Origin: Roseimaritima ulvae
Lineage (GTDB): Bacteria > Planctomycetota > Planctomycetia > Pirellulales > Pirellulaceae
Reading direction: 5' to 3'
Length of the DNA: 64,000 nt
Assembly (NCBI RefSeq): GCF_008065135.1
Contig: NZ_CP042914.1
Coordinates: 1,240,001 to 1,304,000 of the forward strand
Each line of letters opens with the position of its first letter. The first letter of the stretch is position 1. The notes below the pieces were generated by a model. That model saw only the letters and a list, made by a program, of their open reading frames with translations, did not search any database and was not told where the DNA came from. Made by a program: the position numbers and the translations under genes. This document shows, in pieces, positions 1 through 64,000 of this stretch.

Positions 1-449
1 GCCAAGTGCTCGGCCGCCACGCGTCGCAGCGCCGCGCGGGCTCGCTCGACGTCCGATTCGCCATCGTATTTCAGATGCCGCTTCAGTCGCACGCCGCTGA
101 AGCCGGACAGGGCGGCTTCCAGTCCAGTCATTCGGCCCGAGCGGCCCGAAGCGAAGGCGTGGTCCAGTTCGTTGCTGACGATCCCCAGCCGTTGTCGCAG
201 CTCGTCGATGTGCCAGTCGCTGCGTCCCAAAATGCGTACGTCGCCGGCATGTTCCCCGTCGATCGAGGGGTAGAACTGACGGATTAGCAACTTCAGCAGC
301 GATGTCTTGCCGGAACCGTTGGGGCCCAGGATCGCGGTGTGTTGGCCCAGGGGCATGGAGATACTCAACCGATCCAGGATCCGAACCGGGCCGCGGGTGA
401 CGGTGACCTGATCTAATTCCAACAGCGGTGGTGAGTGGGACACTTGCAT
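1..449 (-). CDS. ABC transporter ATP-binding protein (partial, C-terminus outside window)
   Basis: This is the first ~149 residues of an ABC-type ATPase read on the minus strand; the rest lies left of the window. The Walker A loop is clear at residues 42-50 (GPNGSGKTS), preceded by the usual beta-strand region (LELDQVTVTRG) with an A-loop-like position. The stretch after it (LGIVSNEL) resembles the Q-loop region of the YlmA/ModF-like group of stand-alone ATPases, but the ABC signature and Walker B are not in the window, so the substrate cannot be named. The start ATG (447-449) overlaps the first possible ATG of the opposite-strand cobalamin gene. That neighbour makes a cofactor or metal transport role imaginable but unproven. 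Confidence 0.85.
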   Translation of the reverse strand, partial: MQVSHSPPLLELDQVTVTRGPVRILDRLSISMPLGQHTAILGPNGSGKTSLLKLLIRQFYPSIDGEHAGDVRILGRSDWHIDELRQRLGIVSNELDHAFASGRSGRMTGLEAALSGFSGVRLKRHLKYDGESDVERARAALRRVAAEHL

Positions 450-561
450 GGATTTGATTGCAGAACGTGATGTTGCCAAGCACCCCTTGTTGCCAAGCAC
501 CCCGGCGGGCGGTCACAATTCTAACCAGGCGGCCTCTTTGTGCCGCACCGTAACCATGCTT

Positions 562-568
562 GAAAGGA
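562..568 (+). promoter_or_regulatory. Ribosome binding site deciding a TTG start of cobL
   Basis: GAAAGGA lies 8 bases before a TTG codon at 577. Neither upstream ATG in the same frame (448, 556) has a comparable Shine-Dalgarno sequence, and the family's N-terminus normally begins right before the first beta-strand (IQIIGVG), which this TTG start gives. Confidence 0.5.
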
Positions 569-576
569 CACCCGCA

Positions 577-1821
577 TTGAATCAGGCACCTCGGATTCAG
601 ATCATTGGCGTTGGCGACGATGGTCAGGACGGCCTTACCGGTCACGCGCTGCAGCAAATCGAACAGGCCGAAGTGTTGTTGGGCCCGGCGAATCTACTGA
701 AGCGGATTAGCGTGGGGCCCGCGCAGCGGCTGGAGATCGGCGCGGACTTGACTGAGCTGCGGGCGGCCTTGGAGCAGGTGGGCGAGCAGCGAGCGGTGTT
801 GCTGGCGATCGGCGACCCCCTGTTCTATGGCATCGCCCGCTATCTGACCGAAACGCTGGGCAAGGATCGTTTTGAAGTCCTGCCGCATGTTAGCAGCATG
901 CAATTGGCCTTTGCTCGGGTCAAAGAAAGCTGGGACGATGCGTACCTGTCCAATCTGGCCACGCAGCCCCTGGACCGAGTGGTCGACACCGTGCGGACGG
1001 CTGAGCGGGTCGGCTTGTTCACCACCGAACAGATCACGCCCTCAGTGGTGGCCGAAGCCTTGCTGGACCGCCGCATCGACTATTTCACGGTGTACGTATG
1101 CGAAAATTTGGGCTCGCCTGCCGAAACGGTCACTCAGGGCGATTTGAAGGACATCAAAGGCCAGTCCTTCGCCGCCTTGAACGTGATGGTGTTGGTCCGT
1201 AAACGTGGTGCGGCCGACGAGCCCAGCGGCAGCGGGGTGCGGCGGTTGTTTGGCAATCCTGATGACCTGTTCTTGCAGTCCCGGCCCAAGCGAGGTTTGC
1301 TGACGCCGATCGAAGTTCGCTGCATCGCCCTGGCGGAAATGGGGCTGCGGCCCGACAGCACGGTCTGGGATGTCGGCGCCGGCAGCGGCTCGCTGGCCAT
1401 CGAAGCCGCTTCGATCGTTCGCCAAGGCAAGGTGTACGCGATCGAAATGGATGCCGAGGACTACGGCATGATGGTCGAAAATGCTCGGCAATTCGACGTC
1501 CCCACGCTGGTTCCCGTGCACGGTCAGGCGCCTGATGCTTGGGGCGACCTGCCCACCCCCGACGCGATCTTTGTCGGCGGCAGCGGGCGGGTGGTGCCGA
1601 CGCTGGTTTGCGAGGCCACCAAGCGGCTCAGTCCCAACGGGCGAATCGTCATCAACGTTTCCAGCCCCGATAACCTGTTGGCGGTTCAGCAGGTGTTGAC
1701 CGAAGCCGGGCTGATCCCCGAGGTGCGGATGATCAATATCGCTCGGGGGCGTTTTCAGTTAGACCGCACACGGTTCGAAGCGTTGAACCCAACGTTTTTG
1801 ATTTCCGCGTGTCGGGGGTAG
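577..1821 (+). CDS. cobL: Precorrin-6Y C5,15-methyltransferase (decarboxylating), CbiE-CbiT fusion
   Basis: Bifunctional corrin-ring methylase of cobalamin synthesis: it methylates C-5 and C-15 of precorrin-6Y and decarboxylates the acetate side chain at C-12. The N-terminal half is a tetrapyrrole methylase of the CbiE type (IQIIGVGDDG at the start; the GDPLFYG loop). The C-terminal half is a CbiT-type SAM methyltransferase with the glycine-rich loop DVGAGSGS. About 414 aa fits the fused CobL form. I prefer the TTG start at 577; ATG 556 (18 nt... seven codons longer) or ATG 448 are alternatives, but 448 would overlap the start codon of the divergent ABC gene and adds a low-quality leader. No other cob/cbi gene is in the window. 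Family assignment is firm; the start is not. Confidence 0.9.
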   Translation: MNQAPRIQIIGVGDDGQDGLTGHALQQIEQAEVLLGPANLLKRISVGPAQRLEIGADLTELRAALEQVGEQRAVLLAIGDPLFYGIARYLTETLGKDRFEVLPHVSSMQLAFARVKESWDDAYLSNLATQPLDRVVDTVRTAERVGLFTTEQITPSVVAEALLDRRIDYFTVYVCENLGSPAETVTQGDLKDIKGQSFAALNVMVLVRKRGAADEPSGSGVRRLFGNPDDLFLQSRPKRGLLTPIEVRCIALAEMGLRPDSTVWDVGAGSGSLAIEAASIVRQGKVYAIEMDAEDYGMMVENARQFDVPTLVPVHGQAPDAWGDLPTPDAIFVGGSGRVVPTLVCEATKRLSPNGRIVINVSSPDNLLAVQQVLTEAGLIPEVRMINIARGRFQLDRTRFEALNPTFLISACRG

Positions 1822-1843
1822 TGACGTAGCCGCACGCACCACC

Positions 1844-1867
1844 GTAGCCGAACTCGCCAGAGTTTGG
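1844..1867 (+). repeat. Short palindromic intergenic repeat (GTAGCCGAAxTCGCCAGAxTT type)
   Basis: The 24 bases after cobL form an imperfect palindrome (CGAACTCGCCAGAGTTTG). A near-identical unit occurs at 39767-39790 after the tRNA. Both sit just after the 3' end of a gene, as expected for dispersed REP-like units. Confidence 0.6.
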
Positions 1868-1881
1868 AGTTTGGCCCGTAT

Positions 1882-2066
1882 TTAGTCCCGAAGGGACGAC
1901 TGCATGTAGCCACGGGCGCAAGCCCGTGGTGCGGAGAAAATCATTCATGCCAAGCCCCAACGGGGCGACAGCAGTTCGCGGGGCCCCAAATTGATGTCGT
2001 CCCGTTGGGACTTTGCGATGTCTTTTTTGACCGTTTCCATGGGCTCGCGCCCATGGCTACATGACG
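1882..2066 (+). repeat. Composite palindromic repeat, copy A
   Basis: A string of stem-forming modules: TAGTCCCGAAGGGACGA (1883-1899), CCACGGGC-loop-GCCCGTGG (1910-1929), AAGCCCCAACGGGGCGACA (about 1954-1972), GTCGTCCCGTTGGGAC (1997-2011) and CCATGGGC-loop-GCCCATGG (2037-2056). The 130 bases 1882-2011 recur in inverted orientation, same length and module order, at 52738-52868. No coding potential is apparent; it fills most of the gap between cobL and the TPR gene. Confidence 0.75.
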
Positions 2067-2097
2067 CCGCCGCTTCGCGGCTGAGATTTGCAGTACG

Positions 2098-2658
2098 TTA
2101 CACCGACAATTGGCTGATGGCTTGGAAAGCCGGTTCGAAGCGGATGCGATCGAAATCCGCTTCGGCATCGATCCGCCGCCGCAGTTCGGGTTCGATATCC
2201 AGGGCCCAGACCAGTTCGGTGACCGCTTCTTCGGCTTGCCCTGCAGCGGCCAGGTAACAGGCCAGATTAAAGTGCAGCGAAGCGTTGTCCGGGGTGTGTA
2301 GCAGGCCGCGGGTGACGGCCGTAATCGCCTGATCCAGCCTGCCGGCGCGACGCAGTGACCAGCCCAGGGCGATCCAGATGGGGGGGCGTTTGGGCTGGCG
2401 GCGAGCGGCTTTCCAGAGGCAGTTGGCCGCGGCGCTGTGGCGGCCCAGCAGCCGCAGGCATTGCCCCATCACGAGCAGTCTTCGCCAAGCGTGGTCGGCG
2501 GGTACCTGAGCGTCGCGAGCCGTCCTCAGGGCTTTGAGAGCCAGGCGGCGCCGCAAGCTGCGGCGCAACCCTAACTTGGCCGCGACCGACGTAATTAACT
2601 GCAGGTAGCCCTCGGCCTCCTCCAGTTTTTGACGGCTTTGAAAGCGGTAATCGTTCAT
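2098..2658 (-). CDS. Tetratricopeptide repeat protein
   Basis: A 186-residue, arginine-rich protein. From about residue 57 to 160 it shows three helix-turn-helix units of TPR type, the clearest being the ALGWSLRRAGRLDQAI and NLACYLAAAGQAEEAV segments with the conserved A/G/A positions. The C-terminus (DAEADFDRIRFEPAFQAI) is the usual closing segment of small TPR proteins, where a residual Asp-Phe-x-x-Ile/Leu-Arg motif follows the last repeat. No signal peptide or membrane segment is visible, so it should act in the cytoplasm as a protein-binding scaffold. I use the ATG at 2656-2658; one five codons upstream is possible. Its partner is unknown, and it points away from the giant genes. Confidence 0.8.
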   Translation of the reverse strand: MNDYRFQSRQKLEEAEGYLQLITSVAAKLGLRRSLRRRLALKALRTARDAQVPADHAWRRLLVMGQCLRLLGRHSAAANCLWKAARRQPKRPPIWIALGWSLRRAGRLDQAITAVTRGLLHTPDNASLHFNLACYLAAAGQAEEAVTELVWALDIEPELRRRIDAEADFDRIRFEPAFQAISQLSV

Positions 2659-3155
2659 TGCAGGCGGTCCCAAGGGCGTGGCGCATGACTCGAAAATTCA
2701 TTCTACCGCGGAGGGCGAATTGGAGAAGTCGCAATATGATGAATTTTGTCGTCCGGGGACGGTCCGGTCCGACCTGGGGGCGGCCTGACACGGGGCGGTG
2801 CGATGATAGCGACAGGGTGGTTTTTCCAGGGAACTTTCCAAAAAAACTGGCGTCCAAAGGTCGACGCGAAATTCGGTTCCGCCCGGCTGTGCCTCCCTTG
2901 GGCAGGTCGTTTCCAGCAGAAAGAGGGTATCCGTTACAGTTGGTTTGATCCCTACAGCCCTTCGGCTTTCCTGTCTGGGGGGGTGTTTCGTGGGGGCAAT
3001 TCCAGCCGGAAATTTGCGGGACTTGAGCCCCCAACTATACTCGCAACTGCTTTTATTGGCGGCATGCTTTCGCGCCATCGGCAAACACTACTGAACTAAT
3101 CCTCGTCCGTCGTCCTCGTGGCGGCGGGCTCCAACATGCTTCGTAAGGTTGGTTT
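2659..3155. other. Intergenic region between the TPR gene and giant gene 1
   Basis: About 500 bases carrying the divergent upstream regions of the TPR gene and of the first giant gene. It has G-runs (near 2774, 2979 and 2991) and one plausible promoter (3014-3041). I see no RNA gene or convincing short gene in it. Confidence 0.5.
3014..3041 (+). promoter_or_regulatory. Possible sigma-70-type promoter of giant gene 1
   Basis: TTGCGG (3014-3019) and TATACT (3036-3041) are separated by 16 bases, giving a predicted leader of about 105 bases before the ATG at 3156. An AAGG ribosome-binding sequence lies at 3145-3148. Planctomycete promoter rules are poorly defined, so this is tentative. Confidence 0.35.
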
Positions 3156-6100
3156 ATGGCCTCCCGTAAACGGCAACGATCGTTACTCACTTCGCTCCGT
3201 AGCTCTTCTAAAAAGGGCGCTTCGCGAGATTCGCGGCGTCGCAATTTGGTGGAAACACTGGAGCAGCGTCAACTGCTGGCTGGTCCTCAGTTGATCGGCA
3301 TCCAGCCGAATGAGGGTGATTTGATCATTGATGGCACCGTGCGAGACGTTTCGCCGCGGCTGCTGACATTCCGCTTTGATGAAGATCAAGTCATCAGCTC
3401 TGCGACGACCGATGCGATTCGGATCACGCGAGCGGGCGATGACGGAGCGTTGGGCACCGCGGACGATCTGGACGTGTCGTTGCCGGACGGGTCGGTGGTC
3501 GTTAATAGCGACGCACTCAATGAAGTGTTGGTGCGATTTCCCAACGCACTGCCGGATGACAAGTATCGGATCGAAGTGTTTGGCTTCGATGATCCGGGCC
3601 GCGGAATCGTGGGGCTGCGCAACACCGATGCCGCCGGTGGGTTGGGCGAATTGTTGGTTCCCAGTCAGGCCGGTGCGCGCAAGGAGCAGGTTGACTTTGA
3701 GCTCCGCTTAGGCGCTTTGGTGGAAGCCGTGGTGCCTCAACCGGTCGTGCGTTTGGATGACGGTACGCTGCAGCAGAATCGTGACCAGATTGTGGTGTAT
3801 TTCAACGAAGACGAATTGTTCGTTGAAAACGACGCTGCTGGAAATCCCACGATGCGTTCGGTGGAAAACCCGCGGTTTTATCAGCTGCTGTATACGCGTG
3901 ACACCGTGCGAACCACGGACGACGACATTTATTTTCCCACCAATGTCGACTATGACGCGGAGAGCCACACCGCCACGCTGACGTTCCAGGACGACATCAG
4001 TGAGCTGACGAGCCTCAGCAACTTGATGAACAATCCTGCCAACCCTACGAACGAGACCTATGGCGCTGCGTCGATCAGTGGTGGTACGTTTCGCTTGCGG
4101 GTGGGCACGGCCGTGGACGATCGCGCCGAGCTGATTATCCAGCCCACGAACCTGGCGGTGGTGGCTTCGGCAAGCAGCGATTTGCTGACCCGAGACGCCG
4201 CGCAAGTCAAGTTCATTTCGCGGCTGGCAGGTGAAGCCGGCAATGGCATCACGGTTCGTTTTGAGCGAAACACCGGCACCGTCACAACCGCGCGGGTGGA
4301 AAACGATCGTGATGTGGTGGTCAGTTTGGCTCCCGGTGCGGATGTTGCGGCGGTGCGCGATGCGATGTTGGCGTCCGGGGAAGCCAACGCGCTGCTGCAA
4401 GTTAGCATTTCGGGTTCTGTGACGGCGGCGGTCGGCGAGGGCATTGAGTTCTTGCCAGCGCTGCAAGTAGCGGCCGTGGGCGATACGTTCCAGTCGGCCT
4501 TCGATGTGGGCACGTTTGGGCAAAGCAGCGCGACGTTGACCAGTCTGATTGTCTCGGAGTCGATTGATCCACAACCGTACTTGCTGGAACTGCTCGGCGG
4601 CAACGATGATCCCGGCCACCGGGAGCTGGACGAATCGGCGGGATCGGGATTGCGGCAGCATCTGTCCGACCTGTTTACGCCCGACATCACCGCGGGAATT
4701 ACGACGATTCCCTACAACTTCCAGACCATCTATGCGGTCGACAGCAACGGCGTCGAGGCGACCAACAGTATTTCGCCGGTGCAAAAAGCTCGTGTCCGTG
4801 AAGCCCTGGGGCTGTATGCGGCAGAGATCGGTGTGCAGTTCACCGAAACGGCCAATGAAGGGATCACGTTTGCTGTTGGGGATTTGAACAAGCTGACGGG
4901 ACCGAATGTGGTCATCACTGCTGGGTTCGGTATCGGCGTCCGTCGTGATCCGACCTTCGCCACTTCGGCTGTGGTGTTGAATTCGCAGATTCCGTTCTTG
5001 AATCAATACGGGGAAAGCTTCTTCCGCACCGTAGCCCTGGGGATCGGCGATGTGTTGGGACTGGAGCAGACGGGCGAGCTGCCCGACACCACCTTGTCCA
5101 CACGCAGCATCGAATTCATCAACAGCAGTATCAACCAGAATCTGCTGAACTTAACGGGCGACTCGCTATTGCCTGCCGGTGACTACCCCGGTACCGACAC
5201 CGAGTTGCTTTCGGATCGTCCGTTTGAGCCGATTTTCCCCGGCGATTACGACATCCTGCATGCCAAGTATTTGTACAACCCTGACAGCATCGACGTCGAC
5301 TTGTATCGCTTCGAGGTCGACCTGGGGGATGACGATAAAGTTGGCTTGTTGACCGCCGAAACCTTTGCCGAGCGGCAAGCGGATAGTAGCCTGCTGGATA
5401 CCACGTTGACGTTGTACCAACAGCAACAGGCCACCGTGGTCACCGATTTCGAAGTGGGCACGGACTTGTCGGTCGAATTCGAAGCCGTCTCGCCGGCTCT
5501 GTTGGGCAATCGGACTCAGATCGAATTTGCGCAGGTTGATCGCATCTCCGGGGACGTCAGTATTGGCATCGTTCCAACATCGGAGAATTCGTTCCGTGTG
5601 GAGATCCCTAGGCAAAATCCCAATACCGGATTGCCTGTCGTCACAGTGGGAAGCATCCTGGACGCGATCAATAATGATCCCTTTGCGGCGTCACTGGTTA
5701 CGGGGCGGATTGTAAAAGGCGACGCCTCGACCGATGTCGGCGGGTTGAGTCTGAATTTCAATCCGTTGGTGTTGACCGGCGGCGATTTGATCGAACTGTC
5801 ACGCAACGATGATTACTTCAGCGAAGACTCGCGGATTCGCACCAGCCTGGGCAATGGCGTCTACTACGTAGGGGTAGCGGCCAGTGGGAACGATTTGTAC
5901 GACCCCACGATTCCGGACAGCGGTTTCGGTGGGCGGTCGCAGGGTAAATACGATCTGCAACTGGTGTTTGAGGCTCAGGTTGACGAAGTCGACGTGATCC
6001 GAGACCTGGACAGCGGTCGTGAGGGTGTCCCGGGCGTGGCGCTCGATGGTGATGGCGATGGTGTTCCTGGCGGTGTGTATAACTACTGGTTCCAGTCGCG

Positions 6101-9100
6101 ACCGCTGCAGCGTCAGTTGGAATTTACCGCCGGCGGCGACGGCATTACGCCGTTGTCGACCGTTCGCGTGCAGGGCGGTCAAGGCGTCGAACGCGTGTAC
6201 CAGTTTGTGCCGCAAGGCAGCACAGGCGATCCGCGATATACCACCGTCTCGTATCGCTTGGATGATTCGCCAGCGGTTCTGGCTGTCAAGCTTTCGCAGG
6301 CGATCAATACCAATACCGGCTCCACCGGCGTGCAGGCTAATTCCAATGGAACCCTGCTGACGCTGAACAACGAGCGCGAGATCGATTTGTCGGCCAACTT
6401 TGTTGGTGTGGACGTACACGGCAAGACCATCTTTGTCGACAAATTAGCCGGTCCCAATGCGGACGGTACCACGGCGCGACCGTTCAACAATATCAGCTCG
6501 CCCGATGTCGCCAACGCCTTTGGCTCTTCGGAACCGGGGGACATCGTGCGGATTGTTGGCAATGGCGGTAGTGACCAATCGCTGACAACGGAAGCTGACA
6601 ATTTTGCCTATGAGTTCGGCTTTGCCGAAACCGCGGGAGTGATTCTCGAGGACGGCGAAGCCATGGAGGTGCCGGCGGGCGTAACCACGATGATCGACGC
6701 CGGAGCAGTATTCCGGTTCCGTAACTCGCGGATCAGCGTTGGTAGCTCGGACCTATTGGTCGATCGCAGCGGAGGTGCGGTGCAGGTCCTGGGAACGCCA
6801 CGCCTGCTGAGCGACGGTGCTTCGCTGACCGTACCAACAGCCGCTACCGGTGCGTCACTCGACGGGACACGATTCTCCGTCACGTCGAACGGCACGACCT
6901 CCATCTTTCAGTTTTCAACCGACCCCAACCGTGTCACGTCGGATCAGCTCATTGTCGTGGCCGCTGACGCCGACTCCGAGGCGATCGCTGCCGCTATTGC
7001 CGCCGTGGTGGGTTCGACTTCAACCGACTTTGTCACGACCACGACCGGCAGCCAGACGCGGATTGGATCGCTGCGCGGTTTGACGCCGGTGGTGGATCCG
7101 CTGAACAGCACCCTGACGGTGGAAGTGGATGTGGTGACCGTCAGTGACGATGGCAGTGTGATCTTCACCAGTACTCGTGACCGCACGGCCGGGCAAGCGT
7201 TGCCTACCAATGCTCCCGCTGCCGCGCCCGGCGATTGGGGTGGGTTGGTGTTCCGCTCTGACTTTGACGACGCCCAGGGTCGATTGAATTTGGAAGACGA
7301 AGGTATCTTCCTGCAATATGTCAATCACGCCGATATCCGCTACGGTGGCGGCAGTAACGTCAAAGTGGGCGGCTTCCAGCAGACCGTCAATCCGATTCAG
7401 ATTATCGATACGCGTCCCACGGTCACCTTTAATCAGATCACGCGTAGTGCCGGTGCGGCGATGAGCGCCGCGCCGAATAGTTTCGAAGAGACCAGTTATC
7501 AAGCGCCTCGGTACCAGCAAGCCGGCGTGTTCACTAGCGATTACGATCGCGTCGGGCCCGATATTCACTTCAATGAGCTGGTGAATAACAGCTTTAACGC
7601 GTTGTTCATTCGCGTTGATACACTGCTGGGATCCGAACCGCGGCAGTTGACCCTCTCGGGCCGTCTGGATGACACGGACGTCGTGCACGTGTTAGCCGAG
7701 AACCTGACCTTGGCCGGTACGCCCGGTGGACCGATTACCGATGGCATCAAGCCGACCGTGGATTTGGTCAACGCCGGTTCACGCGACGGCGGTACGTTGA
7801 CGCCGGGCGATTACGTCTATCGAGTGACGTTTGTGGACGCCAATGGCTTTGAAAGCTTGGCTTCCGATGCCACCAATGTGTTTACGGTGGCCGCCGGCGA
7901 TAACGCGATTCAATTGAGCAACCTGCCGCCCACGACGGAAGGGTATCAGTTCCGGCGTATCTATCGAGCGTCCTTGAGCGGTCCCAATCCGGCGGACTTC
8001 TTCTTAGTGAAAGAAATCGACGCTTCGTCCGGTACGTTCTTTGACGACGGCCAAACCACAGAAGGTCTGCTGGATATTAACCGCACCGGCACGCGAGGTC
8101 GGTTGGACGCCAGCTTGGTGTTTGATCCTGGTCTGGTGACCAAATTGATTGGCTCGCGGATCGAATTGGGACAGGGTGCCCAGATCTTGGCCGAAGGTCT
8201 GCCCGGACAAGAGGTCGTGTTCACCAGTGTCAGCGACGATCGTTTTGGTTTCGGCGGTACGTTTGATACCAATAACAACGGCAATCCTGCAGACGACGCC
8301 CAAGCCGGCGACTGGGGCGGCATTTATGTTGGGCCCACGGCACATGTCAGTCTGGACAATGCCGTGGTCGCTTACGGTGGTGGCCTGACTCGGATCGAAG
8401 GATCCTTCAAAGCGTTTAATGCCATCGAACTGCAGCAAGGCACTGGCCGGATCACCAATACGGTGTTTGCCGAGAACGCCAACGGACTGGGGGGGCAAGG
8501 CCCGACGGGACGTTTTGGACGCCTGGCCAACACCCCGGCGACGATTTTCGTTCGCGGCAGTCAGCCCACCATTGTTGGCAATACGTTTATCAACAATACC
8601 GGCAGCGTCATCGATATCGACGCCAATAGCTTGGTCGCGGATTTGGTTTCCGATACCGGACGACAAACCGGTGCGATCGACCGGCTTTCGACGCTGGACG
8701 ATAACCATGGACCGTTGGTGCGTAGCAACCGCTACGACAACAACGGCATTAACGGAATGGAAATCCGTGGTGCGACCTTGACGGTCGAAAGCATCTGGGA
8801 TGACACCGATATCGTGCACGTGGTCTATGACCCGATCCTGGTCGACAATATGCATTCCGCTGGCGGGCTGCGTCTGCAGAGCCGTCCGGATGAGAGTTTG
8901 GTAGTCAAGTTCAATGGCAGCGGTACGCCTTACGCCGCGGAACCCGGTACCGGTTTGACGGCCCAAGGAACGCCGCTGGATATTCGAGATCGTGTCGGTG
9001 GCACGCTGCACGTGATCGGTCAACCAGGCTTCCCGGTTGTGCTGACCAGTTTAAAAGACGACACCATCGGCGCAGGTGTCAAGCCGGACGGCTCGCGGCA

Positions 9101-12100
9101 GACCGACACCAATAACGATGATCTGGCCAGCCGCCCCGAAGCCAACGATTGGCGGGGGATCTTGTTGGATGAGTACAGCAACGACCGCAATGTGGAAACG
9201 GTGTTGGAGCTGGAGTCCAGTTTGGTCGAATCCCGCGGAACCAACGGCACGGTGGGCACCGCCCAGGTATTGGGCGACCTGGCCCCCAACTTCTACTCCA
9301 CCGATGAATTCTTGCGTCTGGGCTTTACCGTGGACGGTTATCTAGCCAGTCCCAGTGATGTCGACGTGTATAACTTCACCGGCGAAGCGGGCACGGTGGT
9401 CTGGTTTGACATCGACAAAACCACGCATTCGCTGGACACCGTGATCGAGTTGCTGGATTCCAACGGCAACGTGTTGGCGCGGTCGGATAACAGCACTGGT
9501 GAAGTCACCGATCCATCCGGCATCGTGATCGAGTCGGCGTTGGTTGAGGGTCGGGTAGGCCCGCTGGCGCGGGGCGATGAAGCGTTCGCCAATCTGGGCG
9601 TCGAAGGTCTGTACAAAGAGTATGGAACGACGAATATTCGCGATGCCGGTTTCCGTGTCGCTCTGCCCGGTGTGGCCGGTAGTCGTTCGGCCTATTCGTT
9701 CCGCATCCGAAGCGCCAGTGTACGCCCCGATGACGTTGCGGGCGGGACCACGCATGGTGCCTACACGGTGCAGTTGCGCTTGCGTGAAGATCAGGAATTT
9801 GGTGGCTCGGTGATTCGTTATGCCGATATCCGCTATGCCAATCACGGCATCCACATGCGTGGAGTAATGCAGAATTCTCCGCTGTTGGGAGACGCGCAAG
9901 AGAACGAAGGCGTCGATGCCTTCGAATCCAGTAACGACTCGATTGTGTTTAATAGCTCGGCGACCGGACAGCGGCCGCAGTACCTCGGCAATCTGTTAGA
10001 GACCGACGACGTCTCGCTGTCGGTGGGCGGCAGCCTGAGCAGTTCCAGTGATGTCGATTTCTACAAGTTCTACGTCGACCACACGGATCTGCCGGACGAA
10101 TTTAATCCGCTGCAACATTTCTCGACCGTCTTCGATGTCGACTACGCCGACGGTCTGGCTCGGCCGGACACCTCCCTGGCCGTGTTCTGGGATCCCGATG
10201 GTGAAGCCGATGGCTTTTTCAATCGAGATCGCGCTCGGTTGGTGTTGTGGAGCGAGGACGGCAACATCGCCGAAGATCAAACCAGTCCCCTGGGGCCCGA
10301 CACCGCCGAAATTTTCGATCGCGGTAGTCTAGGAACTGGCGATCCGTTTATCGGACCGATGGCTGTCCCGGCGACCGGCGTTTACTACGTCGCCGTCGTC
10401 AGTGACTCACAGACGCCCTCGGAACTGGTGCAGAATCCCACCGTACGGCTCGATCCCATTCCAAGCGTGGCTCGGATCGCCGACGACCAAATCGATACTA
10501 CCGGTGCGCACACGGCGGACGCTCCGGCAGTTCCTATCCTGATTCCCCGGACCAACTTGCCGGTGGATTGGCAGATCGGTACCCAACGCAGTTCGAATCC
10601 TGGCCACGGAGACCCGCAGCAGTTCGATAACACGGACAGCAGCACCGATCCGGGTGCCATCATCCTGACCGAGTTTGAACGCAATGACCCTCAGCAGTTC
10701 CGGGCGCAGAGCTTGGAAACTTTTGGGGGTTGGAATCTGCGCTACGACGGTGACGTTGGGAATACCTTCCGAAATACGTCGTTGGAGTATCCCTGGATCC
10801 GCGTTCGCGGTACCGGCGACGATACTATCGACGCCTATTCCTTCGAAGTTACGACAACGGGAACGGTGATCATCGATGTGGATGAAGTTTCCAATGGGTT
10901 CACTCAGGTGGATGAAACAGAGCCCGTGTTGCCGGTCGACCTGCGGTTGGTACTCGTCGATTCCACGGGTGCGATAGTCGCGACCGACAATGGGGTGCCG
11001 ACCTTCGTCGGACAGGGCGGCAGCGATAGTTCGCGCGATCCTTACATCGAGGTGCAGCTGGATCCGGGGACTTACACCTTTGCCGTCGGCCAACTCGATT
11101 TGTCAATTAACGACGTCGACACTTTCACCGGAACCGGAGTTCCGGATGGGACGCTGTATTCGGTCAACGTGTCGGTGGAAGGACATGATTTCGTTGCCGG
11201 ATCGGATGTGAATCAGGCCTTGCACTTTACGCCTACTGCGGCCGGCACTTCCACGTTTGAAACCAACGCGTTCAACCTGGGCAACTATACCGCTCAAGAT
11301 GAGCCCTATTTGTACTTCAATTACTACCTCGACAGCTTCGCCGGCACGTCGTTGGAAGTGAACGCAGTGACGGATGCCGGGACCTTCCCGCTGCCGTTTA
11401 ATTTCCAGACCAATTTCCTGGGCAGTTTCCGACAAGCTCGGATTTCGCTGGCCGATGTCGTCGGTCAGGACAATATTCGGCTGCAGTTTGTCGCCACCGC
11501 ATCGACCGGCGTGCCGCCAGGAACATTGTTTCCACCGCTCTCGCTGGACGATTTTGTCATCGGTTTCGCCGAACGTGGCGAACGGGTTGCCAACGCTTCG
11601 CCGGGACAGGACGGTTTCAGCTTTACTACTTCGACCAGTTCGATCCTGCAGGGCGAGTATCAGCTGGAGATTCGACAAGGGGCCAAGTACTCCACCAGTC
11701 AGAATCCGGATCCGCAGCAGGTGCTGACCAGCACCTTTGACACCAATGCCCGCCTGGCGCCCGAGTCGGTGACGTTGATCGCGCCGGAAGGACGTCAGCT
11801 GCGTGATGGCGATTTCTTTGAAATCGGCGATGGTGCGAACACGGTGCGGTTCGAATTTAATAGCGTGGGCAGCGTTCAGTTAGGCAGTTTGCCGATTCCG
11901 TTTACCGATACCGATCCCGATTACGTCGTCGCTCAAGCGATTCGTAACGCGATCAATGGCCCCAACGTTCAAGCTATTTTGAACCTCGAAGCGTCCAGTA
12001 GTGGTGGTATCGACAACGGCGCTTCGCGGGATAATCGCATCGATTTGGTCGGACCGGCGGAAGCCGATTTCGTAACCTATAGTCCGCAGAACATCTCGGT

Positions 12101-15100
12101 TTCGTCGCTGAACGATGCGATTGCCTTGGCCGACGTGGTGACCGGCAGTGGAATCACTCGTCTGGGTAATGAAGTGGTCAGCGCCGGCAACGGGCTGGGG
12201 ACCTTCGATCAAGGCGGCTTCAGCATTGGTCTGGACAGCGGTTTGGTGCTGTCGACCGGAGTGTTGGATTTCATCGCGGGCCCGAACACTTCGGAAACCA
12301 CGACCGGCACGGCCAGTGGTATCGGCGACGCGGATTTGGACTTGGCGACTGGCATCGTTAGCGCGGATTCGGCCTCCTTGGCATACGACTTCGAACTCGC
12401 CGGTTCAACGCCTTCGCATATCTACCTGCAAGCGGTGTTCGCCTCGGAAGAGTACATCAACGATGCCACCACGCCGGTCGATAAGGTGGCCGTGCTAGTG
12501 ACCGATACGGTCAGCGGCGATGTGATGAATCTGGCGGTGACCGCAGCGGTCGATCCGGTAGACAGCACGTCGATTGCTCCCGGATCGCAGCTGTACAACA
12601 ACAACAGCCCCTCGCAGGGCGGCGAGTTCCTGAATGAATTTGGCATGGATGGATTCTCGCAAGTCTTGACCTTCTCCAGCGAGGTCACCGATGCGGGGGC
12701 CGTCATGCTGCAGCCCGGTCGTCGTTACAACATCAAGTTTGTGATCGGCGATGGCAACAGCAACTCGATCGATTCGGCTTTGTTTGTGGGCCGTGAGTCG
12801 CTCAGCACGACGGCACCGGCGGATGCTAATCGAGCGGCCGATCCAGCCACCGGGCGAGTCACTTTCCAAGCGCTGGTGCAGGATTCCTTCGGCGATCGAA
12901 ACGTGTCGCGGGTTCAGAGTCAGATCATTATCGATTCCAGTACGGTCAGCCATTCGCAGGCCTACGGGATTTGGTCGGAACCGGCAACCCGTAAGATCGA
13001 TCCCACTGACGCGTTGTACGACAACGAACTGCTTGGATCGCAAACCTTCCGAAACGACTTTATCCAGACCGCGCGATTGGGCAATACGGGGATGGGAGCG
13101 GTACGCAATCTACCGACCTTGAACGATAGCGTTGTGGGTGGTTTGGCCCCTGGACCCTTCATCGTCAATAACATCGTCGATGACGCGCAGTTAGCTGGAA
13201 TTAACATTCAAGGAGAGATGCGGCCCTGGGTGATCGATCCGTTTTCGTCGATCCTCGACCCGGATTCGGTGACCGTTCCTGCGGGAAGTTGTTTTGTGCA
13301 CCATGTCGGCGACTGCGTTTCGGACGGTGCCTTGATAACGATTGACTCCGGTCGGACCCGTGTGGTGTTTGAATTCGAGAACATCCAAAGCGGCCCGGGC
13401 GGCGGTGGCGATGGCGTGAATGACGGGCATATCCCGATCTATTACCGTCCCGAAGCGGGGATTCAGAAGAATCAGCGATTATACGGATACAACAAACACG
13501 AATTGTTGTTGTCGATTCGCGAGGCCATCCTCTCGAGTCCCCTGGTACAGAACGACATGGTCCAATTGGTGGATCCTGTAATTGCTAATAACGTATCCAT
13601 CAGCAGTCCCCTGGACTTGGTAACGTCGTCCTTCGGGACATTTGTGAATACGAATTTCCAGGAACCCGCGCTGTATCTGTACGGAGCGACGAGCGTCTTC
13701 TATACGCCTGGGCTTCCCATCGACGCCTATCAGAGCGCGGTTCACGAAGGCGTTCAGCCGTTTGCGAGACTGGTCAATAACACCATCGTCGGACGTGACG
13801 GCACGCTGTCCACCGTATCCGGTTCTGCGACCGACGAGTCCAACGATACGATCGATACGGCCGTCACAACCAATATGGGTGTGTCGCACACTCCGGACCT
13901 CTACACCACGACCGGGATGATCGGCGACAATACGGTTTTGTCACCGAACCAAGACGTGGACTTCTTTAAAGTCGATTTGGATGTTGGAGACCGTCTGCGG
14001 GTCGACGTCGATACCAATGGATCGGTCGATACGGTGCTGCGTGTGTTTAACAGCAGCGGCCAGGTTGTCACCTTCCACGATGATTTTGGCAACCCCTTGA
14101 CGCTCAGCAACAACGCTGCGGCGCCTGGTGAAACCGTGGGTGTGGATCCCTATGTCGACTATACCGCGACAGCCCAAGATACTTACTACGTGGCGATCAG
14201 CGCCGCCGGCAACAACTCCTACGACAGTCTGTCGTTGGGGCAGCGTCTGCCCGGCGCTGGCACGGGCGCATACGATTTATCGATTGAAGTATTGGCACCA
14301 CGGCAATTTTTGATCGATGCCCAGCCGGGTAGCGCCTATTCCAGTGGCGACACTTTTGTGGTCTATCAAATCCCAGATCTACCAACCGGTCTCCAAGCGG
14401 CGGTTGCGCCGGGCGACAACGCGGTGGTATTCGAATTCGTGCTGGGCGGTGGCAATGGTAGTGCCGGAACGATTCCGATCAACTTTGATACGGACTACAC
14501 CGCAGCGGACATGGCCTTGGCGATCGGTGCTGCGATCAACGGTGTGGGTGGTGCACGCTTGCCCAACCACGCTGGTACGGATCTGCCTGATGGTCGCGAC
14601 GGACCGATCGATCCGGTCACCGCGCAAGTCTTGGGCGGAACCGCGGCGGATGACGAATTCCTGGTCAACTTCACCCTCCGTCCGCACCACGCCGGTAATA
14701 ACGCTACGGCCCCAGAAACCATCGGTTCGGACTCGCGAAGCGGATATGGTTTTGATGACGTGGACACCGGTGCGTTGTCGGCGACCAGTAGTGGACAGGG
14801 GGAAACCGAGCACTACGTTATCGTCAAGCGAGCCGCTCAGATCGACTCCAACGGTTCGATCCGACTCGATCCGGTAGCCGGCCGCAACAACGACCAGTTG
14901 ATCCCCGAGGCCGGCATTATTGCAATGCAAGGTGCCAGCCCGACGTTGTTGAACAATGTGATCATCAACACCAACGGGGCCGTGATCAATGAAGAGACTC
15001 GGCTAAATGGTTTCGGATCAGACCGGGGGAGCGATCTTCATACCAAGAAGGGCCAGATGATCGTCGGCGGTTCGGTATTCCAAGCGACTGAATCGGAGAA

Positions 15101-18100
15101 CCTGCTGTTCCGTACGATCCCGCGTTATAACGCAAATCGGGACATCGGTATCGAGGACGGGCCAACCAACACCAATACCCCAACGGATGACTTCAACATT
15201 GTCTTGAACGTGGGGGCCGATTCGCTGGTCAATCCACTGGGCGGAGACTTCTTGCCGGTCAGCGGATCACTGATCATCGATAGTGCCATCGATTCGTTGC
15301 CTGAACGTTCGGCATTCGCCACGTTGAAGCAAGCCCTGGGGATCGCGGTTTCGCCGGTGCTGGCGCCCAGTCGTGATAACTCGGGACAGCTGCGAGCCGA
15401 TGATCCCAACACGCAAACGCCGCCTGGTTTGGGTGCCAACGTATTCAAAGACCGCGGTGCTTTGGACTTGGCGGACTTTGTGGGCCCTGTCGCCACATTG
15501 GATGTGCCCAAAGACAATGACGCCGAAGGCATCGATACCGATCCCGCGGTCAGCTTCCTGCAGTTGAGCGATGGATCTTATAGCGAATTCCGGATTCAGC
15601 TGACCGACGCTGGGGATGCTTCGGATCCCTTCCCTGGTAGTGGAATCAATGACGACACCGTCGTTGGGCCGGACATTCCCGGACTTCGCAAAGAAGGTGC
15701 GGCCGTTACGGTCTTCGAAAATGGGCGCCTGCTGACCGAAGGCATCGATTACAGCTTTACGTACGATTCGACCAAGAATCAGATTCGCCTGACGCCGCTG
15801 GCCGGGATTTGGCGAAATGATCGCTCCTATCGAATTCAATTGAACAATGAAGATCGGTTTGTCGTGGTCGCGCCCACGGCGGCGACGATCACCGATGGGG
15901 ATCAGTTGACGATCACCGACACCAACGGCGGTGTGGTTTCACTGGAGTTCGAAGCCGGCTATGAAATCGAGCTGCCGGAAGTGCTGAAGTTGATCGTTCC
16001 GCCAGCCGGAACCGGGGCGGGTGGCATCAACGATGCCGATCGCTTCATCATCGACGACGGCACCAATTCACCCGTCGTCTTCGAATTCGATTTGGCTACC
16101 GAGAACAACACGCTGCCGGGTAGCGTGCGAGTGCCTTATAACCAAAACGATACCGCGGCCGAACTGGCGGCTTCCATCGCCAATGCGATTCAAACGCAGT
16201 CGGCGCCGCTGGATGTGGATATCACGGTTCAAGGTTCGGAGGTCTGGATCGGAGCCGAATCGGGGGCGGCGATCGATGCCTTTGACAGCGGTTTGCTGCA
16301 AGCCTCGAGAACGCTTGCCCTCCAGCCGCCCACGGCCGGCGCTGGTCCCGGTGGGATTCAGGACGGCGAGTCCTTCACCATTAACGACGGCACGCAAACC
16401 GTCGGTTTTGAATTCGATACGGGCGGTGGCGTACAAACCGGCAATGTGCCCGTTCTGGTTGCCGGGGCCACGCAAGCCGCCGCCGTATCGCTAGCCATTC
16501 AGGAAGCCATGCTGGCGACGACTCTCAATGCGACGCCCACATTGGTTGGCGATCGCCTGTTGCTGGGTTTGCCCGCTGACGGATCGGCAACGGCCGGCGC
16601 TGGACTGTTGCGAGTGGTGGGGCTGTCGCAGACGCCCGCCGATGGCACCACTTTGACGTTCACGCCCACCGATGGCGGTCCCGATGTGGTCTTTGAATTG
16701 AATCGTAGCGAACCGGGGCTTAACAATGGCCTGGCCACACCCGGTGCGATTGGAATCGATTTCACGCGGGCGACCACTGCAGACGAATTGGCTCAGTCGA
16801 TCGCTAGCGCCATCGTTGCAGAAAATATCGCCGGCGTGGATCCGACCGTGGTCGATGCGATTGGTAACGGTGTGGTTTCGGTCGTCGGCGAACCCGGTTT
16901 GGGACTGACCACGGTCGGTTCGGCCAGCGTGTTGGTGACCGGCGAACCCGGCGTGGCGGGCTTCAGTAATCTGCAGGTGTTTGGGCCTTTGGAGATGCTG
17001 CTGCAACCGCTGGGCGGGATCTCGATTGCTGACAACTCTCAGTTTTCACTGACCGGTAATGACCAGACGGTGATCTTCGAGTACACGCAGAACGGCTTTA
17101 CGGTGAACCCCACGGCGATTCCCATCGTGTACAGCATCAATGATGCTGTGGACGTGATCGTGACCGCCACGGTCAATGCGATTAACGCTCAAACGCTGGG
17201 GATCACCGCCACCGCCAACCCGGATCCGGCCAAACCGGAATCGATCTTGCTGGGCCAAATCGACAGCGCTCAGGTTGATTTGCTGAACAGTGGATTTACG
17301 ACGCAACGTGGCACCGTCAACGACGGCGACTACGTGGTCATCTCGCAAGGAGCAACGTCGGCGATCTACGAATTTAATCTGGCCGTCGGCGGCGGTGGCT
17401 TGACTCAGGCCGGGGCCGTTGCCGTCACCTTCCAAGCGGGTTCTTCCACCGATGTGGTGGCCTCCGCACTGGCTGCGGCGATTCGCAACAACAAGAACGG
17501 TCTGCGGCTCGATCCGGTTGCCAATGGCGATTCGGTAGTGTTGAACGATGTGCCGGGAACCAACGTGGACGTCTCCAATGCTCCCACGCTGCTGCTCAGT
17601 GGCGTGCCGGGGCAAGCGACACCGATTTTGGTCAATCGCTCGTTTACGTCGGTACAGATTAAAGAAGCCATCATCGATGCCATCAACCGCATCAATGATA
17701 ACGTGACGCCTGGCGATCCTCCGTTTACTGATGTGCGAGCGGTCGATCGTGGTGGCAATACACTGTTTGTGGAAAACGCCCAGTCGATTGGACCGCAGGT
17801 GCAGAACTACTTCCTGCAGTCGATTGCGGACGAAGCGGGGCGGGATCTGAAACCGAACCGCAACGACAATACCACGCAGTTCACGATCCTGATGCAGGAA
17901 ATTGCCCTGGACTTTGGGGACGCTCCTGATCCGGTGACCGGCGTAAGTGGACGCTATCCGACGCTGTTTGATGCGGATGGTGCTCGACACGTCATTGGCT
18001 TGGGGCCGGTGTTGGGATCGCTGGTTGATGGCGATGCTGACGGGCAACCCACCGTATTGGCCGATGGAGATGACACGTCGATCGATGTCGTGGGAAGCAC

Positions 18101-21100
18101 GGGCGGTTCGTTTGTGGTCACCAGCCAAAGCGGATCCATCACCGTCAGTGTGGTCAACGGCGTCGATGGTGATACCTTGACGATCGATACGGGCATCGCA
18201 CGTGCCACCTTCGAGTTTGATACCGATGGGATCTTCGACGAAGACAACTTCGCGGTTGCCGTTCAGGCCGGTGAAACGGTCGGGCAGGCGCTCGAGCGTG
18301 CCTTCCTGGAAAGCCCGCTTCGCCCGGCTGGTTTGGTCGTCAACGGTGACAGTTTGCAAGTCATCATCGATGATGAAGATGGCGTGTCCTTCCCCGACGG
18401 CGTGCCGTTCCCCGGCGTTCAAGAACCCGTGGCCGTGTTTAACAACAGTCCCGGATTCAGAACCCCGATCAGCGTGACCGTCACAGGTACTGGCATTCTG
18501 GATGCCTGGGTCGACTTTAATGGGGACGGCGACTGGTTGGATCCCGGTGAAAAAATTATCGGTCGTGGCATCACGACGATCGATACCAATGGCGACATTG
18601 TCAGTCCCCTGTTCGTCGACGCTGGCCAACCCGTTACGCGTGAATTCAGTATCGCGGTGCCAGCCACTACCGCCGTGCCGCAAGGGGCACTGACCACGTA
18701 TGCCCGTTTCCGCTTGAGTACCGAAGGGGATTTGAATCCCACCGGCTTGGCGCTCAGCGGTGAAGTGGAAGACTACTTGGTGCGAGTTCTGCCTGGGCAG
18801 CCGCCAGCGGTTCCAGCCAACTATCAAGTCAGCTATGACGTGCTGGAAGATACTCGATTGGACACCTTCGACCTGGACGGGTCGACGCCTCCAGCCAACA
18901 ACGACAGTATTCTGGTAGGCCTCGCAGACCCGGATGGTGATCCGGTTGCCGTGTACAGCGAAGACCTTGGGCCCCGCCGTGTCGAGAACGGCAATGGCGA
19001 GGGAGGGGATTTGGTACTGCAAGCGGACGGCACCTTTAGCTTTGTGCCCGATGCGGATTTCGCCGGTCCTCTGACCTTCACCGCTCGGGTGACCGATGTT
19101 CGCGGTGCTGGTCGAGAAGGCGAGCAGTTGGTTAGTCCCAATCGCATCACGGTGACGCTCAACGTCAACTCCGTGAACGATCCACCCGTGCCCGTCGGTA
19201 CCCCGCCCATTGTCTTTAACGCGGCCTTGAACGAGGACCAGCAGCGTGTGTTCACCGCTGCGGAGCTAACCAGCGGGTTGTTCTCACCCGGGCCGGCGAA
19301 TGAGTCGGGGCAGAGCTTGATTATCAACACCGCGGGTGCCAATACCGGGCCCGGTGGCTCCTTCGTGCCGTTTGTTACCGAGCAAGGTGGCAGTTTGCAG
19401 ATCCTGGGGGATGGGGGTTCGGTGCGGTACACGCCGCCATTGGACTACAACGGCAGTACGCCGGATCGGTTTGTTTATACGGTTGAAGATGTGCCCACCG
19501 GGGCCGGCGAATTGCCTGAAATCGGTGTGGAGCCCGGTACCGTGGTGATCTCCATTGCCGCGGTCAATGATCCTCCGATCACTCAGGACGATGTCTATCA
19601 GGCGACCGAAGACGATCCCAATGGTTTGATCATCCCGATTACCGGCATCGATGGCATCCTGGATAATGACGCGCCCGGACCGGCCGACGAAGTGGCGGAC
19701 GGACAAACGATCTCCCTGATCGAGACAGACTTTACGGGCGCTGGCAAGACGACGCAGCGCGGTGGCACGGTCGTCTATATTCCAGCCACGGGCAACACGC
19801 CGGCCAGCCTGCGATATGATCCCGCCCCGAATTATTCCGGCGTGGATGAATTTACTTATCGAATCCAGGACGACCAAGGAGCGACTGCCACTGGAACGGT
19901 GAGGATTATCGTTGGCGGTGAGAATGATCCAGCAGACTTCATCGGTATCGAAGGGGTACCGGGGGTCAATTCGATCAGCGAAGACGAAAGCAAGCAAACG
20001 CCGAAGGTGCTGAACTATGACCTAAGTACCTGGTTCACCGATCCGGAAGGCGATCCGCTGACGTTCAGCGTCACCGTGGACGACCCCGATTTGATTCAGG
20101 TGCAACAGAGCGGCGTAAACGGAGCCCAGCTGCAGTTGACGCTTCTCTCCTACAAGTTCGGCAACACCAACTTGAGGGTCTCGGCAAGTAATCCGACCTC
20201 CGGTCAGCCCACTAAGACCGAAGTCATCGACGTTACGCTGATCAATACGCCCGATCTGCCACGTGCGATTGGGACCTTGAATGAGTTGACGGTCCAAGAA
20301 GACGGCGACAACGGTGTTGACGGCTTGGTGGTCCGGGACCTGAGCACGGTGTTTGAAGACCCCGATCAAACCCAACTCGTTTATCGAGTGGTTTCACCGG
20401 CTAACTTTGCCAACTCACCGCTGGTCGAATCGATCACCTTTGTCGGCGATGAAATGCGCATTCAGTTGCGGCCCAACGCCAACGGATCGACAAACATCAC
20501 TATCGGTGCCACCGATGATGTGAACGATTTGTCACGAGAAGTGACCGACTCCTTCACGCTTAGGGTGACTCCCGTCGCGGATGCTCCGACCGGTACGGCG
20601 GACTTCTACAACGTTTCCTTGGGCGGTCGTTTGAGTGTCCAGGACGTGGCTCAAGGGGTGCTGAACAATGACTCTTCGCCCGATGGGGACGCGTTTACCC
20701 TGGAGCTGGTTTCCACGACCACCAAGGGCACGCTGACGCTGAACGACGACGGTACGTTTGTTTATCAGAACGAAAGTGGCGATATCGGCGAAACCGATCA
20801 GTTCACTTATCGATTGACCAACGCGGCTGGCTCGACGGCTCCGATTCCGGTCACCATCAACTTGGGCCGTTCGGCGTACCAAAACCCCATTCCCGGCAGT
20901 AGTTTTGATGTCACGGCCGACGGCTTTGTGGCTCCCGACGACGTGCTGCAGATCATCAACCTGTTGAATCGTCGCGGCACAACCCCCGTCAGTTCGCTGA
21001 CCGAACCGCCGCCGCCTTACTACGACGTGGATGGAAACGGCATCATCGAGCCTTTTGATTCACTGCTGGTGATCAACGAGTTGAATCTTCGCAATCGTCA

Positions 21101-21431
21101 GGGCAATCGCGCCCAGGGCGAAGCGGTGAATGCTCGCGTGGCCTCCACCTCGACGTTCGCAGCCATGGATACGTCCAATTTGCCACAGTCGAACCAAGTT
21201 GCGGTCAGCGAAGTGGAGCCGGGTGAAAGCTCGCTCGAACCCGTTGGCAGCGAGAACGGAGGCGCTTGGCAAGCCGAATTTGTGGCGGTGGACAACCGCG
21301 TCGATGCGGCTGTGGATACGCTGCTGGCAGGCTCGAACGCCCCCACCGACTCGGCGGATCAGGAAATGGCTACCGACAGTGCATTGTCAGCGCTGTTTGA
21401 TGAAATTAGTGTAGACATTCCCCCATCTTGA
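3156..21431 (+). CDS. Giant secreted multidomain protein 1 (LEPR-XLL, degenerate matrixin-like, choice-of-anchor L, GEVED, cadherin-like repeats, dockerin)
   Basis: A 6091-residue extracellular or cell-surface protein, probably an adhesin or matrix component. In order: Lys/Arg/Ser-rich leader with LEQRQLLA at 35-42 (LEPR-XLL-type export motif); paired Ig-like domain (~44-320); matrixin-like domain (~480-730) that has lost all catalytic residues; PPC-like domains (for example ~2060-2120 and ~3587-3640); right-handed beta-helix stretches (~1100-2000); choice-of-anchor L domain (~2980-3215, with FASEEY); about eleven 'FEFD' modules, five of them in tandem (~4240-4815); GEVED domain (~4918-5213, ending GEVEDYLV); cadherin-like/tandem-95 repeats (~5225-5905); dockerin type I with two Ca-binding repeats (DVTADGFVAPDD and DVDGNGIIEPFD, ~5907-5982). 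There is no C-terminal membrane anchor. The frame is open throughout. It probably forms a unit with the paralogue 96 bases downstream. The role is inferred from domain types only. Confidence 0.93.
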   Translation: MASRKRQRSLLTSLRSSSKKGASRDSRRRNLVETLEQRQLLAGPQLIGIQPNEGDLIIDGTVRDVSPRLLTFRFDEDQVISSATTDAIRITRAGDDGALGTADDLDVSLPDGSVVVNSDALNEVLVRFPNALPDDKYRIEVFGFDDPGRGIVGLRNTDAAGGLGELLVPSQAGARKEQVDFELRLGALVEAVVPQPVVRLDDGTLQQNRDQIVVYFNEDELFVENDAAGNPTMRSVENPRFYQLLYTRDTVRTTDDDIYFPTNVDYDAESHTATLTFQDDISELTSLSNLMNNPANPTNETYGAASISGGTFRLRVGTAVDDRAELIIQPTNLAVVASASSDLLTRDAAQVKFISRLAGEAGNGITVRFERNTGTVTTARVENDRDVVVSLAPGADVAAVRDAMLASGEANALLQVSISGSVTAAVGEGIEFLPALQVAAVGDTFQSAFDVGTFGQSSATLTSLIVSESIDPQPYLLELLGGNDDPGHRELDESAGSGLRQHLSDLFTPDITAGITTIPYNFQTIYAVDSNGVEATNSISPVQKARVREALGLYAAEIGVQFTETANEGITFAVGDLNKLTGPNVVITAGFGIGVRRDPTFATSAVVLNSQIPFLNQYGESFFRTVALGIGDVLGLEQTGELPDTTLSTRSIEFINSSINQNLLNLTGDSLLPAGDYPGTDTELLSDRPFEPIFPGDYDILHAKYLYNPDSIDVDLYRFEVDLGDDDKVGLLTAETFAERQADSSLLDTTLTLYQQQQATVVTDFEVGTDLSVEFEAVSPALLGNRTQIEFAQVDRISGDVSIGIVPTSENSFRVEIPRQNPNTGLPVVTVGSILDAINNDPFAASLVTGRIVKGDASTDVGGLSLNFNPLVLTGGDLIELSRNDDYFSEDSRIRTSLGNGVYYVGVAASGNDLYDPTIPDSGFGGRSQGKYDLQLVFEAQVDEVDVIRDLDSGREGVPGVALDGDGDGVPGGVYNYWFQSRPLQRQLEFTAGGDGITPLSTVRVQGGQGVERVYQFVPQGSTGDPRYTTVSYRLDDSPAVLAVKLSQAINTNTGSTGVQANSNGTLLTLNNEREIDLSANFVGVDVHGKTIFVDKLAGPNADGTTARPFNNISSPDVANAFGSSEPGDIVRIVGNGGSDQSLTTEADNFAYEFGFAETAGVILEDGEAMEVPAGVTTMIDAGAVFRFRNSRISVGSSDLLVDRSGGAVQVLGTPRLLSDGASLTVPTAATGASLDGTRFSVTSNGTTSIFQFSTDPNRVTSDQLIVVAADADSEAIAAAIAAVVGSTSTDFVTTTTGSQTRIGSLRGLTPVVDPLNSTLTVEVDVVTVSDDGSVIFTSTRDRTAGQALPTNAPAAAPGDWGGLVFRSDFDDAQGRLNLEDEGIFLQYVNHADIRYGGGSNVKVGGFQQTVNPIQIIDTRPTVTFNQITRSAGAAMSAAPNSFEETSYQAPRYQQAGVFTSDYDRVGPDIHFNELVNNSFNALFIRVDTLLGSEPRQLTLSGRLDDTDVVHVLAENLTLAGTPGGPITDGIKPTVDLVNAGSRDGGTLTPGDYVYRVTFVDANGFESLASDATNVFTVAAGDNAIQLSNLPPTTEGYQFRRIYRASLSGPNPADFFLVKEIDASSGTFFDDGQTTEGLLDINRTGTRGRLDASLVFDPGLVTKLIGSRIELGQGAQILAEGLPGQEVVFTSVSDDRFGFGGTFDTNNNGNPADDAQAGDWGGIYVGPTAHVSLDNAVVAYGGGLTRIEGSFKAFNAIELQQGTGRITNTVFAENANGLGGQGPTGRFGRLANTPATIFVRGSQPTIVGNTFINNTGSVIDIDANSLVADLVSDTGRQTGAIDRLSTLDDNHGPLVRSNRYDNNGINGMEIRGATLTVESIWDDTDIVHVVYDPILVDNMHSAGGLRLQSRPDESLVVKFNGSGTPYAAEPGTGLTAQGTPLDIRDRVGGTLHVIGQPGFPVVLTSLKDDTIGAGVKPDGSRQTDTNNDDLASRPEANDWRGILLDEYSNDRNVETVLELESSLVESRGTNGTVGTAQVLGDLAPNFYSTDEFLRLGFTVDGYLASPSDVDVYNFTGEAGTVVWFDIDKTTHSLDTVIELLDSNGNVLARSDNSTGEVTDPSGIVIESALVEGRVGPLARGDEAFANLGVEGLYKEYGTTNIRDAGFRVALPGVAGSRSAYSFRIRSASVRPDDVAGGTTHGAYTVQLRLREDQEFGGSVIRYADIRYANHGIHMRGVMQNSPLLGDAQENEGVDAFESSNDSIVFNSSATGQRPQYLGNLLETDDVSLSVGGSLSSSSDVDFYKFYVDHTDLPDEFNPLQHFSTVFDVDYADGLARPDTSLAVFWDPDGEADGFFNRDRARLVLWSEDGNIAEDQTSPLGPDTAEIFDRGSLGTGDPFIGPMAVPATGVYYVAVVSDSQTPSELVQNPTVRLDPIPSVARIADDQIDTTGAHTADAPAVPILIPRTNLPVDWQIGTQRSSNPGHGDPQQFDNTDSSTDPGAIILTEFERNDPQQFRAQSLETFGGWNLRYDGDVGNTFRNTSLEYPWIRVRGTGDDTIDAYSFEVTTTGTVIIDVDEVSNGFTQVDETEPVLPVDLRLVLVDSTGAIVATDNGVPTFVGQGGSDSSRDPYIEVQLDPGTYTFAVGQLDLSINDVDTFTGTGVPDGTLYSVNVSVEGHDFVAGSDVNQALHFTPTAAGTSTFETNAFNLGNYTAQDEPYLYFNYYLDSFAGTSLEVNAVTDAGTFPLPFNFQTNFLGSFRQARISLADVVGQDNIRLQFVATASTGVPPGTLFPPLSLDDFVIGFAERGERVANASPGQDGFSFTTSTSSILQGEYQLEIRQGAKYSTSQNPDPQQVLTSTFDTNARLAPESVTLIAPEGRQLRDGDFFEIGDGANTVRFEFNSVGSVQLGSLPIPFTDTDPDYVVAQAIRNAINGPNVQAILNLEASSSGGIDNGASRDNRIDLVGPAEADFVTYSPQNISVSSLNDAIALADVVTGSGITRLGNEVVSAGNGLGTFDQGGFSIGLDSGLVLSTGVLDFIAGPNTSETTTGTASGIGDADLDLATGIVSADSASLAYDFELAGSTPSHIYLQAVFASEEYINDATTPVDKVAVLVTDTVSGDVMNLAVTAAVDPVDSTSIAPGSQLYNNNSPSQGGEFLNEFGMDGFSQVLTFSSEVTDAGAVMLQPGRRYNIKFVIGDGNSNSIDSALFVGRESLSTTAPADANRAADPATGRVTFQALVQDSFGDRNVSRVQSQIIIDSSTVSHSQAYGIWSEPATRKIDPTDALYDNELLGSQTFRNDFIQTARLGNTGMGAVRNLPTLNDSVVGGLAPGPFIVNNIVDDAQLAGINIQGEMRPWVIDPFSSILDPDSVTVPAGSCFVHHVGDCVSDGALITIDSGRTRVVFEFENIQSGPGGGGDGVNDGHIPIYYRPEAGIQKNQRLYGYNKHELLLSIREAILSSPLVQNDMVQLVDPVIANNVSISSPLDLVTSSFGTFVNTNFQEPALYLYGATSVFYTPGLPIDAYQSAVHEGVQPFARLVNNTIVGRDGTLSTVSGSATDESNDTIDTAVTTNMGVSHTPDLYTTTGMIGDNTVLSPNQDVDFFKVDLDVGDRLRVDVDTNGSVDTVLRVFNSSGQVVTFHDDFGNPLTLSNNAAAPGETVGVDPYVDYTATAQDTYYVAISAAGNNSYDSLSLGQRLPGAGTGAYDLSIEVLAPRQFLIDAQPGSAYSSGDTFVVYQIPDLPTGLQAAVAPGDNAVVFEFVLGGGNGSAGTIPINFDTDYTAADMALAIGAAINGVGGARLPNHAGTDLPDGRDGPIDPVTAQVLGGTAADDEFLVNFTLRPHHAGNNATAPETIGSDSRSGYGFDDVDTGALSATSSGQGETEHYVIVKRAAQIDSNGSIRLDPVAGRNNDQLIPEAGIIAMQGASPTLLNNVIINTNGAVINEETRLNGFGSDRGSDLHTKKGQMIVGGSVFQATESENLLFRTIPRYNANRDIGIEDGPTNTNTPTDDFNIVLNVGADSLVNPLGGDFLPVSGSLIIDSAIDSLPERSAFATLKQALGIAVSPVLAPSRDNSGQLRADDPNTQTPPGLGANVFKDRGALDLADFVGPVATLDVPKDNDAEGIDTDPAVSFLQLSDGSYSEFRIQLTDAGDASDPFPGSGINDDTVVGPDIPGLRKEGAAVTVFENGRLLTEGIDYSFTYDSTKNQIRLTPLAGIWRNDRSYRIQLNNEDRFVVVAPTAATITDGDQLTITDTNGGVVSLEFEAGYEIELPEVLKLIVPPAGTGAGGINDADRFIIDDGTNSPVVFEFDLATENNTLPGSVRVPYNQNDTAAELAASIANAIQTQSAPLDVDITVQGSEVWIGAESGAAIDAFDSGLLQASRTLALQPPTAGAGPGGIQDGESFTINDGTQTVGFEFDTGGGVQTGNVPVLVAGATQAAAVSLAIQEAMLATTLNATPTLVGDRLLLGLPADGSATAGAGLLRVVGLSQTPADGTTLTFTPTDGGPDVVFELNRSEPGLNNGLATPGAIGIDFTRATTADELAQSIASAIVAENIAGVDPTVVDAIGNGVVSVVGEPGLGLTTVGSASVLVTGEPGVAGFSNLQVFGPLEMLLQPLGGISIADNSQFSLTGNDQTVIFEYTQNGFTVNPTAIPIVYSINDAVDVIVTATVNAINAQTLGITATANPDPAKPESILLGQIDSAQVDLLNSGFTTQRGTVNDGDYVVISQGATSAIYEFNLAVGGGGLTQAGAVAVTFQAGSSTDVVASALAAAIRNNKNGLRLDPVANGDSVVLNDVPGTNVDVSNAPTLLLSGVPGQATPILVNRSFTSVQIKEAIIDAINRINDNVTPGDPPFTDVRAVDRGGNTLFVENAQSIGPQVQNYFLQSIADEAGRDLKPNRNDNTTQFTILMQEIALDFGDAPDPVTGVSGRYPTLFDADGARHVIGLGPVLGSLVDGDADGQPTVLADGDDTSIDVVGSTGGSFVVTSQSGSITVSVVNGVDGDTLTIDTGIARATFEFDTDGIFDEDNFAVAVQAGETVGQALERAFLESPLRPAGLVVNGDSLQVIIDDEDGVSFPDGVPFPGVQEPVAVFNNSPGFRTPISVTVTGTGILDAWVDFNGDGDWLDPGEKIIGRGITTIDTNGDIVSPLFVDAGQPVTREFSIAVPATTAVPQGALTTYARFRLSTEGDLNPTGLALSGEVEDYLVRVLPGQPPAVPANYQVSYDVLEDTRLDTFDLDGSTPPANNDSILVGLADPDGDPVAVYSEDLGPRRVENGNGEGGDLVLQADGTFSFVPDADFAGPLTFTARVTDVRGAGREGEQLVSPNRITVTLNVNSVNDPPVPVGTPPIVFNAALNEDQQRVFTAAELTSGLFSPGPANESGQSLIINTAGANTGPGGSFVPFVTEQGGSLQILGDGGSVRYTPPLDYNGSTPDRFVYTVEDVPTGAGELPEIGVEPGTVVISIAAVNDPPITQDDVYQATEDDPNGLIIPITGIDGILDNDAPGPADEVADGQTISLIETDFTGAGKTTQRGGTVVYIPATGNTPASLRYDPAPNYSGVDEFTYRIQDDQGATATGTVRIIVGGENDPADFIGIEGVPGVNSISEDESKQTPKVLNYDLSTWFTDPEGDPLTFSVTVDDPDLIQVQQSGVNGAQLQLTLLSYKFGNTNLRVSASNPTSGQPTKTEVIDVTLINTPDLPRAIGTLNELTVQEDGDNGVDGLVVRDLSTVFEDPDQTQLVYRVVSPANFANSPLVESITFVGDEMRIQLRPNANGSTNITIGATDDVNDLSREVTDSFTLRVTPVADAPTGTADFYNVSLGGRLSVQDVAQGVLNNDSSPDGDAFTLELVSTTTKGTLTLNDDGTFVYQNESGDIGETDQFTYRLTNAAGSTAPIPVTINLGRSAYQNPIPGSSFDVTADGFVAPDDVLQIINLLNRRGTTPVSSLTEPPPPYYDVDGNGIIEPFDSLLVINELNLRNRQGNRAQGEAVNARVASTSTFAAMDTSNLPQSNQVAVSEVEPGESSLEPVGSENGGAWQAEFVAVDNRVDAAVDTLLAGSNAPTDSADQEMATDSALSALFDEISVDIPPS
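15865..17610 (+). repeat. Array of tandem 'FEFD' modules within giant gene 1
   Basis: One half module and five full ones of about 90-100 residues lie head to tail. Each has a DGDxFxIxDG turn, then VxFEFD or a variant, a G-x-hydrophobic-x-hydrophobic strand, a TAxExAxxIAxAI helix, and a closing strand around a G-x-x-V pair. Full units start near 16000, 16330, 16615, 17000 and 17305. The repeat is visible in the protein; the DNA copies have diverged. Confidence 0.75.
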
Positions 21432-21463
21432 TGCGTTTCACCAAATAGTTGCAATTTTTTCCT

Positions 21464-21487
21464 GGGACCGTCTTACTAGACGGTCCC
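21464..21487 (+). other. Perfect hairpin between the two giant genes
   Basis: A 10-bp perfect stem (GGGACCGTCT / AGACGGTCCC) with the loop TACT lies in the 96-base gap. It is followed by AAAATCG, not a T-run, so it is not a classical terminator for the plus strand. It may mark an mRNA processing or stabilising site, a weak attenuator, or a factor-assisted end of gene 1. Confidence 0.6.
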
Positions 21488-21527
21488 AAAATCGATTCGA
21501 TCTGTTCTATCTCCAAGGTTTGTCCGC

Positions 21528-24500
21528 ATGGCTCGTCGTCTCTCGACCCCCGCCTCGTCGTCTGCCAAACGCAAGCGATTGTCCGACACCCTCCGTCGCC
21601 GTCGTCTGCTCCATCAGTCGTTGGAAAAACGTGAAATGCTGGCGGCGGACTACGAGGCCCACGCAATTTTTGCGGAGGGCACGCCGATGGACGTGGTCGA
21701 CCAGTGGGAGGCGCAGCAACGGGTCACCGACGGACTGCAAGACGCCATCTTGCAAGGATCGCGATGGAGAAATAGTGCGATCGAATCGAGCCCCAACAAT
21801 GGGGATCCGATCCGCGTGACCTGGAGCATTGTGCCCGACGGCACGCCGATCACCGGTCCGGCTGGCAACGGGGAAACCAGCGATTTGGTGGCCTTCCTGG
21901 ACGGTATTTATGGTGGCGGGGGCACCAGCGATATCGAGCAAAAACCTTGGTTCCCGATTTTCACCAATATCTACGACGTCTGGTCTGAAAACACTGGACT
22001 TGATTTGGTGTATGAACCTGCCGACGACGGAGCGGCGATCGGTGATAACGCCAATATTGGCGTTTTGGATGTCCGCGGCGACATGCGCGTTGGCGGACGG
22101 TTCATCGACGGGAACTCCAATGTCCTGGGCTTCAATTTCTATCCCAACGGCAGCGGAAACAGCGGCCCGGACGGGGATATGATCATCGACACGGCGGACA
22201 ATTTTTACGTCAACAACGCCGATGGCCCCACCGGCGAAAACCGTGGCCTCACCAATGTGCTCGCCCACGAAGTCGGCCATGGCATTGGGATTGCCCATGC
22301 GCTACCGGTGGACTCGTCCAAACTGATGGAACCGTTTGTCAACTTTGCCTTTCTGGGGCCTCAAGAAGACGACATCTTTAATGCCCAGCAGTTGTATGGG
22401 GACGCGCTGGAGTCTAACGAGACGTTGGCCACGGCGACCGACTTGGGCGTGGTCAAGAACTCGACGCGAACCATTGGCGGTGCATCGATCGATAATGGCA
22501 GTTCGGACGTCGACGTTTATGCATTCGAAGTCACTTCGCCCACCGAACTGAACGTATTGCTGCGACCTACCGGAACGCAGTATCTGGTTGGTCCACAAAC
22601 CGGAGGGCCCTCGGTTCTGGTGAACCGTCTACGTCAAGCGGATCTGAGCTTCCGTCTGTTGGCCGAAGACGGCACGGAGATTCTTGCGGTCGATGACAGT
22701 GGCTTGGGATCGGCGGAAACCCTGAACGAGTTCACATTGGACACGCCCGGGAAATACTTCCTGCAGGTGGAAGGCGTGGGCGCCGAACCGCAACTGTACG
22801 ATTTGACTCTCCGCGTCGGCACGATTCTCAATCTTGGAAACGCGGAAACCGATCTTCGCTTGGTCAGCGTGAATCCCAACGCCGAGGCCATCTTCAGCGA
22901 TACCGATCCAAACTTGTTGGACGTTTCGCCATCGGAGTTAACGTTCCGTTTCAGCGGAGATGCGGATCTTGATGAAAGTACATTAGAGAATGGGATTCGC
23001 ATCCGCTACGCGGGCGAAGACCAGCGGCTCGATTCGGCCGACGACGAATTTATCGAACCCGGCTGGGTGGGCTTTGGCTTGACCGATCGAACGGTCATTA
23101 CGCGGTTCGCCGAGCCGCTCGACGACGGCCGTTACCGGGTCGAAGTGTTTGGCGTCGACATTCCCGAACAAGGCATTACGGCGGTTCGTGACACCGATGG
23201 AGACCCGCTGGTCCCACGTGTGTCCGGTAGCGACAGCGACAACATCGATTTTGAACTGGAACTTGGCGCTCGCGTTGTCGGCGTGGTCCCGCAACCCGTA
23301 CTACGGCTGCCCTCGGGCGCGATCGATCCTCAATTGGACGTGATTCACGTCTATTTCGATGACAACGATCTGTTTGCCGGTGGCGGCACCGCGACGCTCG
23401 CAAACCCGGCGTTCTACCAATTGGTGCGCACCGAAAATACGGTTTCCTCGGGCGATGATCAGGTCGTTAATCCGATCGACGTGAAGATTGTTGAGTTCGA
23501 AACGCAGACGGTTCCGTCGTCTTTGGGCGGTGGCACTGTCGAAGTGCAGGTGCGAGTCAATCGTGTCGAACTGACCTTTGCCGATGACCTCAGCGACATT
23601 ACCGGTTCGGGCGCGTTCCGGCTGAAGGTGGGCTCCGATGCGACGTTGGGGCAGGCCGGCGCACCGATTGCGCCGACGCTGTTTCCGTTGGCCGGTGATC
23701 CCAGCGATACCACGACGGGCGCCCCGCTGATTGCCACGTTGAATGGGCAAACGGCAGTCCGGCTTAGCAGTACGATCGCCGACACGGGGCTGCCGTTCGA
23801 TTACCCCGGTGGCAATAACGATCCCGGTCACCGCGATATCTATGAAGAGAATCACCTGGGCGCGGGGCCCGACTCTGCCGGTGGAATTCAGACCATCGGG
23901 TACAACTTTGCCCTGGATCGGTCGTACGGCTTTAACAGTGCCGGCCGTCCCGTGTTCACGGTCGCCAACCCCGAACAGCTGCAGCGGTTCCGCGAAGTCT
24001 TTGAATACTACGGACAGCTACTCGGCGTTGAGTTTGTCGAGACGGTCAGCTCGGGAATCACCGTGGTTGTGGGGGATATGTTCCCCAACGGCGAAGTCAG
24101 CGGTCCTGGGGGCGTGGCTGGCGTGGCCGGTCCGTCGCTGGCGATTTTGGATAGTGCGGAAGCCTGGGACAATACCACGGGCGGCGGGTTCTTTAGCGTT
24201 GCCCTGCATGAAATCGGGCATTCGATCGGGCTGGGGCACACCTATGAACAGCCGGGCGGCACGATCATGGGGAATGCCACCGAATACGCCGGATCGTCCA
24301 GCGAATGGGTGTTCCCTGGCGATGTTGACATCGTGCATGGCCAGTACCTCTATCGGCCTGATAATCGCGATGTCGACATGTTCGAAATCGTCCAGCCCGC
24401 AGGACAAGCCGGTACGCTGCTGCTGGAAACCTTTGCCGAGCGACGCGATGGAGGCAGCCTGCTGAACTCTCAGTTGGTGGTCTACAAGCGGAACCCAAGC

Positions 24501-27500
24501 GGCGTTCTGGAGATGGTCGGCAGCAATGATGATTCGTATGGCGATGACTCGGGGCTGTCCTTGAATTTGGAAGCTCAAGATTCGGACACATCGTATTTTG
24601 TGGCCGTCACGGCTCGCGGCAACGAGGACTTTGACCCCCGGCACGAAGGTTCCGGATCGGGTGGTGACAGTCAAGGCGACTACGATTTGTTGGTGCGATT
24701 CAACCCGCGTACCGGGTCCACCATCAGCGACGCCGCCGGTACGCCGATAGACGGCGATGGCGACGGCAACCCCGGTGGTGCTTTTAACTTCTGGTTCCAG
24801 GCCGCCGATGCCGCCAACACCATGTATGTCGACGCGGCCGCAGCGCCCGGTGGCAATGGGTCCGAGGCCGCTCCGTTCCGAGAAATCGATGAAGCCCTGG
24901 TGGCTGCTTCTGCCGCCGCCAACACTGTCGGCAATAGCCAGCCGGTGGTCGTGCGAATTGTCGCTAACGCGGGGGCCGATGGAGTCGTCGGATTGCCCAA
25001 CGACAACTTTGAGGGCAACGCCGACAACCAGGCGTACGTGATCGGTCCTGGTTTAAATGCCGGTACGTTCCAGAAAGACGGCCGCAATTTGATCGTGCCC
25101 AAAGACGTCACGGTAATGATCGATGCCGGCGTCGTCCTGAAAATGCTCAGCAGCCGGATTGCCGTGGGCAGTGGGATCGATGGCAATGATGCCAGCGGCG
25201 GCGCCTTGCAGGTTTTGGGTGTGCCCCATCTGCCGGTGTTTATCACCAGCTATAACGACCCCACGACCGGTCTGGAAGTCAATCCGCTGGACGACACGCC
25301 GGCACGCGGCGATTGGGGTGGAATTGAGATTCGCAACGACGTCGATCGTGGCGAAGGCCGCAGAGACTTCGAGCGTGAAGGTATCTTTTTGAATTACATC
25401 GCTGGTGCTGATATCCAGTACGGCGGTGGACGTGTAAACGTTAGCGGTCAAAACCAAGCCGTCGCGCCGATTCAGATGAATTCCGCGCGGCCCACGCTGA
25501 TCAACAACAGCATCCATCAAAGCACCGGACCGGCACTGAGTGCGGACCCAAGCAGCTTTGAGGAAACGAATTTCACCACCTTGCGTTATCAACGCAAGGA
25601 CGCCTTCGTGCCCGATTATGACCGCGTCGGTCCGCTGATCTACGATAACTCGATCATCGACAACAGCGTCAACGGTCTGCTGGTTCGCATCGATACGCTG
25701 GCCGGTGGTGCCTTGGAAGAACTGACGGTACCGGGCCGCTTCGATGATACCGAAGTCACCCACATTCTTGGCGACAACCTGCTGATCAAGGGCAACCCCG
25801 TCGGTCACGTGTTGGAAACTCAGCCCGCTGCCCCAACGACGGTGACTTTGGATGCGGTCCTGCCACCCTCGCCAGGCGGCGCCGGCTTGGCAGCCGGTAC
25901 GTATGACTATGTGATTACCTATATCGATGCGTTTGGATATGAATCCATTCCCACGGTGGCAACCGGAGCGATTACGATCACCGCGGGTCAAGCCATTGAA
26001 CTGAATGGTCTGCCCAATGCGGGCGACGAATTGTATCCGGCCGGTGAGCAGAAGCCCGGTTCGGAAGCTCCGTATGTCTCCCGTCGACTGTATCGTCGTG
26101 ATGGTGCCGACTATCACTTGGTTGCTGATCTGAATCGCAGCGACACCAGTTATACCGATGAATTAACAACGCCACTGGATGTAAGTCCGCCAACCGCTGG
26201 CGGTTTGCGACTTCGTTCCCGTCCTGACGGTCGACTGACGATCGATCCAGGCGTCGTTATCAAGAGTAGCGGTGTGCGGATCGAAACCGGTTTTGGTGCG
26301 GACCTGATTGCCGAGGGCGTCGAAGGTCGTCCGGTCGTCTTTACCAGCCGTAACGATGATCGCTACGGTGCCGGTGGCAGTTTTGATACCAACGGCGATG
26401 GGGATAGCCAGGGCACGCCCGGCGACTGGGCGGGGATCAATACATACCCCTTCTCGCGGTTGAGCGTGGATCACGCCGTGTTCGCCTTCGCTGGAGGGAT
26501 TTCCAGTGTGGGCGGTACCGTCGCTGGCTTCAATGCGATCGAAGTCCATCAAGCCTTCGCGCGAATTGCTAATAGTCAATTTGAATTCATCAATGGGGGA
26601 ACCGATGCCTTTGGTTCCTTAGGCGGTACGCGTGCGGGTCGAGGCCCTCATGACCAATCCGTGCTGTTTGTCGCCGGTAGTCAGCCGGTCATCGCCAATA
26701 ACATGTTTACCGACATGACGACCGGAACGGCGGCGATCAGTATCAACGTGAATGCGTTGAATGCCGAACCCCTCGACGACTTTGGCCGCCAAACCGGCTC
26801 CGCGGGGCTGGTCGATCACGCTCCGGGCAACTACGGACCGTTGGTCGTTGGTAACCGGATCGAAGCCGGTGGTTTGGGCGGGATGCGTGTCCGTCCGGAA
26901 ATGTTGACCACCGAATCGGTGTGGGACGATACCGACATCGTGCACATTGTCAGCGGCGACATCGAAGTTCCCGATGTCCACACCTATGGCGGCCTGCGTT
27001 TGGAGAGCCAGCCTGAGCAGAGCTTGGTTGTCAAATTGGACAATGATGCCCAGTTGATTGCCGGTGGCCGACCGCTGGACATCGACGACCGCATCGGCGG
27101 GATCGTGCAGATCGTGGGCAGTCCCGGGTTCCCGGTGATCCTCACCAGTTCTCGAGACGATTCCGTGGGCGCGGGTTTTGATCCATTTGGGGCACCGCTA
27201 CGCGATACCAACGGTGACGGGATTTCTGCCGGCGTCCCGGGTGACTGGGGCGGAATCGAGTTTCGCGAATTCACCCATGATCGCAATGTCGAAGTGATCA
27301 CCGAATTGGAAGGCGCGTTGGGCGCCGTGGGCGACTTGAATTCCAATACCGCGTCCGCTCAGGCCTTGGGGTTGTTGGCCGAGGGAGAAAAGTCCAGCGA
27401 CGAAAACCTGCGCTTGGGTTTCTCGGTTTATGGAACCATTGCATCGGCAGGGGATACCGACGTGTATTCCTTCCGTGCCACCGCTGGTACCGAAGTTTGG

Positions 27501-30500
27501 ATTGATGTTGACCGCACGGCGGCTGGTTTGGATTCCGTCATTGAAGTCATCAATGGTGCCGGTGATGTGATCGCCCGCAGCGATAACAGCGCCGCGGAGC
27601 AGGCGATCGGTAGTTTGCCCTTCGTGCGACCTGGCAGTCTGGCTTGGCCGATGCGGCAGGATCCCTTCGCTGCGGTCAATATGGGCGCCAATCCGGGCTC
27701 CTATCATGATTTCTACACCACGAATCCCGATGACGCGGGGATGCGATTGGTGCTGCCGGGCGCGACGGGTACCAATTCAGAATTTTTCGTGCGGATCACC
27801 GGCGCTGACGAAACCGACGGCTTGTATCAAATGCAAGTCCGCTTGCAAGAGCTCGACGAATTCGCCGGCTCGACCGTTCGCTTCGCGGACATTCGATATG
27901 CCGACGTCGGTATTCAGACCTTGGGATTGCCCGGCCATTCCTTCCTGACGGGGGAAGCGGCGACGGTTAATCAACGTGTCGACCTGGGGAACATTCTCAA
28001 CAGCGATCGCGCGGCGATCACCGTTTCGGGCGAATTGAGAGACCTCCGCGGCAGCAACAACTTCAGCGACATCAATACGATTTCGTTCTCGCTGGTGCGA
28101 GACTCGATCCAGTCGATTCAGCGAGATCCCAGCGATAACTCCACGGCAGGTGGCAATACCTACATCGCCACCACAATCGACGTTGACTTCGCCGATGGCG
28201 TGTCACGCCCCGATACCACGCTGATGCTGTACTACCGCGGTGTGGACGGCAATGCGCCAGCTCAGTTGGTGATGATTGGTACGGATTCCAATATTGCGGC
28301 TGACCGTTCGGGCCCGGGAGAGGGTTCGGATATCGATGACCAAACACGTGGCTCGGTCGCTCAACGTGATCCGTTTATCGGCACGGTGGAATTGTTGGCC
28401 GGGCACTATGACTTGGTGGTCACCAACAATGCTCGCGTCCCGACCGATCTGAATCAATATTTCCAAGCATCAAGCAGCAACGCCAACGTGCGTCTGGAAC
28501 CGCTGACGTCGGTGGTGCGGATCGCCGAAGACCGCTTCAGCGATAACAGTTTTGTCCAAAGCACCGCTTCGGGCCCGATCAGCGTGGCCTTTGATGTCGT
28601 CAAGAATGCCGATACCGGCCAAAGCAACACGACGCCCTATGGTTTGGGCGACGTGACCATGTTCGTGCTCGGCAATGGCAGCGGCAATACGTCGCGGCTG
28701 TACGGCAACAATGCTCTGGTGGGCGTGCCCGAAGCGATCTTTGGAAACGACTTTACGCGGTTGGCGGCGATCGCCATGAACCCCAGCACTGGCTTCGTCT
28801 ACGGCATCCAAGGAAACAATCCAACCGGCGCCGACAACGATGCCAACGTGGATGGTTTTTATAGACTGTCCGATGGCAGCGGCGGAGCGACCGCAGTGGG
28901 GACCACCGGGATCGCTACCTTCGAAACGTTTATCAATACCACTCCCGATCCGGACGTGCGGCAAATCCGCAATCCCTTCGGCACTGCAGCCGGTTCGGGC
29001 GAGGGGATGGTCATCGAGGCCCTTGCCTACCGCGTCTCGGGCGGCGGAGACGATACGCTACGTCTGTACGGCGTCGGTAGTCGCGGCAACAACACGCAAA
29101 CTTTCCCCCAGCCCGATAGCTACACCGGAGCAAACAGTGATCCGGTCGGAGAACACGATGCTCCCGCGAGGAATTACCTGTATCGCCTAAATCCCACCAC
29201 CGGGGCCGGCATCAGCGCTTCTTCCCAAGGGGACCGCACCGGCAATCGTCGGGCCTCCGGTGCAGGGACGGACGTGGTGGAATTGGGGCGGATCGCTCCC
29301 GATTTGCCCGGGTTCACCCCTGTTCCTTCGGAAGGCCCCGCGGTGGTTACCTACCAGAATTTCCTCGGGGACGTGACCGGAATCACGGCGGTGGACAGTT
29401 ATGTCGATCCCGACACCTTCACCACCAAGGGTGGCGGTCTCTATGCCGTTACCGATAACGGTGGTTTGATTCGAATCGACCCCAGTGAAATCGGTGACAA
29501 CTCTGGGGATCGCAACAACGATAACCCGATTGGTGAATTCGTCACGTTTGTCACCGATGAATTTGGCGCTCCGATTCAGTTCTCCTCGGTCACCACGGGC
29601 CCTCGGAACGTTGCCGATGAGTATGACTTCGCCGGCGAGCGTAGCAACTTCCCCTATGAACACACCCTGTTCGCGACCGACGTCAGCGGCCGGGTCTATA
29701 CCCTGGACGTGGATGGAAATCTGTTAGGCCAACTGGCATTTGGCCAAACCTCCGTCGATAGTTTGGTCGGTGGCGGCACGACGGGCATTGCGTTCAGCAA
29801 TTTGGACGTCAACCTGTGGCATCAAACGGACGCCCAACAGGCCAACGCTGAAGGGCACGGTGCGGAGGTGACTCCCGACAATCTGCGTGATGAAAGGACG
29901 ATCGGCGATAACAGCCTGTACTTTGGTTACGATTCGGACATCGTTGAAGGTACCGAATGGCGTGGGCAATATTCGCCCTCCCGATCGACCAATAACTATG
30001 ACTTCGCCGGTGGGGCGCATGGTAGCGTGCAGAGCCATCCGATCGACCTGCGTGGCTATTCCAGTGCGGATGAACCGCATCTGTATTTCAACTATCTGTT
30101 GCAGACAGACGATGCCGAAGCGGAGTTGTTCGCAAACGCTCATGCTCGCGACTCATTGCGTGTTTACGTGTCCAGTGAGAATGATCCGAACTGGACGTTG
30201 GTCAGTACCAATAATGGTGCCGGCGACAATGATTACAGCGAAGGCTTTACCGAGCAAGTCGAAGATGAATTCGACCTGCTGCATAACGGCTTCTTCGATG
30301 AAACCGGTACATATCAGTTCACGCAGGAACTGTTCGATGTCAATGATTGGCGACAAGCCCGCGTTTCGTTGGCTCCCTGGGCCGGTGATAACGATGTGCG
30401 AATTCGCTACGAGTTTGACACCGCGGGAGAAGTCTCTCCCTATGCCTTGGAATTGCGAGCCGTTACGCCCGATCGGATGCTGGACAACGACAACTTGGCG

Positions 30501-33500
30501 TTCAGCTTGTCGGATTTGGCAGGCACGGTCTACGACTTTGAATTCGATTATGGGTTGGTCATCGACGCTCCCACCGGGGCCGCGATCAGCGACGGTGACA
30601 CCATCACATTGACCGGCACCCCCGGTGTCGTGACCTACACGTTCCGCGATCTGGCGGGCGGTCCTGCCGCGCCAGGCGAAATCGGATTCAACCTTTCAGA
30701 CGATGGCGAAGCCATCGCTCAGGCGATTGCAACCGCCGTCGCGGCAGATGGATTTGTGGTCACGTTCAGCAACAACTTGCTTTCGCGCATCGGTATCGAC
30801 GCCACCGCGTTTGCCCTGACGGGCGGATTGACCACGGATATCATCGCGGATGAGCCCGGCGTGCCATTTGGCGTGACCGACATCCCCGTCGATGTTTCGA
30901 TGGATACGGTAGCGATTCGCGACGCCCTGCGGGAAGGGCTCGCAAGAGGGATCAACCCCACGGACCCGATGGAATTATCGGGCTATCAAGCGTTTGGCGA
31001 AACCGTCCGCACCTTTGGTTTGGTGGTCGAAGACGCCGGTCCGCTGGTGGCCTTTGGCGGTGAATACACGGGCGTGTTCTTGCCCGGCCAATTCTCAGGT
31101 GTGTATGAATCGCAGCTGTTTAATGAAAACGGTTTTGGCAACAGCACCACGGACTCATTGCGACAGGCGGGCCTGCGAGGCGTTTCCAACGCTAACAACG
31201 GTGTGTTCATCGACGATGTTATCATTGGGTTTGCCGAACGTGGCGAAATGGTGATGAACGCCAACTCCGGTACCAGCACGACGCTGAATCCGCAGTTCCA
31301 ACCGCAGGTCTTCCCGGGTGGCGAATTCAACGAAGAAACCGTCGCCGGTCAATTCCAAGTCGAGATCCGTTCCTCGGCGGAGTACGGAGATGTCGACTTC
31401 CCCGATCACTTCTTCGTGCGTGACTTCAACACCAACGATTGGATCGGTCAGGCCATTGCCCTGACGTTCTTTGACGGCAGCGAAATCAGTAATCGCGATC
31501 GCTTCCAGATCACTGACGGCGTGGACGTGATCACTTTCGAATTCATTTCCACCGACGCCGTGGGGACCGCTGCAAACGTCACCCCCGGACGCATCGAAGT
31601 TCCGTTTTCGCCCAACTTCTCAGCCGCGCAAATTGCCACCAGCGTACGCGACGCGATCAATTCGTCTTCGGTGCAACAACGCCTGGACGTGAGCGCCTCG
31701 TCACCGGAAGGCGAAACCGCCGTGGGGATCGGCAACTCTGCGACGGTGCTGCTGCACGGCATGGCGACGTCCGATCTGTTGGGCGGAACGAATTTCGTGC
31801 TCGTCAAAGCCGATGGCACCGCCGATGTGCAAATTCCAACCACCTTGTACGGCACCGAACTTGCCGGCATGGGGCAAGATGACGGCGATTCGAACCGCCG
31901 CCGCGAACAAGGACAATTGATCCTGCAGGGGAATCGAATTTCCTTTAGCGGTGGCTTTGGGATCGTTGCCGACGCCGGTCGCCGGACAGTGGCCAACGCG
32001 GCGCTAGCCGGTACGCAAGGTCCGCATCCTGGCTCCCCCCAGGCGTTCCCCACAACCAACCCCGATAACCTCGTGCCTGGCGTGGTGGTGACCAACAACG
32101 TTCTGTATGGCAACCAGAGCGGGGGCATCCGAATCAGCGGAGACTCCGCAAACGGGCCTGTGGCTCCCCAGCCCTTTGCTCGCGTCATCAACAACACCGT
32201 GTACGGTGTGTCAGCTGGCGACTCTGCGATTTTGATCGACCAGAACGCAGCCCCCACATTGGTCAACAATGCGGTTACCAACAGCAACATCGGCATCTCG
32301 GTCAACGGCAGTCCCGATCTGGAAATCCTGTCGACGTTGTATTGGAACAACAAGAACAATGTGACTGGAACCGGTTTGGGATCGTCGGCCATTGTGGTCC
32401 CCAACGGGGATGCTGTGTTCTTGGATCCCACCAACGGCAATCTGTATCCCATCGCAGATTCGCAGCTCATCGATAGCTCGTTGGCCAGCGTGGTCGAACG
32501 CGTCGATTTGCAGGCTTTGAAGACATCCTTGGGAATCGCCTTCTCGCCCATCTTGGCCCCCGATACGGATATCACCGGCCAACGCCGCATCAACGATCAA
32601 ACCGGCGGTAGCGGTACGGGGTCGAACCTGTTTATCGATCGCGGTGCTATCGACCGCAGCGATTTTGATGGTCCGATTGCGACGCTGCTGGTGCCACTGG
32701 ACAACGACGCGGCAGGTCGTGATATCGACAGCAGCGAAACCTACGTCCAGTTGGATAGCGGCAACGTCAGCCAGTTTGTCATCAAGTTGGATGAGTCCTC
32801 TGGAACCGGTCCCGATGCGGCCACCGTGACCGCCGATTCGGTCATCTTGACCGAAAACGGACAACGCTTGGTGCCGGGGTCGGACTACACCTTTGGATAT
32901 TCATCGACCAGTCGCACGATTGTGTTGGTGCCCACATCGGGTGTGTGGAAGCCGGATGCTGCTTACGAAATCACCCTGTACAACCGCGACCGATTGGCTG
33001 TGCAGGCACCGGCCGGACTGCAGTTGATCGACGGCGACCAGTTAACCATTGTCGACAACAATGACTCGGTGGGTGTGTTCGAATTCGAGTCCGGCTATGT
33101 GGCCACGATCCAGCAATCCACGCTGTTCAGTTTGAGTGGTCCTGTCTCGAACTTTGCCGACGGCGACAGCTTTGAGATCTTTGATCCCTCGGGGCTGATT
33201 TCCGACGTGTTCGAGCTGGATACCGATGGGGCAACCACCACCGGCAACATTCGCATCGATATCAGTTCCGCAACCACGGTCGAAGATGTTCGCGATGCGA
33301 TCTTTGCAGCACTCGACACACCGACAACCCGTACGCGTTTGACAATCGCACCGCTGAAAGTCGGTACGACGGGCATCCAGCTGGGAGCCCTCACCGGCAG
33401 CAGTGTCACTGAAGACGTGGGCGGATTGACCCTGCTGGGAACCGCGGGCGGTGTCAACGATGGAGATCAGATCTCGTATACCCGCGGCATCACCACCCTT

Positions 33501-36500
33501 GTGTTTGAATTTAAAGCGGATGGTAGTACCGCGCTTCCGCAAGCCAATACGGACGTGGTGATACCCTTCAGCCCGTTGGACGATGCCGAGGCTCTTGCCG
33601 GTAGATTGGCCGACGCACTTCGCGGGCAAGTCCTGTTAGGCTTGGACTCCGCTCGTGTGATCGAGGGCGGCCGCGTCCATATCGGCGGTCGCGCCGGAGA
33701 CCTGCTGCAGCTGCTGGCCGGAAGCCCGCTGTCCCTCGAAGGCGCCCCCGGCGTGACCGGCAAACTGACGCTGGCGATTCCCGTGGCTGCCACGGGTGCG
33801 GGCGTCGACGGCCAGCGATTCTCCGTGACGGTGGCTGGCAATACCTCGAGCTTCCAATTTTTGACCGATGGCTCGACCGCCACACCCGATGTGAAAGTGG
33901 TTGTCAGCCCGACCGCGGACGCCGCGGAAATTGCGGGGGCGATCGCCGTCGCGTTGGCTGGCGAGTTTGCCGAACTAAACTCGACGTCAACGTTGAACAT
34001 CGTCAACGTCGGTGAAGACAACGCCCTCTCGGGTGCCGTGCCAAATATCGTCATCGATCCGCTTACCAGTACGTTGACGGTGGATGGCGTGCCCGGCGGT
34101 GCGATTGCCATTCCTTTCATTCCTTCGATTGAATTCACCGAGAACACGGTGGCTGGTCAGATCATCGCGGCGATTGAACGCAGCGGATTGACGACCACCA
34201 GCTTTGCAGCCGGTGGTGGCACGATCCTGTTAGACAACACGGATTCCGTCGACGGGCTGGCCAGCACCCCGATCAGTGCAATTCGCGATCGGGCCGGCAA
34301 TACCCTGGCGCCCAACCGCTTGAATCTGGAAACCCAGTTCACCATCCTGATGCCCGGCGTGGGACTGGACTTCGGTGATGCGGACTTGCCTTATCCCACG
34401 GAGCTGGCGAACAACGGCGCCCGTCATACCCTGACGACTGACCGCGAATTGCGGTTGGGTAACGAGGTGGATAACGAGCGGGATGGGCAACCGGGCAACC
34501 ACGACGACGACGTTGATGTGATTAACGCCAGTTATATCGACAGTGACGCCAGCAATGGTGCCCTGGTATCGGTGTCGACGCTCAACTCAAGTCGCGTTCA
34601 GGTCTCCGTTACCGCCCGGCCCACCGTGGTCGATGAAGGGGACATCCTGCGGCTGGAAGTGGTTGGCAAGTTTACCCTGGACTTCGAACTGGTCTTGGCG
34701 GGCAATGATCCCAGCGTTGCTACCAACCTCCCGGTATTGATGATTCCCGAAGAGTCCGCCGAATCCTTCGCGCGGCGTTTGTCGGATGTGATCTCCACTC
34801 AGTTGGCGCTGGCCGCTGATACGTCGCTGCAACCAGTACACACCGAAATCCGCTTCGATTCTGCGATTCCCCGGGAGTTCACGATCCTCAGCGTGGATGA
34901 TGAAGATGGTGTCCGCGTCACGGATGCCAGCGATCCGGTGGCCGGATTGTTCTTGGATGCCGCCGGCAATATCACCGGCCTGTTGAATCCGCTCGATTCA
35001 CTGGGCACACAGGTGTCGATATCGGTCACCGGCAATGGCTTGCTGGACGCCTGGATTGACTTCAATCAAGATGGCGATTGGAACGATCCCGGCGAACAGA
35101 TTCTCCAGAACGAGGCGGTTATCGACGGCGACAATGTGTTCCGCATCACCGCGCCGCAGAGTGCTATCGATGGTTTGACGTGGGCTCGATTCCGCGTCTC
35201 CGCCACCGGCAACCTGACGCCCGAAGGCGTTGCGATTGGTGGCGAAGTGGAAGATCACCAAGTTCGTGTGACTCGATTTGCATTACCAACGCCGATCGAC
35301 GATGGCAGCGGTGATCCCGCGTTTACGACCGACGAAGACACCCCGTTGCTGGTCGGAGCGGCGGATTCCATTCTGTTGAACGATACCTTCTCGCCGGACT
35401 TGCTGAACCAGCGAGCCCAATTGGTCGACGATGTGACGTCGGGCACGCTGGTCTTGAATGATGACGGGACGTTTGAGTACACGCCCGATCCGGACTTCAA
35501 TGGAACCGACCGCTTTACCTACCGGGTTGTCGGCGACACCAGCACGCCTCCGCCCTTCGAAGTCGGCTCGGACCTGGTCGCGACGGTCACGCTCACCGTG
35601 AACGCCGTTAATGACGCTCCGACATTTGTGCTGGCCAACCCCACCACGCCGGGCAATGCATCGCTCGATGTGCTGGAACAGGACGCCAACGCCACACCAT
35701 TGAACTTGCCGTTTGCAACCAATCTGCTCCCTGGCCCCGCCACGGCGACCGACGAAGCCGGGCAAACCGTAGCCTTTACCGTGGTTGCGGATCCGGGCAA
35801 CCCCGTCGGATTGCTGGACGGGCCCCTGGTCGTGGCTTCCAATGGACGAGTCATCTTTACTCCCGCCGCGGATGCCATCGGAACCGCCGTGTTCACGATT
35901 ACGGCCTTCGATTCGGGCAGTTCCACGCCTCCGAACGTAAACACGTCGGCACCTGTAACGCTGACCGTTAATGTTCGTCCGGTGAACGATCCGCCAGTGA
36001 TCGATCCGGCTATGACCGGTGTCTCGGACATGCAGAGTTCCGACGATGCCTACTCCGTAGACGCCGCCGGGCAGATCACCTATACGCTGCGTGAAGACAA
36101 CGCCCAGGCGGTGGGCAGTCCCGCCGCACCCTATGTGATCGACTTGGTCGGCACCACGGGAGCCGGTTACAACCGGATCGGTTTGCTGGATGTGTTCAAT
36201 GCGGGACCCGCCAACGAAGAAGACGCTGTGACCCCGGGTGGCGGCCAGACGATTCGGTTGAGTTCGTTTGATGGTGTCGACACGTTGACCACGGCGTTGG
36301 GCGGCACGGTCACTGCGGATCGTGACGGCAGTGGCAATCTGCTTCGTCTGCTGTACACCCCACCCTTGGACGTCAACAGCAGCTTCCGCGGATTGGATTC
36401 CTTCACCTATACGGTTAGCGATGACGGACAGACGTGGCAGCTCGGTTCGCCGGGAATGCTGGTCGACGATCCCTTGTCGGCCACCAACACGGTGTTCTTG

Positions 36501-39500
36501 GACCTGCAAGCGGTAAACGACGCGCCGCAGTTCACACCGATTCGCAGCACGGTAACATCGCTCGAAGATAACCCTGAGATTCGCGTTACCTATGCGACCG
36601 GCATTTTTGCTGGCCCACCCCAAACGGCGCTCGATGAAAACGATTTGGTTTCCGGACAACAGGTCGAATTCCGGTTGGTGCCGCAAAACGCGGTCCTGGC
36701 GGCCGAGCTGTTCGGAACGAATCAACCGACGATCTCGACCGACGGAACGCTCAGCTATACCTCGGCTCCCAACGCCTATGGCACGGTCGTGTTTGATGTG
36801 ACCCTGGCGGACTTAACGCCCAGTGATCCGACTCGCGGCGACGTGAATCTTTCGGCACCGACGCAGCTGACGATTACGGTCCAGCCTCAGAACGACGCGC
36901 CGGTGTTTGCCAATACCGATCCGGTCACGTTTACGCTTGATGAAGACAACTCGTTCTTGATTCCCTATACCGCCTTGCCGGGTGATCCGCAGGGCTTGTT
37001 GGACAAGTTTATCGTGGGCCCGGCCAACGAAGCTGCCAACATCACTCCGGGCGGAAACCAAACGCTGCAGTTGGCCGACCCGATTGCCGCCTCGACCACC
37101 TCCGGTGGAACTCTGACGCAGGTCGTCGTCGATGGGCGTCCGTTCCTGAGGTACCGACCGAAGGTCCACTTCAATGGCACGGATACCTTCGCCTATAGCG
37201 TCGTCGATAACGGGCAGTCGGTGGATTTGGCTGGGAATGTCACGGCGGACCCCAAAACGGCGTTCTTCAGCGTCAATTTGATCGTCAATCCGGTGAATGA
37301 TCCTCCGCAGTTTGGTGGAGCCACCGACGTCACGGCACTCGAGGATGCGGGAGAGGACGATCCCAACGTATTGCCCGCCGACGTAGGCCTGACCGTGATC
37401 CCCCAGTGGGCGACCAACATTCAGCCTGGTCCTGCTGGCGCCATTGATGAACTTGCCACGCAGAGTGTCACCTTTACGATTACTCCCGTGGACGACGCCC
37501 TGGCACGCACGGTGTTTGCTACCGACAACAACGGTAATCTGCAAGTCACGGCCGACAGTGGGGGCAATTTGACGTTCCGCACGCTGCCCAATGCAAACGG
37601 CGTCGTCGCGTTTACCGTGGTCGCCGACGATGGTAGCCCCGAGGGCTCGAATCTGAGCACCGTGAAAACGTTCTCGATCACGATCACTCCGGTGAACGAT
37701 GATCCGACCTTCACGCCCGGACCGAGCAGCATCAGCCATGACGAAGATGGCGGACCTTATGGTGCGATCTGGGCAACCGACGTGTTGGCGGGCCCCGCCG
37801 ATGAAGTCGCCGCCGGACAAACCGTACGGTTCGATGTCAGTATTGATGCCGCCTCGGCCGGCCTGTTCCAGACGCCGCCCGCGATCGCCGATGATGGCAC
37901 GTTACGGTTCAATCCGGCTGCGGATGCGAATGGTACGGCGACCGTAACCGTTCAGGCCATCGATAATGAAGGTGGTATGGCGACGCCAGTCACTTTTGAG
38001 ATTGTCATTGAACCGGTCATCGATTCGCCGATTGCCAATCCAGACCAATTTAACGTCGACGAAGATACGGTTCGAACGCTGTTGCAATCCGAGTTGCTGG
38101 CCAATGATGTCGATCCCGACTTGCCGGACGATACGCTCACGATCACGCTGCTTTCCAGCATCACGCGTAGCGGGGCAAGCATCAGTCTGGATGCCAATAA
38201 CAATGTTATCTATGAACCGCAAGGTTCCGCCTTGCTGCAAGCGTTGGCTGAGGGAAGTTTCGCAACCGATTCGTTCAGCTATACGCTGACCGATTCGTTT
38301 GGTCGAACCAGTGAACCGACGATGGTCAGCCTGAACGTGACCGGCATCAATGACGCGCCGCGTTTGCTGCCAGACAATCCCGATGTGGAAGCGACGGGGT
38401 CGACGATCCTGCGTCCGCTGGACAATGATTTCGATGTCGACGGCACCTTGGATCTGTCGACCCTGGAAATCACTCTGTCTCCCGCGTTTGGCGCCGTCAC
38501 CTTGCCGGGCGATGGTACCATTGTGTACACGCCATACGCTGGATTTAACGGCACCGATACCCTGCGTTATACGATCAAGGACGACCGGGGAGCGTCGGGG
38601 CCCGATACCTTGATTAACATCGTTGCCAATAATGCTCCCATTGTGGTCGATGACGAGGCGGGCATCTTCCGCAACGGAGTCGCCGATATCCCGGTCTTGG
38701 ACAACGACTCCGATCCCGATCTCGGCGGTAGCGTGGATGCTCAGTCGCTGGTGGTTGTGACGCAGCCCTCGTTTGGTACCGCCTTCGTGCTCCGCGATAA
38801 CGATGGCAACTTGACCGGCGAGATCCGCTATGTGCCGGCCGAAGACTATGCCGGTTCGGATTCCTTCACCTATCGCGTGTCGGATAACCTGGGACGCGCC
38901 AGCGAGACGGCCACGGTCAATGTCAACATCTCGGCCAGCCGACTGCAAAATCCGCTGCTCAACCTGGACGTCGATGGCGACGGCGAGATCTCCCCGATCG
39001 ACGCCCTGTTGAATGTCAACCTGCTCAATCGTGTCGGCCAGTTGGCCCTCAACGATGCGGGAGCATGGGATGTCGACCAGGCCTACACGGCGGGGGACAC
39101 GGTTCAGTACGATGGCGGTAGCTGGCTGGCGGAAATGGCGATTCCGGCCGGGGAAATCCCCTCCGAAAATTCGCTGTGGACCAAGGCGGCCAAACCGTTC
39201 TACGACGTCGATGGCAATCTGCTGATCGAACCGTTCGACGTGCTGACAGTGGTCAACGAGCTGAACCGTCGCGCCCGTATCGGACGTGATGGATCGGCCG
39301 GAGAAGCCGTTCCGAGTATCCAGCCGACGTCCACCAGCAGCGACGAAACCCTGCTGTTCGACCAGGCTCACACCACCCTTGCCACGCCGGCGGCCAAAAT
39401 CGTCAGCACCGAGGTCAGTTATCCGGTGGCCGCGACCGACGACGAAGACCTGTTGGACACACTGGCTCGGGATAAACCGGCCGGTGAAGCCAGCGAGCAA

Positions 39501-39539
39501 GAGGTGGTCGTGGACACGCTGTGGCGGGATTTTGAGTAA
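21528..39539 (+). CDS. Giant secreted multidomain protein 2 (LEPR-XLL, two matrixin-like metalloprotease domains, GEVED, cadherin-like repeats, dockerin with CBM-like insert)
   Basis: A 6003-residue paralogue of the preceding giant protein. In order: basic leader with LEKREMLA at 32-39; a matrixin-like domain (~85-290) with HEVGHGIGIAH at 247-257 and Met-turn Met267; PPC-like region; paired Ig-like domain (~425-720); a second matrixin-like domain (~745-930) with HEIGHSIGLGH at 894-904 and Met914; PPC and beta-helix regions (~940-2020); a propeller-like region (~2360-2760); about seven 'FEFD' modules; GEVED domain (~4280-4585); seven or more cadherin-like/tandem-95 repeats with V/I-N-D-x-P borders (~4588-5801); dockerin (~5805-5918) interrupted by a ~45-residue CBM5/12-like insert. 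Both zinc sites are complete, so proteolysis of an extracellular substrate is plausible but unproven. AAGG lies 9 bases before the ATG. Confidence 0.93.
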   Translation: MARRLSTPASSSAKRKRLSDTLRRRRLLHQSLEKREMLAADYEAHAIFAEGTPMDVVDQWEAQQRVTDGLQDAILQGSRWRNSAIESSPNNGDPIRVTWSIVPDGTPITGPAGNGETSDLVAFLDGIYGGGGTSDIEQKPWFPIFTNIYDVWSENTGLDLVYEPADDGAAIGDNANIGVLDVRGDMRVGGRFIDGNSNVLGFNFYPNGSGNSGPDGDMIIDTADNFYVNNADGPTGENRGLTNVLAHEVGHGIGIAHALPVDSSKLMEPFVNFAFLGPQEDDIFNAQQLYGDALESNETLATATDLGVVKNSTRTIGGASIDNGSSDVDVYAFEVTSPTELNVLLRPTGTQYLVGPQTGGPSVLVNRLRQADLSFRLLAEDGTEILAVDDSGLGSAETLNEFTLDTPGKYFLQVEGVGAEPQLYDLTLRVGTILNLGNAETDLRLVSVNPNAEAIFSDTDPNLLDVSPSELTFRFSGDADLDESTLENGIRIRYAGEDQRLDSADDEFIEPGWVGFGLTDRTVITRFAEPLDDGRYRVEVFGVDIPEQGITAVRDTDGDPLVPRVSGSDSDNIDFELELGARVVGVVPQPVLRLPSGAIDPQLDVIHVYFDDNDLFAGGGTATLANPAFYQLVRTENTVSSGDDQVVNPIDVKIVEFETQTVPSSLGGGTVEVQVRVNRVELTFADDLSDITGSGAFRLKVGSDATLGQAGAPIAPTLFPLAGDPSDTTTGAPLIATLNGQTAVRLSSTIADTGLPFDYPGGNNDPGHRDIYEENHLGAGPDSAGGIQTIGYNFALDRSYGFNSAGRPVFTVANPEQLQRFREVFEYYGQLLGVEFVETVSSGITVVVGDMFPNGEVSGPGGVAGVAGPSLAILDSAEAWDNTTGGGFFSVALHEIGHSIGLGHTYEQPGGTIMGNATEYAGSSSEWVFPGDVDIVHGQYLYRPDNRDVDMFEIVQPAGQAGTLLLETFAERRDGGSLLNSQLVVYKRNPSGVLEMVGSNDDSYGDDSGLSLNLEAQDSDTSYFVAVTARGNEDFDPRHEGSGSGGDSQGDYDLLVRFNPRTGSTISDAAGTPIDGDGDGNPGGAFNFWFQAADAANTMYVDAAAAPGGNGSEAAPFREIDEALVAASAAANTVGNSQPVVVRIVANAGADGVVGLPNDNFEGNADNQAYVIGPGLNAGTFQKDGRNLIVPKDVTVMIDAGVVLKMLSSRIAVGSGIDGNDASGGALQVLGVPHLPVFITSYNDPTTGLEVNPLDDTPARGDWGGIEIRNDVDRGEGRRDFEREGIFLNYIAGADIQYGGGRVNVSGQNQAVAPIQMNSARPTLINNSIHQSTGPALSADPSSFEETNFTTLRYQRKDAFVPDYDRVGPLIYDNSIIDNSVNGLLVRIDTLAGGALEELTVPGRFDDTEVTHILGDNLLIKGNPVGHVLETQPAAPTTVTLDAVLPPSPGGAGLAAGTYDYVITYIDAFGYESIPTVATGAITITAGQAIELNGLPNAGDELYPAGEQKPGSEAPYVSRRLYRRDGADYHLVADLNRSDTSYTDELTTPLDVSPPTAGGLRLRSRPDGRLTIDPGVVIKSSGVRIETGFGADLIAEGVEGRPVVFTSRNDDRYGAGGSFDTNGDGDSQGTPGDWAGINTYPFSRLSVDHAVFAFAGGISSVGGTVAGFNAIEVHQAFARIANSQFEFINGGTDAFGSLGGTRAGRGPHDQSVLFVAGSQPVIANNMFTDMTTGTAAISINVNALNAEPLDDFGRQTGSAGLVDHAPGNYGPLVVGNRIEAGGLGGMRVRPEMLTTESVWDDTDIVHIVSGDIEVPDVHTYGGLRLESQPEQSLVVKLDNDAQLIAGGRPLDIDDRIGGIVQIVGSPGFPVILTSSRDDSVGAGFDPFGAPLRDTNGDGISAGVPGDWGGIEFREFTHDRNVEVITELEGALGAVGDLNSNTASAQALGLLAEGEKSSDENLRLGFSVYGTIASAGDTDVYSFRATAGTEVWIDVDRTAAGLDSVIEVINGAGDVIARSDNSAAEQAIGSLPFVRPGSLAWPMRQDPFAAVNMGANPGSYHDFYTTNPDDAGMRLVLPGATGTNSEFFVRITGADETDGLYQMQVRLQELDEFAGSTVRFADIRYADVGIQTLGLPGHSFLTGEAATVNQRVDLGNILNSDRAAITVSGELRDLRGSNNFSDINTISFSLVRDSIQSIQRDPSDNSTAGGNTYIATTIDVDFADGVSRPDTTLMLYYRGVDGNAPAQLVMIGTDSNIAADRSGPGEGSDIDDQTRGSVAQRDPFIGTVELLAGHYDLVVTNNARVPTDLNQYFQASSSNANVRLEPLTSVVRIAEDRFSDNSFVQSTASGPISVAFDVVKNADTGQSNTTPYGLGDVTMFVLGNGSGNTSRLYGNNALVGVPEAIFGNDFTRLAAIAMNPSTGFVYGIQGNNPTGADNDANVDGFYRLSDGSGGATAVGTTGIATFETFINTTPDPDVRQIRNPFGTAAGSGEGMVIEALAYRVSGGGDDTLRLYGVGSRGNNTQTFPQPDSYTGANSDPVGEHDAPARNYLYRLNPTTGAGISASSQGDRTGNRRASGAGTDVVELGRIAPDLPGFTPVPSEGPAVVTYQNFLGDVTGITAVDSYVDPDTFTTKGGGLYAVTDNGGLIRIDPSEIGDNSGDRNNDNPIGEFVTFVTDEFGAPIQFSSVTTGPRNVADEYDFAGERSNFPYEHTLFATDVSGRVYTLDVDGNLLGQLAFGQTSVDSLVGGGTTGIAFSNLDVNLWHQTDAQQANAEGHGAEVTPDNLRDERTIGDNSLYFGYDSDIVEGTEWRGQYSPSRSTNNYDFAGGAHGSVQSHPIDLRGYSSADEPHLYFNYLLQTDDAEAELFANAHARDSLRVYVSSENDPNWTLVSTNNGAGDNDYSEGFTEQVEDEFDLLHNGFFDETGTYQFTQELFDVNDWRQARVSLAPWAGDNDVRIRYEFDTAGEVSPYALELRAVTPDRMLDNDNLAFSLSDLAGTVYDFEFDYGLVIDAPTGAAISDGDTITLTGTPGVVTYTFRDLAGGPAAPGEIGFNLSDDGEAIAQAIATAVAADGFVVTFSNNLLSRIGIDATAFALTGGLTTDIIADEPGVPFGVTDIPVDVSMDTVAIRDALREGLARGINPTDPMELSGYQAFGETVRTFGLVVEDAGPLVAFGGEYTGVFLPGQFSGVYESQLFNENGFGNSTTDSLRQAGLRGVSNANNGVFIDDVIIGFAERGEMVMNANSGTSTTLNPQFQPQVFPGGEFNEETVAGQFQVEIRSSAEYGDVDFPDHFFVRDFNTNDWIGQAIALTFFDGSEISNRDRFQITDGVDVITFEFISTDAVGTAANVTPGRIEVPFSPNFSAAQIATSVRDAINSSSVQQRLDVSASSPEGETAVGIGNSATVLLHGMATSDLLGGTNFVLVKADGTADVQIPTTLYGTELAGMGQDDGDSNRRREQGQLILQGNRISFSGGFGIVADAGRRTVANAALAGTQGPHPGSPQAFPTTNPDNLVPGVVVTNNVLYGNQSGGIRISGDSANGPVAPQPFARVINNTVYGVSAGDSAILIDQNAAPTLVNNAVTNSNIGISVNGSPDLEILSTLYWNNKNNVTGTGLGSSAIVVPNGDAVFLDPTNGNLYPIADSQLIDSSLASVVERVDLQALKTSLGIAFSPILAPDTDITGQRRINDQTGGSGTGSNLFIDRGAIDRSDFDGPIATLLVPLDNDAAGRDIDSSETYVQLDSGNVSQFVIKLDESSGTGPDAATVTADSVILTENGQRLVPGSDYTFGYSSTSRTIVLVPTSGVWKPDAAYEITLYNRDRLAVQAPAGLQLIDGDQLTIVDNNDSVGVFEFESGYVATIQQSTLFSLSGPVSNFADGDSFEIFDPSGLISDVFELDTDGATTTGNIRIDISSATTVEDVRDAIFAALDTPTTRTRLTIAPLKVGTTGIQLGALTGSSVTEDVGGLTLLGTAGGVNDGDQISYTRGITTLVFEFKADGSTALPQANTDVVIPFSPLDDAEALAGRLADALRGQVLLGLDSARVIEGGRVHIGGRAGDLLQLLAGSPLSLEGAPGVTGKLTLAIPVAATGAGVDGQRFSVTVAGNTSSFQFLTDGSTATPDVKVVVSPTADAAEIAGAIAVALAGEFAELNSTSTLNIVNVGEDNALSGAVPNIVIDPLTSTLTVDGVPGGAIAIPFIPSIEFTENTVAGQIIAAIERSGLTTTSFAAGGGTILLDNTDSVDGLASTPISAIRDRAGNTLAPNRLNLETQFTILMPGVGLDFGDADLPYPTELANNGARHTLTTDRELRLGNEVDNERDGQPGNHDDDVDVINASYIDSDASNGALVSVSTLNSSRVQVSVTARPTVVDEGDILRLEVVGKFTLDFELVLAGNDPSVATNLPVLMIPEESAESFARRLSDVISTQLALAADTSLQPVHTEIRFDSAIPREFTILSVDDEDGVRVTDASDPVAGLFLDAAGNITGLLNPLDSLGTQVSISVTGNGLLDAWIDFNQDGDWNDPGEQILQNEAVIDGDNVFRITAPQSAIDGLTWARFRVSATGNLTPEGVAIGGEVEDHQVRVTRFALPTPIDDGSGDPAFTTDEDTPLLVGAADSILLNDTFSPDLLNQRAQLVDDVTSGTLVLNDDGTFEYTPDPDFNGTDRFTYRVVGDTSTPPPFEVGSDLVATVTLTVNAVNDAPTFVLANPTTPGNASLDVLEQDANATPLNLPFATNLLPGPATATDEAGQTVAFTVVADPGNPVGLLDGPLVVASNGRVIFTPAADAIGTAVFTITAFDSGSSTPPNVNTSAPVTLTVNVRPVNDPPVIDPAMTGVSDMQSSDDAYSVDAAGQITYTLREDNAQAVGSPAAPYVIDLVGTTGAGYNRIGLLDVFNAGPANEEDAVTPGGGQTIRLSSFDGVDTLTTALGGTVTADRDGSGNLLRLLYTPPLDVNSSFRGLDSFTYTVSDDGQTWQLGSPGMLVDDPLSATNTVFLDLQAVNDAPQFTPIRSTVTSLEDNPEIRVTYATGIFAGPPQTALDENDLVSGQQVEFRLVPQNAVLAAELFGTNQPTISTDGTLSYTSAPNAYGTVVFDVTLADLTPSDPTRGDVNLSAPTQLTITVQPQNDAPVFANTDPVTFTLDEDNSFLIPYTALPGDPQGLLDKFIVGPANEAANITPGGNQTLQLADPIAASTTSGGTLTQVVVDGRPFLRYRPKVHFNGTDTFAYSVVDNGQSVDLAGNVTADPKTAFFSVNLIVNPVNDPPQFGGATDVTALEDAGEDDPNVLPADVGLTVIPQWATNIQPGPAGAIDELATQSVTFTITPVDDALARTVFATDNNGNLQVTADSGGNLTFRTLPNANGVVAFTVVADDGSPEGSNLSTVKTFSITITPVNDDPTFTPGPSSISHDEDGGPYGAIWATDVLAGPADEVAAGQTVRFDVSIDAASAGLFQTPPAIADDGTLRFNPAADANGTATVTVQAIDNEGGMATPVTFEIVIEPVIDSPIANPDQFNVDEDTVRTLLQSELLANDVDPDLPDDTLTITLLSSITRSGASISLDANNNVIYEPQGSALLQALAEGSFATDSFSYTLTDSFGRTSEPTMVSLNVTGINDAPRLLPDNPDVEATGSTILRPLDNDFDVDGTLDLSTLEITLSPAFGAVTLPGDGTIVYTPYAGFNGTDTLRYTIKDDRGASGPDTLINIVANNAPIVVDDEAGIFRNGVADIPVLDNDSDPDLGGSVDAQSLVVVTQPSFGTAFVLRDNDGNLTGEIRYVPAEDYAGSDSFTYRVSDNLGRASETATVNVNISASRLQNPLLNLDVDGDGEISPIDALLNVNLLNRVGQLALNDAGAWDVDQAYTAGDTVQYDGGSWLAEMAIPAGEIPSENSLWTKAAKPFYDVDGNLLIEPFDVLTVVNELNRRARIGRDGSAGEAVPSIQPTSTSSDETLLFDQAHTTLATPAAKIVSTEVSYPVAATDDEDLLDTLARDKPAGEASEQEVVVDTLWRDFE
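32990..34120 (+). repeat. Array of tandem 'FEFD' modules within giant gene 2
   Basis: A half module (near 33005) and three full modules (near 33115, 33430 and 33760) lie at the same place in the domain order as the array in giant gene 1. In both proteins the half module follows a WxxDxxYxIxLxNxDR segment. Further single modules lie near 30560, 31455 and 34600. Confidence 0.7.
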
Positions 39540-39566
39540 ATCCGCCCAGGCGAGTGAAAAATTGCA

Positions 39567-39613
39567 GCATCCGGCCGTTGCTGCCGGCCGGATGCGCGTG
39601 TATCTTTTCCAGC
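39567..39613 (+). terminator. Terminator-like hairpin after giant gene 2
   Basis: An 11-bp perfect GC-rich stem (GCATCCGGCCG / CGGCCGGATGC, 39567-39577 and 39585-39595) with a 7-base loop is followed, after a short spacer, by TATCTTTTCC. It lies 28 bases after the stop codon and before the tRNA, as expected for the end of the giant-gene transcript. Confidence 0.6.
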
Positions 39614-39661
39614 ACAGTCACATCGCATCCGCCGTAAGAGCGGGCGATGTCACGCAAAAGC

Positions 39662-39735
39662 GGGCGATTAGCTCAGTTGGTTAGAGCGCCGTGTTCACAC
39701 CGCGGAGGTCACAGATTCGAATTCTGTATCGCCCA
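39662..39735 (+). tRNA. tRNA-Val (anticodon CAC)
   Basis: A full cloverleaf: acceptor stem GGGCGAT/ATCGCCC, D-arm GCTCAGTTGGTTAGAGC, anticodon stem CCGTG/CGCGG with loop TTCACAC (anticodon CAC, reads GUG), T-arm ACAGA-TTCGAAT-TCTGT and discriminator A. CCA is not encoded. A T-rich run (CTCTTTTTCTTTC) follows directly and may end transcription. A decayed integrase lies about 400 bases downstream. Confidence 0.95.
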
Positions 39736-40140
39736 CTCTTTTTCTTTCCCAGTCCCTCCACACCGCGTAGCCGAAGTCGCCAGACTTGGGAACCGCTTCA
39801 CAGGACGACCAAACGCCGCCAGCTCACACGCTGGAGTACAGGCTTTAGCCGCTCGCCGCGCACACTCGCCGTCCCCGAGCAACGCAAACGATCGCAGCTC
39901 GCAACCGGGCGGCTCCGCACAACGCATCTTCCTGTCAGCGATCTTCCTGTCCCCCCCCACGCGCCGAGCCCATCGTGGGCGGAACAGCTAACCAGAGCTG
40001 GACGCCAATAGACACAGGTACTTGGCTTTCTAAATCTGTGTTGATTCGTGTTCATCTGTGGTTCCTTTTTTGACAGGAAGATGGAGGACAGGAAGATGGG
40101 GAGTCGGCGAGTGCAACCGATTGATGATACGCGGTTCAGC
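39736..40140. other. Non-coding stretch between tRNA-Val and the integrase remnant
   Basis: This holds several short dispersed-repeat-like sequences: the palindromic unit at 39767-39790, two CTTCCTGTC units (near 39928-39951), and GACAGGAAGATGG/GGACAGGAAGATGGGG near 40073-40100, the inverse of the former. The last pair can fold against the first. No gene is convincing here. I looked for, and did not see, a second copy of the tRNA 3' end between here and 41.5 kb. Confidence 0.5.
39767..39790 (+). repeat. Short palindromic intergenic repeat, second copy
   Basis: GTAGCCGAAGTCGCCAGACT plus TGGG matches the unit at 1844-1867 apart from a few compensating changes inside the palindrome (AAG/CTT here, AAC/GTT there), so the stem is kept. 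Confidence 0.6.
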
Positions 40141-40365
40141 AACAAAGCAGGCTTCCGAGTATTGGCGAGCGCAACACGTCACACCTTCGCGACCCATTCC
40201 TTAACGCAAGGCGGCATCGACCGGGTGCCACTATCGCATCTGATGGACCACAAAGACACGGCGATGGTCTAACGCGTCTACAGCCACTTAGCAAAGAACC
40301 CAGACTTCCTCCGCAAGCAAGCCCGCAAGGCAATCGAAAAACGAAAGCCGAAGTCGGAAGAATGA
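40141..40365 (+). pseudogene. Tyrosine recombinase (phage integrase family) remnant, C-terminal part only
   Basis: The reading frame encodes the C-terminal catalytic half of a tyrosine recombinase. Box II Arg is in TRHTFATHS, the conserved His in SHLMDHKDTAMV (usually LxGHKDT), and the nucleophile Tyr in RVYSHLAKNPDFLRKQ. A TAA codon (40270-40272) splits AMV from RVYSHL, and no N-terminal half is present upstream, so it is truncated and also interrupted. The frame then continues cleanly to TGA at 40363-40365. The gene points away from the nearby tRNA-Val. The family call is firm; the origin of the element is unknown. Confidence 0.85.
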
Positions 40366-40580
40366 TCGTTTGCTACTTGTTCGGAACCGAGAATTGCCTC
40401 GAACTATACCTCGGCTCCCGGCTGGCCAACGAACAGGGCCGGACTGCACCGGCGTCGGCCACAGTGTGCATTGGGACCGATCTGCAAATGTCTGGAAACG
40501 AGTCCGCGTACCTTTACTTCTCCCCCCAAGTGTTTGCCGCCTATTGAGTCCTGGAAACTTTTCTTCTTCGCCAAAATCAA

Positions 40581-41126
40581 GTGAATCGCGCCGTCGCTGG
40601 TAAGGTCATTCCCTATTCTGTTATTCATTCAGAATCACAGCCGGCACCGTATCGGCCTTTACAACATGCACTTGAGCAGTCAACTGCCACCGATGAGCTA
40701 AAATATTCACTGCTTGCTCCATTGGTGATTGCGGAGCTCAACAAAGAAACGCATCTCGAGTTGGCGTTAGGCATGGACACCTCGTGGGCTATTCGAGGAA
40801 TCCGGCTGTCTGACGAGTACTTTGTGTTGGTGCAGAGAAGCGCTGGCCATCGTGATTGGCAAAGAGATTTCGCGCAGGTGGTAGTGCCAACACTAGTTGG
40901 AATCGGTCGTTCAATTCGTCGATCAGCTGACGCGCAAGCTTTCGTGCTTCGGCTCTGTAGTGTCATCGCGTCTCGTCTGCGACTTCAAATTGAGTGGCCG
41001 AACGACTTGGACGACTATAACGACCTTGCAAACCAGATCTACACATCATCCTTGCAGGCGACACACCTAGAAGACGACAATCTACTCGTAGTCCTAAAGG
41101 GACTTCGGGTAGTTGGGCCGAAGTAA
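40581..41126 (+). CDS. Hypothetical protein
   Basis: I do not recognise the product. The frame begins at a GTG and gives 181 residues with a mixed alpha/beta look, no signal peptide and no membrane segment; the C-terminal half has a hydrophobic helix (AFVLRLCSVIASRLRL) and an acidic stretch. The DNA appears more AT-rich than the genes around it, and it sits just after an integrase remnant, so it may be cargo or debris of a mobile element. There is no clear ribosome-binding site before the GTG, so the true start, and even whether it is expressed, is uncertain. Confidence 0.5.
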   Translation: MNRAVAGKVIPYSVIHSESQPAPYRPLQHALEQSTATDELKYSLLAPLVIAELNKETHLELALGMDTSWAIRGIRLSDEYFVLVQRSAGHRDWQRDFAQVVVPTLVGIGRSIRRSADAQAFVLRLCSVIASRLRLQIEWPNDLDDYNDLANQIYTSSLQATHLEDDNLLVVLKGLRVVGPK

Positions 41127-41160
41127 ATCGAGGGATGGAAAAAACGGCTAAGATCAACAG

Positions 41161-41424
41161 CTAGCCAGCTTGTCGGGTCGAGAATTCCTCTTCATGGCCG
41201 CGCACGATCCGCTTGACCCACAGTTCTATTGCTTCACTGTCGTTCGTACGATCGGTCAAAATTTGCTGAAACTCAGTGCGTGTAAGGCGTTGAAGTTGAG
41301 TTTTCTTCGGATTCTTCGAGGCCAAATCGCAATTGACCGTGGTCGAATCTTTCACCAACTGATCGAAGTGTCGTTCATACCGATCAAACAGGCGTTCAAT
41401 CGTCTCGGGCGTCCATTCAGTCAT
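41161..41424 (-). CDS. Small hypothetical protein
   Basis: An 87-residue, charged, probably all-helical protein (MTEWTPETIERLFDRYERHF at the start) with no signal peptide. I chose the ATG at 41422-41424 because GGAGGA (41432-41437 on the plus strand as TCCTCC) lies 7 bases upstream; an in-frame ATG five codons earlier overlaps that ribosome-binding site. The strong site and sensible codon use favour a real gene. It converges on the 181-residue unknown gene. It could be a regulator or small binding protein; nothing allows a function call. Confidence 0.6.
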   Translation of the reverse strand: MTEWTPETIERLFDRYERHFDQLVKDSTTVNCDLASKNPKKTQLQRLTRTEFQQILTDRTNDSEAIELWVKRIVRGHEEEFSTRQAG

Positions 41425-41788
41425 TCTGAGTTCCTCCATAGAAGAGGATTATGGACGATGAGATTGATCAGCGAAAGGCAAACATTGATCTCATGACGCG
41501 GGAATTTAGAAGCTAGCATTTGGCTTTGGAACACCCAAATTCTGGCGGACTTTTATGGTAGAGTCGCGTGTGCTTGGGCCTTCCCGCGATGTGACGTGAC
41601 ACGGCTCTTAGGCGGTCCCGTGTCCGAAACAGGGATAGGCACCCGTGTTTGGCGAAGACACTGACGTGCCAAAACGGCGGCAACCGAAAGTGCTCCGGTT
41701 TCATCGATCGCGGGCGACGCGAAGCAGGCTTCTGGAATGCGATCAATCCACAACTCCCGCAACGTAATTCCCCTATTTCGCTCGCGTT
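41425..41788. other. Intergenic region, nothing recognised
   Basis: About 360 bases between two minus-strand genes. Short frames are open on both strands but none has a ribosome-binding site or familiar sequence. It includes a GACACGG/CCGTGTC pair near 41600-41623 that can form a stem. Confidence 0.4.
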
Positions 41789-43117
41789 CTACTTGCTGTC
41801 CATTCGATCGGTTCCTCGCAGTCGCTTCGTCGGAACGCCGCGGCGCTTTGCAAGAGGATCGATGTACCAACGGTAATGCCCATAGTCGGTCGCGAACAGA
41901 AACGGTTTGTTTTCCTGGTGCCAACGTTGCCAGGGTGCGGCATCTGTCGATCGTGGGCCGTCCGGGACGTATCGGTTGAGTAAACGAACGGATCGCTGCC
42001 TTTCGGATTCTGATTCAGAAGCCAAGCCCTCAATCGCCGCTTCCAAGAATTCAGGATCGTCAAAGCCTTTCTCGATGGCCTCAAGATCGGGGTCCATGGC
42101 TAGCTTGCTCTCAGCGTCGACCGTGATGTAGGGCGTTTGTTTCTCTGCCCAACTTACCATGGCATCTGCGTCGCCTTGACTCTCAATCGTTTCCCAGAGG
42201 TCCTCGCTGACCATACCTTTGACCCATCGACGGCGTGCTGGATTCTTCAGCCACGACGCGACCGTGCTGCGGGGGCGAGCCCGAGGTCCGACAAAAACGG
42301 AAGGCGAAATCGCGATGGGACGATCCTCGCTGAATTGGCTGATATAGACGATGGCGTTGAGCAACAGGCGATCGCCCGTATCGTTCATTTCTTGCGGCGA
42401 CTGTTGAAATCCAAAGTGCAGTAAATTGCCTTGCCTCCAAATTGCCGCGGCAGTCGGCGTCTTGTGGTTGACGCCTCCGCAAAAGAATTCAACTTCGGGG
42501 TAGACATCAAATGCGGTCGAATAGGTACACCAACCGGCCCGCCAGTTTTTCTCGTAATCCTCGACGATCGGAATCACTTCAATCGTTTCGTCTTCAAGGT
42601 CATCTTGGAATGAGGGAGGCGTTTCGATGGTGATCGTTGCGCCACGATCGATTGCGAAAGGCCGCTCAAAGATCGGGTGCGCTTTCAAGTCGTATGCAAC
42701 AGGATCCAGGCACGTGCAACCCGATCCGCCTCTCAATTGCCAGGCACAGGCCAAGTTCAGTCCAGCGCTACCGAGCAGGACCGTGGGGCGACCCCACTCC
42801 TCTCGCCGGCCCAGTGGCGATCGCTCGGTTCGTTCCATTCGAGCATCCGCACTTTGAGGCCAGTCTAGTAGCACAACGTCGAATTTGTCGGCATCGGCCG
42901 GTTTGAAATCGTCTCGATTGACGACTGCAACCGACGCAACATGTTTCTGGAGAAATTCGACAAACTCGTCGGACCGCTCCGATCCGACATACACGACTCG
43001 TAAGCGATCAAGCTCGGTTGCCTCACCAGATCGCAAGCACAAACAAGTGCTGGCGAACACGATTGCGATCGACAATGCATTTTTTCTATACAACGCAAGC
43101 ATGCCAGAGTCTTTCAT
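41789..43117 (-). CDS. Secreted protein of unknown function, possible flavodoxin/ThuA-like N-terminal domain
   Basis: A 442-residue protein with an N-terminal signal segment (hydrophobic stretch ~13-28 before a likely cleavage after SGEA). Residues ~36-95 (RVVYVGSERSDEF ... KFDVVLLDWPQ) look like a Rossmann-type beta-alpha-beta unit as in ThuA or class I amidotransferase-like proteins in which a DxxLL strand follows. The middle holds a Trp/Cys-rich region (NWRAGWCTYSTAF) and the C-terminus is polar and Arg-rich. Its start ATG overlaps the stop codon of the upstream lipoprotein gene (ATGA), and AAGGTGAG lies just before it, so the two are translationally coupled. I do not recognise a catalytic motif. 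Confidence 0.75.
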   Translation of the reverse strand: MKDSGMLALYRKNALSIAIVFASTCLCLRSGEATELDRLRVVYVGSERSDEFVEFLQKHVASVAVVNRDDFKPADADKFDVVLLDWPQSADARMERTERSPLGRREEWGRPTVLLGSAGLNLACAWQLRGGSGCTCLDPVAYDLKAHPIFERPFAIDRGATITIETPPSFQDDLEDETIEVIPIVEDYEKNWRAGWCTYSTAFDVYPEVEFFCGGVNHKTPTAAAIWRQGNLLHFGFQQSPQEMNDTGDRLLLNAIVYISQFSEDRPIAISPSVFVGPRARPRSTVASWLKNPARRRWVKGMVSEDLWETIESQGDADAMVSWAEKQTPYITVDAESKLAMDPDLEAIEKGFDDPEFLEAAIEGLASESESERQRSVRLLNRYVPDGPRSTDAAPWQRWHQENKPFLFATDYGHYRWYIDPLAKRRGVPTKRLRGTDRMDSK

Positions 43118-43740
43118 GATGGCTCACCTTTTAACGAGAGTGGAGACGACGTAATCAAGACTTCAAGTTCGGCAATGATGTCCGCAGGTGGCAGGCAGGC
43201 CAGATCATTGCATGCCTGGAATTGAACCGTGATGGTTAGCGTGACCGTGCTCGGTTTCGGGTCGGCAAATCGTATGGAAAGAGGAACCGCAATCGAATTG
43301 CGGTACACGGGCTTCCCATCTTCGATCAACTCGGCCTTGGGGATCTGTATCGGCTCGACATTCACCGCCTTGTCGTCGGCGAGCACGTTCACACTTAGCG
43401 GAGTAAATGGGCTTCGAGATTCGACCAAACCATATATGAAAAAACCGGGCTCAATCGTGATTTCGATTGGGACTTTCACTTCTTTCGCCGTGTCCAATGC
43501 TTGGTCCGGCAAAGCGGCAGTTACGGTAACGTGGCCAGCCTTGCTCGCAGTGTTGACCGATTGGATGTGCCGGACCCGCCATTGGATTTCCGATGGTATC
43601 ATCGTAGACGCGTCCAGCTGAGCGTGCGGCTTTTGATTGCAGCCGACCAAGGCGATTGCAAGCAATCCGGCTAGCAACGTGATAACGCCAACGTGCGGAG
43701 CATCCAGTACTGTCGCAGTCATGCGGCCAGAGCGAAGCAT
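43114..43740 (-). CDS. Lipoprotein with DsbD N-terminal (alpha)-like domain
   Basis: About 208 residues. A hydrophobic segment ends in LVGC, a lipobox, so the protein should be lipid-anchored and periplasmic. The rest is an Ig-like fold resembling DsbD-alpha: PIEITIEPGFFIYG near the middle and QACNDLACLPP near the end, where DsbD carries its redox-active Cys pair. In DsbD that domain passes electrons to periplasmic thiol partners; here no DsbD membrane part or thioredoxin domain is present, so it may act alone or with a partner elsewhere. The ATG at 43738-43740 has AGGGG 6 bases upstream, better than the further ATGs. It is the first gene of a coupled pair with the unknown secreted protein. 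Confidence 0.8.
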   Translation of the reverse strand: MLRSGRMTATVLDAPHVGVITLLAGLLAIALVGCNQKPHAQLDASTMIPSEIQWRVRHIQSVNTASKAGHVTVTAALPDQALDTAKEVKVPIEITIEPGFFIYGLVESRSPFTPLSVNVLADDKAVNVEPIQIPKAELIEDGKPVYRNSIAVPLSIRFADPKPSTVTLTITVQFQACNDLACLPPADIIAELEVLITSSPLSLKGEPS

Positions 43741-43927
43741 GGTCATCCCCTGGAGTATGGAATCGCGGAACCTGATCTTACCACAGCGGAACTCGATGAG
43801 TGTCCTCGACAGGTCCGCGATTTGGATGCCGCGTTTCAATCCCTGTCGTGTCGTTCACGCTGCTGCGACCTGTTCTTCGGCTCGGGAAGTAGGAGGATAG
43901 GGGGCGGGAAGGTCAAGGATTCCAAAC

Positions 43928-44389
43928 ATGCCAAGTGAAAACCCCTATCAGCCGCCTGATCCAGAGACGCCTTTGGCCGTTGCTCCTACCGTAGGACAAC
44001 CGGCGGTGGGCGGCGTCGGGTGGTGGTGGGTGTTGGGGGCCTCCGTGATTGCGGCAATTGCGGGCGTCGTCGGTCGGCTTGTGCGACCGCTGATCTCTGG
44101 CCCCGTCCACTACGAAGCGATCGTGGGCTTGGTGCTGATGATCTTGGTCTGCGTCGTCTTACTGGTGCGATTCCGCAAGTTCCCGCGGCCACAGGGCATC
44201 TTTTTCTATCTCACCGGCACCCTCGCGATTTGGGCAGCGCACGTGGGCGGCTGGATGATTGCCCATGGCGAAATTTGGGCGGATGTCGTGTGGGTGAATT
44301 TGGCCTGCAACGCGGTGGCCGCGCTCGTCGGCTGTGTGACTTTGTTTTTGCCCCGCAGCGGTCGGCAGCCGCATTTTCCACCCTCCTAA
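43928..44389 (+). CDS. Small membrane protein with NPYQPP N-terminus
   Basis: A 153-residue protein whose soluble N-terminus (SENPYQPPDPE) is of the NPYxxP kind common in planctomycete membrane proteins. Four hydrophobic segments follow: ~32-52, ~64-82, ~90-108 and ~117-138. The function is unknown. AAGGA lies about 9 bases before the ATG. It is divergent from the DsbD-like gene, with about 190 bases between them, and ends near a repeat-containing gap. Confidence 0.75.
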   Translation: MPSENPYQPPDPETPLAVAPTVGQPAVGGVGWWWVLGASVIAAIAGVVGRLVRPLISGPVHYEAIVGLVLMILVCVVLLVRFRKFPRPQGIFFYLTGTLAIWAAHVGGWMIAHGEIWADVVWVNLACNAVAALVGCVTLFLPRSGRQPHFPPS

Positions 44390-44437
44390 TTTTCCTACCT
44401 CCGAACTTTATCGCCGGGCGCTCCTTGGTCAGTTCCG

Positions 44438-44471
44438 GTCTCCGCGGATGTTGAAGGACAGAGGAATGGGG
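44438..44471 (+). repeat. Dispersed repeat ending GGACAGAGGAATGGGG, copy 1
   Basis: The 34 bases starting GTCTCCGCGG and ending GACAGAGGAATGGGG match 48848-48881 with only a few differences. Related GACAGGAAGATGGGG units lie near 40077-40100. It sits between the ends of two converging genes. Confidence 0.55.
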
Positions 44472-44616
44472 TAGACCGCTGTTCCTTTTGGCAGGATGAA
44501 TACAGCGGGTAGGCGTCATCGTTTGCGACTCTTCACCAAATGGACAGCCTCTCCCCTTTGGTCTCTCCCGTAGGTCGTTCGCCCGGTTCAGACAATCGCA
44601 GAAAAGTGGCGATCGC

Positions 44617-45363
44617 TTACAGTCGAAAGCGGACGGGGAGGATTTCTTCGGAGGCGATGGAGCGGCCAAAGCGTTGAGCGGGCTTTCCCTGCCACTGCTG
44701 GACGGCTTCGGCTGCAGCCATGTCCAACGTTTGGTGCCCGCTAGATTTCAAGATTTCCACTTCCACGACTTTTCCCTCAAGATCGACGCGAAGCCGCAGC
44801 GTTACGGTGCCCTCGAGTCGTTGGCGGACCGCGGAGGCCGGGTATTGAGGAGGGCGGTTGGCGGAAAAATCGGCTGGCGTCTTCGGTTCCAATCCCACTG
44901 CCTGAGCTAGCGGAACGATGTCCACCGACGGCGGCGTGCTCTGGCTGGCCATTCGCCGCGGAAGCGTCTCTTGCTGCTGCGTTTTGACCTCTGGCAGTTC
45001 TGGCGGAGGTGGGCGACGCACGCTTACGAACTCGGGCGTGGGCGGCGCCTGTACCGACGCCGGCAAGTCGGCTGGCCGCATGGGCACATCGGCTCGCGCC
45101 GGGACCGTGGGAGTTAGCGATTGAGCTCGTTCCGGCGGCAGCGGCTCGGCTTGCGAAACCGGATCGACGCGCGAAAGCGTGAGGGTCGTAGCGGAAACGT
45201 TAGGAGCTGGCGGGCTGGCAAGTCGCAGCGAGATCGCGGTGACCCGCTGTTGACCCGTGGGACGAAAACGTTCGTAAATCGTCAACGGCAAGCACCACAG
45301 CGTGGCGGCAGCGATCGCGTGAATAAGCAGCGATATGCACGTCGAGCGAAGGGGAAGATTCAT
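44617..45363 (-). CDS. tonB: TonB-family energy transducer
   Basis: A 248-residue inner-membrane protein that links the proton-motive force to outer-membrane receptors. It has one N-terminal membrane helix (~8-30, LLIHAIAAATLWCLPL), a Pro-rich periplasmic spacer (~60-165) and a C-terminal TonB domain (~172-248) with YPASAVRQRLEGTVTLRLR and the later SGHQTLDMAAAEAVQQW segment. The ATG overlaps the stop of hemP (ATGA), so the two are coupled, and a TonB-dependent receptor starts on the other strand 530 bases away. ExbB and ExbD, which TonB needs, are not in the window. Confidence 0.92.
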   Translation of the reverse strand: MNLPLRSTCISLLIHAIAAATLWCLPLTIYERFRPTGQQRVTAISLRLASPPAPNVSATTLTLSRVDPVSQAEPLPPERAQSLTPTVPARADVPMRPADLPASVQAPPTPEFVSVRRPPPPELPEVKTQQQETLPRRMASQSTPPSVDIVPLAQAVGLEPKTPADFSANRPPQYPASAVRQRLEGTVTLRLRVDLEGKVVEVEILKSSGHQTLDMAAAEAVQQWQGKPAQRFGRSIASEEILPVRFRL

Positions 45364-45566
45364 TTACACAAGTATAACTTGCCCGACGTGGTGCGTCGAA
45401 GCCGGTACATCTGATCGTGGTGCTTGATCCAGACCTCGTTGCGACCGAGAAAAAGATCTTGCGAGGCCAGCACACGCGGTGGCTCATGTTCGGCGCGCGG
45501 CCGGTCAGTTGAATCGAGGTTCGGTGGGACCGAATTCAGGGCGGGAGGATCATCAGGGGCACTCAT
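45360..45566 (-). CDS. hemP: Hemin uptake protein HemP family
   Basis: A 68-residue protein whose last ~35 residues match the HemP family: LFLGRNEVWIKH followed by MYRLRRTTSGKLYL, the usual short beta-hairpin with conserved G-x-x-x-V/I-x-I-x-H...YxLR. The first ~30 residues are a Pro-rich, likely disordered tail. HemP genes typically accompany heme receptors and TonB, as here. I chose the ATG at 45564-45566 because the frame upstream has no resemblance to the family and would double the length. It overlaps tonB by four bases. Confidence 0.85.
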   Translation of the reverse strand: MSAPDDPPALNSVPPNLDSTDRPRAEHEPPRVLASQDLFLGRNEVWIKHHDQMYRLRRTTSGKLYLCK

Positions 45567-45895
45567 GTTGCTCGTGTAACGCAGATCACGTGCCAATGAG
45601 CGTGTGCCCATGGATGTGCGTGCAATGACGGAGCAAAATAGGGGCGTGGGGCGTTTCGGTAAGTCCCACTCGAGTGCAATGGCGGTGGAATTTGCGCCCT
45701 GGTAGCTGGGTTTTCCGCCGCCGCCAGCGGGTTGCCTCAATGGGGGGCGCGGTTATGCAGGCTGTAGCGGTTGTCGCGCAAATTCCAAAGCGTGGGTGCG
45801 GGCCCCACCGATCTGAAGCATAGAAACAAATGTAACGATGTTGATGCCTAGCACTGTCGCGATGGTTGCAGATTGTTACCCGATAAGAGTCTCTC
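45567..45895. other. Divergent regulatory region between hemP-tonB and the receptor gene
   Basis: About 330 bases that must hold the promoters for both directions. I looked for a Fur box (GATAATGATAATCATTATC type) and did not find a convincing one on either strand. No gene is evident. Confidence 0.5.
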
Positions 45896-48325
45896 ATGCT
45901 GTTCAAGACGGAAACCCCCTTCAAGCTGGCGCTCGCTGGCCTAACCGTGTTTGTCTGGCAGGCCGCGGCCACTGCCCAGGATGCGACCCTGCCGCCCATC
46001 GAAGTCCGCCCACCCGCTCAACAGCCGTCGCCGGCGACCGATGGATCCGTCGATCCTCAAACACCTTCGCAAAACGCTGCGGACGCCGGAACTCCGCCGC
46101 TCGTCACCGATCCGGTCCAACCGCCTCGCTTGGACGGGCCGGTGGTTTCCAACGGTGCCGGCGAGCCCGCTGTGTCCGGCGCCTTCGAGGATCTGCCCGC
46201 GGCCCCACAATCGCAAGTCAATGGCGCAAATCAAACGGGCAGCGGCGTCTACAGTGAAGCCTTCCCATCGCTGGGCGAATCGCTGTTGGGAGGCACGATC
46301 AACGATCCGACCGGATTGAATAGTGCGGTACGCTCGCCCAGCAATTTGTTCGACACACCACGCTTGGGAACGGTTGTCGATCGTGAAGACCTGGACCGCC
46401 GCCACGCCAGCACGGTATATCGCGCCCTGCAGAACGAAGTCGGCGTGATGCTGCAGCAGACCGGTAACGGACAATTATCGCCCTACATCCGCGGATTGAC
46501 CGGCCAACAGGTTTTGATTTTGGTCGACGGGATCCGTATGAATACCAGCATCCTGCGCCCAGGGCCGAACCAGTACGCCGCCACGATCGACCCAGGTTCG
46601 ATTGAACGCGTGGAGATCATCCGCGGTGCCGAGTCCGCGCTGTGGGGCAGCGATGCCATCGGCGGCGTCATCAACTTCGTGACTCGCAGTGCGGACCCCA
46701 CTCGCGGCAATTACTGCAGTCCCTACGTCAACCAGATCTACAGCACGGCCGAAGCTTCGTCGTACACGCGGACCGGATTCAGCGGTTGGTACGGTGCCAC
46801 GGGGATCACCGGCGGTGTGTCGTACTTGGATGTGGGCGAACTGGACCGAGGCGGCGATTTTGGTCGCCAACCGGGTACGGACTATGAACAGTATGCCGGT
46901 GACCTGAAGCTGCAACGCGTGCTGGCTGGCGAACACCTGCTGACGATCGCGATGCAACACTTCGAACAGAACGATCTGAAACGCAGTGACCGGTTCCTGC
47001 CGTTTGTGCTGGGACCGCCCACCAACGGTGTCATTCCCACGCAGCGGCCCACGTACTTTGATCCCCAACAACGGAACTTGTTGTATGGACGATTGGAAGG
47101 TCTGCTGGCCGAGGACGTAGGGTTTGCGGACGTCTACTCGATCACCTTTTCCGGTATGCGCACCAAAGAAGCATCGGTTGTCGATCGCTATTCGGGCAAC
47201 GATCCGGCCGCCGTGGTGACGCGACGCGAGATCGGCGAGTTCGACGATCTGGGCTGGGGCACGGTTCTGTCCTTCAGGAAGGACCTGGACGACTTTGGCA
47301 AGCTGACCTACGGAACCGACTTCTACAGCGAATCGATCGATGCAGAGCGGACGCGGATCGACGATCCCGACGCGCCGGGGGCCACGCCCGTGCCCACCGA
47401 TCCTCAGTATCCCGATGACTCGCAGGCCGACCGCGTGGGCGTGTATGCGTCCTGGTACGTGCCGCTGACCTCGCGGTTGGACGCGACCACCTCGGTTCGC
47501 TACGAGAATATTAATATCTCCGGCACGCCCAACTTTGATACCCTTGGTCCGACCTACTTTGAACGGTCGTACCAGGACTGGATCGCCAGCATCGGGTTGA
47601 CCTACGAACTGACCGATCACCTGCGGTTGGTGGGGGGCTACTACGAAGGCTTCCGAGCACCGACCATCGACGACCTGACGGCCAACAAAACGTTTTTGCA
47701 GAACAACCAATCCACACCCTTGGTGGGCAACCTCAATGTCGAACCGGAACACAGCCAGACCTACGAGGTGGGCGCCAAGTTCAACTACGACCGTTTGCGG
47801 CTGCAGGTGACCGAGTTCTGGACCGACTTCGATAGCTATATCAATCGAGAAGTGATCGGTGGGGAGCGGTTCTTGACCAACCAGCAGGCATACTTGAATG
47901 GTACAGAACTAGCCGGTGAGTACCTGCTCCATCGGAATGTGGCCCTGTACGGAAACTTCTACTACACCTATGGCTTGGTCACCAGCAACGACGACCCAAT
48001 TGCCCGGATTCCACCCACGCAGGGCATCCTGGGTTTGCGATTCGACGACTACGCCAGCGGTTCGTACTGCGATGTCTACACCTGGATGGTGGATCGTGCT
48101 GACCGCTACGCCGAGTCTAATTTGGGAGACTCCCGGTTCATCGCTGGCGGAACGCCGGGCTACGCGACGTTGAACCTGCGGTGCGGACGGTCCTTCGGTG
48201 ATCAGCACCGTCATCGCGTGTCGCTGGCACTGGAAAACATTACCGACAAGTACTATCGGGTGCTCGGCAGTGGCGTCGATGGGCCAGGATTCAATGCAAT
48301 TTTCGGCTACCAGTTGACGCTCTAG
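45896..48325 (+). CDS. TonB-dependent outer membrane receptor, probably heme/iron
   Basis: An 809-residue beta-barrel receptor. Signal peptide ~1-27 (ends AAATA), then a possible TonB box (LPPIEVRPP) and a Pro/Gln-rich linker. The plug domain (~160-270) has SPYIRGLTGQQVLILVDGIR and the SIERVEIIRGAESALWG segment. The barrel ends in an aromatic-rich C-terminus (FGYQLTL). EGFRAPTIDDL (near residue 585) followed by NLNVEPEHSQTYEVG matches the FRAP and NPNL-type boxes of heme/hemoglobin receptors. With hemP and tonB next door, heme uptake is the best guess; another iron chelate or a different ligand is possible. Confidence 0.9.
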   Translation: MLFKTETPFKLALAGLTVFVWQAAATAQDATLPPIEVRPPAQQPSPATDGSVDPQTPSQNAADAGTPPLVTDPVQPPRLDGPVVSNGAGEPAVSGAFEDLPAAPQSQVNGANQTGSGVYSEAFPSLGESLLGGTINDPTGLNSAVRSPSNLFDTPRLGTVVDREDLDRRHASTVYRALQNEVGVMLQQTGNGQLSPYIRGLTGQQVLILVDGIRMNTSILRPGPNQYAATIDPGSIERVEIIRGAESALWGSDAIGGVINFVTRSADPTRGNYCSPYVNQIYSTAEASSYTRTGFSGWYGATGITGGVSYLDVGELDRGGDFGRQPGTDYEQYAGDLKLQRVLAGEHLLTIAMQHFEQNDLKRSDRFLPFVLGPPTNGVIPTQRPTYFDPQQRNLLYGRLEGLLAEDVGFADVYSITFSGMRTKEASVVDRYSGNDPAAVVTRREIGEFDDLGWGTVLSFRKDLDDFGKLTYGTDFYSESIDAERTRIDDPDAPGATPVPTDPQYPDDSQADRVGVYASWYVPLTSRLDATTSVRYENINISGTPNFDTLGPTYFERSYQDWIASIGLTYELTDHLRLVGGYYEGFRAPTIDDLTANKTFLQNNQSTPLVGNLNVEPEHSQTYEVGAKFNYDRLRLQVTEFWTDFDSYINREVIGGERFLTNQQAYLNGTELAGEYLLHRNVALYGNFYYTYGLVTSNDDPIARIPPTQGILGLRFDDYASGSYCDVYTWMVDRADRYAESNLGDSRFIAGGTPGYATLNLRCGRSFGDQHRHRVSLALENITDKYYRVLGSGVDGPGFNAIFGYQLTL

Positions 48326-48351
48326 GTCCTGGCTTCGTTCACCCTCAGGCT

Positions 48352-48549
48352 CTAATTCGGCTCAGGAGCGGGACCGCTTGTTCCCGTGACGTTGTAGAGG
48401 CCGTCGTCAATACCTTCGACGCCATAGTAGATCGCGAAGCCTCGTAGGGTGTCGCCGGTGTAGGTGTAGGGGACTTGGACCGTTTCGTTTACCTCGACCT
48501 GCTGGGGGGCGCATCCTACGAGCCGCGGCAGTCGGCAATGGCGCGGTGA
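48352..48549 (-). pseudogene. Remnant of a small lipoprotein-like gene
   Basis: One minus-strand frame reads a lipobox-like LVGC, then a tail of about 50 residues (APQQVEVNETVQVPYTYTG ... IYYGVEGIDDGLYNVTG) and a TAG stop at 48352-48354. No ATG, GTG or TTG start with a signal segment is found before a stop codon, so it is probably the eroded 3' part of a short secreted protein. It could also be chance; confidence is low. Confidence 0.3.
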
Positions 48550-48640
48550 CGGTTCTCACGCTATTCCCGAAGAGAATTTCAGATAGTAGCCGGTGGTCAG
48601 CGCAGCGCCACCACCGGAAACAAACGGGCAAAACCGGGCC

Positions 48641-48749
48641 CCCCTCTCCCCCAAAACAAGCTTACAAATAACAGGTTTGATTCCAACGCTACCGCTTGTT
48701 TTCTAGGTCAATCGACACCGCTGCAAAGGCTTGTTTTGGGGGAGAGGGG
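48641..48749. repeat. Long perfect inverted repeat
   Basis: CCCCTCTCCCCCAAAACAAG+C (48641-48661) is the exact reverse complement of 48729-48749; the 21-bp arms are 67 bases apart. The same kind of element, with the core CTCCCCCAAAAC, recurs at 59264-59344. It lies in a 660-base gap without a complete gene, between the receptor gene and the sulfatase gene. The remaining DNA of that gap is unremarkable. Confidence 0.8.
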
Positions 48750-48847
48750 CTGGGGGTGAGGGGGCGACCGAGCAGTCCAGGTGAGCCGTGTGAGAGCTGA
48801 CACTATTGCCCCCATCCCCTTTTCTCCACATCCCCTTATCTCCACCG

Positions 48848-48881
48848 GTCTCCACGGCGGTCGAACGACAGAGGAATGGGG
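48848..48881 (+). repeat. Dispersed repeat ending GACAGAGGAATGGGG, copy 2
   Basis: Second copy of the 44438-44471 unit, followed by a partial tandem GGACAGGGGAATGGGGG. Confidence 0.55.
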
Positions 48882-48989
48882 GACAGGGGAATGGGGGAAT
48901 TGACTACCTTCCCGTTCCCGACCGCCGGCAGCTGAATTAGGATGGCGAGCGACTGCTATCCACGTGCACACGTTTATTCAAGGCTCGTC

Positions 48990-51900
48990 ATGTTTCGACC
49001 ATTTGTCCTCGTGAGCGGATTCGTTTGGGCTCTACTGAGCTGTTTGGCCCAGGCCGATGATCCGGCTTCGCCCCCCGTGGCGCCGGCGAATGGCTCTTCC
49101 CCCAACGTGCTGTTCATCGCCATGGATGATCTGAACGATTGGATCGGCTGTCTGGGAGGCCACCCGCAAACGATTACGCCGAATCTTGACCGACTGGCTG
49201 CCAGCGGAGTGCTGTTCCGCAACGCCCACTGCCCCGCTCCGGCTTGCAATCCCTGCCGATCGGCGATCTTTACCGGACGCGCGCCGCATCGCAGCGGGAT
49301 GTACGACAATCGTCAAAAAATGCGCGAGGTGATGCCCGACGACATCATCATTCCGCAGTACTTCCGTAATCACGGGTACCGCGCGGCCGGTTCGGGCAAG
49401 ATGCTGCACTACTTCATCGACGCGCCGTCCTGGGACGAATACTTCCCCAAGGCCGCTTCCGAAAACCCTTTGCCCCAGACGTTTTACCCCACCAAGCGAC
49501 CGGTTAATTTGCCGCGTGGTGGTCCCTGGCAGTACGTCGAAACCGATTGGGCGGCGTTGGATGTGACGGACGAAGAGTTCGGTGGCGATTGGTCGGTCAG
49601 TAAGTGGGTCGGCGATCAGTTGGGCCGCGAACATGATCAACCGTTCTTTCTAGCCTGCGGTATCTATCGCCCGCACGAACCCTGGTTTGTTCCCAAGAAA
49701 TATTACGAGCCGTTTCCGCTGGACAGCATTCAATTGCCGCCCGGTTACAAAGAAAACGATCTGGATGACGTGCCTGCGATGGGCGTGCGAGCGGCGCGGA
49801 ATCGCTACTTCGCTCACATCCAAGAACAAGATCAATGGAAGCAGGGCGTGCAGGGTTACCTGGCGTCGATCCATTTCGCCGACGCCATGCTGGGCCGCGT
49901 CTTGGACGCTCTGGAATCGGGACCCAATGCGGACAATACCATCGTCGTGTTGTGGTCCGACCATGGTTGGCAGCTGGGCGAGAAGGAGCACTGGCAGAAG
50001 TACACGCCTTGGCGAGCCGTGACGCGGGTGCCGTTGATGGTTCGCGTGCCACCGTCGAGCAGCGCCGCGCTGCCGAGCGGAACTCACGCGGGCACGGTTT
50101 GTGATGCTCCGGTGAACCTATTGAGCCTTTATCCCACGTTGCTGGATCTGTGTGAGCTGCCCGCCAAATCGGACAATGACGGCGTCAGTCTATTGCCGCT
50201 GCTGGGCTCTGCGACGGGCGACAGAGCAACGCCGGTCAGCGAAGAAGTTTGGCCTCATCGTTCGGTGACGTATCTGGCACGGCCGGGCAGCTATGCCGTC
50301 AGCGGTCGGAAGCATCGTTACATCCACTATGCCGATGGCAGCGAAGAGTTGTACGACATCGTAGCCGACCCGTACGAATGGACGAATCTGGCCGGCGAGG
50401 AATCATCGGCAAACATCCTCGCCGATTTCCGCGGCACCTCACCGACCGAGTTTGCACCGCGAGTGGAGCCGTCGGTCCAGTCGCTGGCAAAGCTTTCGTG
50501 GCATCCCCTGGCCGAAGACAGCGCTCCGCCTTCCAAGCCGGATGGCAATCCCTTTCCCGTTTTCTTTACCAACATGCAGCGTGCGACGGTCGAACTGTTC
50601 TGGATGGATTCCGACGGCAAGCCCAAGTCTTACGGCACGATCAAACCGGGCGCCCGCAAGACACAGTCGACGCGTCCCGGCGCGGTGTGGATGGTTCAGG
50701 ATGCGAGCGACAACAAGCCGCTGGGGTATTTCCGCATCGGCGACCGCACGGCGCAAGCGGTGATTCCGGCGGCCAAGCCGAACGTAGTGGTGATTCTGAC
50801 CGACGATCACGGTTGGGCCGATCTGGGCTGCCAGGACATCGTCGATGATATTCGCACGCCGCATATCGACGCCTTGGCCGCTCGAGGAGTGCGTTGTACG
50901 TCGGCTTATGTGACCGCGCCGCAGTGCAGTCCGTCACGCGTGGGGTTGATCACCGGACGGCATCAGCAACGCTTTGGAATCGACACCAATCCCGATATGC
51001 CAATGCCCACTAGCGCGGTGACGATCGCCGAGCGGTTGAGGCCTTTGGGGTATCGAACCGGTTTGGTTGGCAAGTGGCATTTGCAACCCAATCCCACTTG
51101 TCGCGACTGGGTTCAGCGGGAACTTCCCGGACAGGCCAAGCTGCCGCCCCGACAAGTAAAGATTCCTTGGGACAAAATGCGTCCCTATTCGCCGGCGGCG
51201 CAGGGTTTTGACGAATACTATTGGGGCCCGCTGCGGAACTATCGAGCTAATTTCGACTTGCAGACCCACGAACTATTGCCGCAAATGAAGCAGGTTGCCA
51301 ATAGCGACTTTCGTATCGACGTGCAAACTGAAGCGGCCGTCAGCTTTATCGACCGCAACCACGACCAGCCCTTTTATCTGCAGCTGAACTACTACGGTCC
51401 GCACACACCGCTGCAAGCCACGCAGAAGTATCTGGATCGGTTTCCTGGCGAGATGCCCAAGCGACGCCGGTATGCATTGGCGATGATCTCCGCGATCGAC
51501 GACGGCGTCGGACGCGTGGTGCAGCGGTTGAAGCAGCACGGCCAGTTGGACAATACATTGATCGTGATGACTAGCGACAACGGCGCGCCGCTGAAGATGA
51601 CCAAGCCGGACACGCCGATCGGCCGCGATCCCGGCGGCTGGGACGGTTCGTTGAACGATCCCTGGGTAGGAGAGAAAGGCATGTTGTCCGAGGGCGGTCT
51701 TCGCGTGCCGATGATCTGGAGTCTGCCCAGCCAGTTGCCCAGTGGTCGCAGTTACGACTGGCCGGTCAGTACGTTGGACATCGCGCCTAGTGTGCTGCAA
51801 CTGGCCGGCGGAGACCTCCAGCAGGCGGCCGAAGAACTGGATGGGCTCAATATCTTTCCGCGTCTGAACAGCATTCAAATCCCATCGACGCGAACCCTGT

Positions 51901-52154
51901 ACTTTCGGTTCTGGGATCAAGCGGCGATCCGTCGCGGCAAGTGGAAATACATCTATGTGGGGGCCGGACAGAGGTATTTGTTTGACCTGGAAAGCGACCA
52001 GCACGAACATCAGAACCTGATCGACAAGCATCCGGAATTAGCCGCGTCGCTGCATCAAGCTTTGCAGGAGTGGTCGGACGATTTGACCCCGGCCGGACTG
52101 CCGACAGGAGAGCACCAACGGGAGCAGAAGTGGTATAGGTTTTATTTTGAATGA
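48990..52154 (+). CDS. Two-domain sulfatase fusion with a pVHL-like linker domain
   Basis: A 1054-residue secreted protein with a signal peptide (~1-22, ends LAQA). The first sulfatase (~37-510) has the metal-site Asp pair in FIAMDDLND and the formylglycine motif CNPCR with Cys86; it resembles iduronate-2-sulfatase-like enzymes. Residues ~520-595 look like a von Hippel-Lindau beta domain. The second sulfatase (~597-1040) begins VVVILTDDHGWADLG and has CSPSR with Cys646. Both need maturation of that Cys to formylglycine by an FGE or anaerobic enzyme not in this window. Sulfated polysaccharide breakdown in the periplasm or outside the cell is likely. The ATG at 48990 fits the signal peptide and has AAGG 6 bases before it; the in-frame ATG at 48942 has no signal. 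Confidence 0.92.
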   Translation: MFRPFVLVSGFVWALLSCLAQADDPASPPVAPANGSSPNVLFIAMDDLNDWIGCLGGHPQTITPNLDRLAASGVLFRNAHCPAPACNPCRSAIFTGRAPHRSGMYDNRQKMREVMPDDIIIPQYFRNHGYRAAGSGKMLHYFIDAPSWDEYFPKAASENPLPQTFYPTKRPVNLPRGGPWQYVETDWAALDVTDEEFGGDWSVSKWVGDQLGREHDQPFFLACGIYRPHEPWFVPKKYYEPFPLDSIQLPPGYKENDLDDVPAMGVRAARNRYFAHIQEQDQWKQGVQGYLASIHFADAMLGRVLDALESGPNADNTIVVLWSDHGWQLGEKEHWQKYTPWRAVTRVPLMVRVPPSSSAALPSGTHAGTVCDAPVNLLSLYPTLLDLCELPAKSDNDGVSLLPLLGSATGDRATPVSEEVWPHRSVTYLARPGSYAVSGRKHRYIHYADGSEELYDIVADPYEWTNLAGEESSANILADFRGTSPTEFAPRVEPSVQSLAKLSWHPLAEDSAPPSKPDGNPFPVFFTNMQRATVELFWMDSDGKPKSYGTIKPGARKTQSTRPGAVWMVQDASDNKPLGYFRIGDRTAQAVIPAAKPNVVVILTDDHGWADLGCQDIVDDIRTPHIDALAARGVRCTSAYVTAPQCSPSRVGLITGRHQQRFGIDTNPDMPMPTSAVTIAERLRPLGYRTGLVGKWHLQPNPTCRDWVQRELPGQAKLPPRQVKIPWDKMRPYSPAAQGFDEYYWGPLRNYRANFDLQTHELLPQMKQVANSDFRIDVQTEAAVSFIDRNHDQPFYLQLNYYGPHTPLQATQKYLDRFPGEMPKRRRYALAMISAIDDGVGRVVQRLKQHGQLDNTLIVMTSDNGAPLKMTKPDTPIGRDPGGWDGSLNDPWVGEKGMLSEGGLRVPMIWSLPSQLPSGRSYDWPVSTLDIAPSVLQLAGGDLQQAAEELDGLNIFPRLNSIQIPSTRTLYFRFWDQAAIRRGKWKYIYVGAGQRYLFDLESDQHEHQNLIDKHPELAASLHQALQEWSDDLTPAGLPTGEHQREQKWYRFYFE

Positions 52155-52329
52155 TGGTGGGGCGTGGGGTTTGCAAAACGGGAAGTCACTGATTTCCGCC
52201 GGGATTGCAGGCGATTGGTTTCATCGTTTAACCCGCAGCCGAAGGCGCAGGCGAATACGTTCAACACTAACAAGGGCCATGCACCGCACCTTACCCCCGA
52301 CCACAACCATTCGCTCTACAGGTATACTT

Positions 52330-52923
52330 ATGGAAACGGAAGCCGTCCATGCGCAACATCGTGATGAGCTTGTGCGAAGCCTCAAGCAGTTTTCATTATC
52401 CTACCAACAGCATCAACTGATTCACTCTTCCGATTTTGGACCGCTGGTCTCCGATATCCAATCGAAACGCAGGGTGTTTACCATCCTGTTGGCGATACTC
52501 GCTCTGTTCTTGACGTTCAAAACCGTTCGCGGCCTACTGACATCCTCGCCATATTTACATTGGCTAGTCTTGGCTGTGCTCACCGGCCTTTGGGTATTCC
52601 GGAGATACGCCAAGATGAGCCGTCTTGTTTCGGCGTATGGCGATTACCTTGGCACGGCCGGAGAAGCAGCGCGTCGCGGCAATTCACTTGCAAGCGAACT
52701 GAAGCTCGGATTCAACCTGGATTATCCAGAGCACCAAGTCCCAACGGGACGACATGAATTTGGGGCCGCCGCGGACTCCTGTCGCCCCGTTGAGGCTTGG
52801 TGCGGGTGGATTTCTCGCAACCATGGGCTCGCGCCCATGGCTACAATCCGCCGTCCCTTCGGGACTAAGAACGAAAGCCCAAGGTGGGGCTTCCGCAACC
52901 CTTTAGGAGCCCCAGTTCCTTAA
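52330..52923 (+). CDS. Membrane protein whose C-terminus runs into a palindromic repeat
   Basis: About 197 residues. The N-terminal ~60 are soluble (METEAVHAQHRDELVRSLKQ), followed by two membrane helices (~57-78 and ~80-100). From about residue 137 the frame enters the dispersed repeat at 52738-52868, so the last ~60 residues (for example RNHGLAPMATIRRPFG) are repeat-derived. The original stop may have been lost when the repeat inserted. I use the ATG at 52330; an in-frame ATG at 52147 adds a weak leader. Function unknown. Confidence 0.55.
   Translation: METEAVHAQHRDELVRSLKQFSLSYQQHQLIHSSDFGPLVSDIQSKRRVFTILLAILALFLTFKTVRGLLTSSPYLHWLVLAVLTGLWVFRRYAKMSRLVSAYGDYLGTAGEAARRGNSLASELKLGFNLDYPEHQVPTGRHEFGAAADSCRPVEAWCGWISRNHGLAPMATIRRPFGTKNESPRWGFRNPLGAPVP
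52738..52868 (-). repeat. Composite palindromic repeat, copy B (inverted)
   Basis: This matches copy A (1882-2011) in reverse complement over about 130 bases: GTCCCAACGGGACGACAT, the GGGGCC block, CTGTCGCCCCGTTG, the CCATGGGC/GCCCATGG stem, and CGTCCCTTCGGGACTAA. Differences are often paired within stems. It lies inside the 3' part of the 52330-52923 reading frame. Confidence 0.8.
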
Positions 52924-53099
52924 GTCCACGCCATTCGGGGGCAAACCCGGCGGAAATGAAATGAGGACCAGCCCGACTTTCCCAACCTATTTATCGAACG
53001 TCCCCAGTGGTTGAAATGCGGCACAAAACTTGTTTGCCGGCCGCACATTGCAATTCTGTGAGCTAGGCTATCGTTGACTCAATATGTTAGAGCTGAACG

Positions 53100-53603
53100 A
53101 TGCTCGATATGTTTCTGGCTTACGGGTGGATCGCGATTGCGGTGTCTGCTGCGTTGGTCGCGGTACGGATTTGGGCCAAACGGAATTTTGATGGCCAGGT
53201 TCAGGATGTTCTTAGCGAAACGCAAGCGAGATTTGCTGGCGGCAACGTTGAGGTGCATTCCGTCAAAGCGGTCCGGACCATAACGGTTCAGGACGAAACC
53301 GCATTCTTGTATCACATCGACGCCACGATTGATCCTTCACAGGTGAATGTCGAGTGGTGCGGTGCGGATTTGTTCCTGCGAGGTACCGGCGGCGATCCAA
53401 ACCAGATCGGTGATGTGTTGAATCTGAAACGCTGGAACGGAGATTCGTTCGAGCCGCTTAAAAACAAAGCTCAACTTGTCGGAGCTCAGCGTTTGCTGCT
53501 ATCGATGCAAGTCGCCGGCGGCCCGGAACAAGTCAGGTTCAATTTCAACTTTGCCAACTTCGGACCCGTGATCGCATTGCCGGAAATGGAAGTCGCGGTC
53601 TGA
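53100..53603 (+). CDS. Hypothetical protein with one N-terminal membrane segment
   Basis: A 167-residue protein with one hydrophobic segment (~5-25, AYGWIAIAVSAALVAVRIW) and a soluble beta-rich remainder (~50-167). I do not recognise the fold. It starts a plus-strand run of small membrane or unknown proteins. The N-terminal segment could be a signal anchor. Confidence 0.65.
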   Translation: MLDMFLAYGWIAIAVSAALVAVRIWAKRNFDGQVQDVLSETQARFAGGNVEVHSVKAVRTITVQDETAFLYHIDATIDPSQVNVEWCGADLFLRGTGGDPNQIGDVLNLKRWNGDSFEPLKNKAQLVGAQRLLLSMQVAGGPEQVRFNFNFANFGPVIALPEMEVAV

Positions 53604-53791
53604 CGTTTACTTAGTTGCTTGCCATGAACATGGCCAGTATTGCTGAGTCCGATCGCTACGTCTCGCATCATGGGGATTTTGCAGCACCCCTTCTTTATTG
53701 GTACCCTGTATGTCCCGCAGGTTAGGTCCCACGATAGGGAACCACCTCCTTTAGTCAATGCGTTCCTGTTAGCAGCGAGTCGTAATGCGTA

Positions 53792-54715
53792 ATGGCAGTG
53801 AGCAATGTCGAAGGACTACTCGAACCCAAACGCAGTGTCTGGCTGTTCGTGTGTTCGGTCATTGTTTTGGCAGCATGCCTGGTGAGCATCTCTTTGGCAT
53901 TGGCGGCCTTTGCCGTTACCTGGGACCCGTGCTCGATCATGGGCGGTGTGCTCATGTTGCCGCCTCCCCTGGCTTTGGCGGTTCAGCAATATCGTGGCAC
54001 GTTTCGGTTTAACGCCAAGGCCGCCTCGGTATCGGCTGTGCTGCTATTCCTGGTTTGTGGTCTCGCTTTTGCTGCGCTCGCGACGACTCTGGTGGATTTA
54101 GTTTTTTCAGGGGTGCGAATTCCATGGCTGTCGTTGTTTCTCCCGCTGCTGGTTATCGGCACGTTGGGGGGCGTGTCCGCCAGCGTGAATCTTGCTTGGT
54201 CACGCCATCTGGAAAGAGCGACGAACGCCGACGGAGCTTCACTGGAGCGGACGCAGTATACGATGCGAGAGTTGCTTGTTGCTGTCGCTGCGATTGCCTG
54301 TATGACCACCCTGGTGATCTATCTCGTTCGCTCTACGCCTCCGCGATTTGCCGAGAATGTTTCCCGCGATGAGGCACCCTTTGGTCTGCCGGCCGAGGCC
54401 ACCGAGGTATCTTTTTGCCAGGGTTTCCGAGGCACGATCGCTTACGAATTTACGATTGATGAGTCGGGTTTCGTGGTGTGGGTGGAATCGGGAATCGGTT
54501 CGCTTGAATCCGCTTCGGCGAACGTTTCTGTTCAGCCCATCACGACGCCGTACTCGGTCCGACGGTATGATGCGCTAACGGCAAAAGTGACGGGAGCGGG
54601 AGCAATCACGATTACCGACGGTTTGTATTACGAGTGGTCGAAAGAAGACCGCGGAGTCTACGCGGCCTTTGACCGGACGACTAATCGGGCTTATTACTAC
54701 GCCCACTTTCACTGA
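53792..54715 (+). CDS. Polytopic membrane protein, unknown function
   Basis: A 307-residue protein with about five hydrophobic segments (~17-42, ~47-65, ~77-105, ~112-133 and ~155-175), the last inside YTMRELLVAVAAIACMTTLV, a sequence style (MRELLxxVAxxA) seen in many planctomycete membrane proteins. A soluble C-terminal domain of ~125 residues follows, beta-rich and without a recognised motif. It is 59 bases before the next membrane protein gene, so the two may be co-transcribed. Confidence 0.7.
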   Translation: MAVSNVEGLLEPKRSVWLFVCSVIVLAACLVSISLALAAFAVTWDPCSIMGGVLMLPPPLALAVQQYRGTFRFNAKAASVSAVLLFLVCGLAFAALATTLVDLVFSGVRIPWLSLFLPLLVIGTLGGVSASVNLAWSRHLERATNADGASLERTQYTMRELLVAVAAIACMTTLVIYLVRSTPPRFAENVSRDEAPFGLPAEATEVSFCQGFRGTIAYEFTIDESGFVVWVESGIGSLESASANVSVQPITTPYSVRRYDALTAKVTGAGAITITDGLYYEWSKEDRGVYAAFDRTTNRAYYYAHFH

Positions 54716-54774
54716 TCGAGGCCAGCGTACGATGCGATGCGCACCTGCAGGCGATTGAACGATTGGAAATAGGC

Positions 54775-55521
54775 ATGTCTACAAAAGCACTTTCGTTTCT
54801 TGCTCCGCTGGGCGCTATAGCTGCAGCCCTTTTTTCGTCGATGACCGGCTTTGCGGTAATGGGGCTCATCGGTGCCGCAATCAGCCAAGGTCAGGCGATG
54901 GTTTTTCCATCCACTCACTGGATCGGTGCGGTCGGATTGGTCCTGCTGGGAATCGGCGTGACGTCGGCCGCCCTGTCTCGCTGCTCGCGGTCCTCGCCTG
55001 CACGCGGCTTGTTGATTGCTGGCGCGGTGGCGTTTGCAATTGCAGTGCTTCTCATTGGGTTCGGCAATGGGCAGCTTTGGGGCGCTTTCCACAGCCTGGC
55101 AAGGGCAGAGACCGTCGATGCCACATCCTTTAATCTGGCTGCAGGTAAAGCCAATCTTCCCTTGCTCGTGGGCTGGGGCTTGGTGGTGTTGGGGGCTGTA
55201 TGCATCTTTGCGGCAGAGTTGTTTTCAAAGCCCTGCTCGCCATCTCGGTTACGATCAGCACGGAGTGCAATGGCCGTTGTCGCAGCATTGGGGGCAACGT
55301 TTGTTTTTGTAGTGGCCGGTTTGTGGAGCATCTTATCGTTGCGTGGCTTGGAAAGCGGTTTTGCGGCCCCTCAGATCGAGCCGGCTTCGATTGCTGCGGG
55401 CGTCAGCGGAGTGCTCAACGCCACCTTTCTCGTAGCGATAGGAATCGCCGGTTGCGCCCTGGCTTCGTTATTGATGGCCGTCAGCACCCATCAGACACCG
55501 CGGGAGGAAACGCTGGGATGA
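54775..55521 (+). CDS. Polytopic membrane protein, unknown function
   Basis: About 248 residues with six or so hydrophobic segments (~5-30, ~48-64, ~80-95, ~130-147, ~163-186 and ~205-230), the residues between them short and polar. The ATG four codons upstream (54763) is also possible. The stop overlaps the start of the next gene (ATGA), so they are coupled. No transport motif is recognised. Confidence 0.7.
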   Translation: MSTKALSFLAPLGAIAAALFSSMTGFAVMGLIGAAISQGQAMVFPSTHWIGAVGLVLLGIGVTSAALSRCSRSSPARGLLIAGAVAFAIAVLLIGFGNGQLWGAFHSLARAETVDATSFNLAAGKANLPLLVGWGLVVLGAVCIFAAELFSKPCSPSRLRSARSAMAVVAALGATFVFVVAGLWSILSLRGLESGFAAPQIEPASIAAGVSGVLNATFLVAIGIAGCALASLLMAVSTHQTPREETLG

Positions 55522-56039
55522 ATGAACTAGAGGGTGAATGGGAACTGGTTGGTTATTTCCATAAGACCGACGAGATCGAATACGACGACGCGGACGATGG
55601 CTCTAATGTTACGGAAATTCGTGCTTGGCTGCAGGGCGCTGAGCCTACAAACGCTTCGCTTGAGGCCGCGCAGCCGCGTGCGGGCTTGCAGCTCGCGATT
55701 CAACGCGGGGCTTTCCGTGAGTCGGTAGAGAACTTCTCGGAACTGATGTTCGATGTCTCCGGTGTGCAGGTGAATGACTATCAACCGATGTCTGGCCAGC
55801 TGGCGACCATCAACTCAGTGGCATTCCTGGTGCCTGAGGGCGTGCCGGAATTTGCGCGGACGGAACCTGCGGAGGACATCGTGGTGCGGTACGATGATGG
55901 GGACACCCTCGTGTGCGACAGCATGCGGATCGTTGATGGAATGCTCGTTCGGCAAACGTCGGTGGTGACCGATGAGATTTACTTGGAACGCATGTTGCTG
56001 ATGTATCGACGAGCGGATGACAGACATGCACAACGGTAG
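55518..56039 (+). CDS. Hypothetical soluble protein, possible lipocalin-like start
   Basis: A 173-residue soluble protein that begins MNELEGEWELVGYF, a GxWxLV pattern found at the first strand of lipocalin-like and related calycin folds. Alternating hydrophobic strands and a C-terminal EIYLERMLLMYRR fit a small beta-barrel, but no further match is visible. The ATG at 55518 overlaps the preceding stop codon and has GGAGG 10 bases upstream, which decides the start. It is probably made with the membrane protein before it. Confidence 0.65.
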   Translation: MNELEGEWELVGYFHKTDEIEYDDADDGSNVTEIRAWLQGAEPTNASLEAAQPRAGLQLAIQRGAFRESVENFSELMFDVSGVQVNDYQPMSGQLATINSVAFLVPEGVPEFARTEPAEDIVVRYDDGDTLVCDSMRIVDGMLVRQTSVVTDEIYLERMLLMYRRADDRHAQR

Positions 56040-56150
56040 CTGGGCCACCCCTCTGGTTTGTCGCGGCGCTCGCCAGGACGAAGGCAACGTTGGGCGTCCA
56101 CCTTCTGGCGAAGGTAGCTACGAAGAGCCTTCGAAGCATGGATTGCGGGA

Positions 56151-56645
56151 ATGAGTGATTTCTATCGTTACGAAAAGAAGCAGCGGCGGACCGCTATTAC
56201 GCTGCTGTTCAACATGCTCGTGCTGTTGTTGATGTACGGGGCTGCGCGAGCCTTGATCGAGCCGAGCGAGGAGGCCGAGCAATTATTCTTTTGGATGAAT
56301 ATTGCGTTGCCGGTCGTCGAACTGGTGCTGCTGCTTGGCGCCCTGTTCTTCTGGATTCAAAACGGCACGTTCCGGGTTTCGGTCGATGCCGAACGTTTTG
56401 AAATTGTAGATCCCCTGTTTAAGGATTTCTCGTTCTCTGTCCCGGTCAGCGAAATCGTCGAGATCCGACAAACGCATCAGAAACACCACAATTACAGCTC
56501 GATCATGATGTGCATGCAGTCGGGCGAAAAACATCAGATCACACAGAACTACCGCTACCACCGAGGCAAACTGTACGCCGCCTTGGCCAAAGCCAACGCG
56601 GACATTCAACTGCCCAAACATGCGTATCGGTCCAAGCAGGTCTGA
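56151..56645 (+). CDS. Membrane protein with bacterial PH-like domain
   Basis: A 164-residue protein with a charged N-terminus, two membrane helices (~14-36 and ~46-68) and a C-terminal ~95-residue domain that looks like a bacterial PH domain: FRVSVDAERFEIVDPLF then the VPVSEIVEIRQ strand, with the Ser-Ile-Ile and Thr-Gln-Asn strands after it. Such proteins often bind membranes or protein partners. The gene converges on the PQQ protein gene with a 2-base gap between the stops. Confidence 0.7.
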   Translation: MSDFYRYEKKQRRTAITLLFNMLVLLLMYGAARALIEPSEEAEQLFFWMNIALPVVELVLLLGALFFWIQNGTFRVSVDAERFEIVDPLFKDFSFSVPVSEIVEIRQTHQKHHNYSSIMMCMQSGEKHQITQNYRYHRGKLYAALAKANADIQLPKHAYRSKQV

Positions 56646-56647
56646 GC

Positions 56648-57949
56648 TTACTGCAAGGACGCGCTGACCAGTTGTTCGTCATTGCGTGCATAGATCACGC
56701 CATTGGCGATTGCTGGGTGCGCCCAGGTCACGCCGCCACGACGCGGCAATTGGATCTTGGTAGGAGCCAACAATTTCGTACGTGAGGATTCGCTGTAGCC
56801 GCTGGGCGAGACGGTGCCGAACACCAGTTCGCCCTGATCGTTCAACATGATCAGTCGTTGGCCGTCATGGATGGTGTGTACGGTAGCCCAGCGGGCTCGC
56901 GGCACGACCGCATCACTTTCCCAGACGCGATCCCCATTGGCTATCTTCAAGCAGCGGAGTTCGCCATAGCTGTCCGTGCCATAGACATAGTCGCCTTGTA
57001 AGAACGGAGTACCAATCATGCAGTGCAAAGCATCGGTGTTTTGTTCATCGCGGCCGACACGGTGCCACATTTTAGTCGCGGCAGGGCGATCGGCATCCAA
57101 CCGAATCATCATCGAACCGTCGTAGAATGAGGACACGAACAGGTGTTTGCCATCGGTCACCGGCGTGGCAATATTGATCGGCATATTTCGTGGTTTCAGC
57201 GGGATGTTCCAAAACACCTCACCAGTTTGTGGATTCAAGCCGCTGACACTGCCGCCGGTCCAACACACCACCACGTCCTGCCCGCCCTGCTGAATCACGA
57301 TCGGTGCGGAATAGCCAGCGGGTTCTTCGAGCGCCGACCAGACGGTTTCTCCGCTTTGCAAATCCATGGCGATCACACAGGCCTTGCCCTTGCCACCGGC
57401 GATCTGAATGATTTTGTTCTGATACACCAACGGGGCGCTGGCGATTCCCCAGATCGGCATCTGGATGTCCAGCTCGCTGGCCAAGTCGCGTTGCCAGAGA
57501 ACCTTGCCGGTTTCGACGTCCAAGCAATGAAAGTGTCCCATCGCCCCGACGGCCAACGCGCGGTCCCCATGCACGGTGACCGACGCCCGAGGTCCTGCCT
57601 TGTAGCCGATCGTATAAACCGCTTCGTAGACGTGGGACCATAGCTCTTTGCCGGTTGCCGCGTCGAAGCAGAGGATGCGTTCGGTTTGCTGTTTCTGGTC
57701 GGCTTGCCGATCGGTCAGGAAGACACGGCCCGCGGCGATTGTCGGCCCGCTATAGCCCGGTCCGACGGGAACCGTCCAACGCCGCGGCAGCGCGCCCTCG
57801 GGCAATGTTTGCATCAATCCCGGCTCGTCGATCACCCCATCACGTTGCAAACCACGCCACTGAGGCCAGTCATCCGCATGGGAGACGGCAGCGAGGCTAG
57901 AAAAGACGCAGCAAACAAACACGCAGGCTCTCATGATCGGGCTCAGCAA
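56648..57949 (-). CDS. Secreted PQQ-type beta-propeller protein
   Basis: A 433-residue protein with a signal peptide (~1-25, ends AAVSHA) and a WPQWRG motif just after it, the mark of a large planctomycete family. The rest has propeller blades with repeated A-x-D-x-x-T/S-G-x-x-x-W patterns (FDAATGKELWSHVY, LDVETGKVLWQRDL, MDLQSGETVWSALE, LNPQTGEVFWNIPL). This is the PQQ-like repeat of quinoprotein dehydrogenases and of BamB; no cofactor or catalytic residues can be assigned, so a scaffold or binding role is as likely as an enzyme. Confidence 0.88.
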   Translation of the reverse strand: MLSPIMRACVFVCCVFSSLAAVSHADDWPQWRGLQRDGVIDEPGLMQTLPEGALPRRWTVPVGPGYSGPTIAAGRVFLTDRQADQKQQTERILCFDAATGKELWSHVYEAVYTIGYKAGPRASVTVHGDRALAVGAMGHFHCLDVETGKVLWQRDLASELDIQMPIWGIASAPLVYQNKIIQIAGGKGKACVIAMDLQSGETVWSALEEPAGYSAPIVIQQGGQDVVVCWTGGSVSGLNPQTGEVFWNIPLKPRNMPINIATPVTDGKHLFVSSFYDGSMMIRLDADRPAATKMWHRVGRDEQNTDALHCMIGTPFLQGDYVYGTDSYGELRCLKIANGDRVWESDAVVPRARWATVHTIHDGQRLIMLNDQGELVFGTVSPSGYSESSRTKLLAPTKIQLPRRGGVTWAHPAIANGVIYARNDEQLVSASLQ

Positions 57950-58030
57950 TTGGCGGACGGACGGACCGGCGGGAGGCCAGTCGCTGCAGCCAGATTATAG
58001 CCCGTACGTCCGAGGGACATCCTGCGGAGC

Positions 58031-58477
58031 CTAATCTTCCATCACCGTCTTCAGAACCCGGTAGGCTTCGATGCTCTCGATGACTTCGGTCAGCCCGCCG
58101 GCTTGCTGGACGTGTTGCAAGATCTGCAGCAGGTTGTCGGCGCTGCCGGCTGCCGTGACCGCGGCTTTTAATTCTTCCAGTTTGTCGGCCGGGGGCAGCA
58201 GCGAAGCGGAATTGGAAGCGGACTTGGCCGCCGCGCCGCTCTGCTTTTTGCCGCGTGCCGCTCCCGCGGACTTCTTGGCCGGCTTGGCGGCCGCTGGCTT
58301 GCCGCTCTTTGGTTTAGCGGCGTCTGTTTTGCCGGCGTCTGTTTTGGGGCTCGACTTGGATGCGTCGTCCGCTGCCGGAGCCTGCGCTGCGGCGGTTTTT
58401 TCAGCAGGCTCGGTTTTCTCTGCGGTTTCGGCCTGTTCAGTCGGTTCGGCGGACGGGGCCGGATCGGAGTTTGCCAT
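58031..58477 (-). CDS. Lys/Ala/Pro-rich protein of unknown function
   Basis: A 148-residue protein. The first ~95 residues are low-complexity (Ala, Lys, Pro, Glu, Thr, Ser), with acidic then basic blocks like those of histone H1-like or DNA-binding tails. The last ~50 (PADKLEELKAAVTAAGSADN and IESIEAYRVLKTVMED) form a short helical domain. It could be a nucleoid-associated or ribosome-linked accessory protein; there is no direct evidence. Confidence 0.65.
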   Translation of the reverse strand: MANSDPAPSAEPTEQAETAEKTEPAEKTAAAQAPAADDASKSSPKTDAGKTDAAKPKSGKPAAAKPAKKSAGAARGKKQSGAAAKSASNSASLLPPADKLEELKAAVTAAGSADNLLQILQHVQQAGGLTEVIESIEAYRVLKTVMED

Positions 58478-58622
58478 CGGTGTCGGGGGCGCCTAGGTGC
58501 GGGGGAACAAGTGCGGGAGTGGAACTGGAAAACGCCACAATCAAACGTTTTGTCCGACGGCTGTCAAGCGGCGAGCTCGCCGTGGCTTGTCGCTTGCCGC
58601 CTGCTCGACTACACTCGTTTAT

Positions 58623-58646
58623 GCACCTTTCGGTATAGAATGGTGC
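58623..58646. promoter_or_regulatory. Possible promoter/operator before the Rrf2 gene
   Basis: GCACC (58623-58627) and GGTGC (58642-58646) form an inverted repeat around TATAGAAT, a likely -10 element, about 30-50 bases before the Rrf2 start. Rrf2 regulators often control their own promoters, so this could be its binding site. Confidence 0.3.
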
Positions 58647-58675
58647 GGGGTCTTCTTTGAATACGGGAACAGGGC

Positions 58676-59098
58676 ATGCTTTCCAAAACCGCCGAATACG
58701 CTTTGCGAGCCGTGACCTGCCTGGGTGGCCAGCCGGGGCGTCCGGCGTCGGCGAATGTGCTGTTTGAAAAGACCAAGGTGCCGCGGCGATATCTCAATCG
58801 CGTGTTGCAGGATTTGGTGGCGGCCGATTTGGTCCACTCGCGTTCGGGGCCCGGCGGTGGGTATGAGTTAGCCAAAGCGACCGACGAGCTGACCATCTTG
58901 GATGTTATCAACGCGGTCGCGCCATTGGAACGGATTCACAGTTGTCCGTTGGGGTTGAAGTCGCACACGGAGTTGTGTCCTTTGCACGCCGAACTGGATC
59001 GCGCCTACGCGGCCACCGAAGCGGCGTTCGCCGGCGTGACGATCAAGCAGTTGTTGTCGTCCACCAATCCCACCATCCCGCTGTGCGAAGTGCCGTGA
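58676..59098 (+). CDS. Rrf2-family transcriptional regulator
   Basis: A 140-residue regulator with the Rrf2 winged helix: [17 protein letters not shown] at the start, the recognition-helix region [19 protein letters not shown], and the wing [13 protein letters not shown]. The C-terminal half has SCPLG...ELCPLH (Cys about ten residues apart) and a further Cys near the end. Rrf2 proteins such as IscR and NsrR use three Cys for an Fe-S cluster that senses iron-sulfur status, NO or redox state. The spacing here is not the classic one, so cluster binding is possible but unproven. Targets are unknown; the near-promoter palindrome suggests autoregulation. Confidence 0.92.
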
Positions 59099-59116
59099 GC
59101 GTCGTCCCTCGCCAAA

Positions 59117-59140
59117 GTAGCATGGGCCCCTGGCCCGTGT
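59117..59140 (-). repeat. Inverted single copy of the CATGCTAC-type repeat
   Basis: GTAGCATGGGCCCCTGGCCC (59117-59136) with its flank is the reverse complement, with two changes, of the tandem unit at 59352-59406. It is close to the 3' end of the Rrf2 gene. Confidence 0.6.
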
Positions 59141-59263
59141 GTGGTGCGCATCTCTCGTAGCCTGGACCCCCAGCTCGTGAGTGAAGCTGAGAAAAATCCG
59201 AACCCTTTGCCGTGGTCGTCCCGAACCAATCTGGATCTATCGTGGGGACGCGAGCGAATTCCG

Positions 59264-59344
59264 GTCCCTCCTCCCCCAAAACGGTCGCGGTCACACCTAT
59301 AGATATGGAAACCTCTGTCGCGACCATTTCGGGGGAGGGGGGAC
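59264..59344. repeat. Imperfect inverted repeat related to 48641-48749
   Basis: Arms 59264-59289 and 59319-59344 match in 23 of 26 positions, with a 29-base loop. The left arm carries CTCCCCCAAAAC, shared with the perfect inverted repeat near 48.7 kb. Confidence 0.65.
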
Positions 59345-59351
59345 ATGCTGC

Positions 59352-59406
59352 GGACACGGGCCGGGGACCCATGCTACGCGGGACACGGGCCGGGGACCCA
59401 TGCTAC
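59352..59406 (+). repeat. Two identical 26-base tandem repeats
   Basis: GGACACGGGCCGGGGACCCA followed by TGCTAC occurs at 59352-59377 and again, identically, at 59381-59406, with a period of 29. Together with 59117-59140 this fills much of the ~330-base gap before the next gene; no gene is seen there. Confidence 0.85.
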
Positions 59407-59432
59407 CGGGGAGACGGGCTACGTTAGTGGTT

Positions 59433-59804
59433 TTATGCTTCCGGATCGGCGTTTAGGTTTTCATTGATCGCTTGTTCCCAGCCTAGAGCGCGACAGTCGT
59501 CGGCTGTTGCCCAGCGGCTTGCGTCTCCCCACAGTGGGGCTTCGCAAATTGGGCAGCGCGCGTTTTCGGAATCCGGGTAAAGGTGTTCGCTGGTCGTGTC
59601 GGGCTGTTGCCAAATGGCTTCGCATTCGTCACACACGACTAAGCCGTGCGGTGTGTCGGTATGGATGCCGCAGATACGAATGCCGCACAGGCCCGTTTTA
59701 CAGAGCGGGCATTGGTCGATCGAAAATTGGGGAAGCACAGCAGCGGTCTCAAGCGAAGGCGGTTGGGTTTGAAATCGAATGCACGGTATCGCGGGTGAAG
59801 TCAC
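59433..59804 (-). CDS. Small protein with three CxxC zinc-ribbon-like motifs
   Basis: A 123-residue cytoplasmic protein starting with GTG. CPLC (~32-35), CDEC (~58-61) and CPIC (~83-86) suggest two linked zinc ribbons or one with an extra knuckle. The start overlaps the stop of the upstream gene (GTGA), so it depends on translational coupling with it; no separate ribosome-binding site is visible. I do not recognise a family. As the close partner of a protein with a toxin-like end it could be its inhibitor, but that is a guess. Confidence 0.65.
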   Translation of the reverse strand: MTSPAIPCIRFQTQPPSLETAAVLPQFSIDQCPLCKTGLCGIRICGIHTDTPHGLVVCDECEAIWQQPDTTSEHLYPDSENARCPICEAPLWGDASRWATADDCRALGWEQAINENLNADPEA

Positions 59805-60517
59805 AGGGGGTAGGCGGTGATCACCCGCGTTCCTTCCAGCACCAGCCGTACGCGGCGGGCCATCGGTTTACGGCGTCGGTTGCCCTCGCGGCCGCCGACA
59901 TAGCCCACGCGTCGGCCCATGCTGACGGTATAGATCGTCCGACCTTGGTCCTGCTGGGTGGTCACGCCCGACGCGTTCTGTTTGGCCTTGAGGTAGGCTT
60001 CGTCCAAAACCTGCAGCATCGTCGCCATGCCGCCGTCGAACACACCGTGACTGCCGGGGCGATTGGGTTGGTCCTCGGTATGTCGCTTGAGGTGTGCTAA
60101 GCGGTGTCCTTCTTGGCTGCCCGGCAGGTACTGCAGTCCGGCGGGAGAAAGAAAACGATCGGGACCGATGGAACGCAGCAAACCATAACGCAGCGTATGT
60201 TGATCGCCGGCAACTTGGTCGGCATCGCTCCCCTCGCTCGCCGGGTCTGTCTGCGGACTCGTCTCCCTGGGTACGATTTGGTCCGCGGTTTGCGTATCAG
60301 CGGGTTGTGAGTTAGCCGAGCGTTCGTGTTGCTCAAGCGGTTGATGTTGCTCGGCTTGCCGTTCGGTCAGGGAAGGCAGGTTCCAGCCGTAACGCTCGTC
60401 CAGCTGCGGTTGCACGAAGGCGTAACCGATCAGAGCGACGGCTCCCAAGACTCCAGCAATCGTCAAGGGGCGTTTGCCACCCGGTCGTGGCGAAACGCCT
60501 GCGTACGTTTTATTCAT
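59801..60517 (-). CDS. Membrane-anchored protein with a polymorphic-toxin-like C-terminal domain
   Basis: About 238 residues. An N-terminal membrane helix (~21-36, LTIAGVLGAVALIGYAFV) is followed by a long polar linker (~40-130, Gln/Glu/Asp/Ser-rich). The C-terminal ~100 residues contain GHRLAHLKRH, GSHGVF, MLQVLDEAY, a YTVSMGRRVGY strand and finally RLVLEGTRVITAYP. That order resembles the BECR-fold RNase toxins of polymorphic toxin systems (the Ntox50-like pattern: His, H-x-V-F, helix, GR-x-V/I-G, VITAYP). The topology with a short anchor, not a delivery domain, is unusual. I chose the ATG at 60517; 60541 would overlap the ATG of the divergent gene. Confidence 0.65.
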   Translation of the reverse strand: MNKTYAGVSPRPGGKRPLTIAGVLGAVALIGYAFVQPQLDERYGWNLPSLTERQAEQHQPLEQHERSANSQPADTQTADQIVPRETSPQTDPASEGSDADQVAGDQHTLRYGLLRSIGPDRFLSPAGLQYLPGSQEGHRLAHLKRHTEDQPNRPGSHGVFDGGMATMLQVLDEAYLKAKQNASGVTTQQDQGRTIYTVSMGRRVGYVGGREGNRRRKPMARRVRLVLEGTRVITAYPL

Positions 60518-60539
60518 CCAGAGAAAACCCCGAAGAGCC

Positions 60540-60818
60540 ATGAAGAAGTTGATTCGTACCGCCGCTCTGCTGATCTGTACCCTAGCAGTCGGGTGGTGTA
60601 CCCAGCCAGCCCAGGCGGCTGAGCCCCATTGGTCGCCGGTCGTGATCGCTCGTGGTCAGCAGCGTGCGCAAATTGAAGCCACGCCGATTGAATTGCGGCC
60701 ATACCGACCGTTGCACTTTTATGGAAACACTCTGCGGCGGCTGCACCATCGCGGTCGAGCTCTGCCGCGGCCGATCGATTTCAGACGAACCGTCGTATAC
60801 GCCCTGCGGCGGCCGTAA
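60540..60818 (+). CDS. Small secreted basic protein
   Basis: A 92-residue protein with a clear signal peptide (MKKLIRTAALLICTLAVGWC to QAA, cleavage near residue 28) and an Arg-rich mature part of about 64 residues (LRRLHHRGRALPRPIDFRR). It has no recognised family and one Cys inside the signal. The ATG overlaps the opposite-strand ATG at 60541, which I treat as non-functional. The basic mature part could bind anionic polymers. Confidence 0.65.
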   Translation: MKKLIRTAALLICTLAVGWCTQPAQAAEPHWSPVVIARGQQRAQIEATPIELRPYRPLHFYGNTLRRLHHRGRALPRPIDFRRTVVYALRRP

Positions 60819-60829
60819 AGTCGCAGGCA

Positions 60830-62338
60830 TTATCGTACCCGCACGCGGCCCACGATCTGGCGGACATGGATGCCCTTTGGCGCCGCGCGGCTGTCGATGG
60901 AAATCGGTTGGTTGTCGCCGGCGATGAAATACCGATTCGGCCCCAGCGTGAGCGGAGTCGAGGGCCAGCGTGAGCGATCGGCCGCATCGACATACCAGTG
61001 CAGCTGGCGTGTTACGGTCAGCTGCAGCGTTACCCCATCGGTGAGTTGCAGCCCCGCGATCGCCAGCGGTCGCTGGGCGTCGACGGGCACCGAGTCCGCA
61101 TCGCAGGCCACTTCACGCCAAACCGCCGAGGCCGCGTTGCCCTGGACAGCCATATGGTGGGGGCCGATTTGCAGGTGATGTCTGCCCTCGCCCAAATCGG
61201 CCGCGAAGCAACGCGGCTGCGCGGACTGCCAACACATGACTCGGATCTGACGAGCACGCGGCAGCTGGACATCCAGCGTGACCGCAAAGCGTTCGACGGG
61301 GTTCATGCGGCGACTTGCGGTGACGTTGCAGGGGTAGTCGTCGCGGATCGTATCGGGGCGGCCGTCGTGGACCGATTCGTGGTGATACACCAGCCAACTA
61401 GGCTGTGGCGACGAAGCGGCAGAAGTCACGGGCGAAGGCTGGACCGGGCCATCGCTGGCGCTTGCCCACCGCCACCGCGAAGTCGGCGCGTCGGCTGCGG
61501 GCGACCGATTCGAAGCAACGTGCGCGTCCAACCGTTGAGTGTGGACGACGATCTCCAGAGGGAGTTGCCGGAGGCCGTCAGCCACGCGGCGACCGTTGAT
61601 TAACAGCTCGTTGCCGCGCAGCGATAGCCGGTCGCCCGGCACGGCCAGGATGCGTTTCACCTGCAGCGAACGGTTTGTGCCAGCGCGATTTGTGTCAGCC
61701 CGGTTTGTTTGCGAATCGGACACGTCGGCGTTGGTTGCCTGCGGGGGCGGCTGGGTAACGGCCACCAAGTCTCCGCGCTGGGGCGGGGCTTGCCAGAGAG
61801 GGATCCCCAGCGGTTGCCAACGGTAGGCTGCGCGATCGATCGTGACGCGGTCGCCGGGCACGTCGACGGGCTGCTCGGCCGTTTGGCTCGTACCACAGTT
61901 CCAGCAGCGAAGCGTGGCCGGTAAGGCTTCGCGTGGCGGGAGATGAAAGCGGATCGCGGCTCCGCAATTTTCGCAGTCGAACCGCTTCGAGGGCCCCCAC
62001 ACGGTGGGCTGCATCGAGGGGCCGGTGACGATCACTTGGCGGAGCCAGCCGTCGACCTGAGCGGCTCGATGCGCGGCCAGGAGCAAAGCGGCGATCAGAC
62101 ACAGGGCGAGCGCGGCAGGCCAGCGGCGAGCGAGCCAGCGAGGTTTGGGCCAGCGAGGTTTGGGCCAGCGAGAAGCGGGCCCGCGAGGATTGGGTCGAGC
62201 GACGGGTTTGCCAGCCTCCGAATTCACGCTCCCAGGCCGTATTTGCGGACCTTTGGAGGGGGGCTGGAGGCGTTGGGAATTGGCCATCGAACTCGTCTGA
62301 CGCGAAAAAGCTTTGGTCGGTATAATCGGACGATTCAT
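60830..62338 (-). CDS. lepB: Signal peptidase I (S26) with a Cys4 zinc-ribbon-like insert
   Basis: A 502-residue membrane protease that removes signal peptides from exported proteins. A membrane helix lies at ~75-93 (LALCLIAALLLAAH). The catalytic Ser108 is in VTGPSMQPTVWG, the catalytic Lys228 in VKRILAVPGDRL, and the late box E is FIAGDNQPISIDSR near residue 470. Right after the Ser box is an insert with two CxxC pairs (Cys122, 125, 145, 148), and a ~240-residue segment separates the Lys box from box E. Usual family members are 200-350 residues, so this one is long. The ATG at 62338 has GAGGG 6 bases upstream (62345-62349 on the plus strand as CCCTC); a Met at 62287 is the alternative. Confidence 0.9.
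   Translation of the reverse strand: MNRPIIPTKAFSRQTSSMANSQRLQPPSKGPQIRPGSVNSEAGKPVARPNPRGPASRWPKPRWPKPRWLARRWPAALALCLIAALLLAAHRAAQVDGWLRQVIVTGPSMQPTVWGPSKRFDCENCGAAIRFHLPPREALPATLRCWNCGTSQTAEQPVDVPGDRVTIDRAAYRWQPLGIPLWQAPPQRGDLVAVTQPPPQATNADVSDSQTNRADTNRAGTNRSLQVKRILAVPGDRLSLRGNELLINGRRVADGLRQLPLEIVVHTQRLDAHVASNRSPAADAPTSRWRWASASDGPVQPSPVTSAASSPQPSWLVYHHESVHDGRPDTIRDDYPCNVTASRRMNPVERFAVTLDVQLPRARQIRVMCWQSAQPRCFAADLGEGRHHLQIGPHHMAVQGNAASAVWREVACDADSVPVDAQRPLAIAGLQLTDGVTLQLTVTRQLHWYVDAADRSRWPSTPLTLGPNRYFIAGDNQPISIDSRAAPKGIHVRQIVGRVRVR
62297..62326 (+). promoter_or_regulatory. Possible promoter of fabH
   Basis: CTGACG (62297-62302) and a perfect TATAAT (62321-62326) are 18 bases apart. This lies inside the first codons of the divergent signal peptidase gene, so the two transcripts may interfere. 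The -10 is strong, the -35 weak. Confidence 0.5.
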
Positions 62339-62452
62339 TCTACGCCCTCGGTGCCCATTCACGACTCCATCTCTGAAGCTCCCTTGTCTGAAATCCCTCT
62401 TTCCGCTGTCGACCAGGACGCTCCGGCAACCCGTTCCCAAACACGCGGCCGC

Positions 62453-63439
62453 ATGGGGCAGCTGTTAGGGGTGCGGATGGCCGCCACTGGTTCTTACGTG
62501 CCTGAACAAATTGTTACCAACGAAGATCTGGATGCGTTGGGCTGTGACAGCGAATGGATCGTGCGGCGCACGGGAATCCGCGAGCGTCGCAAGGCGGCCG
62601 ACGATCAGGCCACCAGCGATATGGCTTATGAAGCGGCCCTGCGGTGTATGCAGGAAGCCGGGGTGACGGCCGATCAAATCGATTTGATCGTGGTTGCCAC
62701 GATGACGCCGGATCATCCCACGCCTTCGGCCGCCTGCCACCTGCAGCGGCGACTCGGCGCGATCGCGCCGGCCATGGACGTCAACGCCGCCTGCGCCGGA
62801 TTTATGTACGGGCTGGTGACCGGCGCGCAGTTTGTGGCCTCGGGCAGTTCTCGATGTGTGTTGGTGGTCGGCGTGGATTTGATGAGTCGGACGATCGATC
62901 CGGCTGACAAAAAAACCTATCCACTGTTTGGCGATGCCGCGGGCGCAGCGATCCTGGTTCCCGATGCCCCGGAAGCCGCCGGGATCTTGTCGTATCAATT
63001 GGGCAGCGAAGGCTGTGGCGGGGAGATGCTGTGTATTCCTGCCGGTGGGAGTCGCAAGGCGTTGAGTCCCGAAGCCTGGGCGGCCGGTGAACAGTATCTG
63101 CAGATGGACGGCCGCAATGTGTTTAAATGGGCCGTGCGGTTGATCGCCGAAAGCTCGAACGATGTGTTGCACGACGCCGGCCTGGAAGCTCAACAGTTAA
63201 GTCTGGTGGTGCTGCATCAGGCCAATCAGCGGATCATCGATTCGGCCGTCAGTGATCTGGCGGTGAATGCCGATTGTGTGTTTGTCAATCTGGATCGCTA
63301 TGGCAATACCAGCGGAGCCAGTATTCCGCTGGCGTTGGACGAAGCGATTCGCGGTGGCAAGCTGCAGCGCGGCGACTATGTGTTGTTGTGCGGATTCGGT
63401 TCGGGGTTGGCGTGGGGCACCGCCGTCTTGCGTTGGTAA
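62453..63439 (+). CDS. fabH: 3-oxoacyl-ACP synthase III (FabH)
   Basis: A 328-residue enzyme that starts fatty acid synthesis by condensing acetyl-CoA with malonyl-ACP. The catalytic triad is visible: Cys114 in NAACAGF, His255 in VVLHQANQRI and Asn285 in YGNTSGAS. GSYVPEQIVTNEDLD at the start and the WIVRRTGIRER segment are typical of the family. I use the ATG at 62453; a GTG at 62351 would add ~34 residues and fits the promoter distance, but neither has a clear ribosome-binding site. The cellular role is fixed by the family; acyl chain preference is not readable. Confidence 0.93.
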   Translation: MGQLLGVRMAATGSYVPEQIVTNEDLDALGCDSEWIVRRTGIRERRKAADDQATSDMAYEAALRCMQEAGVTADQIDLIVVATMTPDHPTPSAACHLQRRLGAIAPAMDVNAACAGFMYGLVTGAQFVASGSSRCVLVVGVDLMSRTIDPADKKTYPLFGDAAGAAILVPDAPEAAGILSYQLGSEGCGGEMLCIPAGGSRKALSPEAWAAGEQYLQMDGRNVFKWAVRLIAESSNDVLHDAGLEAQQLSLVVLHQANQRIIDSAVSDLAVNADCVFVNLDRYGNTSGASIPLALDEAIRGGKLQRGDYVLLCGFGSGLAWGTAVLRW

Positions 63440-63662
63440 TCCAGGTGGCAGCCGGGGCGCGGACGAATTACAGCTAGAGCGGTGGTACCGGTCGGTTGGG
63501 CCATCCCCGTAGCGTGGGGCTCGGGTCTTAGCGATTTTTTGGATTGTTTGCCGGTCGATTTTATCCAGCTGGGTGGTTTGCGTCCCTTTAGCGGTGTGGC
63601 GGTGTTCGGTGTCCTAGATTTGGTTGTGATTCCCGGCCAAATAGTTTCGGTATCCGAATGCC

Positions 63663-64000
63663 ATGACGACAGCGACAAGTAGCTCCTTTATCCCGATCAG
63701 TGTCTCGACGCTTGTACCGTCGTTGACCTTTGGGCTGAACTTGTTTCAGTCCGGTGAGCAACAGGATCGACCGGTGCTGTACCGCGGTCAGGACTACCCT
63801 TTGACCAATGTCGACCTGCAGCGGCTGCGTGATCGCGGCGTGTCGTTGTTGTACATCGAGCAGCAGGACCGCGAACGTTATCAGCACTACCTGCGGGAGT
63901 TGGCCTTTGAATCGGCCGACGATCCCGAGGTCTCCTCGTCGGTCCGCGCTCAAGCGCTCAGTTCCGTCGTCCGCGACGTGTTGGCCAGCGCCTTCGACGG
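63663..64000 (+). CDS. Probable HD-GYP-type protein, N-terminus (partial)
   Basis: The first ~113 residues of a protein that continues past the window edge. FIPISVSTLVPSLTFGLNLF followed by RPVLYRGQDYPLT and LRDRGVSLLYIEQQD resembles the N-terminal domain that precedes HD-GYP (cyclic-di-GMP phosphodiesterase) domains in planctomycetes. The HD-GYP part itself is outside, so this is a tentative call. It lies 223 bases after fabH. Confidence 0.6.
   Translation, partial: MTTATSSSFIPISVSTLVPSLTFGLNLFQSGEQQDRPVLYRGQDYPLTNVDLQRLRDRGVSLLYIEQQDRERYQHYLRELAFESADDPEVSSSVRAQALSSVVRDVLASAFD

Follow-up and report, generated by a model that had tools for sequence, protein, structure and literature searches.

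Reading of hydroxyproline by the von Hippel-Lindau protein (pVHL) is a key step of animal oxygen sensing. The site involved is made up of side chains such as Trp88, Tyr98, His110, Ser111, His115 and Trp117, and the hydroxyl of the hydroxyproline is hydrogen-bonded by Ser111 and His115, as described in the passages of PMC9528729 drawn on here. Two kinds of bacterial gene akin to the one treated below are, going by the passages of the two papers drawn on here, already in print. The first are two-sulfatase fusion genes of Planctomycetes from Porphyra, where one gene codes for two unlike sulfatase domains, by fusion as the authors think, with an arylsulfatase A-like first half and a choline/iduronate-2-sulfatase-like second half (PMC4807772). 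Compared by description, the order of types looks reversed relative to the present gene, and the words vhl and hippel do not occur in the main text of that paper. The second is a VHL-domain protein of Litorilituus sediminis, which likewise is bacterial, predicted to be secreted and in possession of a VHL beta domain; it differs in being a hypothetical protein that the authors, in the passages drawn on, read as a tumour suppressor, and the word sulfatase does not occur (PMC9002001). A survey of prokaryotic prolyl oligopeptidase architectures (PMC4522959) also has neither vhl nor hippel in its main text. Among the matches listed in literature searches, which cover few subscription papers and are weak evidence in this respect, no paper was found that treats a VHL domain in a sulfatase or a peptidase of the phyla discussed here.

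The gene lies in a stretch of 64,000 nucleotides from Roseimaritima ulvae (contig NZ_CP042914.1, positions 1,240,001 to 1,304,000), referred to as the window, and all its features are on the plus strand. The coding sequence (48990..52154) specifies 1054 amino acids in an open frame that is undivided in 14 aligned complete orthologues, its own included; an in-frame ATG upstream at 48942 (+) is an alternative start. A signal-like N-terminus, read by eye as a Sec signal peptide (residues 1-22, 48990..49055) with the cleavage guessed after ...CLAQA, makes Sec-type secretion of the 1054-residue protein probable. Pfam gives the domain order sulfatase, VHL, sulfatase, with two PF00884 stretches (E 2.6e-93), and this agrees with the preliminary description, which had read two sulfatases with formylglycine motifs of their own. 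Sulfatase A covers about residues 37-480 (49098..50429) and has its motif, CNPCR, at residues 86-90 (49245..49259); sulfatase B covers about residues 597-1050 (50778..52139) and has CSPSR at residues 646-650 (50925..50939). Across the 14 orthologues C86, N87, P88 and R90 are invariant, the first motif reading CNPCR in 11 and CNPSR in three, as are all five residues of the second motif (C646, S647, P648, S649 and R650). The Pfam match of A ends at residue 479 and that of B starts at 597, a distance of about 117 residues, of which the VHL domain accounts for about 75. Sulfatase A is connected to the VHL domain by an SKPDG joint (residues 515-519, 50532..50546), in which S, P and G are nearly invariant (≥90%) among 63 sulfatase-linked segments. 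The VHL beta domain, delimited by Pfam, phmmer, AlphaFold2 and Foldseek, spans about residues 517-595 (50538..50774), and sulfatase B begins right behind its last strand with almost no linker.

By sequence, the nearest solved relative of sulfatase A is 6hhm (phmmer E 2.6e-48), titled as the S1_7 ulvan-specific sulfatase FA22070 of Formosa. For sulfatase B the nearest are 6bia, 6prm and 6b0j (phmmer E 2.5e-60 to 7.6e-59), whose titles name Ps i-CgsB and PsS1_19B, S1_19 carrageenan sulfatases. The labels S1_7-like and S1_19-like refer to these nearest solved relatives only and are not a placement in the SulfAtlas subfamily tree. In contrast to the window protein, all four entries are titled as single sulfatases, and a VHL domain is not mentioned in the titles. 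Both halves combine the C-x-P/A-x-R motif with the metal-site residues of formylglycine (S1) sulfatases. The presumed site residues are invariant in 14/14 orthologues, both in A (D46, D47, C86, R90, K137, H229, D324 and H325) and in B (D605, D606, C646, R650, K695, H697, H805, D863, N864 and K896); from general sulfatase knowledge they presumably serve in the metal and substrate sites. The genome also encodes seven FGE-sulfatase matches, in six frames.

The preliminary description had matched about 75 residues of the linker to the beta domain of pVHL. Sequence comparison and structure prediction now confirm the linker as a pVHL-type beta sandwich and a true relative of human pVHL, given its PF01847 score, the pVHL sequences that lead the phmmer matches and a model for which Foldseek lists only VHL structures. 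PF01847 matches residues 523-578 in the whole protein (E 1.1e-8), and on the 110-residue linker alone it reaches 40.1 bits against a curated cut-off of 21 (E 3.7e-10). When the linker is searched with phmmer against PDB sequences, the best 24 of 26 matches are pVHL sequences (E 6.4e-5 to 4.4e-4); the remaining two are unrelated, with E about 1 (0.99 for the next after pVHL). The alignment to pVHL is gap-free from N78 to W117 (pVHL numbering), and the letters quoted in the earlier alignment fall into place as written. An AlphaFold2 model of the linker, built on 63 aligned segments, has pLDDT 89.2 and pTM 0.78 and consists of one short N-terminal strand and seven further strands; of its 75 Foldseek matches in the PDB at E up to 0.001, the 50 that are listed all contain VHL, with E down to 8.5e-7 and a TM score, taken by query length, of up to 0.77. 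The full-length model is weak (pLDDT 64.5, pTM 0.48), too poor for the three-domain arrangement to be read from it. The resemblance to human pVHL thus extends to the beta-domain sequence and the predicted fold, whereas the setting differs, since the window domain is part of a bacterial, apparently secreted sulfatase and its chain runs straight into sulfatase B. Pfam holds a model for the pVHL alpha domain, and no elongin-binding alpha-domain family, as a feature of an E3 ligase, is among the Pfam matches of the protein (E up to 1). The strong conservation of the stretch TRPGAVW might stem from packing onto sulfatase A and not from the binding of a ligand.

Relatives of sulfatase A were examined as the best 80 named of 515 confirmed. 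BLAST places a VHL segment behind the sulfatase in 68 of these, two of them largely masked, and finds none in the other 12, among which L178 is cut by a contig end. The carriers belong to Planctomycetota, Verrucomicrobiota and Kiritimatiellota, and their VHL segment is mostly at the C-terminal end. The alignment of 63 sulfatase-linked segments leaves out six of the 68 (L143, L144, L149, L158, L167 and L168); PF01847 (E up to 0.01) matched 46 of the 63 and missed 17, so that part of the VHL family is counted on BLAST kinship alone. The best 80 include six A-VHL-B genes (L105 cut by a contig end) and one other fusion (L122). In L129 and L135 extra sulfatases stand in front, L135 being 1506 residues long with three sulfatases as read by the author; the VHL end of these two is known from BLAST identity of 56 and 60%, a Pfam VHL match being unlisted at E up to 0.001. 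In L175, A is fused to another sulfatase and no VHL domain was detected.

A tree of 94 sulfatase A rows was made by a quick method with SH-aLRT support only. In it the A-VHL-B label needs two changes, of which the starred branches force only one, and the other fusion, with an A relative as second sulfatase, forms one starred clade in a different region. The tree excludes L143, L168, L137, L178, L151 and the contig-cut fusion L102, as well as L045, L086, L088, L090, L095, L096 and L098, which were taken as copies of L130, L116, L103, L112, L104, L105 and L122 respectively. In one genome (G555) a stand-alone orthologue of B with 69% identity is found as a 489-residue frame, and a 581-residue frame on another contig matches the junction in its VHL part only. 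A-VHL genes often occur unfused (L044-L049 are examples), and at six such loci no close relative of B was found nearby, B-like neighbours being at best 28% identical. Judged by the carriage in 68 of 80 relatives, the tree, the separate B of G555 and the lack of a close B beside unfused A-VHL genes, the VHL module has long belonged to the A family, and on at least two occasions a sulfatase became joined on behind it. The earlier statement that the VHL domain sits between two enzymes therefore holds for its position in the window gene, but not as an account of the module, which is the usual end piece of one sulfatase family and came to stand between enzymes by the later addition of B.

With moderate confidence, the product of the gene can be seen as a secreted bifunctional sulfatase with the VHL sandwich as a non-catalytic binding or bracing module whose pocket has been retuned. 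An S1_7-like sulfatase A with an ancestral C-terminal pVHL-type sandwich would have received an S1_19-like sulfatase B directly behind the sandwich at a later time, and from their predicted activities the fused A and B would remove two kinds of sulfate ester from one sulfated polysaccharide. The pocket of the VHL domain would have been retuned by the exchanges His115 to Ala and Tyr112 to Arg, with loss of hydroxyproline reading, leaving a putative binder of an anionic glycan or a brace for both enzymes. The idea that a secreted protein carries here a domain for binding substrate or docking the enzymes thus stays plausible. The conserved SKPDG joint, together with the start of B directly after the last VHL strand, favours a compact protein over three domains loosely strung together.

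A purely structural VHL domain, packed on sulfatase A, serving in the fusion as a spacer or fixer of the two enzymes and having no separate ligand of its own, is a possible but somewhat unlikely alternative. Its presence behind A in most of the 80 relatives would fit this well, as would the high conservation of the joint and of the last-strand residues, the near absence of a linker before B, and the fact that the best-kept columns of the sulfatase-linked domains are N78, F76, G114 and W117, with H115 lost. However, Arg at position 112 and Thr or Ser at position 111, each kept in more than 60 of the 67 sulfatase-linked domains counted below, lie on what the passages of PMC9528729 drawn on here describe as the ligand face of pVHL and are not obviously needed by a spacer. 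In addition, with no VHL segment found in 12 of the 80 relatives (one of them contig-cut), the sulfatase seems to fold without it.

The state of the pocket is what bears on a binding role. In the window domain the equivalents are W538 (W88), Y548 (Y98), T561 (S111), R562 (Y112), A565 (H115) and W567 (W117), so that positions 88, 98, 110, 111, 115 and 117 of pVHL read W, Y, S, T, A and W. Four residues of a hydroxyproline-reader pocket defined by Trp88, Tyr98, Ser111, His115 and Trp117 are thus present, Ser111 as Thr, but His115 is missing and Tyr112 is replaced by Arg. The same holds for most of the sulfatase-linked domains. In 67 of these (67 and not 69, L143 and L168 having been dropped for X across the VHL region) W88 is kept in 58, Y98 in 52, S or T at 111 in 61 and W117 in 66, whereas position 115 is Ala in 55 and His in only two (L160, L162), and position 112 is Arg in 62. 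By comparison, 54 VHL domains of Planctomycetota and Verrucomicrobiota that are not linked to sulfatases have W88 in 54, Y98 in 54, S or T at 111 in 53, His115 in 54 and W117 in 53; this set is biased, since the VHL profile was used to find it, and 30 members are the top-scoring ones of their search plus the second copy of the organism itself (L197, a misplaced row, was dropped from the pocket count, and alignment A6 excludes L196 and L197). The split is not entirely clean, as two of six further sulfatase-linked rows (L200, L221) keep His115; in L200 the VHL domain is placed N-terminal to its sulfatase. A hypergeometric test for pocket residues among the six best-kept columns gives p 6e-4 for the 54 domains and 0.52 for the 67. 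Because the columns depend on one another and the VHL profile itself had selected the 54, more weight is put on S9 peptidase loci chosen without it.

Most of the VHL proteins examined outside the sulfatases are of this peptidase type. Of 392 genomes sampled from Planctomycetota, the phylum of the window, 56 have PF01847 above its cut-off, as do 18 of 240 genomes from the phylum to which L109 belongs (Verrucomicrobiales according to its record). The first set of loci comprised the best 29 of 77 VHL matches besides that of the window, or 30 with the organism's own second copy, which lies in an S9 peptidase of the same Roseimaritima ulvae genome. Of the first-set proteins (n=29, own second copy included, many cut at the end of the locus), 23 have DPPIV_N and 21 Peptidase_S9; a second set together with seven extra genomes (n=29) has DPPIV_N in 20, Peptidase_S9 in 20 and Sulfatase in five. 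These S9/DPP-IV-type peptidases have in common with the window protein that they are hydrolases of the same phyla with a domain of the same VHL family; they differ in that the VHL domain precedes the DPPIV_N match, at least in L002/L052 and L202, and in their intact hydroxyproline pocket. For the profile-free check, the best 30 S9 relatives of the own S9-VHL gene, itself included, were chosen by their S9 part, a sample that overlaps the 54 domains in part (at least by the own gene). A pattern fixing N78, W88, Y98, T, S or M at 111 and W or F at 117, with position 115 left free, matched 19 of the 30, and all 19 have His at 115. Two more (L235, L239) have a divergent VHL domain with His115, read by eye, and among the other nine without the pattern L234 and L238 lack a VHL domain on reading and L228 is cut by a contig end. 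With 21 of the 30 relatives recognised as carriers and L234 and L238 lacking it, VHL is, as far as these protein sequences go, an optional part of S9 peptidases in which His115 is retained in all 21 recognised cases.

It has been proposed that the middle domain be tried on hydroxyproline peptides, and such a ligand is disfavoured by the sequence, because the histidine that hydrogen-bonds the hydroxyl in pVHL is Ala both here and in 55 of the 67 related domains. That the domain would still read hydroxyproline or proline-rich glycoproteins of an algal or animal extracellular matrix and dock the sulfatases there is accordingly rated improbable, even with W538, Y548, T561 and W567 in place, the pocket kept in the sister domains of the peptidases and His115 kept in the four exceptional sulfatase-linked rows (L160, L162, L200, L221); the prevalence of Arg at 112 counts against it as well.

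The preliminary description had also taken the arrangement to be special. A query with the junction shows that it is not a one-off: among the matches listed, which are ordered by E-value, the search for the same three-part layout gives full-length matches (to residue 243 or 244 of 244) in 16 of 241 genomes of the family, its own included. The carriers belong to five genera, and the junction is 67-74% identical in the other 15 genomes. Two single-contig assemblies (G570, G560) carry the fusion undivided, and in G444 and G436 it is cut off by the end of a contig. In two further genomes (G530, G528) the VHL part is followed in an equally long frame by a different partner, the second sulfatase being a relative of A (about 41%) and not of B. 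Named carriers include Planctomycetes bacterium CA13 (L116) and Pirellula MAGs (L103, L104); L017 was left out of alignment A1 as a near copy of L016. A singleton fusion had been suggested by the six best A-side matches, which end near query residue 596, and was overturned by the junction query. A fusion common across the order was discarded too, since a sample of 296 genomes from the order lists the full junction for just two, the own genome and G444, which is of the same family. These matches indicate that A-VHL-B is a conserved gene of the family and not an artefact. That two adjacent genes were misread as one, through the assembly or a stop codon, might be thought of in view of the many unfused A-VHL genes and is rejected with near certainty, the fused junction being conserved in 15 other genomes, two of the assemblies being single-contig, and no close B standing beside A-VHL at the six unfused loci.

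As to the surroundings, another sulfatase gene is found nearby by BLAST at eight of 16 fusion loci retrieved. Near the fusion in the window, neither clustering over 41000-60000 nor the list of frames shows a second sulfatase, and a polysaccharide cluster thus finds no support there. Upstream, the closest large gene codes for a TonB-dependent receptor. A neighbour gene at five loci, a PhyH-type dioxygenase in the one tested, was considered as a hydroxylase partner and rejected; it is given no weight because it is convergent and present in few relatives only.

Set against the peptidases, the sulfatase family allows a wider reading, which is offered tentatively and is rather more likely wrong than right. 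The VHL fold would be an old bacterial extracellular recognition module, kept as a working hydroxyproline reader in S9/DPP-IV-type enzymes of Planctomycetota and Verrucomicrobiota, where it would guide a prolyl-type peptidase towards proteins rich in hydroxyproline. The pocket of the sulfatase lineage, retuned by His115 to Ala and Tyr112 to Arg, would read another, probably sulfated, ligand. From their conserved pockets, bacterial peptidases may indeed be carriers of hydroxyproline readers. If the wider reading is true, the reader used in animal oxygen sensing would go back, by borrowing or by descent, to a bacterial feeding tool. Peptidases that keep the pocket and sulfatases in which His115 is mostly replaced offer a natural comparison for the origin of the reader and for what else such a fold can read. 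With the fusion one would have a naturally occurring enzyme that desulfates in two steps, predicted to be useful for the breakdown of algal polysaccharides.

Just upstream of the fusion, on the forward strand, lies a TonB-dependent receptor gene assigned by Pfam (window 45,896-48,325), and adjoining it is a TonB-like frame on the reverse strand that was recognised by eye; the pair spans 44,617-48,325. At five loci (L083, L085, L089, L091 and L094) the fusion is adjoined by the same convergent gene, and the L094 copy, the one of the five that was tested, is a PhyH-type 2-oxoglutarate dioxygenase. Elsewhere in the window there are two adjoining giant forward-strand frames, of 6091 aa (3156-21,431) and 6003 aa (21,528-39,539). 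Within the first 4000 aa of each, pre-peptidase C-terminal domains were matched, and in the same part of the 6003-aa frame Matrixin (M10) was matched too, as was the Planctomycete extracellular motif.

In other bacterial loci, sulfatase trains carry a VHL-like segment at their end, in each case found by BLAST only: one has two sulfatase domains (1072 aa, L129:3438-6653) and another has three (1506 aa, L135:1189-5706). VHL domains also occur with metallopeptidase-like profiles, with both ATLF and M90 over the cut-off in L032:559-2457 and ATLF below it in L024:526-1776.

The Roseimaritima ulvae genome itself encodes a second VHL domain (contig C1:4,345,918-4,346,082), within an S9/DPP-IV-type peptidase of 895 aa (locus L052:9346-12,033). 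Here the pocket set, equivalent to pVHL Trp88, Tyr98, Ser111, His115 and Trp117, is complete as W, Y, T, H and W. The genome also has two genes matching 2OG-FeII_Oxy_3 (PF13640; C1:1,937,439-1,937,687 and C1:5,008,994-5,009,236), the family to which prolyl 4-hydroxylases belong. The two genes may provide a home source of hydroxyproline.
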